61,579 nucleotides of DNA from Halorubrum sp. Hd13 (lineage in GTDB: Archaea; Halobacteriota; Halobacteria; Halobacteriales; Haloferacaceae), in contig NZ_NHOY01000120.1 in assembly GCF_002252755.1 (NCBI RefSeq), positions 1 through 61,579 on the forward strand, given 5' to 3'. Position 1 is the first letter of the stretch, and the number at the start of each line of letters is the position of its first letter. Positions 1 to 61,579 of the stretch are shown here, in pieces. Both the position numbers and the translations under genes were made by a program. A model generated the notes under the pieces. The model was not told where the DNA came from, made no database searches, and saw only the letters and a program-made list of their open reading frames with translations.

Positions 1-2
1 CC

Positions 3-227
<225 letters not shown>

Positions 228-238
228 GTGCTTCGTGA

Positions 239-454
239 TCAGTCCTTTCTCTCCCGGTACGCGGCTGCATAGAGCCCAAGCGCGGAGAGAATCGTCACCA
301 TCGCTGCGACGAACATCACACCTGAAAACAGCCCTTCGGTCGTTCCTGCAGCAGCAAACATAATTGCAGCACTGCCTGCGACAACACCACCCTGCTGTGT
401 CCTGTTCGAATTCTCTGTCTGGAGGGCCATACTCTCCATTATCTGAGGCTGCAT
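239..454 (-). CDS. Small membrane protein, unknown function
   Basis: A 71-residue ORF (a start at residue 6 or 9 is also possible) with a short polar N-terminus and two hydrophobic stretches, about residues 24-42 and 46-64, ending in a basic/acidic tail AYRERKD. This predicts a two-helix membrane protein. No family is recognised. It is divergent from the next small membrane protein gene at 599-871. Confidence 0.5.
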   Translation of the reverse strand: MQPQIMESMALQTENSNRTQQGGVVAGSAAIMFAAAGTTEGLFSGVMFVAAMVTILSALGLYAAAYRERKD

Positions 455-598
455 AATAAATTTAGTAACCGTGTTCCACTGCTGGCAAATAGATCCCCGG
501 AAGACGCAAATGAAAGAGAGAGTACAGGCCGGTTTTCAGTTATCCGCACGCTTTACACGGCCGAACTCTTGCTGGTACATATGGAGTTACTTCCACAG

Positions 599-871
599 AT
601 GGTGTTCCGTGAGCCAGATGGACGAAGGAAGGGGCTCATCATGCTGTTCTTATCGTTCATCAGCCTCCTTATTTGGGTATACATTGGTGTCGTGCTCAAC
701 GCTTCTGACTTTTTCATCTTTTTTGCTATCGGGCTTGGATTCTCCGGAGTCGCCGAGTCGCTGCCACCGGACCGACGACGTTCAGCAGGAACACTTCGAA
801 TGCTAGCCGTCGGTACCTTCGTTGTCTTCCTCGGTGTCCTTGCATCGGTCCCTGAATTACTATTAGCGTAG
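599..871 (+). CDS. Small membrane protein, unknown function
   Basis: About 90 residues from the ATG at 599; in-frame starts at 569 and 581 are possible but give a non-hydrophobic extension. After a basic N-terminus (FREPDGRRKG) there are three hydrophobic segments at about residues 13-32, 34-50 and 70-87, with a basic loop PPDRRRS between the second and third, predicting a three-helix membrane protein. No recognised family. The long antisense ORF over it is a shadow. Confidence 0.5.
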   Translation: MVFREPDGRRKGLIMLFLSFISLLIWVYIGVVLNASDFFIFFAIGLGFSGVAESLPPDRRRSAGTLRMLAVGTFVVFLGVLASVPELLLA

Positions 872-1390
872 GGGATGGCACCCGGTTCTGATATATCTCT
901 GATATTTCTCGGTGGCAATCCGGAACGGTCGGTCGGTAACTACGCAAGCGTGTTCTATCGGCTGATTCAGGATTCAGATAAAAAGTAACTTACCCCCGTG
1001 CTGACTTGAGCCTCTGTATCGGTCATCCGCCATCTAACGTAATATTGATATATCGATTCAGAGATGCAAGATAGAGAGCGCGAACCGGGCACAAACAGGG
1101 GTCAGTTTGTAAAGAAAGAGTGATCGGTCAGTACAGGGTACACATATACCGCGACGAATAAAGATCTATCTGATATCCATTAGAAATCTGGTGAAATATG
1201 TGGGTTACAATCAGCACAAATAATTGAACATCGGCAGCGTCCCGATAAGATATCCCAGCCACCGTTTCACTCTCAACCGTGTTCTCGCATGAACCAACAC
1301 TCATTCAATTTGACGCAGATTGTCTCTGACGATAACTACGCCGCCACAGAGTTCTCTTCACGGCGTACGCTGTTGGCTCACAGCAACAAT
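872..1390. other. Gene-poor spacer
   Basis: No supportable gene. The spacer contains one member of a direct repeat pair (943-1029) whose partner lies on the other side of the histidine kinase gene. The rest is moderately AT-rich. Confidence 0.6.
943..1029. repeat. Imperfect direct repeat A flanking the histidine kinase
   Basis: About 87 bp align with 4651-4739 in the same orientation. Both contain CGCAAGCG, TTCTATC, GGTTCAGGATT/GATTCAGGATT and the identical CCTCTGTATCGGTCA. On the minus strand both read ATG/GTG-ACC-GATACAGAGG, that is TDTE(A/D).VS.G..YF, so they may be remnants of the 5' end of one gene or duplicated promoter/leader sequence. Confidence 0.6.
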
Positions 1391-4300
1391 TTATGAACTT
1401 CTCATAGCCGGCACCCGCAAATTAACCTCCGTCCCGTCGGTTGTCGCTACGGACACATCACCGCCGGCTTGCGTGACGATCATTCGAACCATCCACAGAC
1501 CGAGCCCTCCGCCGTGATTGAGCGGCGTCTCTTCTCCCGTTTCGAGGATATCCGCCTCCATTTCCGGCATTCCGGGGCCGTCATCTCGCACGTGGACCTC
1601 AATCCACTCGTTTTCCAACTCGACGAGTTCGATCTCGACTGTAGCGTTATCGTTCAGCTTCACGGCATTTTCTACCAACTCACGGATAGCCTCTCCGAGC
1701 GTCGTCTGTAGCTGCACCGACCCATCGCCAGATATCTCAGTCAGGATCGTTGCGTCCTCGTGTTCCTCTCGGATTTCATTAACGACCTCTCCGATCAGTG
1801 GGCCAGCCTCTGTCGTGGCTGCCCCACCACCTTCCGGATTGAGGACTTGTTTTATCTGTTTCATTTTCTCTATCATCTGCCCCCACTTGTCAAGAATCGG
1901 TTTGACGGTCTCGAACTGTTCCGCCCGTTTTTCTGCGTCCGTCTCTCTGCTCATCAGCTCTGTCCAGCCTCGGACTTTTGTCAAATCGTTCCGCATGTTG
2001 TGTCGCATCACGCGCTGCATGACGTTCAAGTGGCGACCATACCGCTGCTGGGCTGTGATATCGCGCCCCTCAGCAACGAGTAGGGTAATCTCGTCGTCTT
2101 CATCTGTCACGGGTTTTATCGAGAAGTCGATTGTTGCGAAGCCGTTAGCGCCCCGCACTTCCGTTTCGTAGCGGACGAAATCCCCGCCTGAGGCTCGCTC
2201 AATTGCGTCCTGAACCCGATCGTAGACTGTCTCGGAGTGTGTCCACCACTGGGCTTCATAAAAGGGGTTCCCGACGACGTCGCTGCGCTCGAACCCGCCG
2301 AACTCGAGGGCGGCGTCGTTGACCTCGATGACCGTCCCGTCGGTGTCCAACAAGCCCGTGAACTGGAACGTCTGGTTGAAAATGCTCTCGAACCGCCGAG
2401 CACGGTCTTTGGCTTCGGTCACATCCCTGAGGTAGACGATCACTCCGTCGATGGCGTCGTCGTCAAGCATGTTCCGGTATCGACTTTCGATATTGAACCA
2501 CCCGCCATCCGGAGATCTGAGTCGACACTCTGCGGTGACGCTTTCGGTTTCCTCAACCGAGCTAAAGAACGCCTCCATCGCGTGCTCGCGTCCGTCTGGA
2601 TGAACGTAATCGAAGAGGTTCTCGCCAACGAGGGCGTCGGGGTCGTAGCCGAACACCCGCGTCACCGACCCGCTGGTGTAGGTGATTGTCCCGTCGGGAT
2701 CGAGGACTGTAACGACGTCCTCGGACTCTTCGACGAATCGCTCGGTTCGGCGCCGTTGGCGACGGCGTTCGGTCATGTCGCGGACGATCACCGCATACCC
2801 GCGAAACACCCCATCGTCGGATTCGAGCGGCGCGTACCGGACGTCGGCGTAGAACTCCGACCCGTCGGCGCGAACTCGCCAGCCCTCGTGGGCGCTCTCG
2901 CCGGCGAGACGCGCCTGTTGTATCAACCGCTCTGGGAGGCCGGACTCGCGGTCGGACTCAGGATGGAGTTCAGCCATCGACATTCCGACCGCCGCGTCAC
3001 CGTCGTACCCAAAGAGGTCCTCAGCACCGGTGTTCCACGTTTGAACGGTTCCGTCCTCGTCGACGATGAGAAAGGCGTACTCGTCGACGCTCTCGGTTAG
3101 CAGGCGGAACTGTTCGCGTTCCTCATACAACCGCTGTTTGCGGCGCACTTCATCGGTTACGTCTTGCTGGACACCGATGTGGTTGACCAATTCGCCGTCA
3201 TCGTACACCGGCGTCACCGACAACCGATTCCAGAACTGCTCGCCGTTTTTGCGGTAGTTCCGCAGGTCGACAGTCACCGGTTCCTCGGCGGCAATCGCCT
3301 CACGGAGTTCGTCAAGCGCCTCCTGATCTCTATCGTCTTCTTGGAGAAATCGACAGTTCCGTCCGAGTGTTTCCTCTCTGGTGTAGCCGGTCTGTTCGAC
3401 AAACCCGTCGTTAGCGTATATCAGCGGATTGTCCTCGCGGTCGGGATCGCTGATCGTGATCCCGACGATAGCCTCGTCCATCGCTCGCTCTTTCAGTTCG
3501 AGCTCTCTCTTCCGCTCCTCGAGTTCGCGCTTTCGCGCTCGCCGCTCGGTAATGTCCCGAACGGTTGCGACCGTCCCGACAAGTTCAGCTCCGGTAGCCA
3601 TCCGGTTCGTTATTACCTCGAAGTATCGGGTGGAGCCATAAACTTCCACAGGGACAGGATCCGTATCCTCAAGCTCGGTATTCGGACTGAACGACCGCTC
3701 GAACGCCTCAATAGTCGTAAGGTCTTTGTCGGTCGCTGAGTGTAACTCCTGTCCCTGCGTGTTCGTTTCGACGAGTTCACCGTCAGTATCGTACACGAAC
3801 GTCGCGTCGTCGGCTTCCTCGAAGAATCGTGAGCGGGCAGACTGCTCGATCTGTCGGAAGGGTTTCCCAACGAACACTAACACTCCCGCGAGAAACGCGG
3901 TCACACCGACCGGTTCGAAGCTCAATCCCAGCATAATAGGCGGTAGTAGCTCGGTCGGTAGCGTGCTGACAGCCAACCGCGGTATGATCGGTGACAGCGC
4001 GAGGACTCCGAGCGCCCCGAGACTCCCAGTTGGAAACGCCGATTCACGCAGCGTCGTGAGCAACCAATAGAAACTGAGTGCCACGAGTGCGTACGTGAGC
4101 GAGAACGAGACCCAGTAGAACAACTGCGGTTCAACCACGAGGTGTAGATACGGGCTTTGCTGTAGTTCCGTCGAGACGTACAGTCCGTACAGCGGGTTCG
4201 TGAGCTTAACGATGAGGAGCCCGAGATAGGTGCCGACAGCGAGTCCACGGTAACGTCGGTCGCGATGGTATGACCGACCGGTGTACGCGGAGATAAAATA

Positions 4301-4588
4301 CATCCATGCACCCACGCCCGTGAGCCCCCAGATGAGTCCCCCAATGTAGAGCGCGTTGCTAAGCGACTCGCTGGTGGTAACCAGCCCAAGCGCTTGGAAC
4401 CCCAGCCACAATCCGTTGGTAAGGAGGACCGCTCTGAGCCCGAGCTGCGTATCTCGTCGCCGCAGCCGTGAGCCGTACGCAGCACCCACGAAGCAACTGA
4501 CCGCAATCCCGGTGAAAATGAGAAAAAGCCCCCAGCGACCCGTACTTGGGTCCCCTGAGATGGTTAAGAGTGTGTAAAAAGTTTGCAT
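1391..4588 (-). CDS. 7TM / multi-PAS (LOV-type) sensor histidine kinase
   Basis: A 1065-residue membrane sensor kinase. Residues 1-245 hold about seven hydrophobic helices (HisKA_7TM type). PAS-like domains follow at about 252-350, 368-480, 490-610, 615-728 and 732-848. The second PAS has the full flavin-LOV signature: YANDGFVEQTGY, GRNCRFLQ with Cys412, NYRKNGEQFWN and the IGVQQDVT ending. The dimerisation H-box is MRHNMRND (His863), the N-box LVENAVKLN at about 971, and the ATP-lid glycines are DDGPGMP and GGGLGLW. It probably phosphorylates a separate response regulator; none is in the window, as is usual for haloarchaeal orphan kinases. Blue-light or redox sensing by the LOV domain is inferred from the motif only. 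Confidence 0.93.
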   Translation of the reverse strand: MQTFYTLLTISGDPSTGRWGLFLIFTGIAVSCFVGAAYGSRLRRRDTQLGLRAVLLTNGLWLGFQALGLVTTSESLSNALYIGGLIWGLTGVGAWMYFISAYTGRSYHRDRRYRGLAVGTYLGLLIVKLTNPLYGLYVSTELQQSPYLHLVVEPQLFYWVSFSLTYALVALSFYWLLTTLRESAFPTGSLGALGVLALSPIIPRLAVSTLPTELLPPIMLGLSFEPVGVTAFLAGVLVFVGKPFRQIEQSARSRFFEEADDATFVYDTDGELVETNTQGQELHSATDKDLTTIEAFERSFSPNTELEDTDPVPVEVYGSTRYFEVITNRMATGAELVGTVATVRDITERRARKRELEERKRELELKERAMDEAIVGITISDPDREDNPLIYANDGFVEQTGYTREETLGRNCRFLQEDDRDQEALDELREAIAAEEPVTVDLRNYRKNGEQFWNRLSVTPVYDDGELVNHIGVQQDVTDEVRRKQRLYEEREQFRLLTESVDEYAFLIVDEDGTVQTWNTGAEDLFGYDGDAAVGMSMAELHPESDRESGLPERLIQQARLAGESAHEGWRVRADGSEFYADVRYAPLESDDGVFRGYAVIVRDMTERRRQRRRTERFVEESEDVVTVLDPDGTITYTSGSVTRVFGYDPDALVGENLFDYVHPDGREHAMEAFFSSVEETESVTAECRLRSPDGGWFNIESRYRNMLDDDAIDGVIVYLRDVTEAKDRARRFESIFNQTFQFTGLLDTDGTVIEVNDAALEFGGFERSDVVGNPFYEAQWWTHSETVYDRVQDAIERASGGDFVRYETEVRGANGFATIDFSIKPVTDEDDEITLLVAEGRDITAQQRYGRHLNVMQRVMRHNMRNDLTKVRGWTELMSRETDAEKRAEQFETVKPILDKWGQMIEKMKQIKQVLNPEGGGAATTEAGPLIGEVVNEIREEHEDATILTEISGDGSVQLQTTLGEAIRELVENAVKLNDNATVEIELVELENEWIEVHVRDDGPGMPEMEADILETGEETPLNHGGGLGLWMVRMIVTQAGGDVSVATTDGTEVNLRVPAMRSS

Positions 4589-4650
4589 ACTATCTAAAAT
4601 AGATGAGTTGTTTTATCAATTGCGGAATGCGAGACCGTGAGCGCAAGATT

Positions 4651-4739
4651 CGCAAGCGCATTCTATCAGGTGGTTCAGGATTTAGATGGAGAAATAAGCA
4701 GTTCCATTGCTGACTACATCCTCTGTATCGGTCACGCCG
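4651..4739. repeat. Imperfect direct repeat B flanking the histidine kinase
   Basis: Partner of the repeat at 943-1029, in the same orientation, lying just upstream of the kinase start at 4588. It shares CGCAAGCG, TTCTATC, TTCAGGATT and CCTCTGTATCGGTCA. Confidence 0.6.
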
Positions 4740-4805
4740 ACCGTGTCAGTTTCAATATACAACGGTGCTAGTGACCTCTGTGGTGCTTATAACTATCGCG
4801 CAAAC

Positions 4806-4970
4806 CGACGGACAGCACAGGGATTAAACGGATTCTTTGAAGCAGCGTAACGGATTCCCGGCGAGTCCACTTCTACCTTATCCGCCATTTTCAGTCGATT
4901 CGACCCCTCTACTGTCTTCTGAGTATGTGGTTGCTGAACTCGGCGAGAATTCGTTACGAGTCCTGTCGGA
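4806..4970. repeat. TA-cassette repeat, copy 1
   Basis: About 165 bp beginning CGACGGACAGC and containing TAAACGGATTCTTTGAAGC. It aligns over its whole length with copy 2 (6228-6390), and its first 55 bp or so also match copy 3 (7037-7094). It lies upstream of the VapBC-like pair. No protein reading frame is conserved between copies (changes fall at first and second codon positions), so it acts as DNA or RNA rather than as a gene. Confidence 0.75.
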
Positions 4971-5267
4971 ATCCGTCTTGACCTCGTTTGGTGCTCCGGG
5001 GCTCGAAGACACGAGAGATAATCGATCGGTCGATGACGCTGTGACGGTGTGTTTGGTTCTTCCCGAAGGCAGTGACATAGTGGTGTGTATGAAATTTCGT
5101 AGGTAGAGTAGCGCAAGACTCAGAGCGTGTAGTCAGCACAGCGCCTTCATTTGCTCCAGATACCTCGATCTGAACCAACTGCTCACTGTGGATGCGGACG
5201 TATCGATACTCTGTGGGGCACAACAGTTTTATCTATCAGTATAGTAGTGGGTATTAGGTAAAGAAAA

Positions 5268-5537
5268 ATGGGAAAGACGTCGATCGATGGAAACCACGAG
5301 GAAGAGCTGACACTCACCGTAGACGATAGGGGTCGAGTCACTCTCCCGAAAGAAGTCAGAGATCGGTTGGGAATCGAATCGAACGACGAGCTCCCGGCGA
5401 CACTCGTCGGCTCCGTGCTTGAACTCAACCCGAAGCCGAGTTCGAAGCTTGAGCTAGCAACAGCCGGGCGGGATGACTGGGATGAGACGACACCAACCGA
5501 TGCGGGAGACGCACTCTTTGGGCCGATGGATCAGTGA
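5268..5537 (+). CDS. vapB: AbrB/SpoVT-fold antitoxin (VapB-like)
   Basis: An 89-residue protein with an AbrB-type swapped-hairpin DNA-binding domain at about residues 12-50; the core is LTVDDRGRVTLPKEVRDRLG. The C-terminal half is acidic, as expected of the toxin-binding tail. It is predicted to neutralise the downstream PIN nuclease and repress its own promoter. The ATG follows AT-rich sequence after repeat copy 1, and its stop overlaps the GTG start of the toxin. Family and pairing are clear; the cognate interaction is inferred. Confidence 0.88.
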   Translation: MGKTSIDGNHEEELTLTVDDRGRVTLPKEVRDRLGIESNDELPATLVGSVLELNPKPSSKLELATAGRDDWDETTPTDAGDALFGPMDQ

Positions 5538-6022
5538 TCGGAGAACCGATGACTGATTCACTCCCGACCGAGGTAACCGTCCTCACTGATGTGAATATTC
5601 TTGCCATCGGTCTGACTGACGATCATCCGGCGCATGACGATGTGTATCCGTGGATCCAGAACGCTCTTGATGGGCCAAATGTCTTGCTCGTCTTCGACTA
5701 CTATCCGCTCCGGACACAGTATCTCATGACGAATAATTTCGGAGTTGACGAAATTGCTGCTCGAAACGCAATCCAATCGCTCGTTCGGAGTCCGGCACGA
5801 ATCGTTGGTGCGACCGCGACCACGCTTCTGGAGGCATACGAGATCAGCGCCGAGAAAAATCACGATGTCTACGATTCGTTTATCCTGGCGCTCGCACGGG
5901 CATATGATGCTGACTACCTGATTACGACTGACGATGATTTCGAGGAACTGTGCGATGGTGAGGACGTTACATACACCAATCCCATTCCGCCCGACAAGCG
6001 TAGCAAATTAACATTCATCTAG
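5534..6022 (+). CDS. vapC: PIN-domain ribonuclease toxin (VapC-like)
   Basis: A 162-residue PIN-domain protein. The GTG at 5534 overlaps the antitoxin stop; an ATG at 5549 would remove five residues. Metal-binding acidic positions are visible in VLTDVNI (N-terminal Asp), HDVYDSF and ITTDDDFEEL. VapC-type toxins are Mg-dependent RNases that cleave tRNA or rRNA when the antitoxin is lost. Here it forms a two-gene operon with the AbrB-type antitoxin. The length is slightly above the usual 130-140 residues. Confidence 0.85.
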   Translation: MIGEPMTDSLPTEVTVLTDVNILAIGLTDDHPAHDDVYPWIQNALDGPNVLLVFDYYPLRTQYLMTNNFGVDEIAARNAIQSLVRSPARIVGATATTLLEAYEISAEKNHDVYDSFILALARAYDADYLITTDDDFEELCDGEDVTYTNPIPPDKRSKLTFI

Positions 6023-6227
6023 GGTTAGCGGTCCGTGGACGCTCTTTCCTGACGAGTCTGCTGATTTGCCCTGATCACAGGGCATGCGAGATATGCGCTG
6101 TATGTCTTATACGGTAACCAGTGAAAATATCATTACATCGATAGCTATTCCACAAAGAGGCTTTTGAGAATCGTTCACACGCGGTGGTGAAACGCACGAA
6201 TACACCAGAATCGCCGATCCGACCATT

Positions 6228-6390
6228 CGACGGACAGCGCCGGGACTAAACGGATTCTTTGAAGCAGTGCAACGAAACCCCCGCGAGTCTACTTCTATCT
6301 CAACTGCCGTTTTCAGACGTTTCAGTGGCTCTATTGTCCGCTAACAGAAGCAATACTGGATTCGGGCAGAATTCGTTACGAGTCGTGCCG
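6228..6390. repeat. TA-cassette repeat, copy 2
   Basis: Collinear with copy 1: CGACGGACAGC, then CTAAACGGATTCTTTGAAGC, ending with the shared CAGAATTCGTTACGAGTC. It sits between the VapBC-like and RelBE-like pairs and ends about 55 bp before the second antitoxin start, so it may also carry its promoter. Confidence 0.75.
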
Positions 6391-6444
6391 ACATCCACAC
6401 GGCGACGATACAACTTAGTATATACGGACGCAAAGCATCTGTAT

Positions 6445-6741
6445 ATGTCTGATGCGGATACCGCAAATGGTGACGATGGGCCCGAGATGGTCCAGATCAA
6501 TCTCCGACTCAGCAAAGCGTTCCTCGAAGACATCGATACGACGTGGCAGGAACAGGGGTTCAACTCCCGGAGCGAGTTCCTCCGTTACGCTGCCCGAGAC
6601 GCGGTGAAACATCCAGAATTTTCCCGCGAGGGGTGGAAACAGATCGCGGCGAGCGAGCACGATCTCCGTTCGGGCGACGCCGAGCTGGTCTCTCGTGATG
6701 AAGTCGTCGAGATGATGGATCGAGACGAAAATGACGAGTGA
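6445..6741 (+). CDS. Ribbon-helix-helix antitoxin (CopG/ParD/RelB-like)
   Basis: A 98-residue protein from the ATG at 6445; the upstream in-frame extension lies in repeat copy 2 and is not protein-like. A ribbon-helix-helix core is seen at about residues 14-52: VQINLRLSKAFLEDIDTTW followed by FNSRSEFLRYAAR. The acidic C-terminus (EMMDRDENDE) is the likely toxin-binding tail. It overlaps the start of the RelE-like toxin by 11 bp, the usual TA operon arrangement, and probably autoregulates. Confidence 0.82.
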   Translation: MSDADTANGDDGPEMVQINLRLSKAFLEDIDTTWQEQGFNSRSEFLRYAARDAVKHPEFSREGWKQIAASEHDLRSGDAELVSRDEVVEMMDRDENDE

Positions 6742-7018
6742 GGACGACTGGACCTGGAAATTCACGCCGCGAGCTGCGGATCAGTTCGACTCACTCGACC
6801 CACACGTGCAGGACCGCATCGTCTCGAAACTCGACGAGGTGGTCGAGTCGGAGTGGCGCGACCCCGACGAGTACCTCGAACCGCTGACCGGCGGTCCGTT
6901 CGCGAAACTCCGCGTCGGTCAGTATCGGCTCGCCTGCATTCTCGACCGGGGTGAGTCGGTGCTGGAGGTCCATCGGATCGAACACCGAAGCGGTGCCTAC
7001 ACCGCTGACGACGACTGA
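6731..7018 (+). CDS. RelE/ParE-family toxin
   Basis: A 95-residue protein with the compact RelE/ParE fold pattern: an N-terminal WKFTPRAADQFDSLDP helix start, a central LTGGPFAKLRVGQYRLAC strand pair and the C-terminal LEVHRIEHRSGAY segment. The RxGxYRL motif and the terminal HR.. are typical of RelE-type ribosome-dependent RNases; ParE gyrase toxins share the fold, so the target is uncertain. The start lies inside the antitoxin gene. Repeat copy 3 begins 18 bp after the stop. Confidence 0.85.
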   Translation: MTSEDDWTWKFTPRAADQFDSLDPHVQDRIVSKLDEVVESEWRDPDEYLEPLTGGPFAKLRVGQYRLACILDRGESVLEVHRIEHRSGAYTADDD

Positions 7019-7036
7019 CGGAATCCGATCTGCAAC

Positions 7037-7094
7037 CGAACGACAGACGGGGATTAAACGGATTCTTTGAAGCAGCGTAACGAAACCCCCGCGT
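7037..7094. repeat. TA-cassette repeat, copy 3 (short)
   Basis: GGGATTAAACGGATTC and the following TTTGAAGCAGCGTAACG match copies 1 and 2, continuing into AAACCCCCGCG as in copy 2. Similarity is lost after about 7094. It closes the second TA pair on the right. Confidence 0.7.
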
Positions 7095-7746
7095 TTTCAT
7101 TTCGGTGGAAAAATCGACTCGCGTCACAGCTTCGATCTCCGCCAGGTCGGGCTTTAGATACGGCTGACCGACCGACGAAAGGTCCAGTTCGTCTGCAATA
7201 AGCGCGTACTCATCGAGGCTATGTGGACTCAAACAACCACTGTTGAGGTCGGAACTGCGGAAGCGCCGGGCAGTTAGAGGGCGCGGCGGCGGGCACAATA
7301 CATGTCCGGGCAAAAATACAATCCTCTAAACAGATTCTTCGTGGTTGATGTCTACACCCCATCGACGGGCGGACATGGGAACTTCCTCGAGACGTTTGTC
7401 TCTGTCCACTGTGGGCATCTTATCGAAACGAGTTGGCATATATTTATCATATTTGAATGCAGAGCCCCGGAAATCAGCAGGACGGCCCTGTTCAGTACGG
7501 ATTTCATTACCCACAGTGGAACAGCTTTCGAGTTCTGAACCTCCAGTGCGTACAAATTAGTGAGAGATTTAATATATCTCTCAGCTGGCGGTCATGTTGC
7601 GAAATGAGAGTGAACTGTTATTTTCGTGAAAGTCCTCGTTTGACTGCTGAGCGAATTATCCGGTATCACGTGAAGATACTGTGGTGACCGTACCCGCACA
7701 GGGATATATTGCGTACCGAGGGTTTCAGCAGGGGTGAGCGAACCGA
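7095..7746. other. Gene-poor spacer after the TA array
   Basis: No supportable gene. A weak match to the repeat core (CTAAACAGATTCTTCG near 7325) may be a fourth, very degraded copy. The ORFs here are short, overlap each other on both strands and show no family signature. Confidence 0.5.
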
Positions 7747-8520
7747 CTAGAGTTCAGGTACCTGTGACGCGTCGATGGGCTCTGTTGTCGACCGGTTGGA
7801 AACGTCTCGGTCGTCACGCAGTTGGAGGTACGCCGACGCGATGATCGCATAGTACGGCAGGAAAAATACTGTCGTGAGAACGACCGTTACGACATCAGCG
7901 GCGACCGGCACACCAGCGAGATCCAACAGCGGTGCGACACCACCGATAACCCCGCCGAACAGGGCGGACACAACGACAAGGACGCCGAGTTTAAGCCGGG
8001 AACCGCGAGCCAGCCCCCAACTCCGTTTGAGACTACTGATGATGCCGCGATCTTCGACGGCAACGGCGAAGATGAAAAACAGGAACGAGGCCGCAAAGAA
8101 CAGCCCCGGGATGAACAGGAGGAAGAAGCCAATCATCACCGTGATGCTCACGATCAGTCCACCGACCAGCGCGATTGCCGTGGCTCGCCCGAGTCGCTGC
8201 GTCGCCGGCGCGGGAAACGTCGACATCTCGCTCAGTGGTTGAGCAAACGTTCGAGAGAGAATCACAAAGTACACCGAGCTCAGAATGATGAGCACACCAA
8301 ACAAGGCAAGTCCGACATTTCCAGACATCGGAAGCGCGAGCCCAGCGTTGCGGCTAAACTGCGCCGCGGCTTGGGGCGGGAGATACCCGAGAACAGTACT
8401 GTTGACAGCTGTTTGAATCCCGAACTGAATCACGAGGAACCCAACGAAGAGGATTCCACCAGTTCGGGTGAGTGTACGCCGAATACCGTCGCTAACCGCA
8501 TGGCTGAGTTGGAGGGCCAT
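7747..8520 (-). CDS. Haloarchaeal multi-pass membrane protein (DUF7847-like)
   Basis: A 257-residue protein starting at the ATG for MALQLSHAV at 8520 (the longer ORF adds 20 residues with no supporting signal). About six hydrophobic segments are visible near residues 22-42, 68-90, 112-135, 140-165, 180-205 and 210-232. The pattern, with a central RSWGLARGSRLK loop, resembles the haloarchaeal membrane family often labelled DUF7847, related to glycerophosphodiesterase membrane domains. No catalytic motif is visible and function is unknown. Confidence 0.75.
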   Translation of the reverse strand: MALQLSHAVSDGIRRTLTRTGGILFVGFLVIQFGIQTAVNSTVLGYLPPQAAAQFSRNAGLALPMSGNVGLALFGVLIILSSVYFVILSRTFAQPLSEMSTFPAPATQRLGRATAIALVGGLIVSITVMIGFFLLFIPGLFFAASFLFFIFAVAVEDRGIISSLKRSWGLARGSRLKLGVLVVVSALFGGVIGGVAPLLDLAGVPVAADVVTVVLTTVFFLPYYAIIASAYLQLRDDRDVSNRSTTEPIDASQVPEL

Positions 8521-8752
8521 TCGAGTAGTATCTCTTAGTCCCCTCCAATAAAATGCCCGAAATAAGAGCGATATTCTCACTCTGAGGGGGTATCGGTACG
8601 GAATCGTCCCTGTTTCGCTGTCTCAAGAGCGCAGTGTACACACTCTCTTCTCTAATTCGGTGCTGTCGCGTCAGAAACTTTGCCATCGGTGATGTACGAA
8701 CCATCTTATATATTCAAGAGTCGACTCAATCGGTCAATACCCGTACCGAAGT

Positions 8753-9301
8753 ATGCACGCATCGCCCTCCACCTCGCCACTCCGCTCGCTCGAAAGCCTC
8801 GTCCTCATCGGTGCAAATCTCGTGCCGCTTATCGGGGTTATTGTTTTGGGATGGGACCCCTGGGCACTCCTCGTTATATATTGGATTGAAGCGTTCAGCA
8901 CGGTGCTGTTGGGAGTCAGAAAAATACTCTTTGATGAGCGTGACTCCCCCGACGTTGTCGGTCAGATCGAACCGTTACACGAACTCCGCGAGAAACGAGG
9001 CGGGTGGTGTCCTCGACCCGGATGGCCGCCGATCTATCCGCGAAACGTCCCGTTTGGACTCTCAATGCTTGGCACATGGGCGCTCTCAGTCGTCCCACCA
9101 AGCGCGTTGTACTGGCTGTCAGTTGATCGCTCAATAGTGCTGTCTATCAACCTTCTACTCGGAATTGGCGCGTTGGTGTTCGCACACGGTGCCGAGTTCA
9201 TGATCGGGTATCTCGGACGGCGAGAGTACACCAACGTCTCTGCGCGAGAACTACTCCGAACGCCCGCTCAGTTGACGCTCATTGTCATTATCGGTCTCTG
9301 A
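8753..9301 (+). CDS. DUF6498-like membrane protein, probably C-terminally shortened
   Basis: A 182-residue protein. The N-terminal NLVPLIGVIVLGWDPWALL followed by IYWIEAFSTVLLG is the hallmark opening of the haloarchaeal DUF6498 family. Four or five membrane helices are predicted. It ends abruptly in a hydrophobic stretch (TLIVIIGL), where I would expect further helices in the family, and no continuation is readable in the 430 bp downstream. It may be truncated; function is unknown. Confidence 0.7.
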   Translation: MHASPSTSPLRSLESLVLIGANLVPLIGVIVLGWDPWALLVIYWIEAFSTVLLGVRKILFDERDSPDVVGQIEPLHELREKRGGWCPRPGWPPIYPRNVPFGLSMLGTWALSVVPPSALYWLSVDRSIVLSINLLLGIGALVFAHGAEFMIGYLGRREYTNVSARELLRTPAQLTLIVIIGL

Positions 9302-9732
9302 AATCTACCGTGTAGCCGTTGTTGCGGAGTGCTTCAACAAGCTCGCCTCCAGGTACAATTTTGAATTCGTGGAACGAGTTGATGTGGCATTCTGCCGAAT
9401 ACAGCTCTGAGTCGATATTGTCTGGTATCTCGTTCTGATGGGTACCTCCTGAACAACAACCGGTTGACTGGCAACGTGGTTGGAACTGCTATCTCCTGTC
9501 ATTCGAACATCTCTCATTACAACTATTCAGCTCTGGTGAGCTATTATACTTCAGATACAACGCCGCATAAAAATGCTATTCGTTGAACTATCTGAACTGA
9601 GCGATCAGTCTCACACGCAAATAGCGAAGCTGGCGGTCAGCGATGGCATAACGGGAGCAGCCGATGCTTGAAGACTACAATAACGATTTGTATTATCGGC
9701 CGTTTTTATGTGCGGTGTCGGTATCTCTGCGT
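9302..9732. other. Spacer without recognisable gene
   Basis: No gene supported. The 3' part is AT-rich (TTATACTTCAG, ATAAAAATGC) and probably includes the promoter of the exported protein gene at 9733. The upstream part may hold decayed sequence from the shortened membrane protein gene. Confidence 0.5.
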
Positions 9733-12660
9733 ATGGTACGACCCTCCCGTCGGGGCTTCCTCGGAGGAAGCGCCCTGACGCTCGCAGCGCTGACAGGTGT
9801 TCTCGCCTCTGAAACCGACGTGAACGTTTCTGGCCGACCGGCCGGGACACCGACCGCCCTTGACATCGATATTTCGGCACCATTCGCCGACGCCTTCCTC
9901 CCTGTTCCGGCGGGCGACGCGCTGTCGACGACGTACGCGATAGTCATTGCGGAGCGCATCGACGCCGACGCGGCAGAGGAACTGAGCCACCGCGCCCGTT
10001 CCGCGACTGAGCGGCTCGACATTGACGCCGACGAGTTGTCTGCGACGGTCGCGGTCACTTCGGCCGAACGTGGGTTCCAGCTGGTGACGGCAGCTGGCGG
10101 CTTCGACCGACTCGACCGCGGTGAGACGATTGCGGTCGGCGAGGGAGGCGGTGATACCGGCGGTGAGTCGGACGACGAGGTCCCCGCGGAGGCCGAGACG
10201 ACGGACGAACTCCCTGCCGACTGGCGACTCGCCGATGACGGTGAGACCGCGTTCCTCACCGGTGACGGCGTGGCGGCCACTGCGACCGGCAGTGGGGATT
10301 CGCCAAGTCCTCGCAGTCGTTCGGACTCGGCGGAAGACGACAGGAGCGATCGGCGGATCGAAGTCGCTCGCGCCGCCGGCCGTGCGGCCGCCGACGATGT
10401 CGATCGCCTTGCGGAATCGCCGCTGGGCGCGGCCGCCCTCCCTCGACTTGGTGGATTCGAGACGGTGCTTTTGATTCCGGACGCTGCCGATGGTCCGTTT
10501 CCGCCCGCGGTCCCCGAGGACGTAGACGCGTTCGCCGCCGGCTTCGAGACCGATCCTGACGACCTCAGAGACCTCGACGGAACGGCGGAGAACGCGTATG
10601 TGATCCGCCCGGCTGATGACGCCGACGGGCTCGACGACGAGACCATCGAGCGACTCGTGCGTACCGTCGACCCCGCCGTCCCGGTCGAGATGGACATCAC
10701 CCGAACCGACGGACTCGTACTCGTCGACACCGTTGTCGAGGCCCCGCCGGAATTTGACCGTGAGGCGTCACCGGATGCCCACATCCGGTCGCAATACGAC
10801 CGCGCTGCCGGCACCGTGACGTTCGAGCATGTTGAAGGCGAGGCGGTGCCGGCCGACGAGCTGGAAGTGTGGCACGACGGCGATGAGGTGAGCGACACGG
10901 TCTTCGACGGCGAGGAATTCACGGCCGGCGATGAGATCGCTGTCGAGACTGGACTGATCGCAACCGTGATGCTGCGGTGGTTCGACCCGGACGCGAATGT
11001 CTACGACACGTACGCTCGCGAACAGGTCGACCGCGAGGCGTTCGACGTCGAGTACGAGATGAATGCCGAAACGTTGAAACTCAGCTACGAGGCCGAGCGC
11101 CCCGCCGACGCAAGTAGCCTTCAGCTGGTCCACCGCGGCGAGGGAGGCGTCCAAACAGTCGGCGAGGAATTCACCGACGGAACCCTCGAACCTGGCGATA
11201 CAGTCACCGTCACGGACGTGTCGATTGGCGACAGTGTACAGCTAGAGTTCGACGTTGAGAAACCGATGGGTGGCAGGTCGCTCATCCATTACCGTGCCCG
11301 CCCCCCGCGTGTTTGGATCCACTCACATGCCGAGGACGGGACCACAGTCAGGTACGACGGAGAGGAGTCTCGCCCTGCTGACGCGTTCGTGACGCTGGTC
11401 GACGGAGAGACAGCTGACACGCAGTTTGCTGACGAACACGATACACTCTCGGGCGACGAGGAGATGATTCTCGGCGAACTTCCCCTGAGAAGTACAGTCG
11501 CAGTCGAGTGGCAGGAGCCAGACGAACCGGTTGTCATTGCCGAACATGAGGTCGTTCCGAACACGCGCGCATCGATCGAATACGACCCGGACGCCGGCGA
11601 GATTACGGTCCAACACCGAGGCGGTCGGGCGCTTCCAGCGTCAGAGTTAGCGCTCCAGGTCGGTCGCACCCCGGCCGATGTCCAGCCCGCGGACAAACTC
11701 GACGAGTTTGGTCCGGATGACTCATTCACTGCTCCAGTACCCCCACTCCTGCGGGTCCGACTCGTGTGGACCGGCGGCGACCGCGAACACCATATTGGCG
11801 GCACAACCACGGCACGCGACGCACTCGCGGCGACCTACGATATTGACTCCGAGGAGATGACGATCGAGTACGTCGGCGAACAGCCTGCCGACCCCGAACG
11901 ACTGCGCGTGTCGGTGAACAGTGCTGGTGACTTCCAGGGACGAGAAGACGATCAGGAGTCGGCGTTTGCGTCCGAGCACGACAAACTAACGACGGGAGAC
12001 ACGATCACGGTCGACGACGTCGGGCTCGACGACACCGTTGTCGTCAGCGTCCACACCGAGTTTGAGAACGGGTCGGCGACCAGCTCCGTCGCTCACTTCT
12101 CGGCGGCACCCCGCCGCGGATTCGTCGTTGACGAAGGAGACGGGGGCGACAACGAAGCGTCGGGGACGACGCTCCGCTACGTCGGCGAGGTTCGTCGCAA
12201 CGCCGATGTCTTCCAGGTTCTGATCGATGGTGAGCCCACAACAGACCAGCCCGCCGATGAGACGGACCGACTGACCGGTGGGGAGACGCTGTCGCTTGGT
12301 GATCTGTCCGCCGGCACAACGATCACTGTCGAGTGGACTGCTGGCGAGGAGACCCGAACCGTAACCGAGCACGTGATCTCCCCGCAGGCGACGTTCGAGG
12401 TCGTGTATGAACCGGCTGAGGATGGCGACGGGGGCGTCGTGACGTTCACGCACGCCGGCGGTGACGCGCTAGACGCTGACCAGGTTGACGTGGTCGTGGA
12501 ACCCGCGACCGACGGATTGCGCTCTTGGGATTCCGACGCCGACGAGGTGACCGCCGGCGACGAGACTAGCGTTACGATCGACTCGGAGCCTGAGATGGCC
12601 ATTGTCGTCTTCAATGAGAGCGAGGTACTCCACCGCGAACCGCTTAACCAAGACAGGTAG
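9733..12660 (+). CDS. Tat-exported protein with tandem pilin-like beta-sandwich repeats
   Basis: A 975-residue protein from the ATG at 9733, chosen because MVRPSRRGFLGGSALTLAAL is a Tat signal. Residues 40-330 form an acidic, Ala-rich region. From about residue 340 to the end there are seven units of roughly 85-95 residues, each with Y-D/E...(V/I)T(V/L)..GG..(L/A)..., then a (L/E).(T/P)GD..(T/V)V turn and a terminal V.V.W strand. This pattern resembles the beta-sandwich of archaeal type IV pilins and related DUF1628-type proteins, here repeated in one chain. There is no C-terminal anchor. It is likely a secreted or surface protein; the role is unknown. Confidence 0.8.
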   Translation: MVRPSRRGFLGGSALTLAALTGVLASETDVNVSGRPAGTPTALDIDISAPFADAFLPVPAGDALSTTYAIVIAERIDADAAEELSHRARSATERLDIDADELSATVAVTSAERGFQLVTAAGGFDRLDRGETIAVGEGGGDTGGESDDEVPAEAETTDELPADWRLADDGETAFLTGDGVAATATGSGDSPSPRSRSDSAEDDRSDRRIEVARAAGRAAADDVDRLAESPLGAAALPRLGGFETVLLIPDAADGPFPPAVPEDVDAFAAGFETDPDDLRDLDGTAENAYVIRPADDADGLDDETIERLVRTVDPAVPVEMDITRTDGLVLVDTVVEAPPEFDREASPDAHIRSQYDRAAGTVTFEHVEGEAVPADELEVWHDGDEVSDTVFDGEEFTAGDEIAVETGLIATVMLRWFDPDANVYDTYAREQVDREAFDVEYEMNAETLKLSYEAERPADASSLQLVHRGEGGVQTVGEEFTDGTLEPGDTVTVTDVSIGDSVQLEFDVEKPMGGRSLIHYRARPPRVWIHSHAEDGTTVRYDGEESRPADAFVTLVDGETADTQFADEHDTLSGDEEMILGELPLRSTVAVEWQEPDEPVVIAEHEVVPNTRASIEYDPDAGEITVQHRGGRALPASELALQVGRTPADVQPADKLDEFGPDDSFTAPVPPLLRVRLVWTGGDREHHIGGTTTARDALAATYDIDSEEMTIEYVGEQPADPERLRVSVNSAGDFQGREDDQESAFASEHDKLTTGDTITVDDVGLDDTVVVSVHTEFENGSATSSVAHFSAAPRRGFVVDEGDGGDNEASGTTLRYVGEVRRNADVFQVLIDGEPTTDQPADETDRLTGGETLSLGDLSAGTTITVEWTAGEETRTVTEHVISPQATFEVVYEPAEDGDGGVVTFTHAGGDALDADQVDVVVEPATDGLRSWDSDADEVTAGDETSVTIDSEPEMAIVVFNESEVLHREPLNQDR

Positions 12661-12863
12661 AGGACTGTAACTCTCCATTCGAACACAACTCCAATACACT
12701 ACAGATGCAGAAACAGAACGCATCTGTGTAAGTAACTAAAGTATCCGTATTTTCTAAACATCTATTTTATGCTCTCCCGTTCAAACCGCATACATGGACG
12801 GGAGAGCATATCTGTCTGCAACAAGCGTGACTGTAGCATCTGCCCCCGGGGAGTTGTTCGGCA

Positions 12864-13043
12864 TTGAAAAGAGGCTCTGATGATGTCCGTGTCGATGACA
12901 CGACACAACGAGATCAGACGTATGAATTAGACCTACATAAGGGTGATACGGTGAAAATTATCGCCGGAATACAGAATGGGTCCGGTGGAGAAGTTGCTCT
13001 CTCATGGACCCCGAGATGTTCTCTCAAAAGAGTTCGAAATTGA
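12864..13043 (+). pseudogene. Remnant of an exported beta-sandwich protein
   Basis: A 59-codon open stretch without a good start reads ...DQTYELDLHKGDTVKIIAGI, then NGSGGEVALSWTP. That is the style of a haloarchaeal exported beta-domain (HKGDTV..I). There is a stop just upstream and another directly after. It is most likely a gene fragment; it could be chance. Confidence 0.3.
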
Positions 13044-13082
13044 GCGTACAATCAGAGGTGACAGTGTTCACGAACTCTTAGT

Positions 13083-13343
13083 GTGAGCGATGCGACCGTC
13101 GACAAGCACATCCAGAAGCCGACCGATGAGGGCATCGTGAAGGAGGTCGCCCTGGACGACGACCAGCGCCGACAGGGCTACCCCTGGAAGTTCTACGGTC
13201 TCACCGAAGAGGGTCAGGAGTTCCTGGAGGCGCACAACCTGCTCGCCGCTGAAGAGACACTCCAACAGATCTACGACACCATCAGCGATAAATCCGAGAA
13301 GATGGTCAAGTACGAGAACGCGCCCCGTCCCGACGACATCTAA
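13083..13343 (+). pseudogene. Winged-helix regulator, 5'-truncated
   Basis: An 86-residue ORF from GTG. It opens inside a winged helix (SDATVDKHIQKPTDEGIVKE), so the first helices of the domain are missing; the sequence before it (HELL) looks like the lost part in another frame, suggesting a frameshift or deletion. The C-terminus (FYGLTEEGQEFLEAHNLLAA and EKMVKYENAPRP) matches an ArsR/MarR-like haloarchaeal family I recognise only by style. It stands before the inverted-repeat operator at 13410. Confidence 0.5.
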
Positions 13344-13409
13344 TGGGGCGTTCTATTCCCGAATAGTTTGCTATTCATACTCTTCAACCCGTGAAGAGAC
13401 GATATCTGA

Positions 13410-13450
13410 TTAACCAACAAATCTATGCCGATACCCGCTCTGTTGGTTAA
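13410..13450. promoter_or_regulatory. Perfect inverted repeat TTAACCAACA-N21-TGTTGGTTAA, copy 1
   Basis: Two perfect 10-bp arms separated by exactly 21 nt, ending 16 nt before the ATG of the small gene at 13467. The same arms with the same spacing occur at 52129-52169 before a paralogous small gene. It is probably the operator of a dimeric winged-helix regulator. Confidence 0.75.
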
Positions 13451-13466
13451 CACGGGGCGACCGCTG

Positions 13467-13583
13467 ATGTCCTACGAGTCACCGACCCCGCCGGCAGACC
13501 TCTCGGCAGAGATGGTCGACACCCTCAATGGGTACTCGCCTGAGCAGCTCCGCTACATCGCACGCTACGCTGAAGCATTATAG
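13467..13583 (+). pseudogene. Small conserved haloarchaeal gene cut by IS630 insertion
   Basis: It encodes MSYESPTPPADLSAEMVDTL followed by NGYSPEQLRYIARYAEAL, 38 residues. The paralogue at 52184 begins MSYEPPTPPANL. The TAG stop is created at the left end of the IS630 element: the insertion site TA at 13579 lies inside the codon after Ala, so the natural C-terminus is lost. Function is unknown; in both copies it lies just downstream of the same inverted repeat. Confidence 0.6.
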
Positions 13584-13589
13584 TAAATA

Positions 13590-14093
13590 CTAGAAGTAAT
13601 TACTCACGTCTGGTATCGAGAGTTGAAGGAGAGCGGTGTCGATTGCTGCTGTAAATTCGTCGAGCGAGTCGAAGAACTGATTGCTAAGGGTTGTTTGAAG
13701 ATGTCTACAGCATTCCTCGACCGGGTTCAACTCCGACGAGTACGAGGGGAGCGTCACAAACGCGAGGTCGTCACGGGCCGCGAGGTCCGTGACGGCCGAC
13801 GCCTGAAAGTATGGTGCTCCATCGAGAACGATGATTAGATCATCTTCAAATTCTTCACATAGTGTCAAAATGAAATGTTTCGCGTGATCGGCGGTGATGT
13901 ACTCTGTGAATCGAGAGAAGAAGCGATCACCGTCCTCGGTGATCGCGCCCAGCAGACACGTCCAGTCTCATTGGCCTGAAAGTTCAACAGAAAGCCGCGT
14001 GCCCCGCGGAAACCACGCGGCACGCGGCTCAGCTTGGACAGATTTCTTGGTTTGATCGATACACACTACTGCGGCGTCCATTTCCCGCCGCTT
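13590..14093 (-). pseudogene. IS630 transposase, catalytic half (orfB), with in-frame TGA
   Basis: Read in the -1 frame after the A7 run, the sequence gives KRREMDAAVVCIDQTKKS (first catalytic Asp), the second Asp in IIVLDGAPYF and the Glu in LNPVEECCRHL, so the DDE triad is present. A TGA at 13968-13970, between SGQ and DWTCLLGA, interrupts the frame; CGA (Arg) is the likely ancestral codon. Sequence on both sides is collinear, so this is a single nonsense mutation rather than a deletion. Confidence 0.75.
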
Positions 14094-14605
14094 TTTTTAA
14101 TCTCGTCGTAGAACTCGTCTTGCTCGTCATCGTCGGATTCAGCGGCTGAACGACGTGGTTTTTGATAACTCAATCCAACCTCTTTCAATAACCGCCGACA
14201 GCTCGGGACTGAATACTCAACGCCGTACGTTTCTTGAAGATATTCTTGTACGAGCGCCGGCGTCCACGCCGGCGCGTCAAAGCCGATCTCTTGGGGTGAT
14301 TCGTGGACCGTTTGCTCAAACTCTTGTTGCTGTTTTTCTGAAAGTTTTCGCTTTCGTCCAGATCGGTGAGCATCTGAAACAGCCTGTTCAAGTGGGTCGT
14401 CCGTATCGAGCCGCTTGAGCCAGTTATAGATCGTTTTTCGTTCTGTATCGTACCACTCGGCAAGTTCGGTTTGCGCGACATCATTTTTGTACGCGATCGC
14501 GGCTAACAACCGCTGTGTGGGTTTGTTTCCGTCAACTTTGTCAAGCGCCTCTTGGAGTTCTTCGACAGAGATCTCATTGAGGTGTTCCATTATAGACAAC
14601 GTCAC
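14066..14605 (-). CDS. IS630 transposase, N-terminal HTH half (orfA)
   Basis: 179 residues. A helix-turn-helix region at about 45-72 (DVAQTELAEWYDTERKTIYN) and a second winged-helix segment at about 110-150 (WTPALVQEYLQETYGVEYSV) are typical of IS630/Tc1-like transposases. Near its end the minus strand carries seven A's (14092-14098). Slipping back one base there would join it to orfB, which is the usual expression mode when orfA and orfB overlap. Confidence 0.8.
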   Translation of the reverse strand: MTLSIMEHLNEISVEELQEALDKVDGNKPTQRLLAAIAYKNDVAQTELAEWYDTERKTIYNWLKRLDTDDPLEQAVSDAHRSGRKRKLSEKQQQEFEQTVHESPQEIGFDAPAWTPALVQEYLQETYGVEYSVPSCRRLLKEVGLSYQKPRRSAAESDDDEQDEFYDEIKKSGGKWTPQ

Positions 14606-14738
14606 TTTCTGAGTAAAAAGCTCTACCGGCTACTATAGTGCGAACTCTCCTCATCCCGAGCGCTTAACGAAAGTAAGGCGGTCCATCCTGTACCGGTTCA
14701 AGGAGCAAGTAAATAAACAAGCACACGAATATGCGACT

Positions 14739-15902
14739 ATGAGTAATCCCAGTGACCCAGATCCATGGAGCATCTCAGAACCGGAACTCTTCCGAGAGCT
14801 ACGACGTAGCTTGAGAAACGACAAACCCGCAGTACTTGTGACCATTACCGATGTCGAGGGGTCTGCCTATCGCCGCCCGGGCGCAAAAATGCTCGTCCCT
14901 GCCGACGAGGAAAGCCTCGGCGCGGTGACGGCTGGCTGTCTTGAGGGGCCGGTCGTCGATTTGGCGGTGTCAATCAGAGATACTGGTCGTCCTCAGATCG
15001 AGACGTTCGATCTGATGGACGACGATGAGTGGGGGCTCGGGTTGGGGTGTAACGGGGTCATCGACCTCCTGTTGGAACCCGTAGACAACTCGGTGGAGCC
15101 CATGCTTTCGGTGCTGGAAAATAGGGAACCGATGACAGTCCTGACCTCCGTCGAATCCACCGACCCAGCGGTCTCGATAGGAGATCGCACGGTCGTCGAC
15201 GCGAACGGTAACCCCACACCTTCCAGTGAACGTGAATCGCTTCCAGAGGTGGTCGTTGACGAAATCGTGTCTGTCACCAAGAAATTCCGTACTGAGGGGA
15301 AGTCCGCAACGGTCGAGGTCTCATCAAGGAATGGCGAGGTTAGGGTCTTCGTTGATAGCATCAAACCGGCGCCTCAACTGCTCCTGTTTGGAAACCAGAA
15401 CGACGTTCAACCGGTCTCTCGCCTCGGTCGCACGGTTGGATTCGAAGTTGTGGTCGCATCTGCCCGCGGCGCTATGGCGGCTGACGAAGACTTTCCCCAC
15501 GCCCATGAGGTTGTGGCGACGCGTCCCACCGATCTCGCAAAACTGGCCGACGAGACGACCTACGCAGTCCTGATGTCGCATAACTTTCTCGACGACCGCC
15601 TTGCCCTTGAGGCGCTTCTGGAGTCATCCGAAATCCCTTATATTGGACTTATGGGGCCGCGAAAGCGTTTTGAACAGATTCAAGACGAACTCGCCAAGGA
15701 TGGGGCGACGTTCACAGAGGACCAGCTCGAACGGGTATCGACACCGGTTGGACTTGACCTTGGGGGCGGTGAACCAGTCCAAATTGCCCTCAGCATCGTG
15801 AGCGAGACACTCGCGATTCACAATGGCCGGTCGGGCGGTCGTTTGCGAGACGAGGAGGGACCAATCCACGATCGTGTCTCTGTTACCATCCAGAATTCCT
15901 AA
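14739..15902 (+). CDS. xdhC: XdhC/CoxI-family molybdenum cofactor insertion protein
   Basis: 387 residues. The N-terminal XdhC_CoxI domain (about 15-90) includes GSAYRRPGAKMLV and the cysteine-bearing GAVTAGCLEGPVVD. The C-terminal Rossmann-like XdhC_C domain (about 210-360) has PQLLLFGNQNDVQPVSRLG and IPYIGLMGPRKR. XdhC binds and sulfurates the molybdopterin cofactor before insertion into xanthine dehydrogenase, whose subunits lie at 19.0-22.0 kb. An IS5 element and an amidohydrolase gene now separate them. The length is normal for the two-domain form. Confidence 0.9.
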   Translation: MSNPSDPDPWSISEPELFRELRRSLRNDKPAVLVTITDVEGSAYRRPGAKMLVPADEESLGAVTAGCLEGPVVDLAVSIRDTGRPQIETFDLMDDDEWGLGLGCNGVIDLLLEPVDNSVEPMLSVLENREPMTVLTSVESTDPAVSIGDRTVVDANGNPTPSSERESLPEVVVDEIVSVTKKFRTEGKSATVEVSSRNGEVRVFVDSIKPAPQLLLFGNQNDVQPVSRLGRTVGFEVVVASARGAMAADEDFPHAHEVVATRPTDLAKLADETTYAVLMSHNFLDDRLALEALLESSEIPYIGLMGPRKRFEQIQDELAKDGATFTEDQLERVSTPVGLDLGGGEPVQIALSIVSETLAIHNGRSGGRLRDEEGPIHDRVSVTIQNS

Positions 15903-16014
15903 TCATACCCACGAGAGTGTCAAGGTTAGATGATGACATTGTGGAGAGCTGCGAAGGCTTTGACCCAGCGATCTACTGATCTCCAGGAGCTATGGTGGGG
16001 GAATCGGCTATAGA

Positions 16015-16959
16015 AGAGTCTGCTTTATTGAATCCGAGGACGGCGTGGGGATCACTGTTTGAGAGCCTGTTCGAGGTTGTAGACTGTGGCGGTCACCACG
16101 AACTCGCGGAACTCGCGGTACCACGCGCGAGGGTGGACAGCGGTGCCGAATCGACGCTTGATGGCCGAAAAGGCGGTCTCGGCCATCCAGCGCTGGCCGT
16201 ATAATTCGCTGTCCAACCGTGCGTTGTGGGCGTAATCGTACGCAGCGAACAACGGGTGGCGCAGCAAGGGCCAGACGCCCTCTGAACGGAGGGCGTCCCG
16301 GAGAGATTGGTCGTCATAGCCTTTGTTGCCGGCGAGACTCTCGATTTTCTCGGTGTTACGCAGGGCGACTCGACGGCCAGTTTGCGTATCGTGAGGCCAG
16401 TGTGCCGAGCAGTGAAGATCGAGGATGGCACACGAGTTCGTATCGACTATGGCCGTCGTTTTCAGCGTGCGTATGTGGCGATCCGAGCGGTGTTGGTAGT
16501 GTCTCGATGCCGTTTCTCGATCGAAATAGGTGGCATCGATGGCTCCGTGCGAGCCCGGATCGCAGATGTTCGCGGACTCACGAAGGAAGCCGCGCCACAC
16601 GGACATGGGCACCCTCTCAAACGACCGGTACATCGTTGAGGGTACGGGAAATGCCGTTCGAGCGAGCTGTAACAGCCCACGAACCCGATCCATTTCACTC
16701 GCCCAATCCACGATTTCGCGGTACGTCGCATCCATGTGAACCCGCAAAAAGTGGAGCGTGACATGCTTCCACCCGGGAAATCCGTTGCCAGTCGGATCAC
16801 TCACCGCTGTTGGACTGGCGGCACAGCGCTTTTGAGCCAGCGACGCGGCTTGCTTAACGAAGCGGAAGAGTAGTTTAGCCACATTCGGCTCTTCCGCTTC
16901 GCTTCCACCTTCAGAGCGACGCTATCTCTCCGTCTTCTGTGGATTCAACAGAGCACTCT
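16015..16959 (-). mobile_element. IS5-family insertion sequence
   Basis: About 0.95 kb with imperfect terminal inverted repeats. The left end AGAGTCTGCTTTATTGAATCC compares with the reverse complement of the right end, AGAGTGCTCTGTTGAATCC, both followed by a GACGG. It holds one intact transposase gene. Exact ends and target duplication are not certain. It separates xdhC from the rest of the purine genes. Confidence 0.75.
16052..16882 (-). CDS. IS5-family transposase
   Basis: 276 residues and uninterrupted. Candidate DDE residues are in GAIDATYFDRE (Asp), LAGNKGYDD (Asp) and MAETAFSAIKRRFG (Glu followed by the K/R-rich Y/E motif). The N-terminus is a short helical DNA-binding region. Length and motif order match haloarchaeal ISH-type IS5 members, so the element may still be active. 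Confidence 0.85.
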   Translation of the reverse strand: MAKLLFRFVKQAASLAQKRCAASPTAVSDPTGNGFPGWKHVTLHFLRVHMDATYREIVDWASEMDRVRGLLQLARTAFPVPSTMYRSFERVPMSVWRGFLRESANICDPGSHGAIDATYFDRETASRHYQHRSDRHIRTLKTTAIVDTNSCAILDLHCSAHWPHDTQTGRRVALRNTEKIESLAGNKGYDDQSLRDALRSEGVWPLLRHPLFAAYDYAHNARLDSELYGQRWMAETAFSAIKRRFGTAVHPRAWYREFREFVVTATVYNLEQALKQ

Positions 16960-17100
16960 AAACATAATTCGCCTGTTCTCGGCGACGGTCGACTTTACCT
17001 CACCAAGCCTGCCGAATGCGATATCGAAGCTAGAGTTCCTCACGAACTCACGTACAACCGCGGGTCAATCTCCACTCCGGGGGCTATCGGTCGAAGTCGT

Positions 17101-18519
17101 TCATTCGATGTTAGCCCGTCGAACGATGTCGGCGGCCGTACGTTCGGCCGTTGAAAGAAGTTCGGAGAGAGGTTCTTTCAGCGTGAGCAGCTCTCGATTA
17201 TCCATTACAACCTCGCCGGCACAGAGGACCGTCTCGACCTCTCCCCCTTGGAGGCCGTAGACGAGGGTGTGTATTGGATCCGGAGTTGGCGTGAGATGCG
17301 GTCGATCGAGGTCGATCACCACAAGGTCGGCCTGCGTGCCGGGTTCGAGTGATCCGAGTTCATCACCGCGTCCAATGGCCTGAGCAGCGTCCCGCGTCAC
17401 CATATCAAACGCTGTCCCTGCGGGGACGACTCCGGAATCGCGATGGTACCCCTTGTGTGCAGTCGCAACGGCTCGAGCGTCGGAAAGGGGATTAACCGTG
17501 TCGTTCAGAATCGTGTTGTCGGTCCCGAGGCAGACGGTGACGCCGCGGCCGAGCATATCGACAATGGGCGCGAAACCGGTCGCAAGCTGCATGTTCGCCC
17601 GATAATTGTGCACGACCGGCGTATTCGACTTCGCGAGCAGGCGGACGTCTCGATCGTTCGTCTGGACACAGTGGCCGAGCAGTGCGCGCTCGCCTAAATA
17701 GCCGACATTGCGAAGATATTCGATACTCGATATCGCCCCTCGCTCTCTCACCTCCGCTTCTGCCTCCGCGACGTGGGCTGTCGTCATCACATCGTATTCT
17801 TCGGCGAGCCGATACGCTCCCCGGAGCATATCTGACGTTGTAGTCGCGAGCGTCGCTGGGGCCGGCCAGACCGACTGTCGCTCCTCAGGCTCGTGATACG
17901 CCTCAATGAGTGATTCGACATCCGCCAACCCATCCTCGGTTTCGACAATGAGTGCGTCGGGTCCCGGATGAACGGATCCACCCCCGGAGCCTGTAATCTC
18001 CTCGAACAGACGTCTGAAATCCTCGTCCGGGGAGCGGTCCCTGAGTCCAGCGCCGTAGACGTTTCGAATTCCGAGCTGTTCGTAGACGTCGAGTTTCCGT
18101 CGTGTCGGCTTGAGATCGGTCCAGTCGAGGGCCGTTGCGTTCTCGACGAACGTGGTCGTTCCCGACTGGATGGCTTCGACGCAATACAGTCGCGCCGCGA
18201 GAGCGTGCTCATCGGCGTCCATCACTGCGAGGGCAGGCTGTTTCACGTTGAACAGCCAATCGTACAACCCTCGATCGCCTTCGAATGCTCCGCGGAGGAA
18301 GATATCGGAGACGTGGGTATGTGCGTTTACCAATCCGGGAATTACCGCCCCGCCCTCGGCGTCGATGATCCGGTCCGGACTCGTCTCGTCTTCGAGACGC
18401 TCGGCCGGACCGACCGCTGATATCTTGTCATCCTCAACGGCGACGGCACCGTTGTCGATGATTTCACGGCTCCCGTTCTGCGTGACGACCGTTCCGTTGG
18501 TAACCAGTACGTCTGTCAT
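17101..18519 (-). CDS. Amidohydrolase, aminohydrolase (TrzN/AtzA/guanine deaminase-like) class
   Basis: 472 residues with a complete TIM-barrel amidohydrolase: the HxH metal pair in GLVNAHTHVSD, a His in TTAHVAEAEAEV, a His in LLGHCVQTND and the catalytic Asp in CLGTDNTILND. This mononuclear Zn/Fe subgroup deaminates purines, pterins or triazines. Inside a purine cluster the likely substrate is a purine such as guanine, 8-oxopurine or isoguanine, but the sequence does not settle this. It is convergent with the IS5 element and divergent from xdhS. A long antisense ORF over it is a shadow. Confidence 0.85.
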   Translation of the reverse strand: MTDVLVTNGTVVTQNGSREIIDNGAVAVEDDKISAVGPAERLEDETSPDRIIDAEGGAVIPGLVNAHTHVSDIFLRGAFEGDRGLYDWLFNVKQPALAVMDADEHALAARLYCVEAIQSGTTTFVENATALDWTDLKPTRRKLDVYEQLGIRNVYGAGLRDRSPDEDFRRLFEEITGSGGGSVHPGPDALIVETEDGLADVESLIEAYHEPEERQSVWPAPATLATTTSDMLRGAYRLAEEYDVMTTAHVAEAEAEVRERGAISSIEYLRNVGYLGERALLGHCVQTNDRDVRLLAKSNTPVVHNYRANMQLATGFAPIVDMLGRGVTVCLGTDNTILNDTVNPLSDARAVATAHKGYHRDSGVVPAGTAFDMVTRDAAQAIGRGDELGSLEPGTQADLVVIDLDRPHLTPTPDPIHTLVYGLQGGEVETVLCAGEVVMDNRELLTLKEPLSELLSTAERTAADIVRRANIE

Positions 18520-18999
18520 TCTCCTCGCCTACCCTTACTCGCCCAGCAGTCAGCAGGGTCACTGTTACACGTCGGCATTCCGTCACTTCGTCGGCGTGGT
18601 TGTACGAGTCCCATGAGTAGCGGATTGAATCCGTCGTGTAATAAATGTCCACGACCCCCAAGCGTCTAACGCCGCACCTGCAGTACCGACCCTCGTGCAG
18701 TTCGAATCGGAGCCACCGGAGTGATGACGGTCGGTGCGAAGAGACCGCAGAGCCCTGGCGAATTCGAATCGAGTCGGCTACGGCCTGTCGAGAAAAGTAC
18801 TCGTCGTAGGGGGATAGGTCACGTCTACCCGAAATCGAGGTACCCGATGAAAAATTTTAAGTATTATTCCCTGTGACAAGTTAGCATCCCGGGCATTGGG
18901 AATCAATACTCGACCCGTCGCCCGGACACCCCATCACGGGCGTTTGTAGCCCGGCATCTCGCCCGAGGATGTTTACTGCTCTCGGGATAACGATCAACA
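18520..18999. other. Divergent promoter region between amidohydrolase and xanthine dehydrogenase
   Basis: 480 bp without a gene. AT-rich stretches at 18630-18650 and 18849-18880 (AAAAATTTTAAGTATT) could serve as TATA/BRE elements for the minus-strand amidohydrolase and the plus-strand xdh operon. No clear palindrome was found. Confidence 0.45.
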
Positions 19000-19008
19000 G
19001 TGATCCAT

Positions 19009-19557
19009 ATGGAAATAGATATTACACTGAACGGCGACGACGTAACGTTTGAGATCGCACGCTCTGACACACTGCTCGATGTCCTTCGAGACAACGGATA
19101 TACGGGTGCGAAACGGGGCTGTGACACCGGAAACTGCGGGTTCTGTACGGTGATCGTCGACGGCGATCCAGTCAAGTCCTGTATCCGACCGGTGAGCCAA
19201 CTCGCCGGCACAGAGGTCGAGACTATCGAGAACCTGGGAACGCAAGACGATCTGGGACCGGTACAGTCGGCGTTCGTCGATAACTCCGCACTCCAGTGTG
19301 GGTTCTGTATTCCGGGCATGATCATGCGTTCGAAGGCGTTACTGGAAGAGAACCCAGATCCCGACGAGGCTGACATCCGTGACGCCCTCTCGGAGAACCT
19401 CTGTCGGTGTACGGGCTACGAAAAGATCATCGATGCGGTCCAAGACGCGTCGACCCGGATGTCCGGCGAAGCAGACGTAGCGGCCGACGGCGGCCGTGTT
19501 TCCACCGACGCCACATGTCACGGTTGTGATTGTCTCGAAGGAGGGAGCGACAAATGA
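19009..19557 (+). CDS. Xanthine dehydrogenase-type [2Fe-2S] small subunit
   Basis: 182 residues from the ATG at 19009 (a GTG at 19000 is in frame). The plant-type 2Fe-2S site is CDTGNCGFCTV plus a downstream Cys in VKSCIRP. The C-terminal helical 2Fe-2S domain has CGFCIPGM and CRCTGY. It transfers electrons from the molybdenum centre. A Cys-rich tail (CHGCDCLEGG) extends past the usual end. The stop overlaps the large subunit start (ATGA), so the two are co-translated. Confidence 0.93.
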   Translation: MEIDITLNGDDVTFEIARSDTLLDVLRDNGYTGAKRGCDTGNCGFCTVIVDGDPVKSCIRPVSQLAGTEVETIENLGTQDDLGPVQSAFVDNSALQCGFCIPGMIMRSKALLEENPDPDEADIRDALSENLCRCTGYEKIIDAVQDASTRMSGEADVAADGGRVSTDATCHGCDCLEGGSDK

Positions 19558-21995
19558 GCAGAACTGACGATCCAGATTCGGAAGACAAGACAACCGACAC
19601 TGAAAAAATAGCGGAATCCAACCCGATCCACTGGGACGAGGCGCCGAATAACCGGAAGGCACCGAATGAGCGCCGAACGGTTTCACACAGTGAGGAGAAG
19701 GACGACGCAAAAAAGATCGTGACCGGTGAGGCGAAGTACACTGCCGACTACGCCCGGGAGTTCCCGGACCTGGCTGAGGCCGAGGTCGTTCGATCGGACA
19801 TCGCACACGGCGTCGTGACGGACATCGACACGAGTGCAGCGGAGGCGATGGACGACGTCTACGCCGTCGTCACGCCTGACTCCCCCGAAGTTCCTGAGAA
19901 ACCCTACACCTCTGCCGGGCAGTCCTATCCCGAGCCGTCCCCGTGGGACCTCCGGGTACTCCGGCGGACGGTCCGCTTCGTCGGTGACCCCATCGCCGCC
20001 GTCGTCGCCGAAGACAAGGACACCGCAAGCAAGGCCGCACGGAAACTCGACGTCACGTACGACGAGTACGACGCGGTCTTTGATACCGCCGAAGCGATGG
20101 AGCCTGACGCGCCCCAACTCCACAGCGCCGACGACGTGGAGAACCTCCAGCCGGGCGCGGATTACGAGCGGAACATCGAGGCGCAGATGTCGGGCGAAAT
20201 CGGTGACGTGGACGCCGCCTTCTCAAAGGCAGAGGAGAGCGAGGATTTGACGGTGATCGAGACTGAGTGGGAGACACCGTACCAGTCCCACTGCGTGCCC
20301 GAACCCCACACCACGATTGCCCACCGTGACGAAGACAACCGGTATCACTTAATTTCCAGCACGCAGGTGCCGTACCATACGCGCCGACAGCTCTCCCACC
20401 TCTTCGACGTGCCGATTCGAGATATTCAGGTGTCGAAGCCGCGTATCGGGGCCGGATTTGGCTCGAAACAAGGAATGATTACCGAGCCGCTAACGATGGC
20501 GCTCACGGATGCCGCTGACCGGCCGGTAAAAGTCGAGACGACGCGGCGTGAACAGTTCCATGCACTCCGCAACCGCCGCCCTGCCCGCGTCGAACTACGG
20601 AGCGTCGTGGCCGATGACGGCGAACTCGAAGCCATAGATATGGAAGCCGTCACGAACTCTGGCGCGTACGGTCCCCACGGAATGACCGTTGCCAGCGCCG
20701 TCGGCAAAAAGCCGTTACCCCTGTACACGCACACACCGAACATCCGCTACGAGATGACTGCCGTCCACACGAATCTGCCTATCGCAGGTGCTTTCCGTGG
20801 CTACGGTGCCCCGCAAGGTCACCTCGCCGTCGAGGGTCACATGGACGAGATCGCCCGCGAACTCGATATCGACCCAATCGATCTCCGTTCGCGGAACGTG
20901 ATCTCGGAGGGCGACCTAGAGGTGGCCTCCGGCATCCTCAAAGACAAGGAGTACGGCCGACGCATCCGCTCGTGTGGGCTGGACGAGTGTATCGCTGAGG
21001 GGCGCGCGGCGATCGGCTGGGACGATGTCGACCAACCCGAAGCGGACCATCTCCACCGGGCCTGCGGCATGGCGTTGACAATCCAAGGCAGCGGCGTCCC
21101 CGGCGAGGAACTAGGCGCAGCGCATATCAAAATGAACGAGGACGCCTCGTTCATCCTCCAGACCGGTGCCGTCGACATCGGACCGGGAGCCGATACCGTG
21201 ATGGCGCAAATCGCGGCGGAGGTGCTGAGCGTACCCCCGGAAGACGTGCTCGTACAGCCGTCGGACACGGATATCTCTCCATTCGACCACGGGGCTTACG
21301 CCTCGTCGACGACGTACATCACCGGGCAGGCGGTCAAGAAAGCCGCCGAGGAGGCTCGCGGAATGCTGTTTGAGTTCGCCTCGCGGATGCTTGGCGAACC
21401 CGAGTCGGCGTTCACCGTCGACGACGGCGCTGTCATCTCGGAGATCACCGGCGAGTCGGTCTCGATCGAAGAGATCGGGTACGAGTCGATGTACGGTGAC
21501 GAGGTGCGCGCCCAAGTTATGGGTGACGCGAGCCACTGCACCGAAGAATCGCCGCCACCGTTCGGCGCGCAGTTCGTCGACGTGACGGTAAACGAGGAGA
21601 CCGGGGAGTTCGAGATCCACGATATGGTGTACGCCGTCGACTGCGGCGTGGCGCTCAACCCTGCCCTCGTCGAAGGGCAGATCGAGGGCGCGATGCACAT
21701 GAGCTATGAGCTGGCGACCGGAGACGGTATCACATTCGACGAGGACGGCCAGCCGCAGACGCTTGGGTTCCGCGACTACGACATGCCAACCACGGCCGAT
21801 CAGCCTCCGCTGACCTCCCTCATCGTCGAAACCCACGAGCCGACTGGCCCCTTCGGCGCGAAGTCGGTCGCCGAGATTCCGGTCAACGGGGTCCCGCCGG
21901 CGCTAAGCAACGCCGTCCGTCGCGCCGTTGGAGTCAGGATCGGCGACATGCCGATCACCCCGGAGAAGATCGCGGCCGCACTGGACGACGACTGA
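19554..21995 (+). CDS. Xanthine dehydrogenase-type molybdopterin large subunit
   Basis: 813 residues from the ATG overlapping the small-subunit stop. An N-terminal aldehyde-oxidase a/b hammerhead domain (about 50-165) is followed by two molybdopterin-binding domains. Motifs are GAGFGSKQG, FRGYGAPQG, DIGPGADTVMAQIAAEVL and the C-terminal GAKSVAE containing the expected catalytic Glu. It oxidises hypoxanthine/xanthine to urate if the cluster context is right; aldehyde oxidoreductases of the family look similar. No FAD-binding (CoxM/XdhB) subunit gene is adjacent, so the electron acceptor is unclear. Confidence 0.92.
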   Translation: MSRTDDPDSEDKTTDTEKIAESNPIHWDEAPNNRKAPNERRTVSHSEEKDDAKKIVTGEAKYTADYAREFPDLAEAEVVRSDIAHGVVTDIDTSAAEAMDDVYAVVTPDSPEVPEKPYTSAGQSYPEPSPWDLRVLRRTVRFVGDPIAAVVAEDKDTASKAARKLDVTYDEYDAVFDTAEAMEPDAPQLHSADDVENLQPGADYERNIEAQMSGEIGDVDAAFSKAEESEDLTVIETEWETPYQSHCVPEPHTTIAHRDEDNRYHLISSTQVPYHTRRQLSHLFDVPIRDIQVSKPRIGAGFGSKQGMITEPLTMALTDAADRPVKVETTRREQFHALRNRRPARVELRSVVADDGELEAIDMEAVTNSGAYGPHGMTVASAVGKKPLPLYTHTPNIRYEMTAVHTNLPIAGAFRGYGAPQGHLAVEGHMDEIARELDIDPIDLRSRNVISEGDLEVASGILKDKEYGRRIRSCGLDECIAEGRAAIGWDDVDQPEADHLHRACGMALTIQGSGVPGEELGAAHIKMNEDASFILQTGAVDIGPGADTVMAQIAAEVLSVPPEDVLVQPSDTDISPFDHGAYASSTTYITGQAVKKAAEEARGMLFEFASRMLGEPESAFTVDDGAVISEITGESVSIEEIGYESMYGDEVRAQVMGDASHCTEESPPPFGAQFVDVTVNEETGEFEIHDMVYAVDCGVALNPALVEGQIEGAMHMSYELATGDGITFDEDGQPQTLGFRDYDMPTTADQPPLTSLIVETHEPTGPFGAKSVAEIPVNGVPPALSNAVRRAVGVRIGDMPITPEKIAAALDDD

Positions 21996-22140
21996 GGCGG
22001 TTCGCCGCTCTCGGAGCTCTGTATACATCGTCGACGCCGAGGGCGCTGCCGGTACACGCACGGCCTCGTCGGAGAGCGGACAGGGCGACAGTGACACGAA
22101 AGCACCGACGGCCCCAAACGGATCGCCATCGAGATCTTAA

Positions 22141-23805
22141 TCAGGACCGGAGCACGTCGACGTATTCGCCCGACGGTACGTCGACCAACCCGTTGTTCGT
22201 CAGGCGGTAGGTCGGAATGACCTCCAGCGCGAGGAAGGACAGCTCCATGAGACCGCTGTCGACGAGGCCGAGGTCGGTCGCGAACGCCTCGACCCGCTCG
22301 TACTCCTCGTACACCGTTTCGATCGGGGCGTCGGACATAAGCCCCGCGACCGGTAGCGCGAGCGAGACAGTCTGGTCAGTAGCCGGGTCGAAAGCAGCGA
22401 TACCGCCGTCAATATCACGGAGGTGGTTTGCCACAATGGCCATCGCGTCGGGGTCCGCGCCGGCGACCACGCAGTTGTGGGCGTCGTGGGCGACGGTGGA
22501 GCCGATAGCGCCGCGGTGCAGGCCGAGACCGTGGACGAATCCCCGTCCGATACCGCCGCCGCGACCGTGACGCTCGATGACGGCAAGCGAAGCGATGCCC
22601 TCGTCCTCGGGGGGGACCAGCACGCCCGAGTCGATTGGAACGGTGGCGTCCATGGGTTCGGTCTGTAGCCCGCCGACAGCGTCGATGACGCGGACGGAGG
22701 CCGTCTCCGCGGCGTCGGCGGGGGCCTCGATAGCGAGGTCCGTCCCCGCGACAGGGTCGAACTGGACGGTGTCCGTCGCCAGATTCGTGACCCCGGTCCG
22801 CCCCGACGCTGCGGGGTCCAGTTCGCCGTCGACCATCACGTGGGAAACGTCCCACGACTCCAGATCGTCGAGCAACACGAGGTCGGCGGGCGCTCCGGGC
22901 GCGATCCGTCCGAACGGCAGGTCGTAGCTCTCGGCGGTGTTGAGCGTCGCCATCTGGACGACCTCGACGGGGTCTGCACCCTTGTCAATCGCCTTTCGGA
23001 CCGCGAAGTCGACGCCACCGTGGTCGACGATGTCGACGACTTCCCTGTCGTCGGTACAGAGCGAGAGCCGCCGAGCGTCGACCGCGTCAGTCAGCGGGAG
23101 GAGATCGGCGAGGTTTTTGCTCGAAGAGCCCTCGCGCAGATAGACCCGGATCCCGAGGTCCGCTCGCGTTCGCGCTTCGCTGAGCGTGATGCTCTCGTGG
23201 TCTGTGTCGAGATACCGGGCGGCTTCGTGGAGAGCCGCGCCGTCGACGCCGGGCATGTGACCGTCGACCGTGAGGCCGCGCTCCCGTGCCGACGCTATTT
23301 TCGCGTGTACCTCCTCGTCGCCCGCGAGCAGTCCCGGGATATCCATCACCTCGCCCAGGGCGACGACGGGATTGAGGTCGAGCAGCGAGTCCACGGCCGC
23401 CGCGGAGAGCGTCGCACCGGCGTCTTGCAGCGAAGAGGCCGGAACGCTCGAAGGGACGGTAAACCGGGCCTTCAGCGGCGTGTACGCCGCGTCCTCGACG
23501 ACAGCGCGAACGCCGGGCTCTCCCAGCACGTTCGCTATCTCGTGCGGATCGTGAATGACGGTTGTCACGCCCCGGGGCAGGACCGCGTTGCCGTACTCCG
23601 GCAGCGTCACCATGCTCGACTCGACGTGCATGTGGGCGTCGATGAGTCCGGGGGCGACGTAGCCGGCGTCGAGAGTGCGCTCGGCCGGACGCTCCGCGAG
23701 CGCGACGATTTCACCGTCGTCGATGGCGACGGCACCGTCTTCAAGCGATCCTGTGTTGACATTTACCACTGTGCCGCGGACGAGGGTGTCGACCGCGTCA
23801 GTCAT
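22141..23805 (-). CDS. ade: Adenine deaminase
   Basis: 554 residues from MTDAVDTLV (the ORF could begin 10 residues earlier). The bacterial/archaeal adenine deaminase pattern is clear: GLIDAHMHVESSMV, VIHDPHEIANVLG, VDGHMPG, CTDDRE and the C-terminal GAIGSTVAHDAHNCVVAG. It converts adenine to hypoxanthine, feeding xanthine dehydrogenase. Length is typical. It is convergent with the xdh operon and is followed on the same strand (upstream) by two transporter genes. Long ORFs on the opposite strand are shadows. Confidence 0.95.
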   Translation of the reverse strand: MTDAVDTLVRGTVVNVNTGSLEDGAVAIDDGEIVALAERPAERTLDAGYVAPGLIDAHMHVESSMVTLPEYGNAVLPRGVTTVIHDPHEIANVLGEPGVRAVVEDAAYTPLKARFTVPSSVPASSLQDAGATLSAAAVDSLLDLNPVVALGEVMDIPGLLAGDEEVHAKIASARERGLTVDGHMPGVDGAALHEAARYLDTDHESITLSEARTRADLGIRVYLREGSSSKNLADLLPLTDAVDARRLSLCTDDREVVDIVDHGGVDFAVRKAIDKGADPVEVVQMATLNTAESYDLPFGRIAPGAPADLVLLDDLESWDVSHVMVDGELDPAASGRTGVTNLATDTVQFDPVAGTDLAIEAPADAAETASVRVIDAVGGLQTEPMDATVPIDSGVLVPPEDEGIASLAVIERHGRGGGIGRGFVHGLGLHRGAIGSTVAHDAHNCVVAGADPDAMAIVANHLRDIDGGIAAFDPATDQTVSLALPVAGLMSDAPIETVYEEYERVEAFATDLGLVDSGLMELSFLALEVIPTYRLTNNGLVDVPSGEYVDVLRS

Positions 23806-23977
23806 CGGCCCCACGACTCGGACACCGTTCAGCACACGTGACAGCGCTCCGTTCGAATACCGTGCTAACGTAACGCATACTGAGTGACTGTCACCACGGA
23901 CAAAAAGTGGTTCGGCTTAGCCGAGACGGACCGGAACACGAACACCCACACGCGACTCGCTGGCCGCGGGTGCCCCC

Positions 23978-25207
23978 TCACGACGTCTCGGCGTGGTGAG
24001 TCGCCGCTCTAGCCGTGAGCGTCAAGTAGGCGAACACGCTCAAACCGCCGACGACCGCGCTTGCTCCCCAGAATACCAACAGGAATCGGTAGCCTGCGAC
24101 GGCATCACCAAACGCGTTCTGGGCGACACTGGTGAACACGATGGGACCCACGGTCTGTCCCAGCCAGAGCATGCTCGTCAACACGCCAAGCATGCTCGCC
24201 CGAAGCTGGCCCGAGACGAGTCCGGCGGTCGTGGTGTCGAGCGACGGCATCACGACCCCGAATCCGAGACCGAAACAGACGAGCATCGCGCCGATTGCGA
24301 TCGGTGTCCCGGCGGCCCAGACGCCGAGCAGGCTGACCCCGAAGCCGACGAATCCGAGTGCAACCAGTTGTTTTGCCGGGAGGAGCTGTGACACCCGTCC
24401 GTACTGTGATGCCATCGTGGCGTTGGCTATCGAGACCATACTGAACAGTACCCCGATCTCCCCGGCAGCGAGGCCGTACACGTCGCTAAACAGCAAGGAG
24501 ACGGTCGTGAGAACGCCCCCGTAGAAGAGAAAAAATGTGAAAAAGGCGGCGACCCAGAGCCCGAGGGCCTGTGGCATGAGTGCTGCAGCGGTGAGCCGAT
24601 CGGCGTACGTGCGAAACGACGGCGGCGAATCGATCGACGGCTCCGTCAGCGAAAACAGCGCGACGACGCCAACGACGAGGCTGACGCCGAAGAACGCGAA
24701 CGGGACGTTCCATCCGATCGACGCGAGTGCACCACCGATCAGCGGATACGTCGCTGCGCCGATGCCGATCGCGCTGCCGTTGACGCCGATGACCGCGTGA
24801 CGCTGTTCGTCGTCGTAGAAATCACCGATAAGGGTGATCGCGAGAACCATCAGCCCACTCGCGCCGACTCCCTGTAGAAGTCGGAGGAGTAACACGATCT
24901 CGAAAGGCGGAGCGAAGCCGATGGCTGCGCCGGTCAGGCCGAAAAGGAACAGGAGCGGTAAGACGACGGGTCGCCGGCCGAAGTGATCCGAGAGAAATCC
25001 GATAAACGGCGTGAGAAGTACGCCCGGGAGGGTGTAAGCCGTAATAATGAGCCCGGCCTGCGTGTCGGAGATGCCGAACACCCCACGGAGTTCGGGCAGG
25101 ATGGGACTGATGAGCGGGACTCCCATGACGCCGATGAGCGAACAGGCGATCACCGTCTGGAAGGCGGCAGACGACCAAGGGATTTCGATACGCTCCTCTG
25201 AAGACAT
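23978..25207 (-). CDS. MFS transporter
   Basis: 409 residues from MSSEERIEIPW (a 16-residue longer start is possible). About twelve membrane helices. The MFS signature between helices 2 and 3 is GFLSDHFGRRPVV, and LRLLQGVGASGLM marks helix 4. DHA1-like drug:H+ antiporters have this form. Placed between ade and the AzgA-type permease, it might move a purine or a catabolic product, but the substrate cannot be read from sequence. Confidence 0.85.
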   Translation of the reverse strand: MSSEERIEIPWSSAAFQTVIACSLIGVMGVPLISPILPELRGVFGISDTQAGLIITAYTLPGVLLTPFIGFLSDHFGRRPVVLPLLFLFGLTGAAIGFAPPFEIVLLLRLLQGVGASGLMVLAITLIGDFYDDEQRHAVIGVNGSAIGIGAATYPLIGGALASIGWNVPFAFFGVSLVVGVVALFSLTEPSIDSPPSFRTYADRLTAAALMPQALGLWVAAFFTFFLFYGGVLTTVSLLFSDVYGLAAGEIGVLFSMVSIANATMASQYGRVSQLLPAKQLVALGFVGFGVSLLGVWAAGTPIAIGAMLVCFGLGFGVVMPSLDTTTAGLVSGQLRASMLGVLTSMLWLGQTVGPIVFTSVAQNAFGDAVAGYRFLLVFWGASAVVGGLSVFAYLTLTARAATHHAETS

Positions 25208-25384
25208 TCGAACTCGTATCGGAGATGCAGCGCCGTGACCAAAAAATCCCCTCATCAGAGATGGGAGACATCCGACGGAGTTTCCCAGTACAGCGCATCG
25301 AGAGCCAAAGATGTGTACTCAACCGGAAAAAGCGGTCTGTAATTCCGAGATGTCGACGATCAAACGCTGGGCGGAGGCCGCGTG

Positions 25385-26776
25385 TCAGCTCATTACACCG
25401 CCGGTGGTGACGTAGAAGTAGAGGACAAACGCCGCCGCCAGTATCCATTGCCCCACGTGGATAGAACGGTAGTCGCCCCGTGCAGTCTTGACGATGGGAT
25501 AGCTGATGATCCCCGCGGCGATCCCGTTCGCGATCGAGGCCGTCAACGGCATCATGATGATGGTTAGACCGGCCGGGATGAGCCAATCAACCGTGTCCCA
25601 CTGGATGTCGGTGACCCCCTGAAGCATAATGAGGCCGACGAGGATGAGCCCGATATATGACGCGTACGTTGGGATCGCGGCGACCACCGGGACGGCGACG
25701 AGTGACACGACGAACAACAGCGCGACCACGAGGGCAGTGAGCCCGGTCCGACCGCCCTCTTCGACGCCGGTAGAGCTCTCGACGTAGGTTGTCACCGTTG
25801 TCGTACCGATGATCGCACCGAAGGTGGTTGCGATGGCATCAGCCATCAACGGCCGTTCCATGTTGGGGAGATTCCCGTCCTCGTCGAGAAAGTCGCCGAA
25901 CTGCGAGACCCCGATCAGCGTGCCGGCGGTGTCGAAGAAATCGACGAAAAAGAACGTGAACACGACTATGACGAAGGAGATCGGCTCGATGTTCTGGAAG
26001 CCGTCGAGGAACGCCCCGACCAGCGGCGTGATGTCGTACTGGATCGGAGGAACGCTTTCTGGCGTGAGGATACCACCGTCGACAACACCGGCGAAGGTCA
26101 GTCCCCATCCGGCGGCCGCCGTCGTCAGGATGCCGAGGATTATCGAGCCGGTGACCCCCTTGGCGTAGAAGAAAACTGTGAACCCGATCCCGGCGAGTGC
26201 GAGTAGGGCGACCGGGTCGGACGCGACGTTGCCGAGCGAAACGAGCGTTGCGTCGTCCGCAACGGCGATGTTGGTCTCGATAAGGCCCAGCAATAGCAGG
26301 AACAGGCCGATACCGGCACCGATAGCGAACTTCACTGGTTCGGGGAAGAATTCAATGATGTATCGTCTCGCACCGACCGACGACATCGCGATGAAGATGA
26401 GACCCTCGACGAACACCGCGGCCAGTGCGGTCTGCCACGGAATCCCGAGCGCGATTACGACGGTGAATGCGAAGTACGCGTTCAACCCCATCCCGGGTGC
26501 GAGCCCGAACGGCAGGTTCGCGTACAGCGCCATTACGGTGGTACCGACGGCGGCGGCCAGAATCGTCGTGATAGCGAGCATCTGGAACACTTGGCCGTCG
26601 GAATACCCCTCGATGGAGATCGCCGCAGACAGGATGGCGGGGTTCACGACGATGATGTACGACATCGTCAGGAACGTCGTGACCCCGGCGACGAGTTCCG
26701 TTTTCACATCGGTGTCATGTTTTTCGAACTCGAAGAACGACGCTAGGCGTGACCGGTTCTTGCTAGTGTCTGTCAT
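25385..26776 (-). CDS. NCS2-family purine permease, AzgA type
   Basis: 463 residues. It opens with FFEFEKHDTDVKTELVAGVTTFLTMSYI, continues IVVNPAIL and contains GMGLNAYFAFTVV, the hallmark of the AzgA subgroup (adenine/guanine/hypoxanthine:H+ symporters; AdeP, GhxP, PbuG). About 12-14 helices with the two half-helix regions. It probably imports the hypoxanthine/adenine/guanine used by the neighbouring deaminases. The start at 26776 follows AT-rich sequence (TTAAATAAATG on the plus strand), a likely promoter. Confidence 0.93.
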   Translation of the reverse strand: MTDTSKNRSRLASFFEFEKHDTDVKTELVAGVTTFLTMSYIIVVNPAILSAAISIEGYSDGQVFQMLAITTILAAAVGTTVMALYANLPFGLAPGMGLNAYFAFTVVIALGIPWQTALAAVFVEGLIFIAMSSVGARRYIIEFFPEPVKFAIGAGIGLFLLLLGLIETNIAVADDATLVSLGNVASDPVALLALAGIGFTVFFYAKGVTGSIILGILTTAAAGWGLTFAGVVDGGILTPESVPPIQYDITPLVGAFLDGFQNIEPISFVIVVFTFFFVDFFDTAGTLIGVSQFGDFLDEDGNLPNMERPLMADAIATTFGAIIGTTTVTTYVESSTGVEEGGRTGLTALVVALLFVVSLVAVPVVAAIPTYASYIGLILVGLIMLQGVTDIQWDTVDWLIPAGLTIIMMPLTASIANGIAAGIISYPIVKTARGDYRSIHVGQWILAAAFVLYFYVTTGGVMS

Positions 26777-26926
26777 CCATGAACCCGTTATCTACCGGAC
26801 TTAAATAAATGTGGGGCCACATGATTACTGCCAGCGGCCCAGATCACTCTGAAACAGGGCTGTAGGGACATATGAACTGCGTGTTCGTCCCTGAGGTGAT
26901 GGAGGGCGCGCGCCATGCGCGCTGAC

Positions 26927-28261
26927 TCAGGGTTTCTGTTTCCGAGCGGACTCACGCGCCTCCTCTAGGTCCATATCGAGGCCGATCTCCGATGCTTCCC
27001 GACGGACTGACTCGGCGTCGATGGCGGTCACTACTCCGTCATCCTGCAGGACAGTACCGTCTACCATCGTGAACTGAACGTCGTCGCCGTGAGCGGCGAA
27101 CACCAGATGCGAGAGCACATCGTGCAGTGGCGTCGCCCGCGTGAGATCCGTACTGAGACCAATGATATCAGCTCGCCATCCCTCCCGAATCGCGCCAAGT
27201 TCATCGAACCCGGCGGCTTTCGCACCGTTGATCGTCGCCATCTCGAATATCTCGCTCGCCGGGGTCGAGGTCGGATCCAGCCGATCAACCTTCTGGAGGA
27301 GGCTGGCCTGACGCATCTCCGTGAACGCGTCGAGCGTGTTGTTACACGGAGGACCGTCGTTGCCGAGGGCGACGTTGATGCCGCGGTCGAGATAGTCCCA
27401 TATCGGAGCGATGCCGCTGGCGAGTTTCATATTCGAAGACGGACAGTGCGTGACGTGCGTCCCCGTTTCGGCGAGTACCTCGCGCTCGCTTTCGTCAGTC
27501 CACACACAGTGGGCCAACACGACATCCTCGCCGGTGAGCCCGACCTCGTCGAGCCAGTGGATGTTTCGCATCCCGGTATCATTTTTCACGGTCTCGATTT
27601 CGTTTCGGTTCTCACTGGCGTGGGTGTGGATACGGACCCCGTCGTACGCGTCGGCCAGTTCGCGAGCGCCGCGGAGGCACTCTTCGGTACAGGAAACCGC
27701 GAATCGAGGTGTCACGGCGTACCGAATGCGGTCATCGAACGAGCCGTGGTACTCCTGAATGAGCCGCTCGGATTCGTCAAGGGCCTCCTGTGTATCCTCA
27801 AGGAGATCGTCGGGCGAGCGCTGATCCATCATCACCTTGCCGAGGACGCCACGGATACCGATCTCACCTGCAGCATCGAAAGCCTCCTCCGCGTGGGCGA
27901 CCGAGAGGTGATCCACACAGGTTGTCGTCCCGCTTTCGATCATCTCTAGATATCCCAGTTTTGCCGCGATCTCCATCTCTCTGGCCGAAAGTGTGGCCTC
28001 CATAGGGAGGATGTAGTCGAACAGCCAGTCCAGTAGTTCGGTATCGTCGGCAATTCCCCGCCCAAGGCTCTGAACGGAGTGGATGTGTCCGCCGACGAGT
28101 CCCGGTAGCAGGACGTCGTAGGATTGGTGTTCGTGGTCGGCATATTGTGGCACGATCTCGGATCGTTCGCCCACCGCCTCGATCCGTGACCCCGAGACGA
28201 CAACCGCTCCGTCTTGGAGTACCGTGTTCGTGTCTGCGACCACTGTTCCGGTCAATAACAT
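26927..28261 (-). CDS. Amidohydrolase, guanine/8-oxoguanine deaminase-like
   Basis: 444 residues from MLLTGTVVADTNT at 28261; the longer ORF adds 33 residues read through promoter-like AT sequence. Metal site: HIH in LVGGHIHSVQSLG, a His in RIHTHASENRNE, a His in VLAHCVWTDE and an Asp in ALGNDGPPCNN. This is the mononuclear deaminase subgroup including guanine deaminase, 8-oxoguanine deaminase and MTA/SAH deaminases. Between an AzgA permease and a xanthine/urate permease, guanine to xanthine is the most economical role. The Asn before the catalytic Asp replaces the commoner Thr. Confidence 0.85.
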   Translation of the reverse strand: MLLTGTVVADTNTVLQDGAVVVSGSRIEAVGERSEIVPQYADHEHQSYDVLLPGLVGGHIHSVQSLGRGIADDTELLDWLFDYILPMEATLSAREMEIAAKLGYLEMIESGTTTCVDHLSVAHAEEAFDAAGEIGIRGVLGKVMMDQRSPDDLLEDTQEALDESERLIQEYHGSFDDRIRYAVTPRFAVSCTEECLRGARELADAYDGVRIHTHASENRNEIETVKNDTGMRNIHWLDEVGLTGEDVVLAHCVWTDESEREVLAETGTHVTHCPSSNMKLASGIAPIWDYLDRGINVALGNDGPPCNNTLDAFTEMRQASLLQKVDRLDPTSTPASEIFEMATINGAKAAGFDELGAIREGWRADIIGLSTDLTRATPLHDVLSHLVFAAHGDDVQFTMVDGTVLQDDGVVTAIDAESVRREASEIGLDMDLEEARESARKQKP

Positions 28262-28461
28262 ACATATACCGTAATCAGTCGCAGGACAAAAAATTTCCCC
28301 TGCGGGCGGTGCGGGCGGAGTGGTACCCCGGGTGACCTGCCACGGACCGGCGCGGTTCACTCGTGTCGGTGCTCACGGATCACTCGACGAGGCCTTCCAG
28401 CGCGGTGGAGACGAGCGGAACTCGGCACAGGGAAAAATACTTGCTCGACCTCCGTCGGACC

Positions 28462-29832
28462 TCAATCGTCGTCGACTGGTTCGGAGATCGGCGGGACCGT
28501 GTCGGCCCGATCGAACAGCGGACTGGATTCGCCGGGGACGAACGTGTTCAGCGCGAGCGCCACCAGGCCGGTGACGATGACCGGTTCGCCGAAGAACGTT
28601 TGTGTACCCGATGGCAGTCCCGAGAGCGCATTCGGCACCGTCGCGACGCCGAGCCCGAGTCCGAGCGCCGTAGCGATGATGACCATGTTTCGACGATTCA
28701 TCTCGATGTTCAGGAACAACAGCCGCATGCCGCTGGCGGCCACCATGCCGACCATAATGAGCACGGCACCGCCGAAGACGGCGGAGGGGATGGTCGTCAC
28801 GATGGCTCCGATCTTCGGGACGAGTCCGAGCACGATCAGAATCCCACCGCCGATCCCGACGATGTGACGGCTCATCACGCCGGTGAAGTTGATGATGCCG
28901 ACGTTCTGGGAGAACGATGTCTGCGGGAAGGACCCGAAGACCGCTCCGAGGGCACTGATGAACCCGTCGGCGAAGATTCCGCCTCGGAATTCCTCTGTGG
29001 TGGGGTTGCGTCCCTCGGCGGCGGTGATCCCGGACATGTCGCCGATTGTTTCCATACCCGAGACGAGAAACAGGAACGCGAAGGTCAAAAGCGGGACCAA
29101 CTCGAAACTGAATCCGAACCGGCCGGGAGTGGGGACCGCGATCCACGCCGCTTCGTAGAAGGGCGTGAAGTCCACGACGCCGAACATGATCGCGACGACG
29201 TAGCCGGCGCTGATTCCGATGATGACACTCAACATTCGCCAGACTCCCTTCAAGAGCAGATTGAAGAGAACCGCGATCGTCAAGACCAGTCCTGCAAGCC
29301 CGAGGTTCTGCATCGAGCCGAAGTCTTCGGCACCGACCCCGCCAGCGGCGTACTGGATACCGACCGGAACGAGGTACAGACCGATGATGATGACGATGAG
29401 TCCCGTGACAAGCGGCGGGAAGAACGACTGGAGTCGTTTGAACTGCCAGCCCAACAGGAACGGAACGACGACTGCCGCGGCCACGATCGAGCCGAACACG
29501 ACGTCGAGGCCCGAACTCGCGCCGATCGATGACATCGCACCGACGAAGGCGAAACTTGTTCCCATCACGATCGGAAGTTTCGCGCCGACTGGACCCACGG
29601 CGTATGCTTGGACGACGGTCGCCACTCCCGCAAAGAGGATCACCATCTGAACCAAAAACGTCGTGTCTGCGGAGCTCAATCCCGCGGCTCCCGCGACGAT
29701 GAACGCGACTGCAGTCGACGGGACAATCATGACCGATACGTGTTGTAGCGCGAGCAGGAACGATTTCGACAACGGTGGCTTCTCTTCCAGACCGTATGCG
29801 AGATCGATTCCTTCGTCTGTGTTTCTAGGCAT
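28462..29832 (-). CDS. NCS2-family xanthine/urate permease
   Basis: 456 residues from MPRNTDEGIDLAYGLEEKPP. About 14 hydrophobic segments. Family motifs are LALQHVSVMIVPSTAVAF near the N-terminus, GTSFAFVGAM and SQNVGIINFTGVMSRH, typical of the UraA/XanQ/UacT branch (ATQNxGxxxxTGxxSR). Proton symport of xanthine and/or urate is inferred from the branch and from neighbouring urate oxidase. The intergenic region to 30094 is the probable promoter. Confidence 0.92.
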   Translation of the reverse strand: MPRNTDEGIDLAYGLEEKPPLSKSFLLALQHVSVMIVPSTAVAFIVAGAAGLSSADTTFLVQMVILFAGVATVVQAYAVGPVGAKLPIVMGTSFAFVGAMSSIGASSGLDVVFGSIVAAAVVVPFLLGWQFKRLQSFFPPLVTGLIVIIIGLYLVPVGIQYAAGGVGAEDFGSMQNLGLAGLVLTIAVLFNLLLKGVWRMLSVIIGISAGYVVAIMFGVVDFTPFYEAAWIAVPTPGRFGFSFELVPLLTFAFLFLVSGMETIGDMSGITAAEGRNPTTEEFRGGIFADGFISALGAVFGSFPQTSFSQNVGIINFTGVMSRHIVGIGGGILIVLGLVPKIGAIVTTIPSAVFGGAVLIMVGMVAASGMRLLFLNIEMNRRNMVIIATALGLGLGVATVPNALSGLPSGTQTFFGEPVIVTGLVALALNTFVPGESSPLFDRADTVPPISEPVDDD

Positions 29833-30093
29833 GTTCCGACATACCAATGAGACTTCTAATAATTAAAATCTTCTATTGATCTACTATATTTCATCCAAGA
29901 TATCACGGAATATTCTGGTTCGCACATCTATCGGGCGGATAGCGTTCGCTGTATGAGGTTCCGACGAAGCGCCGTTCGAGAACGGGTCGGGAACAGTCAC
30001 CTCCGAACGGACACGGTCAGCCATCGAATCGCTCCGCGGGGGATGTCGTGTCAACGGGACCGGCGTCTGGACGGCGACGGTTGTACTCGTAGC

Positions 30094-30441
30094 TCAGCTC
30101 CCACGGTACGTCGTGTAACTCCCAGGAGATAGGAGCAATGGCACGTGGTAGTGCTCGCTCGGATCGTCGATCAGGAACCGCACCGGAACCTCGTCGAGAA
30201 ACGTAGATTCCGTGGGACCCTCGCGGTAATACGTCCCCACGTCGAAGACGAGCTCGAACGTTCCGGCGTCGATCTCCTCGGCGTCGAGTAACGGCTCGTC
30301 GACTCGGCCATCGTGGTTCGTCACCGCTGACACGATCTGCTCGCGGTCTCCCTCTTCGAGTCGATACAGCGTCACTTCCACGCCCTCCGCCGGTCCTTCG
30401 CGATTTGTATCGAGTACGTGCGTGGTCAGTCCTGCGCTCAT
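30094..30441 (-). CDS. uraH: 5-hydroxyisourate hydrolase (transthyretin-like)
   Basis: 115 residues, complete. LTTHVLDTNREGPAEG near the N-terminus and the C-terminal TTYRGS tetrapeptide are the HIU hydrolase signatures. A His in SEHYHVPLLLSPGSY completes the active site. It hydrolyses 5-hydroxyisourate to OHCU. Its start overlaps the urate oxidase stop (ATGA), so it is translationally coupled downstream of the enzyme making its substrate. A degenerate paralogue is at 41076-41384. Confidence 0.96.
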   Translation of the reverse strand: MSAGLTTHVLDTNREGPAEGVEVTLYRLEEGDREQIVSAVTNHDGRVDEPLLDAEEIDAGTFELVFDVGTYYREGPTESTFLDEVPVRFLIDDPSEHYHVPLLLSPGSYTTYRGS

Positions 30442-31409
30442 ACGTTGCTCCCTTCGTCGAGGTCGCTGTGATCCATCGAGAACCGCTGGAATCCGGTCGG
30501 CCGAGGCGGTTCTCGAAGCACTTTCGCGTCACCCTCTAGGTCGTCATTCCGCACGCCTAGCCACGTCTGATTCCTGGATTCGAAATTCACTTCGGCCAGC
30601 TGCGGGAACCGTTCGAGGATTCGGAGTCCGATCTGATAGACGAGGTCTTGGATCGAGTTGACGTCTTTCTCATCGAAGACCACCTGTGCGATATCTCGCA
30701 CCTGCTCGGCAGGCACGTACTCTTTTGGATCGTCACCAAGCGCCGCCTTGGGGTCGTCGTACGTCCAGAAGATGTCGAGTCCGATATACAGCGTCCGATT
30801 CTCTCGTTCCGGAAGTGTGGTGTACTCGTCCTGAACGTAGCCGACGAAAGAGTTGTCTTTCACCTTCACGAGTTCGATATCGGTGACACCGCTTCGCTGA
30901 TTCTCGATGACGATGTCGCCGTCCTCCCGCTTGAGGTAGTACTCGCCGTACGCCGACTCGTTGTCGGAAACGCGGAAGACCAGTTCGCTCGGTTCGAAGC
31001 CGCCCTCGCCGTCTGGAACGGGTCGTTGGTCGAACTGGAGTTCATCGGCAGACATGCGGACTCCCTCCATCTGATCGTAGGTGTTGAGGAACTCCGAGCC
31101 GACGTAATGGAGAAAGCCCTCGACGGTCGCACCGTCGTACTCGCCAGCGTGGTGCAAGATGAAGTTCTTCATCGTGTCCGTTGCCACCACCTTCGTGTTG
31201 TCGCCGTCTCGGAACGAGGGGAGGAACTCCTCGCCCTCGACCTGCGCACGCACCTCCATCCCGAGGAGCGTGTTCGGCTTGCCAGTGAATGTCGACTCGG
31301 GAATCTCGCGGAGCCCCGTCAGTGGGGTTGCGTACGTCCGGTAGACGTTAACATGTTTTTTCCCGTAGTTCATCGTTCGGTCGTCGGTGTCTTGTGGTGT
31401 GTTTATCAT
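30438..31409 (-). CDS. Urate oxidase (cofactor-independent uricase)
   Basis: 323 residues (residue 13, MNYGKKHVNV, is an alternative start). Tandem T-fold uricase with YRTYATPLTG, NTKVVATDTMKNF (the conserved T-D-x-x-K-N motif), GYVQDEYTTLPERENR and QTWLG near the C-terminus. It oxidises urate to 5-hydroxyisourate with O2 and no cofactor. It is first in a two-gene operon with uraH. The length is near that of bacterial uricases. Confidence 0.95.
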   Translation of the reverse strand: MINTPQDTDDRTMNYGKKHVNVYRTYATPLTGLREIPESTFTGKPNTLLGMEVRAQVEGEEFLPSFRDGDNTKVVATDTMKNFILHHAGEYDGATVEGFLHYVGSEFLNTYDQMEGVRMSADELQFDQRPVPDGEGGFEPSELVFRVSDNESAYGEYYLKREDGDIVIENQRSGVTDIELVKVKDNSFVGYVQDEYTTLPERENRTLYIGLDIFWTYDDPKAALGDDPKEYVPAEQVRDIAQVVFDEKDVNSIQDLVYQIGLRILERFPQLAEVNFESRNQTWLGVRNDDLEGDAKVLREPPRPTGFQRFSMDHSDLDEGSNV

Positions 31410-31586
31410 GGGCCGTCAGTGGTATCGTCGTCGGTCATCCCTGCTGCGTGCAGCGATCGCTGTGCTCCGGGCTACAAAATCTGGCTTTACGTAGTGCGCT
31501 TGTCACCGTCTACCAACGAGGTTCATACGCATAGGTAAACCATTTTTGGTCGCTCGTTGTCATTTTCACCAGGAGGGCACCCGCCG

Positions 31587-32090
31587 CTACGGTTCCAGTA
31601 TTTCGTCGAGTCGCAGGCGCGCAATGGTGTGTACCTCATCGATGGCGGTCCGGAACTCCTCGGGTCGTGCGTGTTCGACCCGCTCTTCCATCGCGGCCCT
31701 GATCGCGTCGGGCGATTCGTCTCGTACGGCCATGATGAACGGGAAGCCGAAGCTGTCCTGATACCGGTCGTTCAGTCGCTGGAAGGCCTCATACTGCTCC
31801 GGAGTCAACTGATCGAGTCCGGCGGAGGCCTGCTCTTCGACGGAGGCGTCTGTCATCTCGGTCTGCTCGCCGAGGTCCGGATGTGCCCGCAGGAGTTCGA
31901 GCTGCCGATCGCGATCGGCAGCCTCGACGACGCGCTTCATCGTCTCGTGAAGGTCGTCGACCGACTCGAAGGGTCGGTCGGACCAAGCCCGTTCGGCCAC
32001 CCAGGGGGAATGTTCGTACACGCCGCCCAAGAGGTCGACAAACCTCTCTCTATCCGATCGGTTCACGTCCGTGATCGTTCGTTTGCTCAT
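31587..32090 (-). CDS. uraD: OHCU decarboxylase
   Basis: 167 residues. The catalytic LRAHPDLG motif and SFGFPFIMAVR are diagnostic for 2-oxo-4-hydroxy-4-carboxy-5-ureidoimidazoline decarboxylase, which yields S-allantoin stereospecifically. It lies 177 bp upstream of the uricase gene on the same strand and is divergent from the allantoinase-like gene. The 220-bp shared spacer has an AT-rich element for each direction (CTTAAATTCTC and CCCTTAAGAAC). Confidence 0.95.
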   Translation of the reverse strand: MSKRTITDVNRSDRERFVDLLGGVYEHSPWVAERAWSDRPFESVDDLHETMKRVVEAADRDRQLELLRAHPDLGEQTEMTDASVEEQASAGLDQLTPEQYEAFQRLNDRYQDSFGFPFIMAVRDESPDAIRAAMEERVEHARPEEFRTAIDEVHTIARLRLDEILEP

Positions 32091-32309
32091 CGTCCTCGCT
32101 GGTCAGACCGCCCGTCACTTAAATTCTCGTTCGCACTCACAGTCGGCCCGGAGCTGAGGCGGCGACAACGGAACAACCCTTAAGAACAGGTATCGAGTAT
32201 TCCAGGGTATGGTTAGCACGGTGAACGGAGCGAGACGATACAACTTCGCGGTGACTCTCGAATGTTGTGGATGGAACGCGGTCGATGTCCAAAGTCAGGG
32301 TGGACACCG

Positions 32310-33683
32310 GTGGTGAGTATTGACACCGTCGTCACCGGCGGGACCGTCGTTACCGCCGAGGCGATGTTCGAGGGGGCGGTCGCCATCGACGACGGTACGA
32401 TCGTAGGCGTAGGCGACGAAGATGCGTTTCCGGACGCGGAAGACCGGATCGACGCGGACGGGAACCTCGTCCTTCCAGGCGTGGTCGACCCACATACCCA
32501 TCTCGCAGGCTACAACTCAATCGACTCCTACGAGACCGGAACGGCGGCCGCTGCAGTCGGCGGCGTCACCAGTCTTCTGACCTTCGCCTGGCAGGGATGG
32601 GACGACGGAGAATGGGACGACCGGGGGACGCTGACCGGAGCCGTCGAACGGCATCGCGATGGCGCGGCACCACTCATCGACTGTGGGGTCCATCCGGTCA
32701 TCACACAAGAATCTCTCGCGGTGTTCGAGGAACTGGCGACGCTCGTCGACGACGGCATCACGTCGTTCAAACTCTTCACCACAGACGACATCCGACTGTC
32801 GAACGGATTCATCGGAGAGGTGTTCCGGCGGCTCGCCGACATCGGTGCCGTCGGGATGGTTCACACCGAAGAGTACTCCGTCTGCGAGCATCGGACGGAC
32901 GCGGTGAAAAGCGAACCCGGCGGTGAATCACCATCGGCGTATCCGCGGTCCCGCCCGGACTACGCGGAAGCGATGTCGGCCGGCTCCGTCGCCCGACTCG
33001 CTGTCGCGGCCGACGCAAAGTATTACGGCGTCCACACCACGTCGGCGGCGGCGGCGGACGCGATCGCGGAGGTGCAGACTGACGGTTCGAACGTCAGGGC
33101 GGAGACGTGTACGCACTATACCACGCTCACGGAGGAAACGTACGAACGACTCGGGAACCGGGCGATCATGTCTCCTCCCCTCCGGTCGTCTCAGGATGTG
33201 GATACCATTTTCGACCGACTCGGCGACGGGACACTTTCGGTCGTCTCGACCGACCACGTTCCGCTGCCTCGCGAACGGAAAGAGGGCGGGCCGTGGTGGG
33301 AAAGCGCCTTCGGGATCAACAGTCTCCAGACGAGCCTCCCCGTGTTCCACGACGTGGCCGTCAACGAACGTGGCCTCTCGTATCCGAATCTTGTCCGACT
33401 CATGTGCCGCAATCCGGCACAGACGTTCGGCTTACCGCGGAAGGGGCGGATCGAACCCGGTGCCGACGCCGATATCGTCATCTTCGATCCGGATGAGACG
33501 TACACCATCACGGCGGAGCGGAACCACTCGAATGCGGACTACTCTGTGTACGAAGGCCGGACGGTGACAGGTCGAGTGAAACAGAGCTTCGTGCGAGGGA
33601 CGCTCGTCGCCGACGACGGCGATATCGTCGCGAACCCCGGCCACGGGACCTTCTTGCGGCGTGAGGTGCCGGACTGGGGGTAA
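32310..33683 (+). CDS. Allantoinase / dihydropyrimidinase-family cyclic amidohydrolase
   Basis: 457 residues from GTG at 32310 (a second GTG follows at once). Binuclear Zn hydrolase pattern: HxH in GVVDPHTHLAG, the carbamylated Lys in ITSFKLFTTDD, Zn-binding His residues in VGMVHTEE and YYGVHTTSAA, and the Asp in VVSTDHVPL. D-hydantoinases, dihydropyrimidinases and allantoinases share this layout. Directly after the urate-to-allantoin genes and before an allantoate-type hydrolase, allantoinase is the best inference. It starts a plus-strand operon with the next two genes. Confidence 0.87.
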   Translation: MVSIDTVVTGGTVVTAEAMFEGAVAIDDGTIVGVGDEDAFPDAEDRIDADGNLVLPGVVDPHTHLAGYNSIDSYETGTAAAAVGGVTSLLTFAWQGWDDGEWDDRGTLTGAVERHRDGAAPLIDCGVHPVITQESLAVFEELATLVDDGITSFKLFTTDDIRLSNGFIGEVFRRLADIGAVGMVHTEEYSVCEHRTDAVKSEPGGESPSAYPRSRPDYAEAMSAGSVARLAVAADAKYYGVHTTSAAAADAIAEVQTDGSNVRAETCTHYTTLTEETYERLGNRAIMSPPLRSSQDVDTIFDRLGDGTLSVVSTDHVPLPRERKEGGPWWESAFGINSLQTSLPVFHDVAVNERGLSYPNLVRLMCRNPAQTFGLPRKGRIEPGADADIVIFDPDETYTITAERNHSNADYSVYEGRTVTGRVKQSFVRGTLVADDGDIVANPGHGTFLRREVPDWG

Positions 33684-33727
33684 GTGGCGACGGAACTTTT
33701 ATTTCGCGTACTGTCGTTGAAGTCGAC

Positions 33728-34144
33728 GTGACACAACTAGAATTCGATGTCGATGGCCGTGTGTTCACAGCCGACTTGCTCGAGGATGAGGCACCTCGAT
33801 CGGTCGAAGCACTCCGGGAATTCCTCCCGCTCGAATCGGAACTGATGCACGTCCGCTGGAGCGGACACGCGACGTGGATCAATATCGACGAAATCGAACT
33901 CCCGGAGATTCCACGCGAGAATCACACAGTCTACCCGTCTCGGGGCGATATCCTGCTTTATCCAGGGTACCGGAACGAACAGGAAATTCTCATTCCCTGT
34001 GGCCCGACGTGTTTCAAGAGCCCCGCAGGAGAGCTCGCCGGCAACCACATCGCATGCCTTGACGCATCCCGAGAGGAACTCCGTGAGATCGAAGAAGAGA
34101 CGCTACAGACCGGCGCGAAGGACATCGTCGTCAGAGAGCGATAG
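33728..34144 (+). CDS. DUF3830 family protein (cyclophilin-like fold)
   Basis: 138 residues from GTG. The pattern TADLLEDEAPRSVEALREFLPL, ELMHVRWSGHATWIN, ENHTVYPSRGDILLYP and CGPTCFKSPAGELAGNHIA fits DUF3830, a small beta-barrel family related to cyclophilin-like proteins and often found near hydantoinases and amino-acid or ureide catabolic genes. No function is established. It sits 44 bp after the allantoinase and 117 bp before the ureido amidohydrolase on the same strand. A broken second copy at 44571 is again next to a hydrolase fragment. Confidence 0.85.
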   Translation: MTQLEFDVDGRVFTADLLEDEAPRSVEALREFLPLESELMHVRWSGHATWINIDEIELPEIPRENHTVYPSRGDILLYPGYRNEQEILIPCGPTCFKSPAGELAGNHIACLDASREELREIEEETLQTGAKDIVVRER

Positions 34145-34261
34145 GCCGATGGCCGCTCAGATTCGCTATGGTCCAGACGCCGAGAGCGGCGCGTATCGGC
34201 CTGCAGAAGCACTGATATACTGGTATATTAAGCTTAGAGCATTCTTAAGAGGTGATAGAGC

Positions 34262-35533
34262 ATGGGCAGCATGAAATCGGAACAACACTGTGTAAGCGAG
34301 GAGCGTCTCCGCGAGGATATCACAGCCAACGCGGAGTTTGGTGCCATTCAGACAGAGTTGGGGCAGGGACGAACCGTCCTAACCGGCACGGACGCGAACC
34401 GGCAGGCACGGGAGTATCTGGTCGATCGATTCGACGACGCCGGTCTCGACGTTCGTGTCGACGCCGTCGGTAATATCACCGGTCGGTGGGTACCCGAAGA
34501 GGCCGATCCGGCGGCTCGGTCGGTGGCGTGTGGGAGTCACCTCGATTCCGTGCCCGAAGGGGGCATCTTCGATGGAGTTCTCGGCGTCTACAGCGGATTG
34601 GAGGCCGTGCGAGCACTGCAGGCAGCCGACGTTGAGATCAACCGACCGATCGAAATCGTCTGTTTCACCGAGGAAGAGGGTGCGCGGTTCTCCAACGGCG
34701 TCCTCGGCTCGTCGGTCGCGAGCGGGAAGCGGAGCGTCGAAGAGGCCCTTGCACTCGAAGACGACGCAGGCGTGAGTCTCGAAGCGGCGCTTTCCGACAT
34801 CGGCTTCCGAGGCACCGGCCGCATTGACGCGAGCACGTGGGATTCGTGGCTCGAACTCCACGTTGAACAGGGGGAGCGTCTTCAAGAAGCGGACGCGGCC
34901 GTCGGCATCGTCTCGGTGATAACGGGCACCATCCGATGTGAAGTCGAAATCGAAGGTGAGGCGAACCACTCCGGATCGACGGCGATGGCCGAACGGACGG
35001 ACGCGCTGACCGCCGCGAGCGAACTCGTCCTTGAGGTGGAACATGTGACGAACGACGTCGCCGCCGAGGAGGGTGACACCGTCGTCGGGACGGTCGGGAG
35101 TCTCGACGTCTGGCCCAACGCCATCAACGTCGTCCCGGGGCGCGCGGAACTGGGAATCGATGTCCGCGACGTCGAGTACGAGAATATGGAACGAATCATC
35201 AAACGCGTCCAAAACCATCTCTCGACGCTCGAAAGCGACCGCAGCGTCGAGACGATGCTCGAACGACCATACGACATCGCGCCGAGCACGATGAGCGAGC
35301 GGTGTACGGCCGCGCTTCGAGACGCGGCGGCTGTAGCTGATGCGGATTCCCTGTGCATGCACTCCGGTGCAGGCCACGACACGATGCACATCGCGAGTGT
35401 CACGGACACGGGACTGCTGTTCGCACCGTCCCGCGGCGGGTTCTCGCATAGCCCCCGCGAATGGACGGACTGGAGCAGTTGTGCGACGGCTACGAGGGTG
35501 TTGACGGCCGGATTGGGGGAGCTGGCGCGCTAA
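34262..35533 (+). CDS. Allantoate / N-carbamoyl amino acid amidohydrolase (M20 family)
   Basis: 423 residues. M20/hydantoinase-carbamoylase fold: Zn ligands in GSHLDSVPEGGIFDGVLGV (His, Asp), FTEEEGARFSN (Glu), LELHVEQGE (His) and the C-terminal HSGAGHDTMH. A small dimerisation domain lies between about residues 210 and 325 and contains NHSGSTAM. These enzymes cleave allantoate, ureidoglycolate or N-carbamoyl amino acids. Context favours allantoate or ureidoglycolate. Two decayed partial copies lie at 36690-37250 and about 44395-44550. Confidence 0.9.
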   Translation: MGSMKSEQHCVSEERLREDITANAEFGAIQTELGQGRTVLTGTDANRQAREYLVDRFDDAGLDVRVDAVGNITGRWVPEEADPAARSVACGSHLDSVPEGGIFDGVLGVYSGLEAVRALQAADVEINRPIEIVCFTEEEGARFSNGVLGSSVASGKRSVEEALALEDDAGVSLEAALSDIGFRGTGRIDASTWDSWLELHVEQGERLQEADAAVGIVSVITGTIRCEVEIEGEANHSGSTAMAERTDALTAASELVLEVEHVTNDVAAEEGDTVVGTVGSLDVWPNAINVVPGRAELGIDVRDVEYENMERIIKRVQNHLSTLESDRSVETMLERPYDIAPSTMSERCTAALRDAAAVADADSLCMHSGAGHDTMHIASVTDTGLLFAPSRGGFSHSPREWTDWSSCATATRVLTAGLGELAR

Positions 35534-35604
35534 TGAGATTCGATAGTCAGCGACGACGGTGTTTGACCTATGAAAACGAACGTAGCCAGTAAATATTCAG
35601 GCAG

Positions 35605-36416
35605 TTAGGGCTTCGAACCGGTGCCGTGGGTCGCCATATTGATGTTCACCTCAATGACGTTGGCCGCGCGTTGGACCTGCTCGGGTAGATCCCCGTTGAA
35701 CGGCGTTCCTTTCAGTCGACTGGTCGGGCCAGCGATGCTCGACGAGCCAAGGACGGTTTCCTCGTGGTCAATAACCGGCGCTCCGACAGCACGAAGACCC
35801 TCCACCTCCTCTTCATCGTTGTACGCGTGGCCCCGTTCGCGGATCGTCGCCAGTTCGTCGTGTAGTGCCTCCAGGTCGGTGATGGTGTTTGCCGTCCGTT
35901 CCTGGAGCCCGTGCTGTTCGAGGATCTCGTCACGGGGTCTTCGGGAAGAAAGGCTAGAATTGCCTCTCCCGTCGCCATACAGTGGAGTTGGTCTGGTTGG
36001 TGGAGTTTGTCCGTCTGGTAGCCGCTCCCGACGGCGTCGCTCCCGCAGACCTTGTACAAGTTGATCCCTTTGCCGTGCTGTTCGGTGAAGAGGTTCGCAT
36101 ACTCGCCGGTCATCTCGGCGAGCTCATCAACTTCCTCCTTGCCGTAGCGACACAAGGTGTTGCGGTTTCGGACGTACTCGCCGGACAGAAGGAATTGCAG
36201 ACCGATTTCGTACTGATCGTCGTTCTTGACGATCCAGTCTTTCTCCCGAAGCGTCGCCAAGTAGTGGTATGTCGAACTCTTCGACATCCCGACGTGAGCA
36301 GCCAGTTCGGTGACACCCGCACCGTCGAGTGTTTCGAGTGCTTTGATTATTTGAGCGGTTCGCTCAACCGTTTTCAACGTACGCGGTGATTTTTTTTTCT
36401 TCGATTCTATCGTCAT
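35605..36416 (-). pseudogene. IclR-family regulator, frameshifted
   Basis: The first 155 codons or so read an intact IclR N-terminus: a winged helix with AGVTELAAHVGMSKSSTYHYLATL, then effector-domain sequence to AILAFLPED. There the frame breaks, and the rest (EILEQHGLQERTANTIT ... VEGLRAVGAPVIDHEE ... NINMATHG) continues in another frame to 35605. Comparison with the intact paralogue at 45472 places a one-base deletion near 35937-35945, in the equivalent of its PRERVDKIL. The product would lack the effector domain. It is convergent with the purine operon, whose regulator it presumably was. Confidence 0.88.
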
Positions 36417-36689
36417 GTTCTGACACAGTACATTCTACCACTTAATCGTTCACATACTCCAAACGTAGACTGTAGTAGATTCTGTGTATCAGCGGGTTAT
36501 TGGAAGAAAGATCACTCGAAAACTCAAGTTTTGGTGGAATAATGTATGCTTGTCTAATTATTATCTCTACCGCCTGAGATCGATACGTCGGGGCGTTTTT
36601 GATATGGAAACAAATGAAACCCATACGCGAAGAAAAATAACAGAGATAACATGCAGTTCGAGCCAGGAGTCCAACTTACTCGCATCCAG
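36417..36689. other. AT-rich spacer
   Basis: Probable promoter of the frameshifted iclR (ACGATTAAGTGG before its start resembles ACGATTAAGTAAA before the intact paralogue). The rest is AT-rich with no gene. Confidence 0.45.
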
Positions 36690-37250
36690 TCACTCACTGC
36701 CTCGAAATCCAATGTCCTCGAGCGGGGATTCGAGCGTGACTCCTTCGACATCTTCGAGTGTGAGTGCCGCTTCAACAGTCCAATGTTGCTTACGACGGAG
36801 GATCCGAGCACGCCGTTCGAGAATCTCGCTCCCTCTTCTGCGGTGAAACAGACAACCTAGATCGGCCGGTCAAATTCGATGCCGGACTCCTGAAGCGCCC
36901 GTACGGCTTCGAGCCCGCTGTAGACGCCGAGCACCCCATCGAAGATACCCCCTTCGGGAACGGAGTCGATATGGCTCCCACAGGCGACTGCTGGTGCTGT
37001 TGGATCGGCGCTCTCGGGCACCCAGCGGCCGACGATATTGCCCACTTGCGTCAACGCGGACGTCAAGCCCTGCCGCCTCCAGGCGGTCGATGAAATACTC
37101 CCGCGCCTTTCTGTTTGCTTCCGTTCCCGTGAGTACAGTTCGACCGTGTCCTTGGTCAGTTACAACCTCTCCGAATTTCCCGGTTTCCGTGATATCGTCT
37201 CGGAGTCGGTCTTCGCTGACGCGCTGATGCGCTCCTTTCGCTTTACTCAT
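36690..37250 (-). pseudogene. Ureido amidohydrolase remnant, N-terminal half
   Basis: Read on the minus strand from MSKAKGAHQRVSEDRLRDDI at 37250, it follows the N-terminal 180 residues of the intact enzyme at 34262: TVLTGTEANRKAREYFIDRL, then in a second frame VGNIVGRWVPESADP, CGSHIDSVPEGGIFDG and FDRPI, a stop, then in another frame LGSSV and LEDVEGVTLESPLEDIGFRG before the final stop at 36690. Several frameshifts and a stop mean it is inactive. The C-terminal half is absent here, but a matching segment exists near 44.4-44.55 kb. Confidence 0.85.
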
Positions 37251-37804
37251 AACCCATCCCCCTATTAAACGGGCTTTAGTTTGAATATATCGGAGACGAT
37301 GACCCGGACGATGCGCAAATAACAGCAATCTCGCTCAACAGCATCAGATCGTACTGATTCGATGAGAAGACGTTATGATGATCCCCTCCCTGCTCAGGAT
37401 TTTCATATGGTGGGCTTTCGGCAGAACGGGATATACGTATAATTCAGAAAGTTCACCAGCTCGTACCTAAATTTCTGTTCGTATTTATCGAATATTCGTG
37501 CTGTTTCTCGCTATACCCCTTGATTGGCCCAGGGTACTGGATTATCTCTGCGTTCAACAGGTGCTTGATCGGTTGTTGAACATAGAACACATGTGTATAT
37601 AACAAGACTAGGTTTGTTATCTAGTAACGTCTTCTATATTTGATCCCGTTCTCTATTTTCGCATATTACGAACGAGCAGAGTTTTTGAAAGGGTGACGGT
37701 GAGACAGTAGCTGCCGAAGCAGAACGCGAGGAGGTACGAGTACAAATTACAGATGAAACTTCCCATAATACATCAGATGAGGGCAGAGAATTATCAAGAA
37801 TACA
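37251..37804. other. AT-rich spacer without gene
   Basis: About 550 bp of lower-GC sequence with no ORF showing a family signature. It separates two pseudogenes and is probably decayed sequence. Confidence 0.55.
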
Positions 37805-37945
37805 TTAGTTCGAATCCGTTACCTGAACGACGAACCCGTCGTGACTACGTTCGTTCTCCAGCGTAAACGGCCGGTGATAGTCGGGCTCGTACCACTCGTT
37901 TATTGCTTGGTGAATTTTCGATCGCCGCCACGAACACATCCATAG
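37805..37945 (-). pseudogene. Mosaic remnant of the D-2-hydroxyacid dehydrogenase locus
   Basis: Three short blocks match the intact gene at 41544-42482 in order and orientation but with large deletions: 37807-37850 matches the 3' flank at about 41507-41545 (CCCGTCGTGACTACG), 37849-37912 matches about 42060-42115 (AGCGTAAACGGCCGGTGATA, encoding YHRPFTLENE), and 37918-37935 matches about 42393-42412 (CGCCGCCACGAAC). This is an internally deleted duplicate. Confidence 0.75.
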
Positions 37946-38046
37946 GAATGTTTACATGCGTCTATTTGTCACCGTCAAGTTACCATCACTTCCAGCCAGT
38001 CTACACCGAGGGATAGTATTTTACAGACACACAAGGGACTCCGAAT

Positions 38047-39378
38047 GTGATCCAGAACAGAAAACAACTCGCAGTAACGCCTGCTCACAAGGTAGTCCTA
38101 GACTGTCTTGCAGCCGGGATCGAAGCAAGCCAACCGAAGAACGCCGTCGCAAACACGGTCTCCAAGGAAGACTCTAATCTTATCGTCGGCGACACCACAG
38201 TTGATCTCACTCAGTTCGAGCAAGTTGTCGTCCTCGGCGGCGGCAAAGCGGCCGCACAGTCGGCAAAGGCATTAGAAACGATCCTCGAAAACACGATATC
38301 GGGAGGCGTAGTCGTCACAAACGACCCACGAGAAACCAAACAAGTCGATGTGATTGAGGGATCTCATCCGGTTCCCAACGAAAGTGGCAAGGCGGGTGCA
38401 AAGGCGATATTATCGAGAGCGCAAAAGGCCGATGAAGGCACGCTCATTTTATTCCCACTCTCGGGTGGCGGTAGCTCTCTGCTTCCGCTCCCGGTTTCGG
38501 ATGTGATGCTAACTGACCTGCAGCAGGTGACTGAGAAACTTTTGACCAGCGGTGCGACTATCACCGAGATAAATACGGTTAGAAAACATATATCCCAGAT
38601 CAAAGGGGGACAATTCGCCATGGCGGCGGCTCCGGCAACAGTGATCGGGCTCGTTCTCAGTGACGTAGCTGGGAACAATTTAGGTACGATTGCAAGCGGC
38701 CCAATCGTGGGAGATAACACTACATACCAAGATGCAATATCGGTGTTGGAGTCATACGATATCGAACCACCGAATACAATTAAGACCCATCTCAGGCATG
38801 GTGCCGATAGAAAATTCGAAGAGACACCACAGTCAAATCATCACTGCTTCGATAATGTGTCGACACACATTCTCGCAGACGCGTCGACTGCAATCGACGC
38901 TGCAATCGATGAAATCACACATACACCGTTCACACCGTTCGTGCTCTCTACAAGCATCGAAGGCGAAGCCTGTGAGATCGGGAAGGTTCACAGTGCAATC
39001 GGAAACGAGATAATTCGGTCCGGTCGACCGATCGAGCCGCCCGCTGTCTTAATATCCGGTGGTGAAGCAACAGTGACGGTCCGAGGCGGTGGACTCGGCG
39101 GGCCAAATCAAGAGTTTGTTCTTGAGAGTCTACTTCAAGCAAGTTCAGAAGAGATGGTCGTTGCCAGCGTGGATACAGACGGAGAAGACGGTGCGACAGA
39201 TGCGGCAGGTGCGCTTGGCACCTCGACGATTGTATCCAATAAGGATATCGCGAGGCAGTCCCTAGACCAGAACGACACGTATCCGTATTTCTCGAGACGA
39301 GATGCGCTAGTTTACACCGGACAAACAGGAACTAACGTCAACGACTTGCGAATCATTGCAATACCCGATCCAAAATAA
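38047..39378 (+). CDS. Glycerate 2-kinase (DUF4147/MOFRL family)
   Basis: 443 residues from GTG at 38047. The N-terminal glycerate kinase domain shows VVVLGGGKAAAQSAKAL, the ligand-binding LFPLSGGGSSLLPLP and a conserved NTVRKHISQIKGGQFA. The C-terminal MOFRL domain has LISGGEATVTVRGGGLGGPN and SVDTDGEDGATDAAGA. It phosphorylates glycerate at C2, linking it to glycolysis. In this setting glycerate would come from tartronate or hydroxypyruvate, that is from glyoxylate released by ureide breakdown. GC content is lower than in the purine core. Confidence 0.92.
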   Translation: MIQNRKQLAVTPAHKVVLDCLAAGIEASQPKNAVANTVSKEDSNLIVGDTTVDLTQFEQVVVLGGGKAAAQSAKALETILENTISGGVVVTNDPRETKQVDVIEGSHPVPNESGKAGAKAILSRAQKADEGTLILFPLSGGGSSLLPLPVSDVMLTDLQQVTEKLLTSGATITEINTVRKHISQIKGGQFAMAAAPATVIGLVLSDVAGNNLGTIASGPIVGDNTTYQDAISVLESYDIEPPNTIKTHLRHGADRKFEETPQSNHHCFDNVSTHILADASTAIDAAIDEITHTPFTPFVLSTSIEGEACEIGKVHSAIGNEIIRSGRPIEPPAVLISGGEATVTVRGGGLGGPNQEFVLESLLQASSEEMVVASVDTDGEDGATDAAGALGTSTIVSNKDIARQSLDQNDTYPYFSRRDALVYTGQTGTNVNDLRIIAIPDPK

Positions 39379-39535
39379 GCATACCCACGTTAACCCATGT
39401 GAGGAGACCTATAATGCAGGGAATTATCCAGATAACGAGCCCCACTGTCCATTTATCCTCAAATACTCTAGAAATTGAGGCAGTTAATCCCGCCGCAAGG
39501 ACTGCACCGCTAATTGCTGATTCACACTCTTTCAT
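39353..39535 (-). pseudogene. Possible membrane-protein remnant
   Basis: A 60-residue ORF with hydrophobic stretches (GAVLAAGLTASIS and VGLVIWIIPCIIGLLTWVN). It overlaps the glycerate kinase stop by 26 bp on the opposite strand. It could be the tail of a decayed transporter or a chance ORF; no family is recognised. Confidence 0.25.
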
Positions 39536-39791
39536 CTACCCCCATCGCTTGGGTATCTACTAGCTGAGGAGCGACAGAAGATAGATCTATTATCCATCGA
39601 ATTCAGAGACGGACATCTACAACTGACTCATAATCAACACCAAGAAATATTGAGTAAGTGGACTAAATGTCGAACATGTCGAGACCAGTCTTGGGGTCGT
39701 TGGCTACTGAGTAGTCCATTAATCAATAAACATTTATATAATATTTCTTATCAAAGGAAATATTTAAACAGCCCTGTTGAAATGTTATTTT
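39536..39791. other. AT-rich promoter region
   Basis: Strongly AT-rich. ATTTATATAATATTTC at about 39732-39748 is a good TATA-like element some 45-60 bp before the dehydrogenase start at 39792. Confidence 0.45.
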
Positions 39792-40859
39792 ATGGGCACG
39801 TACGATATTGCAGTGATCCCAGGGGATGGTATCGGTCCTGCAGTGACTGATGCAGCGTTAGATGTTCTCAACGCAACGGCCGAAAAGTACGGATTCGAAC
39901 TCAATCAAACAGAGTACGATTGGAGCACTGAACGGTACCTCGAGACGGGTTCGATGATGCCAAACGACGGGCTCGATCAAATAGAGTCTGCAGACTCTAT
40001 TTTTCTCGGAGCTGTGGGTCATCCAGATGTTCCCGATCATATCACGTTGAACGGTCTTTTACTGCCGATCCGGAAAGGGTTTGACCAGTACATCTGTAAA
40101 CGGCCAAACACGCTTTTCGAGGGGATCGATAGTCCTCTAAAAGGATACGAAGCAGGTGAGATCGACCTCGTCGTGTATCGTGAAAATACAGAAGGGGAGT
40201 ACGCGGACGTCGGTGGACGGGAACATCAAGGCTTCAGTAACGAAATTGCTGTTCAATCGGGTGTATTCACGCGCAAGGGAACCGAACGGATCGTCCGAAG
40301 TGCGTTTGAGGCGGCGACCGAGCGGAACGGACACCTAACGAGCATCACAAAGTCCAACGCACAGGCGTACTCAATGGTGTTCTGGGATGATATTGTCGAT
40401 GAAGTGAGTACAGAGTATCCCGAAGTTGACGTGGAGAGTATCCTCGTGGATCGAGCGTCGATGGATCTTGTTCGCCGACCTGAAGAGTTCGATGTTGTCG
40501 TCGCGTCGAATCTCTTCGGAGATATTTCGACAGACATCGCGGCGATCACGACTGGAAGCCTTGGACTTGCCCCGTCTGGCAACATCAATCCGAACAACGA
40601 GTATCCAGATATGTTCGAGCCTGTCCACGGAAGCGCACCAGATATCGTAGGGCAAGGCATCGCAAACCCACTTGCAGCTATACTCACGGGCGCGATGATG
40701 TTCGAATACTTGGGTGACGGTGAGATAGCGGCTGCCGAAACATTACGCAAGGAGGTACAAGCACAAATCGCCGACGAAACTGCCCCACATACACCGGATC
40801 TGGGCGGAGAATCGTCAACAGTTGACGTCACTGAAGATTTGCTCTCTCGTATCTTGTAA
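39792..40859 (+). CDS. Tartrate/D-malate-type beta-decarboxylating dehydrogenase
   Basis: 355 residues from the ATG at 39792 (a TTG at 39777 is in frame). Isopropylmalate/isocitrate dehydrogenase fold: IAVIPGDGIGP, VVYRENTEGEYADVGG, the Mg-binding NLFGDISTDIAA and the adenine-binding EPVHGSAPDI.G...ANP. The segment GHPDVPDHITLNGLLLPIRK with QYICKRP is the variant of tartrate dehydrogenase and D-malate dehydrogenase rather than LeuB. It would give oxaloglycolate, hydroxypyruvate or pyruvate from C4 hydroxyacids. It fits with the neighbouring glycerate kinase and hydroxyacid dehydrogenase. Confidence 0.87.
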   Translation: MGTYDIAVIPGDGIGPAVTDAALDVLNATAEKYGFELNQTEYDWSTERYLETGSMMPNDGLDQIESADSIFLGAVGHPDVPDHITLNGLLLPIRKGFDQYICKRPNTLFEGIDSPLKGYEAGEIDLVVYRENTEGEYADVGGREHQGFSNEIAVQSGVFTRKGTERIVRSAFEAATERNGHLTSITKSNAQAYSMVFWDDIVDEVSTEYPEVDVESILVDRASMDLVRRPEEFDVVVASNLFGDISTDIAAITTGSLGLAPSGNINPNNEYPDMFEPVHGSAPDIVGQGIANPLAAILTGAMMFEYLGDGEIAAAETLRKEVQAQIADETAPHTPDLGGESSTVDVTEDLLSRIL

Positions 40860-41075
40860 TTTACTTGAGTGTTTTAGAGGGTGCTACATAGATAACCATA
40901 AACAATTGTTCCACCAGGGGTGTCAACCTTAGCGTACAGTAATTTGACGGTAATATGAGTTTGACGGGTACTGTCTAGTTGAAGTGGTTTCAGAAGTAAG
41001 CAGATCGTAGTGAGTGGTGCTCATGACACTCGCAGACCTGCTCAAACAGACGTTAGACGTGGATTGTGAAGACGT

Positions 41076-41384
41076 TTGGGAGAACGAGCGCACTCCGACA
41101 CCGGTCAGGATGTTCGGGGTGCGGATGAACCAGAAACAATCAGTCAGGGGATAACAAACGACGATGGTCGACTGGATGAGCCTCTCCTGACCGACGAAGA
41201 AATGGAAGAAGGGACCTATCAGCTGCTGTTCGATGTCAGTAGCTACTACGAGAGAGCAGAGTCCACCGACACAAGCTTTCTTGATACGGTTCCTGTGCGG
41301 TTCAAGACCTCCGATCCCGAGGAGCACCACCACGTTCCGCTCCTCTTCTCTCCCGGCGGGTACACGACCTACCGTTGGAGCTAG
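41076..41384 (+). pseudogene. HIU hydrolase remnant
   Basis: The C-terminal two thirds match the intact uraH at 30094: TISQGITNDDGRLDEPLLTD, FDVSSYYE, DTSFLDTVPVRF, HHHVPLLFSPGGYTTYR. The N-terminal catalytic THVLDT motif is missing; the preceding residues GERAHSDTGQDVRG do not align. The terminal signature YRGS has become YRWS. It is therefore probably inactive. Confidence 0.8.
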
Positions 41385-41543
41385 CGATGAGTATTTTTTG
41401 GACTTCCGTCGTCGTTTCCTGTTAACAGATTGTTTCTTCTACTAGTGCCGACTACCTGATATTGGACCGGCAATATCGACAAAACCCGTCGCCGACAAAG
41501 ACGATAGTTCGTATCCGTTGCCTGAGCAACGACCCCGTCGTGA

Positions 41544-42482
41544 CTACGCTACCCGATTCCGCAGGTCTTCGTCCGCCAGGTAGTAATCGATATTTTCTTT
41601 CACCAGATTCGCAATATCGACGTGATACCGGTTCGTCGCCGACCCCTTGTGCGGTGAGATCATCACCTCGTCGAAGTCCCACAGAGGGGATTCTTCTGGA
41701 AGCGGTTCAGTTTCAAAAACATCCAGTCCGGCTCCCGAGATCTCGCCACGTTCGAGTGCGTCGACGAGTGCGGCCTCATCCACAAGGGGACCGCGAGCGA
41801 CGTTGATCAAGTACGCGTCATCTCGCATCTGCGCGAGTGCCGACTCGTCAATCATGTGCTCAGTAGACGGCGTGTGTGGCACCGTAAGCGCGACGAACCG
41901 TGCGTCCGCTATCGCATCATTCAACTCATCGGGCTGGAATACCTTCGAGACCCCCGGAACGGGATCGGTCGAGCGACGTATTCCGATCACATCCATCCCC
42001 AGCGCGTCGGCACGCTTCGCGATACCCCTCCCAATCGTTCCCAGTCCGACGACGCAGATCCGTTCGTTCTCCAGCGTAAACGGCCGGTGATAGTCGGGCT
42101 CGTACCACTCGTTTGCCGCTTGATGATCGCGGTACACGTGAAGGTTTCTAGCCAACGACAGCATGAATCCCAAGGCGACTTCGCTCACGGTTGTCTCGTG
42201 GATCCCAGTACTATTCGTGAGCGGTACGCCAGTAGACCGATATCGCTCTGTATCGAATTCGTCGTATCCGGCGCGGATACAGTGAACCCACCCAGCATCC
42301 AGAAACTCATCGTGTGGTACGTAGGTCGCGACCGCATCCATTTCTGTGATAGGTTCCTGATCTCCTATAAGCTCGACGTCGAGTGGTCCATCTTCGAGCG
42401 CCGCCACGAACGCTTCCTTGGGAATCACGTTTTCGACCGATTCGTGTACACACAGCCGATCCAAGTCTGTAGACTCCGGCAT
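41544..42482 (-). CDS. D-2-hydroxyacid dehydrogenase
   Basis: 312 residues. The NAD-binding Rossmann motif is ICVVGLGTIGRGIAKRA. The active site is Arg in INVARGPLVDEAAL, Glu in DVFETEPLPEESPLW and His in VMISPHKGS. The substrate-side domain is short, as in haloarchaeal GyaR/HPR-like members. It probably interconverts glyoxylate/glycolate or hydroxypyruvate/glycerate. An internally deleted copy lies at 37805-37945. It is divergent from the TPP enzyme gene with a 165-bp AT-rich spacer. Confidence 0.9.
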   Translation of the reverse strand: MPESTDLDRLCVHESVENVIPKEAFVAALEDGPLDVELIGDQEPITEMDAVATYVPHDEFLDAGWVHCIRAGYDEFDTERYRSTGVPLTNSTGIHETTVSEVALGFMLSLARNLHVYRDHQAANEWYEPDYHRPFTLENERICVVGLGTIGRGIAKRADALGMDVIGIRRSTDPVPGVSKVFQPDELNDAIADARFVALTVPHTPSTEHMIDESALAQMRDDAYLINVARGPLVDEAALVDALERGEISGAGLDVFETEPLPEESPLWDFDEVMISPHKGSATNRYHVDIANLVKENIDYYLADEDLRNRVA

Positions 42483-42647
42483 ACTAAGTTATCGAACGAT
42501 GCCGATAATAAACCTTGGTGTCATGAGAAATATTTGACCTCCAGAGGAGCGGCGAATCCGCCTCAATCAGAATATACGATCATTATGATTATTTTTAAAT
42601 GATTCCGTACTTTTATGACACATGAGAATCGTTGAGTAATAGACGGT

Positions 42648-44258
42648 ATGAATGTAACAGAGGCAATAGCCGATATATTAGCCCAAGAGGAGGTCAAGCA
42701 CCTGATCGGATTCCCTAGTAATCCACTGTTTGACGATAACGCTGCGGAGGAAGCCGGAATTCGTCCGATTGTGGTCCGTCAAGAGCGCACAGGCGCGCAC
42801 ATGCTGGATGGTATCGCCCGCATCACATCCGGCAATCAGGTGGGAGCGTTCGCTTGCCAGCACGGTCCTGGGACCGAGAACTCGGTCGGTGGCATCGCAC
42901 AGGCGTACGCGGAGTCAGCTCCGATCGTCGCGATCCCCGCGGGGTACTCGCGGGCCAAGACGAATACCGATCCCAAGTTCAGCTCGCTCATAAACTACCA
43001 GCACGTTACCAAAACCGCCGAGCAGTTGACCGATCCGGACTCCGTCAGTGAGATGTTCCGTCGCGCGTTCCAATCGGCGCGGAACGGCCGTCAACGACCG
43101 GCACTCGTCGAGGTCCCCAAAGACGTATTCAGTGAAGAGATTGGCGACGTCGAGTATGCATCAACCTCGTCAACTCGATCTGCTCCTGATCCGGAGGCAA
43201 TCCCGGAGATCGTCGACGTACTCCTAGAGGCCGATAATCCCGTCATCAACGCCGGCCAGGGTGTCCACTATGCGGAGGCGTGGGACCCGCTGCAGGAACT
43301 CGCTGAGCTGCTCGAAGCGCCCGTTGCGACCACGTTGAACGGGAAAAGCGCCTTCCCTGAAGATCACCCGCTTTCCCTCGGTGCCGGGAGTAAAAGTGAA
43401 CCACGGGCACTGAATCACTTCCTCGAGAAGTCGGACGTCATCTTCGGAATTGGCTGCAGCTTCACGAAGACAGCGTACGGAATTACCGTGCCCGATGGCA
43501 AGACGCTGATCCACTCAACCCTTGATGCGGGTGACATCGACAAAGATGTCGAATCTGACTACGGTCTTGTCGGTGACGCGAAGCTGACGCTCGAAGCTCT
43601 TGTTGACGAGGTTCAAGACCGGCTCAACGGCGACTCGCGTGGCCGATTCGATACCGTTGCCAACGAGATCGCCGAGGTCGAAGCAGAATGGCGTGAGGAT
43701 TGGGAAGCCACGTTGACATCAGACGAAGTGCCGATCAATCCCTACCGGGTCGTGTACGAGCTCGATCGGGTCCTCGATAAAGACGAAATCATCGCCACAG
43801 CCGACGCCGGGAATGCTCGCGACTTTATGGCGCCCTTCTTTGAGGTGACCGAACCACTATCGTACGTCGGATGGGGTAAGACGACTCAGTTAGGGTACGG
43901 TCTCGGGCTGATGATGGGTGCGAAGCTCGCACGGCCAGACAAGACATGCGTTCACGTGATGGGCGACGGTGCCATCGGTATGACCGGAATGGACTTTGAG
44001 ACGGCCGTTCGAGAGGACATTCCGGTTCTCGAGATCGTCTTAAACAACTTTGAGATGGCGAGCTACGATACGCCTTTCTCGGGCCATTATGCTGACTTTG
44101 CGGAATCGATGGGCGGGTACGGTGAACGGATCGAAGACCCCGACAATATTGCAGACGCGATTCGACGTGGCGTCCAGAAAAATAAAGAAGGGACACCGGT
44201 GCTACTGGAGTTCCTTACGTCCAAAGAGACCGCGTTATCCCGTCCTGATCTCGAATAA
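42648..44258 (+). CDS. Thiamine diphosphate-dependent enzyme (acetolactate synthase-like)
   Basis: 536 residues with the three domains of the POX/AHAS family. The N-terminal PYR domain has the ThDP-activating Glu46 in VVRQERTGAHMLDG and GPGTENSVGGIAQA. A central TPP_M domain follows at about 190-320. The C-terminal PP domain carries MGDGAIGMTGMDFETAV ending IVLNN, the Mg-ThDP motif. The neighbours make glyoxylate carboligase tempting, but true Gcl has Val at the Glu position, so a decarboxylase or other carboligase remains possible. Length is typical. Confidence 0.82.
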   Translation: MNVTEAIADILAQEEVKHLIGFPSNPLFDDNAAEEAGIRPIVVRQERTGAHMLDGIARITSGNQVGAFACQHGPGTENSVGGIAQAYAESAPIVAIPAGYSRAKTNTDPKFSSLINYQHVTKTAEQLTDPDSVSEMFRRAFQSARNGRQRPALVEVPKDVFSEEIGDVEYASTSSTRSAPDPEAIPEIVDVLLEADNPVINAGQGVHYAEAWDPLQELAELLEAPVATTLNGKSAFPEDHPLSLGAGSKSEPRALNHFLEKSDVIFGIGCSFTKTAYGITVPDGKTLIHSTLDAGDIDKDVESDYGLVGDAKLTLEALVDEVQDRLNGDSRGRFDTVANEIAEVEAEWREDWEATLTSDEVPINPYRVVYELDRVLDKDEIIATADAGNARDFMAPFFEVTEPLSYVGWGKTTQLGYGLGLMMGAKLARPDKTCVHVMGDGAIGMTGMDFETAVREDIPVLEIVLNNFEMASYDTPFSGHYADFAESMGGYGERIEDPDNIADAIRRGVQKNKEGTPVLLEFLTSKETALSRPDLE

Positions 44259-44394
44259 CAGCTCATCCACCGGTACGACTGGTGGCGCCAACATACCCGC
44301 TGGACTAGCTTTATTCTCGTTGATTGAGGCCTCCCACGATCACACGTTCCAATTCGGACGAACCCGATCGGTGTATTGACTGTATCCCAGTTCG

Positions 44395-44550
44395 GCGGTT
44401 ACATTCATCCCGAGTGGTTTGCCTCTCTCTCTCAATCCCGACTGCACATCGGATGGTCCACGTATTCGTCGAGACGACACCGACGGCCGCGCTAGTGTTC
44501 ACACTGTTCTATGTGGAGTTTGAGTACGAGTCTCACGTGCTCGAGTTGAG
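44395..44550 (-). pseudogene. Ureido amidohydrolase remnant, middle segment
   Basis: The minus strand reads sequence equivalent to STWDSWLELHVEQ, then AAVGVVSTNTWTIRCAVGIE and NHSG of the intact enzyme (around residues 190-240), with frame changes. It starts about where the remnant at 36690-37250 stops, so the two together cover most of one lost copy. It lies directly downstream of the DUF3830 remnant, reproducing the gene order of the intact cluster. Confidence 0.7.
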
Positions 44551-44570
44551 GCTTGCGACCCGGTAGCCGG

Positions 44571-44825
44571 CTATTTTACCTGCGGGCTCTCGAAGCAGAT
44601 CGGGCCGTAGGTGATAAGTACCTCTTTCGTTCCGATAGATCGGATAGTGGAGGGTGTCGCCACGCGCGGGATAGACTGTGTGGTTCTCGCGAGGAATCTC
44701 CGGAAGCATGAGTTCCGATACGAGCGGCAGGAACTCTTAGAGTACCTCGACCGAGCGAGGGCTTCATATTCGAGTAGATCGGAGATAAACACTTGGACAT
44801 CGATGTCGGACTCTATCTGCGTCAC
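44571..44825 (-). pseudogene. DUF3830 remnant
   Basis: The minus strand begins MTQIESDIDVQVFISDLLEY, matching MTQLEFDVDGRVFTADLLED of the intact gene at 33728. The central WSGHATWIN block is deleted and the frame shifts, but LPEIPRENHTVYPARG and ITYGPICFESP are readable across frames. It is truncated after the CFKSPAG equivalent and fused to the hydrolase remnant about 20 bp on. Confidence 0.8.
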
Positions 44826-44911
44826 GGGTCCGACGGTGACCCAATGAAGAATGAAAAAGCTGCGTCCACCTTGAGCACGGCGAGTCTCTCAATCGACGTA
44901 CGCCGGTGGTG

Positions 44912-45116
44912 TCAGTCTCTTTTGGTGGGTTGAGTGCTCCGCGAGCTGGTCGTTCGGATAACGTGGCGGTTGAAGTTCACCTTCGAGAGCACAGAGTACG
45001 CGACGAACGCAGTCGGCAGCCTAATCACCCACGATAGATCGAAGATCGGGAGGCTGACCAAGACGCCGACCACCATACTGAGGAGGCGCGTTGCGGAGCA
45101 TCCGCCGACAAACCAG
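44912..45116 (-). pseudogene. C-terminal fragment of a membrane transporter
   Basis: An open minus-strand stretch without a start reads ATRLLSMVVGVLVSLPIFDL followed by SWVIRLPTAFVAYSVLSKV and a basic tail, ending at the TGA at 44912. Two hydrophobic segments and this layout suggest the end of a permease such as an NCS1 member. The family assignment is a guess. Confidence 0.4.
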
Positions 45117-45471
45117 AACTCGAGTCGTCAGTGTCGTCGTACTGCGCCTCGACGTCAATAACGACGATAAACGTCTGTCACACGGTGAAACGGGAGATCT
45201 TCGTCTCGAGACAAGCCCCAAAACACTCGACCTGCTCCGCCCGTGAAGTATCGATCTTCGACTATCGTTACTATATCACAAATGAGGATAACGTAGTTAT
45301 CGGCACTATCGGGGGAAAATACGGTTGAGACGGGCTTCTACTGCGGCAATCACTATCTTATCGTGGTTCGTATAATACAAACGCAGTCAACGTAACAAGA
45401 TACGTGCCACGTGGAGGCCCCTTGCGATACAGAAACCGGTTCAGCGGAGTTTCCGCCGAAGACGAAGTCTA
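45117..45471. other. Spacer without recognisable gene
   Basis: No ORF with a family signature. It lies downstream of the intact iclR and probably contains decayed transporter sequence. Confidence 0.5.
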
Positions 45472-46299
45472 TCACTCCAACGACTCATTCTCGTGAGTCG
45501 CCATGTTCAGGTTCACTTCGACCACGTTCGCCGCGCTCTGGACCTTCTCTGGAAGTTGGTCTTTGAATTGCTCCCCTTTCAGACGGCTCGTCGGTCCGGC
45601 GACACTCAACGAACCCAAGACGTTCTCATTACGGTCGATGACGGGTGCACCGACGGCACGCAGACCCTCAACTTCTTCCTCGTCGTTGTGTGCATATCCT
45701 TGCTGACGAACAGTATCGAGTTCGGCGAAGAGTTCGTCGCGATCGGTGATCGTGTTGGCGGTCTGTTTCGGAAGCCCGTGTTGGTCGAGGATTTTGTCGA
45801 CGCGCTCGCGGGGAAGATATGCTAGGATTGCTTTTCCTGTTGCCGTACAGTGGAGATAGTCCGGGCGCTGAAGCTTGTCGGTCTGATACCCGCTTCCGAC
45901 AGCGTCACTGCCGCTCACTTTGTACAGATTGATGCCCATCCCATGTTCCTCGGTGAAGAGATTCGCGTACTCACCGGTCGACTCCGCGAGGTCCTCGACC
46001 TCGTCTTTTCCGTATCTGTACAGTCGATTTCGATTCCTGACGTACTCGCCAGCGAGGAGGAACTGCAAACTGAGTTCGTACTGCTCACCATTCTTGACGA
46101 CTAGGTCTTCCTGACGGAGAGTCGCCAAGTAATGATACGCGGAGCTTTTTGAAATTCTGAGATGAGTCGCCAACTCGGTCACTCCCGCACCGTCCAGTGT
46201 TTCGAGCGCCTCGATGATCTGAGCTGTACGCTCTACTGTTTTTAGTGTCCGCGGCGACTCCGATTGGTTTGGATCGACAGTCATGTTCTCACAAACCAT
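45472..46299 (-). CDS. IclR-family transcriptional regulator
   Basis: 275 residues and complete. The N-terminal winged helix (about 10-75) has GAGVTELATHLRISKSSAYH; the C-terminal IclR effector domain (about 90-265) has YRYGKDEVEDLAESTGEYAN, RAVGAPVIDRNENVLGSLSV and NLNMATHE. It is very similar throughout to the frameshifted copy at 35605 and could have taken over control of the purine/ureide genes. The spacer upstream has ACGATTAAGTAAA, shared with the other copy. Ligand unknown; glyoxylate or allantoin, as for AllR-type members, would fit. Confidence 0.92.
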   Translation of the reverse strand: MVCENMTVDPNQSESPRTLKTVERTAQIIEALETLDGAGVTELATHLRISKSSAYHYLATLRQEDLVVKNGEQYELSLQFLLAGEYVRNRNRLYRYGKDEVEDLAESTGEYANLFTEEHGMGINLYKVSGSDAVGSGYQTDKLQRPDYLHCTATGKAILAYLPRERVDKILDQHGLPKQTANTITDRDELFAELDTVRQQGYAHNDEEEVEGLRAVGAPVIDRNENVLGSLSVAGPTSRLKGEQFKDQLPEKVQSAANVVEVNLNMATHENESLE

Positions 46300-46619
46300 T
46301 CGAATTTACTTAATCGTTTGGCTATATCAAACGGATAGACACTAGCCGAATTTCTCTATCTGAATATACGAAGGAATTATTCCATTATATATGGATGGGA
46401 CAGTACAACTATTCAATAAAAAAATATATTCTGCCCTGATATCTGAAATAAATTCAAAATAATAAATTAATCACTTTGGAATAATAGTCATAGTGCCTTA
46501 TCTACATCGCATTAGAATAACAATACTAATTTTGTTATGAGGTTTTGAGATGCTCGATCCTGAAGGTGGAAGTGAGTCAATGCCACAACTCTTTTATTAT
46601 AAAGATTCTATACAAGGAT
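46300..46619. other. AT-rich divergent spacer
   Basis: About 320 bp, very AT-rich (AATAAAAAAATATATTC, AAATAAATTCAAAATAATAAATTAA). It must hold the promoters of iclR (minus) and the SMC-related gene (plus). No gene is seen. Confidence 0.5.
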
Positions 46620-48563
46620 ATGAACCGGGCAAATATACTCGATCAAGCCGCCAAACTTGAGGTAGAAAATATGGGGGGTATCGACAAAGCATCTGTAGAC
46701 TTTTCTCCCGGGATCACGGTATTGGAGGGGAGAAACGCGACGAATCGAACGTCGCTACTCCGGTCTATCATGGCAGTTATGGGAAGCGATAATGCGTCCC
46801 TGAAAGCAGACGCGGATGAAGGACGAGTTGCGCTCGACGTTGATGAGGAAACCTATGTGCGAACGTTCACTCGCACAAATGGCTCCGTCACGACTGGAGG
46901 CAACCCCTATCTTGATGAGCCAGAGCTTGCCGACCTGTTCGCATTTCTCTTGGAAACCAACGAAGCCCGTCGATCCGTCATCAGCGGTGCCGATCTTCAC
47001 GAGCTCATCATGCGACCAGTCGATACCGAATCGATCCAATCAGAAATCCAACAGCTCGAACGGGAACGGTCGCAGATCGACGATGAACTCGATGAACTCA
47101 ACGAGCTGAAGGGTGAAATGCCAAAGTTGGAAGAGGACCGGAGCCAGCTCAAAGACGAGATCGAAGCGAAAAAAGAGGAACTAGTAGCAAAGGAAGAAGA
47201 GATTGAGACCCTCGATGCCGACGTCGACGAAACGCGGGAAGAGAAACAAGAACTCGAGGCCTGCCTCGACGAACTCCGCGAGAAACGCGCCGAATTAGAT
47301 CGGGTTCGATCCGACATCGAAGTCGAACAAGAGAGCATTGAAGCACTGACAACCGAACGGAGAGACCTCGAGTCGGAGCTCGATGAGCTTCCCGACACAC
47401 CGATGGGGGAGCATGACGAGCTCAAAAACGAAATTTCCAGACTTCGAGACCGGAAAGAGAGTCTCGAAAGCGAGGTGAGCAACCTCCAGAACGTGATTCA
47501 GTTCAATGAAGAACGGCTGGAAGAGAGCGAAGGAACTGTCACCTCCGTTCTGAGCGCTCAAGAGACTGACAGCACAGTGACGGATGCACTTGTCGACGAC
47601 ATGGTTGTCTGTTGGACCTGTGGATCCGAAGTCGAAGAGGAGAATATCACACAGACGCTTGATCAACTTCGGGATATCCGTCAAGAGAAACTGGAAACGG
47701 TCCGGGACCTCGAATCGGAATTGTCTCAGCTGAAAGGCAAACAGCAGGAATATCGGGAACAACAGCAGCGAAGAGAGTCGATTGAGAGAAAACTCACTGG
47801 CATCGAGAGTGAAATCGTGGAACGCGAAGAGCGATTGGATGACTTGCGAGACGAGCGAGAACATCTCAACGAGGGAGTCGAGGATCTTGAATCGGAGATC
47901 GAAACGTTAGAATCTGCAGACTTCAGTGAAATTCTGGATCTTCACAAGGAGGCAAATCAGTTGGAATTCGATCTCGAACGGCTTGAATCTGAGCTGGAGG
48001 ATGTGACGGAACAGATCGGCTCTATCGAAGAGCGCCTTGCTGAGGAGACACGGTTGAATTCGCAGCGAGAAGAGATCAGTACTGAACTGACGGATCTCCG
48101 GACGCGAATCGATCAGATCGAAGAGAACGCTGTCGAGCAATTCAACGAGCATATGGATGCAGTCCTCGAGACTCTCGGCTATGAGAACATCGAGCGCATC
48201 TGGATCGAAAGAGTCGAGCGCGAGGTACGAGACGGACGAAGAAAGGTGGAAAAAACTCAGTTCGAACTACACGTCGTCCGGAGTACCGACACCGGAGCGG
48301 CGTACGAGGACACCGTCGATCATCTCAGCGAAAGCGAACGAGAAGTCACTGGACTGGTGTTTGCTCTTGCGGGCTATCTCGTTCACGAGGTGTACGAACG
48401 GGTTCCGTTCATGATTCTGGACTCCTTGGAGGCCATCGATTCACAGCGAATCGCATCGCTGATCAATTATATGGCCGACTATCCGGAGTTCCTGGTTGTC
48501 GCTCTGCTCCCCGAAGACGCACAGGCTCTCGACGACGATTATACCCTCATCACTGAAATATAG
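46620..48563 (+). CDS. Archaea-specific SMC-related ATPase (ASRP)
   Basis: 647 residues from MNRANILDQ at 46620, chosen because the longer ORF adds 25 atypical residues. Globular N-terminus with a P-loop-like GRNATNRTSLLRS, a long Glu/Arg/Leu-rich coiled coil (about 135-345 and 365-545), a zinc-hook-like CWTCG at about 340 and a C-terminal VPFMILDSLEAIDSQR (Walker B region). The canonical Lys of the P-loop is replaced (NRTS), as I recall for this haloarchaeal family. It is probably a chromosome- or cytoskeleton-associated ATPase. Convergent with the RdfA gene, 17 bp apart. Confidence 0.85.
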   Translation: MNRANILDQAAKLEVENMGGIDKASVDFSPGITVLEGRNATNRTSLLRSIMAVMGSDNASLKADADEGRVALDVDEETYVRTFTRTNGSVTTGGNPYLDEPELADLFAFLLETNEARRSVISGADLHELIMRPVDTESIQSEIQQLERERSQIDDELDELNELKGEMPKLEEDRSQLKDEIEAKKEELVAKEEEIETLDADVDETREEKQELEACLDELREKRAELDRVRSDIEVEQESIEALTTERRDLESELDELPDTPMGEHDELKNEISRLRDRKESLESEVSNLQNVIQFNEERLEESEGTVTSVLSAQETDSTVTDALVDDMVVCWTCGSEVEEENITQTLDQLRDIRQEKLETVRDLESELSQLKGKQQEYREQQQRRESIERKLTGIESEIVEREERLDDLRDEREHLNEGVEDLESEIETLESADFSEILDLHKEANQLEFDLERLESELEDVTEQIGSIEERLAEETRLNSQREEISTELTDLRTRIDQIEENAVEQFNEHMDAVLETLGYENIERIWIERVEREVRDGRRKVEKTQFELHVVRSTDTGAAYEDTVDHLSESEREVTGLVFALAGYLVHEVYERVPFMILDSLEAIDSQRIASLINYMADYPEFLVVALLPEDAQALDDDYTLITEI

Positions 48564-48580
48564 GACCCGGCCAGAAGCGG

Positions 48581-49210
48581 CTATGTTCCGTCCTCGCAAT
48601 CACAACCGCCACGTTCCAGCAGGTCAATAACGCTGTACTGTTCGCCACAGTCCTCGCAGAGAACGTCAACATCGATAAACAAGCGAAACTCGCCGAGCGT
48701 GATTCGCTCTGTTGATCGGAGTCGATCCAAGCTGCCCTCGATGAGTGACCGTAGGCGGGACTGGAGACGTCGGATGGAATCAAGAACGCTCTCCACTTGC
48801 TCGCTGTCGGAGGGGGATTCGTAGGAAGCATTCCGATATTTAGTGAGGTACGACCGAATTGCCTGATACGAGACGAAATCGCGTTCGAGTTGCTTGACAT
48901 CGACGCCATCCCGTTCAAGACGATTTCGAGCCTCGGTTCGCATACCACTACTCACGTCATCAGCGGTGAGGAGACGATAAAGATTGGAGATTTCTCCGTC
49001 TACTGTAGAAATTCCTGCAGAGGCCATCGCACTTTCGAGCAATCGCTGATTGAAGAGATCTGCAAGATCTCGGAGACTCTTACGTTGTTGGTCCTCGGCA
49101 GTCCAGAGCCGTTCAAGTTTATCGCCGAGAGATTCAGCGAGATGATATTCAGCGATCAGTCTCGCAACCTTATTCGACTTTCTTGATTGTCCACTGGTTT
49201 CTTCCGGCAT
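48581..49210 (-). CDS. RdfA (rod-determining factor A) family protein
   Basis: 209 residues from MPEETSGQSRKSNKVARLI. SNKVARLIAEYHL, LRDLADLFNQRLLESAM, NLYRLLTADDVSSGMR and DFVSYQAIRSYLTKYR are characteristic of haloarchaeal RdfA, a factor for rod shape in Haloferax. The C-terminus has a zinc-ribbon-like pair CEDCG and CDCE. RdfA-like genes commonly lie beside the SMC-related gene, as here. Whether this copy acts in shape or belongs to a mobile-region paralogue is unknown. Confidence 0.85.
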   Translation of the reverse strand: MPEETSGQSRKSNKVARLIAEYHLAESLGDKLERLWTAEDQQRKSLRDLADLFNQRLLESAMASAGISTVDGEISNLYRLLTADDVSSGMRTEARNRLERDGVDVKQLERDFVSYQAIRSYLTKYRNASYESPSDSEQVESVLDSIRRLQSRLRSLIEGSLDRLRSTERITLGEFRLFIDVDVLCEDCGEQYSVIDLLERGGCDCEDGT

Positions 49211-49523
49211 ATTCCCAAATAGCGGTGGCAACATATATAATAGCGGTGCTGTTCAATCGAGTATCCTCACGGTCTCCTCTGGGGAATAGTGATACCAGCC
49301 GATGCGATAAAACTGAGATCATACAGTCGAAAAATTAAATTATCATAAGATTATTATCATACTAATATTATTTATATGACAATCATAGAGAACGGGTTAA
49401 CAAACGTTATAAAGACATCAATTCCTGATATATGTCAAATTGTGCGTTCTATTCATATTTAAAAACAGAGTATATTGTATTATTAGCCGGAGTTCTGTTT
49501 ATAACAGCAATAATGTATCTCAT
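49211..49523. other. AT-rich spacer
   Basis: Very AT-rich (TAAATTATCATAAGATTATT) with no gene. It ends at the IS6 terminal sequence at 49524. Confidence 0.5.
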
Positions 49524-49539
49524 GGCGGTGTTTATATAA
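49524..49539. repeat. IS6-type left terminal sequence
   Basis: GGCGGTGTTTATATAA resembles GGTGGTGTTCAGATAA at 61218, each about 50 bp before an IS6-type transposase start. No matching right terminus is found after 49.6 kb, so this element has lost its right end. Confidence 0.6.
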
Positions 49540-49576
49540 GATCGAAAGATAAGGCGGTCAAAAAGTCGAGCGGTCT

Positions 49577-50308
49577 ATGCTCAGTTTCGACCGCCTCAGC
49601 GGCGATAGCGGTTGTATCGAGTTAGATTTTCTGAAGCGAGAGGCGACACCCGAGTCGGCGATGAAGCTCGGTATCCGACTCCATTTGGCTGGTCTATCAC
49701 TTTCGGATACCGTCTCGATTCTTGAGAGGTTGGGTGTCGATCGCCATCGAACTACTGTCCATCGGTGGGTACAAAAAGCCGATCTACAGCCGACAGACGG
49801 TGCCGATCCGAATCACGTTGCGGTCGATGAAACCGTGATTCAGCTCAATTCTGAACGATATTGGCTGTACGCTGCTGTCGACCCCGACACGAACCGCCTG
49901 CTCCACGTTCGGCTCTATCCAACGAGAACGAACGCGATCTCCTCGATGTTTCTCTCAGAACTGCGTGAGAAACATCAGGTTGACAACGCGATCTTTCTGG
50001 TCGACGGTGCTCCATGGTTACAAGCGGCCTGCCATCGCCACGGGCTACGATTCCAACATGTCACACATGGAAATCGGAATGCCGTCGACAAATCGGTGGC
50101 CGTCTCGCTGCTCGAAAAGGGTGGCCGCTATGAGGTCCGATCGGCGTCCGATAACTGGTACGAAGTCGACGTGATCAGCGAGTCGTGTACTTGTCCGGAT
50201 TGGCAGCAGCGAGCGCCCGGGGCCGGCTGTAAACACCTCCGACGAGTCGATTACGAAATCAAGCAGGGGCGGGTCCCACGACCTGATGGGTGCCTTCCCT
50301 CCCCGTAG
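49577..50308 (+). pseudogene. Chimeric ORF: truncated IS6 transposase fused to a SWIM zinc finger
   Basis: 243 residues. Residues 1-172 or so are an IS6-family transposase (HTH region SLSDTVSILERLGVDRHRTT; Asp in VAVDETVIQL; Asp in IFLVDGAPWL) up to HGNRNAVDK. The expected VERVFREIKRRT with the catalytic Glu is missing. In the same frame follows about 70 residues of another gene ending with a SWIM motif, CTCPDWQQRAPGAGCKH. The fusion probably arose by deletion through the right end of the IS. Transposition activity should be lost; the fused protein could still be made. Confidence 0.8.
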
Positions 50309-50319
50309 TCGTGACCGGA

Positions 50320-50502
50320 CTACTCCATGGGACGGACTGTGTCGCCAATCCGACGGACCCGGTCGAACGTTGAGAGATACGCGAGCCGGTCGTGAACCTC
50401 GTCAGTATCCCGCTCCAGTTCGGCGGCCAGTTCGTCGACGGTCATCGGCTCATCGAGTGCCTGGAGGACTTCGAGCCCCCGGTAGTACCTATTCGTGAGC
50501 TC
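50320..50502 (-). pseudogene. Winged-helix gene fragment
   Basis: Directly after the stop of the nucleotidyltransferase gene and in the same frame, the minus strand stays open for 60 codons: RYYRGLEVLQALDEPMTVDE, LAAELERDTDEVHDRLAYLS, FDRVRRIGDTVRPME, then TAG. This reads as a helix-turn-helix C-terminal part without its own start (an internal ATG at PMTVDEL is poor). It is likely a truncated regulator; readthrough is a remote alternative. Confidence 0.5.
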
Positions 50503-51123
50503 CTAGACGCGGGCCTCAATCGGCGTGGTCACCCCGTACCGCTCCTCAAGTTCAACTAGAGCCTCGTTCGCGAACGTGGCGAACTGATCGTCCCCCAGGC
50601 GTTCGATCTGGGCTTCGAGTTCATGCCGGACGACGTCGTAATCGAGGCCGGCCTGCACGAGCATATTCATGTCCTCGATGTCGTCGTCGCGGCCTGCGAT
50701 CGCCTTGAACAGGAAGATATCCTCGTTGCTAACCAGCCGGACCGTCAGTCGATCCAGGTTGAGGAACCGCTCACTGCGCTCTTGCATACCGTCGGTGAGC
50801 ACGAGCTTGTTCGCGACCTGCTGGTTGAAGATATCGAGGCGACACCCATCGTCGTTCTCGACGCAGCTCGTCGCCCCCAGCGCCCGGTAATCTGGATCCA
50901 GCGATTGAACCTCCGTATACCCGAGGCCCATCAGAACGGCCCACAGCTGGCCGTACACGTCGCCATCTGGGACGACCAGGTCGATATCTTTCGTCGCCCC
51001 CTTGAGGTCGCGCAGCGACATCACGCCACCACCGATCAGGTAGACCGTGAGCGGTTCAGATAGCCCGTCCCCGATTCGCTGGAATTCGTTCTCGATGTAC
51101 TCGCGGCCGAATGTTGGTCTCAT
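50503..51123 (-). CDS. Nucleotidyltransferase-fold protein (DUF6036/AbiEii-like), putative toxin
   Basis: 206 residues. The nucleotidyltransferase signature is YLIGGGVMSLRDLKGATKDIDLVV (GG and the DxD pair), followed by a third acid in CRLDIFNQQV and DIFLFKAIAGRDDDIEDM, the layout of DUF6036/AbiEii-type enzymes. Such proteins act as toxins that modify tRNA ends in AbiE/MenA-type systems. The start overlaps the upstream winged-helix gene (ATGA), matching the antitoxin-toxin order of those systems. Function is inferred from fold and context. Confidence 0.75.
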   Translation of the reverse strand: MRPTFGREYIENEFQRIGDGLSEPLTVYLIGGGVMSLRDLKGATKDIDLVVPDGDVYGQLWAVLMGLGYTEVQSLDPDYRALGATSCVENDDGCRLDIFNQQVANKLVLTDGMQERSERFLNLDRLTVRLVSNEDIFLFKAIAGRDDDIEDMNMLVQAGLDYDVVRHELEAQIERLGDDQFATFANEALVELEERYGVTTPIEARV

Positions 51124-52046
51124 TGTGGGAGTGGCACCTCGTAGTCAGCCGCCAACTCCTGGAACTCGTCCCACTCCGGGAGCCGGTCGTCGTCGACCTC
51201 GCCGTGCGTCTCGAGGTAGCGCAGCAAGGCGTCGATTTCGTCTTCGAGGCCATACTTCGCCGCCTGCTTTCGGAGATCCTCCTCGTCGACGTCGACGTGG
51301 CTGAGCAGGAGGAGACAGTACGAGCGGTGGCGGCTGCCGTCGTCGATTAGCAGCGTGTGACAGCAGAGCTCCGTCGGCGAGACTGCGTCGAGGTCCTCGG
51401 AGTAGAGGAAGTAGCGGTGGCCGGTGAGCAGGAATTGGAGGTCGAAGGCCGCGAATCGAGCGAGACCGGTTTCGTGGAACGCCTCCGCGTCGATCTCCGT
51501 TTCGGCCTGTGCGAGGAATTCGTCGTAGTCCTCCCAGAGAATCGTGCCCTTCGGGGCGACGGCCTCGAGACGTTGGCGATGTAGATGGTGTGCGAGTTCA
51601 CGGGCGAACGCGTGTAGGCGGTCGAAGTCGGCGTTGAACTCGTAGCGTCCGTCGGCCGTCCCGACGAGACCACGGTCACGAAACCGCTTGAGGACACGGT
51701 TGACCGTGTTGCGGTAGTTGTCGCTCCGGTCGGCGATCTCGGAGACGGTTCGCGGCTGGTCGAGGTAGTACAGCACTTCGAGTGCCTTCCCGGTCAGCAG
51801 TTCGGGGAGGTCGGTGTGGGAGTGCTGGCGGACGAGGTTCCGAAAGAGTTGGACGGCGCGAGCATCCGACGGTACGACTCGTTTTCGCCGGCCATCGCGT
51901 TCCGCGTAGACGAGCCCCTTCTCGACGAGTTCGGCGACGGCACGAGAGAGGTAACTCTCGCTGTGGTCGAGCTTCGTCGCGAGCTCGGAGATCGTGTCGC
52001 CGCGGTCAACCGTGGCGAGGACCTCGAGTTCGATGCGCCGGAGCAC
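51120..52046 (-). CDS. Winged-helix regulator, putative antitoxin partner
   Basis: 308 residues from GTG at 52046 (VLRRIELEVLATVDRGDTIS). The longer ORF runs through the promoter and inverted repeat and is not used. Two winged-helix units are visible: TISELATKLDHSESYLSRAV at about 16-40 and TVSEIADRSDNYRNTVNRVL at about 100-125. A long C-terminal region may bind the nucleotidyltransferase it is translationally coupled to. The inverted repeat at 52129 lies about 80 bp upstream and may be its operator. Confidence 0.75.
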   Translation of the reverse strand: MLRRIELEVLATVDRGDTISELATKLDHSESYLSRAVAELVEKGLVYAERDGRRKRVVPSDARAVQLFRNLVRQHSHTDLPELLTGKALEVLYYLDQPRTVSEIADRSDNYRNTVNRVLKRFRDRGLVGTADGRYEFNADFDRLHAFARELAHHLHRQRLEAVAPKGTILWEDYDEFLAQAETEIDAEAFHETGLARFAAFDLQFLLTGHRYFLYSEDLDAVSPTELCCHTLLIDDGSRHRSYCLLLLSHVDVDEEDLRKQAAKYGLEDEIDALLRYLETHGEVDDDRLPEWDEFQELAADYEVPLPQ

Positions 52047-52128
52047 GGTGTAACATAGTACGAAACTTATGTATAAAGAAGTTTCGAGTAGTGTTACAGC
52101 CAGCAACGCGAGAACCGTCCCCATTGTC

Positions 52129-52169
52129 TTAACCAACAAAACTATGGACTCGTGGGTCGTGTTGGTTAA
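52129..52169. promoter_or_regulatory. Perfect inverted repeat TTAACCAACA-N21-TGTTGGTTAA, copy 2
   Basis: Same 10-bp arms and same 21-nt spacer as at 13410-13450. It ends 14 nt before the ATG of the small gene at 52184 and lies between that gene and the divergent winged-helix gene. The sequence between the arms is only partly conserved, so the arms themselves are under selection or recently copied. Confidence 0.75.
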
Positions 52170-52183
52170 CACGAGAGTAGCCG

Positions 52184-52330
52184 ATGTCCTACGAACCCCC
52201 GACCCCACCGGCGAACCTCCCGACGGAGATCGTCAACACGCTCAACGAGTCGAGCCCGGAGCCTTCTGCGCTCATTACACTCTCACGCTGGAACCATAGT
52301 ATCATAAATCTTAGTATTACGTGGGACTAA
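52184..52330 (+). pseudogene. Second copy of the small MSYE-type gene, frameshifted
   Basis: It begins MSYEPPTPPANLPTEIVNTL, then NESSPE as in the copy at 13467, after which the frame differs: GAG-CCTTCTGCGCTC aligns with GAG-CAGCTCCGCTAC of the other copy with an indel. The 22-residue tail (PSALITLSRW...) is therefore not native. Function unknown. Confidence 0.55.
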
Positions 52331-52543
52331 AAATATCTCTTACAGCGCCTTTGTAGCCAAAATTCCGAGACTATGGGTGCATCATTAATGAAATGTATCA
52401 ATTTTTCGCATCGCCTGAACTTGGGACTGGACCACTGCTGGTCATACGACTTGGTCTCACGCTACCGTACGGCGCCCACTACCGCTTGCTTGTGCTGACC
52501 GATATCGGGGTCAGGAAGCATCGCCCATCGATATCGGTTGTAG

Positions 52544-52963
52544 TCAAGAACTCTCGTAATCGGTCGCTGCCGACGAGTTTGCTCCGTCGGAATGTGATGG
52601 GGCGTCCGTCTCAATGGGCAATGTGTTCGCCAGGCGCTCGGCAACGGTCGGACTCACGAGTCCGGCCAGTTCCATCGCCTCCTTCTCGTAGTCGTCTAAC
52701 TCCAAGAGGCTCCGGAAGAACCACGAGATGGTCACGTAGGTTTCGTGTAGTTCTCCAGCACGCTCGCGCCCTGCGTCTGTTAGAGTCACTCCGTTGTACG
52801 CCTCGTACTCAACGAGCCCATCTTCCTCGAGTCGCTGGAACGTTTCAGTGACGGTCGCCGGCGAGCGGTCCAGCGTCTCGGCCACCGCATTCGTCGGGAT
52901 CGGTGGATCGTCCTGATGACCGAGGATATACACGGCCAGTAGATGCTGTGCGGCTCTACTCAT
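52544..52963 (-). CDS. DtxR-family metal-dependent transcriptional regulator
   Basis: 139 residues. An N-terminal winged helix (IPTNAVAETLDRSPATVTETFQRLEEDGL, about 22-50, then VTLTDAGRERA) is followed by the metal-binding/dimerisation helices (LHETYVTISWFFRSLLELDD). There is no SH3-like third domain. DtxR/MntR regulators repress uptake genes when loaded with Fe(II) or Mn(II). The start overlaps the stop of the 51-residue ORF, so it is last in the operon. DtxR-like palindromes at 57116 and 59138 are the obvious targets. Confidence 0.87.
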   Translation of the reverse strand: MSRAAQHLLAVYILGHQDDPPIPTNAVAETLDRSPATVTETFQRLEEDGLVEYEAYNGVTLTDAGRERAGELHETYVTISWFFRSLLELDDYEKEAMELAGLVSPTVAERLANTLPIETDAPSHSDGANSSAATDYESS

Positions 52964-53115
52964 CGTTCGTCCGGCTGGTCTCGTGAGAGAGTGCTGTTCG
53001 CCGAATCCTCGCCACAGTCTTCTGTGTCAGCATCAGAACAGTCATCGGGGCCGAACAGTGCAGCGTACACCCACGCCCACGCCTTTGCACGCTGTCGACG
53101 AGGTCCCTCACCCAT
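52960..53115 (-). CDS. 51-residue conserved-context small protein
   Basis: A short ORF begins MGEGPRRQRAKAWAWVYAAL, continues with FGPDDCSDADTEDC and ends QPDER. It begins 3 bp after the stop of the preceding gene and overlaps the DtxR start by 4 bp (ATGA). The basic N-terminus, a Trp-rich stretch and an acidic tail with two Cys suggest a real product. No family is recognised. Confidence 0.65.
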   Translation of the reverse strand: MGEGPRRQRAKAWAWVYAALFGPDDCSDADTEDCGEDSANSTLSRDQPDER

Positions 53116-53118
53116 CGG

Positions 53119-53910
53119 TCATGCCCTCCGGACCAAGTGGTCTCGCACGGTTCGTTGGCAATCTTCACACGTCTCATCGAGCGTCGCGACCGTTGCGAGC
53201 ACCGGATGGTCGACCGAAAAATCCTGATACAGGTACGGGATGAGGCTTCTGTGACGGATGCCGGCGTCAACACCGTTGTTCGTCGTCTTCTGGAGGAATT
53301 CCTGCCGGTCGCGAGCCACCTCCTCACAGTAGTCACGATGGCTGGCCAACGTCTCGTGACGTTGTTGTAGCGCATCGAAGCCGAGGTCAGTCAACGGCGT
53401 CTCGTTCGCGTCGACGATCCAGGCGATGATGTCGTCGACCGCTGCATCCGCCTCGTCGAGGTGCGCTTCCTCGCGTTCGAGCGCTTTCTGTAGCGCCGTC
53501 GCTTCCGCCCGCCGAGATTGTGCTTCGGCGAGAACCATCCGTTTGAGGTCGGGGGTGAATGAGGCCTCTGTCGTCGGAGCGAGTGCGACTGCGATTGCGT
53601 CAGTGAATTCCTCGCGGATCGTTTTCAGCAAAGACTCAGTCTCGTCGATGTCGGCAACGCTGTGAGGGCGAATCGTCTCGGTGAACACCGTTCGGACAGG
53701 CCGACAGCCATCGGTACTGGACGCGTCTGCGGAGAGGTGGGTGACCCCACCGGCTGTCGAGAGGCTGGCGACCGATGATGGTGTCTGCTCGGGCTGTATC
53801 TTCTGTACCCGACGGATGAACGTGTCGTAGGCGTCCAGCATCTCGTCGATGGGCTCCCGCTCGGATCGAGCGCGCGTTCGCGCTTGCTCGATGTAGGTGT
53901 CGACGGTCAT
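53119..53910 (-). CDS. Haloarchaeal conserved protein (DUF7260-like)
   Basis: 263 residues from MTVDTYIEQARTRARSEREPI (the ORF adds nine residues). Mostly helical; residues about 110-220 are rich in Glu/Arg/Ala with coiled-coil potential. The C-terminal CEDCQ pair could bind metal. It resembles the haloarchaeal family labelled DUF7260, of unknown function. It starts 1 bp after the stop of the upstream gene and is in an operon leading to dtxR, so a metal-related role is possible. Confidence 0.65.
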   Translation of the reverse strand: MTVDTYIEQARTRARSEREPIDEMLDAYDTFIRRVQKIQPEQTPSSVASLSTAGGVTHLSADASSTDGCRPVRTVFTETIRPHSVADIDETESLLKTIREEFTDAIAVALAPTTEASFTPDLKRMVLAEAQSRRAEATALQKALEREEAHLDEADAAVDDIIAWIVDANETPLTDLGFDALQQRHETLASHRDYCEEVARDRQEFLQKTTNNGVDAGIRHRSLIPYLYQDFSVDHPVLATVATLDETCEDCQRTVRDHLVRRA

Positions 53911-53911
53911 C

Positions 53912-54829
53912 TCACACCTCTCCCTCGATTGGAGCACTCACGAGGCCGTTCTGCTCTCCCGTGTCCGCGAGGCCGAACGTGAGTTGCCAGTCGCCGTCCA
54001 CGGCGGTCACCTGAACAGACTGTGGGGACTGCTCCGCGTGATGTCGACAGAGTTCAAGCGTCAACGGTAGCACAGGGAGTCGGCCGTCCTGCGCTGAAAG
54101 CGCGTAGCCAGAGATCTGTACGACAACGGCTCCTGAACCCCCATCGAGGTCAACGGAGTACGGCGAGCGCGTGTAGCTCTCGATGACACCTCGTTGCTGG
54201 AGCGCGGTCAGGCTCCGCTCGAGTGAATCACCGTCTTCGCTGGGTGACTCTAGTCGTGTCGCAGCGTCGGCGAGAACTTCGGCCTGGTCAGCAGGAAACA
54301 GGCGCTCGTCGAGTTCGCTGGCCATGCTCCCGAGGAGACACAGACAGAGTTCGTCGGGATCACCGACGGTCTCGGCGAGCTCGAAGTACGTGTCCATGAC
54401 GGCGCCCTCGACACTGTCGTATCCCGCTTCGGAGAGCGTCTCGAAGACCGCGCCGGCGACGCGGTGACAGAACTCGACGAGGTCGTGCCGCTCGGGCGTG
54501 GCGCTGTCGGTGAGATCGGGCTCGGAGAGCCTGTCTGGTGGGCTGTCTGTCTCTGAGTTACGTTCGTGCGCTACTGTCGTGTCTTGGGCCGTCTCCTCAC
54601 AGACGATTAGGTCGTAGAATGGGACTTGCGGGTCGTAGCGTCGTAGTGCCGAGCGGTACTGCTCGGTGGCGCGAGCGGCAGCTCGCGCGGTGACCCGATC
54701 CGGGAACCGGGTACCGGCCGCTGGGACTGGCCGGTCGCCCATCCGCCCACAACGGAGGTAGTACTGACCGTCCTCGGTCGCGAGGGCTTCGATGTGTTCC
54801 CTGATGTCGATGAGTGTTGGGCCGACCAT
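53912..54829 (-). CDS. Haloarchaeal conserved protein (DUF7551-like)
   Basis: 305 residues. The conserved-looking N-terminal block YYLRCGRMGDRPVPAAGTRF, then DRVTARAAARATEQYR, is followed by a variable acidic linker (about 105-125) and a helical middle (about 126-230). The last third is beta-rich (VVVQISGYALSAQ). This fits a haloarchaeal family often labelled DUF7551; the function is not known. First of four tightly packed genes ending with dtxR, 93 bp after the first flavoprotein gene. Confidence 0.65.
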   Translation of the reverse strand: MVGPTLIDIREHIEALATEDGQYYLRCGRMGDRPVPAAGTRFPDRVTARAAARATEQYRSALRRYDPQVPFYDLIVCEETAQDTTVAHERNSETDSPPDRLSEPDLTDSATPERHDLVEFCHRVAGAVFETLSEAGYDSVEGAVMDTYFELAETVGDPDELCLCLLGSMASELDERLFPADQAEVLADAATRLESPSEDGDSLERSLTALQQRGVIESYTRSPYSVDLDGGSGAVVVQISGYALSAQDGRLPVLPLTLELCRHHAEQSPQSVQVTAVDGDWQLTFGLADTGEQNGLVSAPIEGEV

Positions 54830-54922
54830 GGTGGTTTGGTGTCTTACGCGCTGTGTTGATCGAGTGGGGGAGAGTCAGCGTGGCGACTCCCGAATCCAGC
54901 GGTCACAGCCACGAGATGGCGC

Positions 54923-55864
54923 TCAGTTTCTGTCATCGGTGGTGTCGAGGCTCGCAGCGTATTCGGAGACGACATCGTCGTCCATCGTCTCGAGCAGTGC
55001 CCGCTGTCCGTCACGATCCCGACGCGCCCGCTCGTCGGTGCCGATCTGTCGGTCCAGGAACTCGGATTTTAGATGTTCGAGGGCCGCATCTGCCAAACCG
55101 GAGTCCACGTCGTCAACGAGAATCTCGTTTTCGAACCACTCGCGGGTGTGGTCGTCCCACGCTTCATCGCCGGCGTATCGCCCGTCGTGGACGACCCAGT
55201 CGACGTAGTGGTCCGCAACGGCAGGCCAGTAGCGGGCGGCGATATCGTCCCGGATCAGCGAGAGCGCTGCGTGCGCACCGTGGCCCGCACTGACGATGGC
55301 TTGATGTACCGTTTCGGTCGTCATCCATCCGGCCGCGTACAGCCCGTCGACCGGCGTGCGCCCGTTCTCGCTGTCGACCATCCCGAACGCCTCGTCGGTC
55401 TCTATCTCCTCGATGAACGGCTCGAACATCTCCCCGTCGTACGCGGTCGCGGCGAGGACGTACCGGACGCGATAGTCGCCGTCGTCACTCTCTATCTCGA
55501 ACCCATTCGAATCCAGCGGCTCACCGCCTGCATCTGTCGGTGGCTCCTCGATGTCGACCCGCTCGACGCGCTCGACAGTCTCCTCACGGACGGTCCCACC
55601 CTCGTACTCGACTTGTGTTCGCCCCAGTTCGAGAAATCGGTCGGGCGTGATACCGACCGGAAATCCAAGGAAATTCTCGAGGACGGCACATTGCTGGATG
55701 GCTGACTTCCCACGAGCGAGGACGAGCGTGTTCAGTCCGTAGCGTGCGAGAAACGTCGCTGCGGACAGCCCGGCCGCTCCGCCCCCGACGACCAGTACGT
55801 CGTGATCGAGTGTGGAGTCCGGGGAGTCGGCTCCCGTCGGTCCGATAGTGTCTGTGCGTGCCAT
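54923..55864 (-). CDS. FAD-dependent oxidoreductase, thioredoxin reductase-like (copy 1)
   Basis: 313 residues. The FAD dinucleotide motif VLVVGGGAAGLSAATFLARYG and the C-terminal FAD motif VDGLYAAGWMTTETVHQAIVSAGHGA are clear. The CxxC redox pair of thioredoxin reductase is absent; only one Cys (IQQCAVLENF) lies near the isoalloxazine region. Starts 3 bp after the stop of a substrate-binding protein gene, as in the second module. Its role may be reduction of an imported ferric complex in the cytoplasm, inferred from context only. Confidence 0.82.
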   Translation of the reverse strand: MARTDTIGPTGADSPDSTLDHDVLVVGGGAAGLSAATFLARYGLNTLVLARGKSAIQQCAVLENFLGFPVGITPDRFLELGRTQVEYEGGTVREETVERVERVDIEEPPTDAGGEPLDSNGFEIESDDGDYRVRYVLAATAYDGEMFEPFIEEIETDEAFGMVDSENGRTPVDGLYAAGWMTTETVHQAIVSAGHGAHAALSLIRDDIAARYWPAVADHYVDWVVHDGRYAGDEAWDDHTREWFENEILVDDVDSGLADAALEHLKSEFLDRQIGTDERARRDRDGQRALLETMDDDVVSEYAASLDTTDDRN

Positions 55865-55867
55865 GCC

Positions 55868-57112
55868 TCAGATGTCGCCCGCGATAATGTCCTTGACGCG
55901 CCCGCGGTCGAAGAGCTGATTCTCCTCAGGGACCTCCGGGAATGACTCCGGGTCGAACGCACCGAACTCGTCGGGATAGAGCTGCTGTGCGACCATCTCG
56001 GTTTGCAGGAGGTTCACGATGGGGCCCTGCTCGCCGTACTGGCCCGGAAACACGCGGCCTTGCTGAACGGCCGTCAGTTCCTGTCCCACGGAGTCTTCCT
56101 CCATCGGAGTGACGTACTGCTCCCGAAATGCCTCGGCGGAGAAGCTATCCGTGTCGCCGGTGGTACCGATACCCCAGTGGACGACGATAATCTCCGGGTC
56201 CACCTCGAGAAGCGTTTCGTAATCGATCTGCCCGCCGTCTTCCATCTCCTGGGGGAACGCACTCGCGACGTTCAGATCCCGATACGGCTTCATCTCGTAC
56301 CCATCGTCCTGTGTATTCAACGGGAAGAATTTCCCCTTCGAGGGTTCCGAGCCGCCGTTGACGAGGCCGATCGTCGGCTGTTCGTCGGGCGTACGAGAAG
56401 CGATCTCTGACTGCACCTCGTCGTGTAGCGTGGCGAACGCTTCGTATCGCTCCTGTTCTTGGAAGGCGTGAGAGAGCTGCTCGAACGCGCCGTAGAGACT
56501 GTACAGTTTGTAATCGTGGAACTCGCGTCGGCGGCGGCAGTTGTTCCCGAAGAACGGCGCGACGTTCTCGATGATCTCCTGCGTGTCGTCCTTGCTCCAG
56601 GAGTCGTCCCAGCCGGTCCCGTGGAGGTAGTTCGGATCCATCAGGAACACGTCCGGGTCGAGTTCGTAGAAACTCTCCTTGTCCCAACCGCCCTCGGACC
56701 ACATCGAGGGGAGCGCGTCCCGGTCCGGGACGTCGATGTCGAACGGATCGAAAAAGAACCCCGGAATCATATTGCCCGCGGTGAGGAACCCCTCTCGCTG
56801 CCCCAGCGCGAACGCCATGTCGGCCCAGCCGCCGTTGTAGACCGTCCACGTCTCGGGAACGGCATCGAAGTGGACCTCTCCCGCGGGGACGATGGAAGCG
56901 GTGTATCCGGTATCGGTCTCGGTCGACTCCGTCTCGGTCTCGCCGGTTTCGGAATCGGTCCCACTCTCGCCGGTGGTCGTTGGCTCCTCTGTGGCCCCGC
57001 TACCGTCACCCCCCGTACAGCCAGCCAAGAAACTCGTACCCAGTAGCGTACTCCCGTACTTCAGATAGCCTCTACGTGTCGATCCGGTATCACTGCTGTC
57101 GTGAGCAGGCAT
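55868..57112 (-). CDS. Iron-type ABC transporter substrate-binding lipoprotein (copy 1)
   Basis: 414 residues. A Tat motif STRRGYLKYG and the lipobox SFLAGC (Cys at about 33) are followed by a Thr/Glu-rich linker and a class III periplasmic-binding (FecB/BtuF-like) domain; typical segments are DIDVPDRDALPSMWSEGGWD and QIDYETLLEVDPEIIVVHWG. It captures a ferric-siderophore or related metal complex outside the cell. No permease or ATPase gene is in the window, so it must pair with transporters elsewhere. A DtxR-like palindrome is 3 bp upstream of the ATG. Confidence 0.9.
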   Translation of the reverse strand: MPAHDSSDTGSTRRGYLKYGSTLLGTSFLAGCTGGDGSGATEEPTTTGESGTDSETGETETESTETDTGYTASIVPAGEVHFDAVPETWTVYNGGWADMAFALGQREGFLTAGNMIPGFFFDPFDIDVPDRDALPSMWSEGGWDKESFYELDPDVFLMDPNYLHGTGWDDSWSKDDTQEIIENVAPFFGNNCRRRREFHDYKLYSLYGAFEQLSHAFQEQERYEAFATLHDEVQSEIASRTPDEQPTIGLVNGGSEPSKGKFFPLNTQDDGYEMKPYRDLNVASAFPQEMEDGGQIDYETLLEVDPEIIVVHWGIGTTGDTDSFSAEAFREQYVTPMEEDSVGQELTAVQQGRVFPGQYGEQGPIVNLLQTEMVAQQLYPDEFGAFDPESFPEVPEENQLFDRGRVKDIIAGDI

Positions 57113-57115
57113 ACG

Positions 57116-57133
57116 TTTTAGGCCAGCCTAAAA
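57116..57133. promoter_or_regulatory. DtxR-like palindrome upstream of substrate-binding protein 1
   Basis: TTTTAGGCCAGCCTAAAA is an almost perfect palindrome of the TTAGG...CCTAA type bound by DtxR-family repressors. It ends 3 bp before the start codon at 57112. The adjoining AAATTAAAAAAAC on the upstream side can act as the TATA box. Confidence 0.8.
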
Positions 57134-57183
57134 ATTAAAAAAACTATCGATGGGGCTCTACTGAGAGACCCTTCGCGTCGCCT

Positions 57184-57942
57184 CTACCCTCCGTCCGAAT
57201 GGTTCCCCTCGTTTTCGAGACGCGGGTGCGTTTCTTGTTCGTCCGGGTGGGGCTCGGCAAAACGCTCACCCATTACGTCGAGCGAGCGCGCTTCGCGGTC
57301 CGCCCGCTCCGCCTCGTCGATCTCCTCACAACCGGGCGGCAAGTCCCGCCCACGGTCTGTAAAGTAGCCCTCGGGCGCGACCCAGTCGTGGTAGAACGGC
57401 CGCTCGTCGTCTTCGAGGATCGTCACGCCGACCTCGGCGCCGTGGCCGGCACAGACCGCTGCTTGGTGTGGCTTCTCGGCGAGCCGACCGGCCGAGTAGA
57501 GGCCGTCGACGCCGGTGCGCCCGCGCTCGTCCGTGTCGAGGAACGCTTTCCCGCGGTCGCTGATGCCGACGCCGTCGACGTCGGCCAGATAGCCGACCGC
57601 GTTCTTCGTCGCCGCGACGACGTACTCCGTACGGTAGCGGTCGACGGCGTCGGTCTCGACGGCGAATCCCTCGTCGGTATCTTCGACACTTGCGACGGTC
57701 GCGGTCACCTGCTCGCAGCCTGCTCCGGCCACTTGTTTTTCGAGGAGATCGAGTAGCTGGCGGCCGTTGACGCCGGCGGGGAAGCCGGGGGAGTTCTCGA
57801 GGTGGGCGTTCCGTCGGAGGATCGACTCGCCGGCGGCAACGACGAGCGTATCCAGCCCGTGTCGGGCGGTGAAGACGGCTGTCGACAGGCCGGCAACACC
57901 GCCGCCGATGACGACGACTTCAGGTGGGCTGGTCGTGCTCAT
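57184..57942 (-). CDS. FAD-dependent oxidoreductase, thioredoxin reductase-like (copy 2)
   Basis: 252 residues, shorter than copy 1 because it lacks part of the C-terminal region. FAD motifs are VVVIGGGVAGLSTAVFTARHG and VDGLYSAGRLAEKPHQAAVCAGHGA. HLENSPGFPAGVNGRQLLDL resembles LENFLGFPVGITPDRFLEL of copy 1. There is no CxxC. It starts 3 bp after substrate-binding protein 2, repeating the arrangement of the other module. Substrate and electron donor are unknown. Confidence 0.82.
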   Translation of the reverse strand: MSTTSPPEVVVIGGGVAGLSTAVFTARHGLDTLVVAAGESILRRNAHLENSPGFPAGVNGRQLLDLLEKQVAGAGCEQVTATVASVEDTDEGFAVETDAVDRYRTEYVVAATKNAVGYLADVDGVGISDRGKAFLDTDERGRTGVDGLYSAGRLAEKPHQAAVCAGHGAEVGVTILEDDERPFYHDWVAPEGYFTDRGRDLPPGCEEIDEAERADREARSLDVMGERFAEPHPDEQETHPRLENEGNHSDGG

Positions 57943-57945
57943 TGG

Positions 57946-59133
57946 TCAGACGTCGCCGTTGATGATGTCCGCGACCCGCTGACGGTCGAACAGTTCGCCC
58001 GTGTAGACCTCGGGGAAGTACAGCCTCGCGTAGCGCTCAGTCAGGAACAGGTTATGTAACGGCCCGGAGTAAATCGGCCCACCACGGAACACCATGTCGT
58101 TCTGGACAGCAGCGAGTTCCGAAGCCGCCTCGTGGTCTTTCATGAACGCCAAGACAGTGTCTTCGAACTCCCCGTGGCTCTTGTTTTCGTGTCCCCGGAC
58201 GAGAATGGAGTCTGGGTCGACTTCGAGCATCGTCTCGTAGTCGATCTGACCCCGATCGGTCGTCGAGAGCCCCTCGACTCCCGTGTCTGCGAGGGCGTCG
58301 CTAAGGCCGAGATCGCGGAAATGCTTCTTGTTCGCCCCTTGGTCGCTCAGCCGGTAGGGGTAGAACGCCTCCGGCTCGTTGCCCGCAGCGAACGTCAATA
58401 GCGCGTTCGGTCGATCGTCTGCTGGAGGAAGATCGGCTTGTACCCGAGCGATGAATTCGTCGTGGAGCTGTTTAATCCGGGTGAACTTCTCTTCTTCTTG
58501 GTAGATATGGGCGGTTTTTTCGAAGGCCTCGTACAGCGTGTAGTACCGATAGTCGTGCCACTCGTCGGTTCGGCGGAATATCGTGTTGCCGACGAACGGC
58601 GCGACGTTGCTACTGACTTCCTCGACGTCGGACTCCTCAAGCTTGAACGAGCCGTTGTTGATGAGCCACTGCGGATCGATGAGATGGATATCGCCGTCCA
58701 GCTCGTAGAAGAGCTCCTTGTCGACGCCGCTGTCGCTCAGTCGCGTCAGCGACTCCGCGTCGACGCTCACACCGTCGAGTTCGTCGTAATGACTGGTGTG
58801 GAACCGCGATGGCAGTCCCATCGAGAGGATCGAATCGCCGTGGCCGAGCGCGACGGCCATGTCGGCGTAGTCAGGGAAGTAGTGTGTGACCCGCTCTGGG
58901 GGCTCCTCGAACTGCACCTCCCCGACCGGAGCCATCTCGACAGTATATGAGCTGTCTGTCTCTGTCGATGTCTCCGTCGTCGACTGATCGTCCGCGCTCG
59001 TCTCGTTCGGCGTCGAGTCGGAATCGGACTGGCCCGCACACCCGGCGAGTAGTCCGCCGCCAATGACTGCGCCGCCGTACTTCATGTAGTCACGCCGTGT
59101 CGGTGCCTCGTGACCGCTGGAATCGTCTGTCAT
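57946..59133 (-). CDS. Iron-type ABC transporter substrate-binding lipoprotein (copy 2)
   Basis: 395 residues from MTDDSSGHEAPTRRDYMKYG (five residues inside the longest ORF). The Tat-like TRRDYMKYGG is followed by the lipobox GGGLLAGC. The binding domain is paralogous to copy 1: APVGEVQFEEPPERVTHYFP, DYADMAVALGHGD and QIDYETMLEVDPDSILVRG. Ferric-complex capture is inferred. The DtxR-like palindrome at 59138 lies 4 bp upstream. It heads the minus-strand series that runs to dtxR. Confidence 0.9.
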   Translation of the reverse strand: MTDDSSGHEAPTRRDYMKYGGAVIGGGLLAGCAGQSDSDSTPNETSADDQSTTETSTETDSSYTVEMAPVGEVQFEEPPERVTHYFPDYADMAVALGHGDSILSMGLPSRFHTSHYDELDGVSVDAESLTRLSDSGVDKELFYELDGDIHLIDPQWLINNGSFKLEESDVEEVSSNVAPFVGNTIFRRTDEWHDYRYYTLYEAFEKTAHIYQEEEKFTRIKQLHDEFIARVQADLPPADDRPNALLTFAAGNEPEAFYPYRLSDQGANKKHFRDLGLSDALADTGVEGLSTTDRGQIDYETMLEVDPDSILVRGHENKSHGEFEDTVLAFMKDHEAASELAAVQNDMVFRGGPIYSGPLHNLFLTERYARLYFPEVYTGELFDRQRVADIINGDV

Positions 59134-59137
59134 ATTT

Positions 59138-59153
59138 TTTAGGCCCACCTAAA
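59138..59153. promoter_or_regulatory. DtxR-like palindrome upstream of substrate-binding protein 2
   Basis: TTTAGGCCCACCTAAA, flanked by more T's on the left, matches the palindrome at 57116 and sits 4 bp before the start at 59133, almost the same position relative to the gene. Confidence 0.8.
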
Positions 59154-59172
59154 CATTGAAAAACGTTCCGAA

Positions 59173-59189
59173 TTTTAGGCCGGCGAAAA
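59173..59189. promoter_or_regulatory. Third, weaker DtxR-like half-palindrome
   Basis: TTTTAGGCCGGCGAAAA keeps one good arm (TTTTAGGCC) and a degenerate second arm. It lies about 35 bp upstream of the stronger site, so it may be a secondary operator. It lies just past the stop of the HEAT-repeat gene. Confidence 0.5.
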
Positions 59190-59193
59190 AATG

Positions 59194-60204
59194 TCAGCGA
59201 GGAGTACCGCACCGCGGACACATCGGCGGCCCACTCTTCGGCAGATCGAGTCCGCAGTGCGGACATGCGTCGCCGTCAAGGGCGTTCATTTCTTCGACTA
59301 CTTCGTCCGTCCCGTCTCGAATCGACTCAACCGTGCCGACTCCATCGGGAGTCCCGCCAGATCTTTCGGTGGCTAACTGCCGCCGACAGAACTCTAGCCG
59401 GTCGGTCAGGAAGGTCGGTGGGTCCTCGTGCTTGGCCTCGACATCATCGAGGTCAGGCCCCGACTCGACTCCGGGCTCTGACGCTGCGAGTAGTCCAAGC
59501 GCTTCGGCCGCCCGCCCCTGCACGTACGGGTCCTCATCACCGAGTCGCCCTTGGAGCGGTTCCGCCGCCTCGGCAAGCTTTTCTGGATACTCACACCCGA
59601 CGACCACCAATGCCGTACAGAGGTGATACCGGACGAGTTCGTTTTCATCGCCGAGGTGCTCGGCCAGCGAGTCGACCTGGTGGCGGAGTCGAGCCGGATC
59701 GCCGAGCGCGACGTACGCCAGCGCCTTCGCGAGTTTCTCTTTGACCTCGGGTTCGTCGAACTCCAGTCCGATGCGGAGGTCGGCCAGCGTCTCTGGATCA
59801 GTGACTTCCTCGAGTGACTCGACTGCGACGTAGCCGAGTGCTTCGGCACTCCTAGCACGGACATAGTAGAACTCCTCGTCGTCGGCCAACCGCTCGGCGA
59901 GTGCGTCGACGGCAGGCAGGACGGCTGCCGGTTCGGACTGCGCGAGCGTGACGAACAGCTTCGCGGTCGTCAATCTGACTGCTCGATCATCATCGGTCAG
60001 GAAGGTGGAAAGCGGGTTAGTGAGCTCTTCAAAGGAGAGTGGCAGGTCTTCAGCGGCGTCCCGAACCGCTCTCAACGCACGCTTACGGGTCTCAGTATCA
60101 GCTGCGCCGAGTCGGTCGAGACACCCCACTGTCCCTTTATGATCTTGTTCCTCGAGAAGAGTAGTCAGGCGGTCAGGCGGTGGCGGCTGATCTGGGTCAC
60201 TCAT
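59194..60204 (-). CDS. HEAT-repeat protein with C-terminal zinc ribbon
   Basis: 336 residues. About five or six HEAT-like helical repeats between residues 15 and 245, for example RAVRLTTAKLFVTLAQSEPA, RARSAEALGYVAVESLEEV and VQGRAAEALGLLAASEPG. A linker follows, then a zinc ribbon CPHCGLDLPKSGPPMCPRCG at the end. Likely a protein- or nucleic-acid-binding scaffold. It is upstream of the iron genes on the same strand, but a palindrome and promoter separate it, so co-regulation is uncertain. Confidence 0.8.
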   Translation of the reverse strand: MSDPDQPPPPDRLTTLLEEQDHKGTVGCLDRLGAADTETRKRALRAVRDAAEDLPLSFEELTNPLSTFLTDDDRAVRLTTAKLFVTLAQSEPAAVLPAVDALAERLADDEEFYYVRARSAEALGYVAVESLEEVTDPETLADLRIGLEFDEPEVKEKLAKALAYVALGDPARLRHQVDSLAEHLGDENELVRYHLCTALVVVGCEYPEKLAEAAEPLQGRLGDEDPYVQGRAAEALGLLAASEPGVESGPDLDDVEAKHEDPPTFLTDRLEFCRRQLATERSGGTPDGVGTVESIRDGTDEVVEEMNALDGDACPHCGLDLPKSGPPMCPRCGTPR

Positions 60205-60421
60205 TGATCTGTTCGGATATGTTACTGGCTTTCACGACCAATCGCTTCAATCCGGTGGTTCTGCGCTGCCCTGCGAAGCCTATACTGAGCGTCTCTATTG
60301 AGGAAAGGTGCTGGTGCAGGCGAGACTGCGACCACCTCTATGCTGCCGACACAAGCGCGCATCAATGTCGGAGACGCTGGACCCGCTCTCGGACCGTGCC
60401 TGCCGGATGACCGACGCCTAA
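60205..60421. other. Spacer without recognisable gene
   Basis: About 215 bp between the HEAT-repeat gene and the decayed transposase; presumably the promoter of the former and the lost 5' end of the latter. Confidence 0.4.
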
Positions 60422-61217
60422 AACACAGGAATCGAAATCACTGAACGGCTGCGAGACGGTGACTCCCTGCTATTGAGCGTTGTAGATAGTTCAATCCAGA
60501 CGGAATACCTCAGCGATAGCTATCCAGAGTGGCACCCTGCTCCACACTCCTTTCTCGGAATGGTTCGGCTCCCCATCTACCGAGAGGCAACAGGTGAGAG
60601 CTATCGAGCGCTGGCTCGGTATCAAGAACTTGCCGAACCACTCGATTTGGAACACATCCCCGATGAATCCGTGTTGTCCCGTACGTGGCGGAAACGCTTC
60701 GACGACGGCGTTCGGGAGTTCGTCCAGGTTGCTGCGCACTTCGTCATCAAACAATCTCACGACCGCGAGTTTTCAGCTCCCGCTGTCCGGTCGAAAGCAG
60801 AGATCGTCGACGAAGTGGACCTCTCCACTGATGATGAGACGGCTGGCTGTGAATTCTCCGACAAGCAAATCTACCGGACGACTCGACTCACTCGTGATCA
60901 CGGCTTCGATGAGTTTGATTCCGGTCGCGCTGCGAACACGACCTACGAAGACACGCAGTTCTTCGAATCACAGACGTTCATGTGAATGGTCAACTGCGGG
61001 ACACCGCAAGGAGCGGCTCGGTTTCAGTATCGACACGGTTCGGACAGCAGTCCACACGGCGATACGCATCTTAGAACGATCAAACAGTTCACGCAAGGGG
61101 AGCTGATCGATGGATTCGATACAGTGGCCGATCGGCTGCTCGCGGTCATCGAATCCGAAGCATCGTTCCGTCGGCCGGTTACCGTGCGGTCGACATCACG
61201 ACTATCCCCTATTTCGG
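60422..61217 (+). pseudogene. Decayed haloarchaeal transposase, interrupted by IS6
   Basis: The sequence reads VVDSSIQTEYLSDSYPEWHP, RLPIYREATGESYRALARYQ, IPDESVLSRTWRKRFDD and TRDHGFDEFDSGRAANTTYE, a haloarchaeal transposase type I recognise by pattern only. A stop precedes residue 1 of this stretch. A TGA replaces a Gly codon after SQTFM (60983-60985). The next frame, MVNCGTPQGAARFQYRHGSD, shifts again before AVDITTIPYFG, where the IS6 end begins at 61218. Three independent lesions plus the insertion make it inactive. Confidence 0.75.
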
Positions 61218-61579
61218 GGTGGTGTTCAGATAAAGATGAATAGTGAGGCGGTGTGTTTTCTGAGTGGTTCATGCCCGAAAACACACGCCTCACCGGTAGT
61301 ATCGACCAGATCGAATTAGGTTTTGTGGAACGCGAAGCGACACCGAGATTGCTCATGAAACTCGGTATTCAGCTCTATCTTGCTGGCCTATCAATTTCAA
61401 ATACAGTTTCTATTCTTGGGATATTCGGTGTCAAACGTGCTCGGTCAACCGTTCATAATGGGGGTTCACAAAGCCGATTTACAGCCCGAAGGTGGTCGGT
61501 GTCCGGATCACGTTGCGGTTGACGAGACTGTGATCCGACTCAACGATGAGCAATATTGGCTGTATGCTGCCGTCGATCC
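61218..61579 (+). mobile_element. IS6-family insertion sequence, left part (runs off window)
   Basis: It starts with GGTGGTGTTCAGATAA, an IS6-type terminal sequence, inserted into the transposase remnant. It contains the transposase gene start. The right end is outside the window. Confidence 0.75.
61271..61579 (+). pseudogene. IS6-family transposase, frameshifted and partial
   Basis: MPENTRLTGSIDQIELGFVE, then ATPRLLMKLGIQLYLAGLSI, is the IS6 N-terminus, related to the chimeric ORF at 49577. After RARSTVHN an extra base in a G run (about 61457-61461) shifts the frame; the next frame continues VHKADLQPEGGRCPDHVAVD, then ETVIRLNDEQYWLYAAVD, to the window edge. It is probably inactive unless the shift is a sequencing error. 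Confidence 0.8.

Follow-up and report, generated by a model that had tools for sequence, protein, structure and literature searches.

DUF3830 Proteins with a Predicted Cyclophilin-like Fold as Candidate Enzymes of Ureide Breakdown in Haloarchaea and Bacteria

The Uricolytic Locus of Halorubrum sp. Hd13

The stretch of DNA analyzed here (the window, 61,579 nucleotides) is one contig of the 3.8-Mb draft assembly of Halorubrum sp. Hd13; the closest matches are haloarchaeal throughout. It harbors a complete haloarchaeal uricolytic cluster leading from urate towards allantoate (Table 1). Within this cluster, a short DUF3830 gene (GTG start, 138 amino acids) is preceded by a cyclic amidohydrolase gene and followed by an M20 amidohydrolase gene, all three located on the plus strand. 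The gene called in the original prediction is real: in the Pfam scan at an E-value threshold of 0.001, the sole match of its product was PF12903 (E = 2.3e-37, 128.6 bits vs. the curated cut-off of 26, with positions 4–139 of the 143-position profile covered), and no match to the ureidoglycolate enzyme AllA (PF04115) was found in this protein.

Table 1. Positions of the uricolytic genes and of the decayed gene copies in the window
Feature	Positions	Strand	Evidence
Amidohydrolase, possibly purine deaminase (role from context)	26927–28360	-	PF01979, 1.8e-69
Xanthine/uracil-type permease	28462–29847	-	PF00860, 1.7e-84
5-Hydroxyisourate hydrolase (HIUase)	30094–30441	-	PF00576, 1.1e-35
Uricase	30438–31409	-	PF01014, 6e-32
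OHCU decarboxylase	31587–32090	-	PF09349, 3.6e-51
Cyclic amidohydrolase, allantoinase/hydantoinase-like (start may be 32310)	32262–33683	+	Amidohydro_3 + Amidohydro_1
DUF3830 protein, predicted cyclophilin-like fold, candidate ureide-pathway enzyme	33728–34144	+	PF12903, 128.6 bits; AlphaFold2
M20 amidohydrolase, probable allantoate amidohydrolase	34262–35533	+	TIGR01879, 358.7 bits (cut-off 204)
Decayed M20 copy, longer	36648–37250	-	tblastn, 76.6% (94 aa) and 42.6% (209 alignment columns)
Short stretch like the M20 gene, by the DUF3830 remnant	44425–44491	-	67 nt, 78% complementary to 34894–34960
Decayed DUF3830 copy (frameshifts, stop, internal deletion)	44539–44825	-	tblastn, two frames (44539–44763 and 44583–44825)

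The original prediction placed the gene between allantoinase-like and allantoate-type hydrolase genes in one operon. The position and the common direction hold, but the operon does not follow: the gaps flanking the DUF3830 gene (44 and 117 bp) both contain, judged by eye, AT-rich, TATA-like stretches, so one shared transcript is only a possibility. The names of the two flanking enzymes also call for some caution. The cyclic amidohydrolase scores below the NCBIfam cut-offs for both AllB (TIGR03178, 275.5 vs. 357.85 bits) and D-hydantoinase (311 vs. 393 bits), hence the label “allantoinase” is based on context. The M20 protein passes the hydantoinase/carbamoylase amidase model (Table 1), falls narrowly short of the allantoate amidohydrolase model NF006771 (395.1 vs. 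399), and fails the AllC equivalog TIGR03176 (234.8 vs. 597.75).

A second, broken copy of the DUF3830 gene, reported earlier near position 44571 as fused to a fragment of the same hydrolase, does exist as a decayed remnant, matched by the genome search at 44539–44724. It is 51% identical to the intact protein over 93 residues, is frameshifted, carries an in-frame stop, and has lost the WSGHATW stretch. The fusion was rejected: the M20-like stretch lies 48 bp past the remnant, on the strand predicted by the intact gene order, and its resemblance to the M20 gene is seen at the DNA level only (no tblastn match at E 0.01). The arrangement looks like a deletion inside a decaying duplicate, and the segment is a decaying duplication, not a fusion. 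The retention of the neighborhood in two copies was originally offered as support for a functional link. Two linked copies in one genome, one of them in a decaying segment, are weak evidence of such a link; it is other genomes that provide strong evidence.

The decaying duplicate (35626–46299) also includes two IclR genes 71% alike, a partial HIUase gene (41133–41381), and, near 37.7–37.9 kb, fragments of hydroxyacid and tartrate-type dehydrogenase genes, together with the M20 and DUF3830 remnants. Between 38047 and 44258, genes for a glycerate 2-kinase-like protein, a tartrate-dehydrogenase-like protein, a haloarchaeal D-2-hydroxyacid dehydrogenase, and a TPP enzyme stand side by side; a route from glyoxylate to glycerate beside the urate cluster is possible. 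The TPP enzyme (42648–44258) was considered as a glyoxylate carboligase and rejected, since it passed NF004807 (796 bits) and reached 228.9 of the 791 bits set by the carboligase model.

Co-Occurrence with Urate Breakdown in Haloarchaea

Of the 292 Halobacteria genomes sampled, 49 encode DUF3830 and 28 encode OHCU decarboxylase, which marks urate breakdown; every one of these 28 has DUF3830 as well (hypergeometric 4e-26; by genus 14/14, 4e-10, with kinship not fully corrected). The distribution is patchy over haloarchaeal families and genera. Both genes were also matched in the control genome of Haloferax volcanii. In this organism, HVO_B0299–B0302 were proposed as a cluster converting urate into allantoin within a degradation pathway termed highly speculative; the passage of that source describing the cluster does not name DUF3830 (PMC8305020).

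The gene neighborhoods point in the same direction. Ureide or uricolytic clusters surround DUF3830 in 40 of 46 haloarchaeal neighborhoods, and an M20 gene is located within 20 kb in 41 of 47 and an allantoinase-type gene in 32 of 47. Among the genes directly adjoining haloarchaeal DUF3830, 50 of 94 (53%) are of the M20 or allantoinase type vs. ca. 3% at distance 4–8. Together with the complete co-occurrence, these neighborhoods bear out, at the pathway level, the suggestion that DUF3830 is a candidate missing player in ureide breakdown.

Bacterial Distribution and the Two Clades of the Family

Since the first bacterial sets had been chosen by similarity, whole-genome samples were searched, revealing DUF3830 in 28/398 Pseudomonadota, 33/296 Actinomycetota, and 75/301 Chloroflexota genomes. 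One hundred bacterial neighborhoods were read; the Chloroflexota share comprised the best-scoring 40 places from the 75 positive genomes, so divergent copies from this phylum are under-represented. With both clades of the family (see below) counted, ureide or urate genes were present within 7.5 kb in 14/28 Pseudomonadota, 17/32 Actinomycetota, and 31/40 (best-scoring) Chloroflexota loci. Gemmatimonadota loci likewise feature ureide genes, including a neighbor exceeding the AllB cut-off (532 bits).

A tree of 192 DUF3830 proteins splits into a main clade of 172 and a separate clade of 20 sequences (support 0.998), and every ureide context falls in the main clade. Uricase/HIUase/OHCU decarboxylase, allantoinase or M20 genes accompany its members in 17/17 Actinomycetota loci, 14/22 Pseudomonadota loci, and 31/38 Chloroflexota loci among the best-scoring 40 places. 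No ureide genes were found around the separate clade (0/20), whose neighbors are amidase, racemase, and related genes. According to the tree and the alignment columns, the window protein is a main-clade member carrying R43, W44, S45, G46, W50, E64, E86, N106, and H107. The survey of neighborhoods, proposed originally as a check on whether DUF3830 lies mostly next to unrelated pathways, thus turned up a predominance of ureide/uricolytic clusters for the clade of the window gene.

An accidental neighborhood, i.e., a protein of unrelated function traveling with the cluster, is compatible with the separate clade and with those haloarchaeal and proteobacterial loci that are devoid of ureide context. 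Still, the same association recurs in Halobacteria, Chloroflexota, Actinomycetota, Gemmatimonadota, and Pseudomonadota under different gene orders, and the OHCU decarboxylase never occurs without DUF3830 in the sampled haloarchaea; the survey leaves this explanation close to refuted and highly improbable. The main clade very probably functions in the catabolism of allantoin and related ureides.

Association with the Pathway rather than with a Single Partner

The enzymes next to DUF3830 are exchangeable. In Pseudomonadota, its neighbor is PuuE (549 and 533 bits, cut-off 424.6), which is unrelated to the TIM-barrel allantoinase. In five Actinomycetota loci (L314, L315, L318, L319, and L321), genes of carbamoyltransferase and carbamate kinase lie beside DUF3830, and the stretches read yielded no M20 gene. 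These loci are urate clusters with an allantoinase-type gene, the carbamoyltransferase being of the aspartate/ornithine type (L315 also possesses an asparaginase-like gene), a gene set suggestive of allantoate degradation by phosphorolysis with a yield of ATP. Because the gene is kept when either the AllB-like allantoinase or the M20 enzyme is replaced, DUF3830 tracks the pathway and not one partner protein.

This pattern bears on the idea of a non-catalytic helper that assembles, folds, regulates or delivers metal to the allantoinase or the M20 amidohydrolase. Such a role would agree with the frequent direct adjacency of DUF3830 to one of these genes and with a fold common to prolyl isomerases. 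However, one would not expect a helper dedicated to a single hydrolase to outlast the exchange of the TIM-barrel enzyme for PuuE or of M20 for carbamoyltransferase and carbamate kinase, and the polar residues R43, S45, E64, E86, N106, and H107 are 99–100% conserved in 172 sequences, in the manner of an active site. A helper is, hence, quite unlikely; the metallochaperone role suggested earlier becomes less likely for the same reason, i.e., the persistence of DUF3830 next to unrelated enzymes replacing the hydrolases.

Another role considered is that of an allantoin (ureide) racemase or isomerase operating before or beside allantoinase. A racemase is often part of hydantoin pathways, and in some Proteobacteria DUF3830 is found beside hydantoinase-type and Asp/Glu racemase genes. 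At the same time, (S)-allantoin is the product of OHCU decarboxylase, and the DUF3830 clusters of haloarchaea, Actinomycetota, and Pseudomonadota usually include the gene of this enzyme, making racemization less likely; some loci also possess both DUF3830 and genes of the Asp/Glu racemase family. Overall, a racemase appears distinctly improbable.

On the other side of the pathway, 13 of the 32 Actinomycetota loci have genes of glyoxylate assimilation (Hyi, tartronate-semialdehyde reductase, Gcl, and glycerate kinase) close to DUF3830. In Thauera such genes flank DUF3830, the carboligase, the isomerase, and one reductase model being passed outright.

The Gap after Allantoate

Once allantoate amidohydrolase has acted, the pathway still has to release glyoxylate from ureidoglycine and ureidoglycolate. 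The search for known enzymes of this part of the pathway covered AllA, AllE, and allantoicase; a PucG-type aminotransferase, AllD or a UAH of the plant type may still serve here. In the 28 uricolytic haloarchaea, AllA (PF04115) was absent (0/28), the AllE model (TIGR03214) gave no score above the cut-off, and allantoicase (PF03561) was not matched (0/28; the control genomes likewise had no match). Among the uricolytic DUF3830-positive genomes of bacteria, AllA was found in 0/22 tested Chloroflexota and 1/17 Actinomycetota, and in 5/10 Pseudomonadota. A caveat for this gap is the possible non-enzymatic conversion of ureidoglycolate into glyoxylate and urea (PMC3527362).

AllA, the enzyme producing glyoxylate and urea, features a cupin fold and needs nickel (PMC3793230). 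DUF3830 would occupy the same place in the pathway as AllA and AllE, the latter being a cupin by the name of its model, but the protein matches PF12903 only.

Predicted Fold and Conserved Residues

The AlphaFold2 model of the window protein, built from a 55-sequence alignment, has a mean pLDDT of 95 and a pTM of 0.89, and its predicted fold is cyclophilin-like, with VIA Z values of 19.4 for 3KOP, 18.0 for KslB, 16.8 for McbB, and ca. 11 for true cyclophilins. The nearest solved relative is the DUF3830-like protein 3KOP (YP_831253.1, Arthrobacter sp. FB24; rmsd 2.1 over 138 residues, profile E 1e-7). It is only 21% identical to the window protein, and its sequence resembles the separate clade, a long-form one found mostly in Actinomycetota, whose neighbors are amidase and racemase rather than ureide genes; like the members of that clade, it is lacking the WSG motif, E86, and H107. 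Judging from its sequence, 3KOP probably belongs to that separate, non-ureide clade. Two cyclophilin-like proteins of unassigned function, TM1367 and AF2241, share the fold at Z values of 14.1 and 11.0, respectively, at ca. 20% identity.

The enzymes closest in the predicted fold, KslB (residues 179–317, rmsd 1.9) and McbB (residues 1–140, 23% identity), are imine-forming Pictet-Spenglerases joining the amine of tryptophan to an aldehyde or an oxo acid. They comprise ca. 300 residues with a further domain and operate in secondary metabolism, whereas DUF3830 is a single-domain protein of 138 residues from a primary catabolic cluster; it thus shares the fold of their catalytic domain but not their overall architecture. 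The profile search of PDB sequences started from DUF3830 did not reach McbB or KslB, so the likeness is one of fold alone, and the modeled fold by itself does not prove function. In McbB, Glu97 is the residue named in catalysis (PMC9366743); E86 of DUF3830 would be a candidate counterpart.

Conservation within the main clade (172 sequences) reaches 99% at R43, W44, S45, E86, S98, N106, and H107 and 100% at G46, W50, and E64. In the separate clade, R43, S45, G46, W50, E86, and H107 are mostly replaced. The clade-specific conserved set of the main clade comprises R43, W44, S45, G46, E86, and H107.

Proposed Function

The presence of DUF3830 in every sampled OHCU-positive haloarchaeon and its recurrence in bacterial allantoin clusters argue that it is probably an enzyme of the pathway, most likely acting near the glyoxylate-releasing step. 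Among the roles suggested earlier, that of a ureidoglycolate-processing enzyme fits best, the reaction itself being a proposal. From its position, the missing enzymes, and the predicted fold, the main-clade protein can be tentatively regarded, at somewhat less than even odds, as a lyase turning ureidoglycine or ureidoglycolate into glyoxylate; its catalysis, substrate, and acting residues are conjectural. In such a scheme, a small cyclophilin-like enzyme would split the unstable aminal or carbinolamine left once allantoate has been cut, so that ureidoglycine and/or ureidoglycolate would give glyoxylate and urea (plus ammonia), and an unrelated protein would fill the place of AllA, with or without AllE. 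It would not be a simple replacement of AllA everywhere, since AllA is encoded in half of the ten uricolytic DUF3830-positive Pseudomonadota genomes and AllE accompanies DUF3830 and M20 at a Paracoccus locus.

The chemistry of DUF3830 may exceed ureidoglycolate, since some main-clade loci are devoid of uricolytic genes and instead present hydantoinase/dihydropyrimidinase, TrzD, acetamidase, asparaginase or amidase neighbors, for which a reaction confined to ureidoglycolate would not be of obvious use. Accordingly, a broader amide- or ureide-directed enzyme (e.g., a lyase or hydrolase acting on amide or N-carbamoyl intermediates), with ureide breakdown as one use, has to be weighed. The presence of dihydropyrimidinase, dihydroorotase-like, and TrzD ring-opening amidohydrolase genes, as well as those of acetamidase and asparaginase, beside main-clade members speaks in its favor. 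Yet urate and allantoin are by far the commonest context, and asparaginase or acetamidase alone could explain the hydrolysis of amides, so the broader scope seems rather unlikely.

The full reading, to which we assign a rough probability of just under 0.4, is that the main clade is a ureidoglycine/ureidoglycolate lyase, the first cyclophilin-like ureide enzyme, spread over archaea and bacterial phyla, and a primary-metabolism relative of the Pictet-Spenglerase domain. The DUF3830 family would gain a testable function, and the candidate would close one pathway gap in several phyla: AllA is missing from the sampled uricolytic haloarchaea, Chloroflexota, and most Actinomycetota. If true, the cyclophilin-like fold would be an enzyme scaffold for chemistry at the glyoxylate carbon, and the Pictet-Spenglerases would stand beside an older catabolic family. 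No mention of DUF3830, PF12903, IPR024532 or YP_831253 was found in the open-access literature searched, and the open-access reports combining cyclophilin-like with allantoin or hydantoinase concern mostly cyclic amidohydrolases.

Other Neighbors and Multiple Copies

In five haloarchaeal loci (L054, L066, L073, L075, and L077), DUF3830 adjoins genes of a short-chain dehydrogenase and an ABC transporter with no uricolytic genes nearby, and four of the five feature an asparaginase gene; a second role at haloarchaeal loci of this kind is possible. A LOG/LDcluster4 (“lysine decarboxylase”-like) gene adjoins DUF3830 in several Halorubrum loci, and a gene similar to it in appearance is found beside DUF3830 in a Herbaspirillum MAG. 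The number of copies varies as well: a Chloroflexota genome (G1162) contains 13 DUF3830 matches over two contigs (C64 and C65), and divergent DUF3830 genes occur in tandem in Actinomycetota (at least three at locus L326) and in Paracoccus, where a pair (L090) is located near the AllE and M20 genes.
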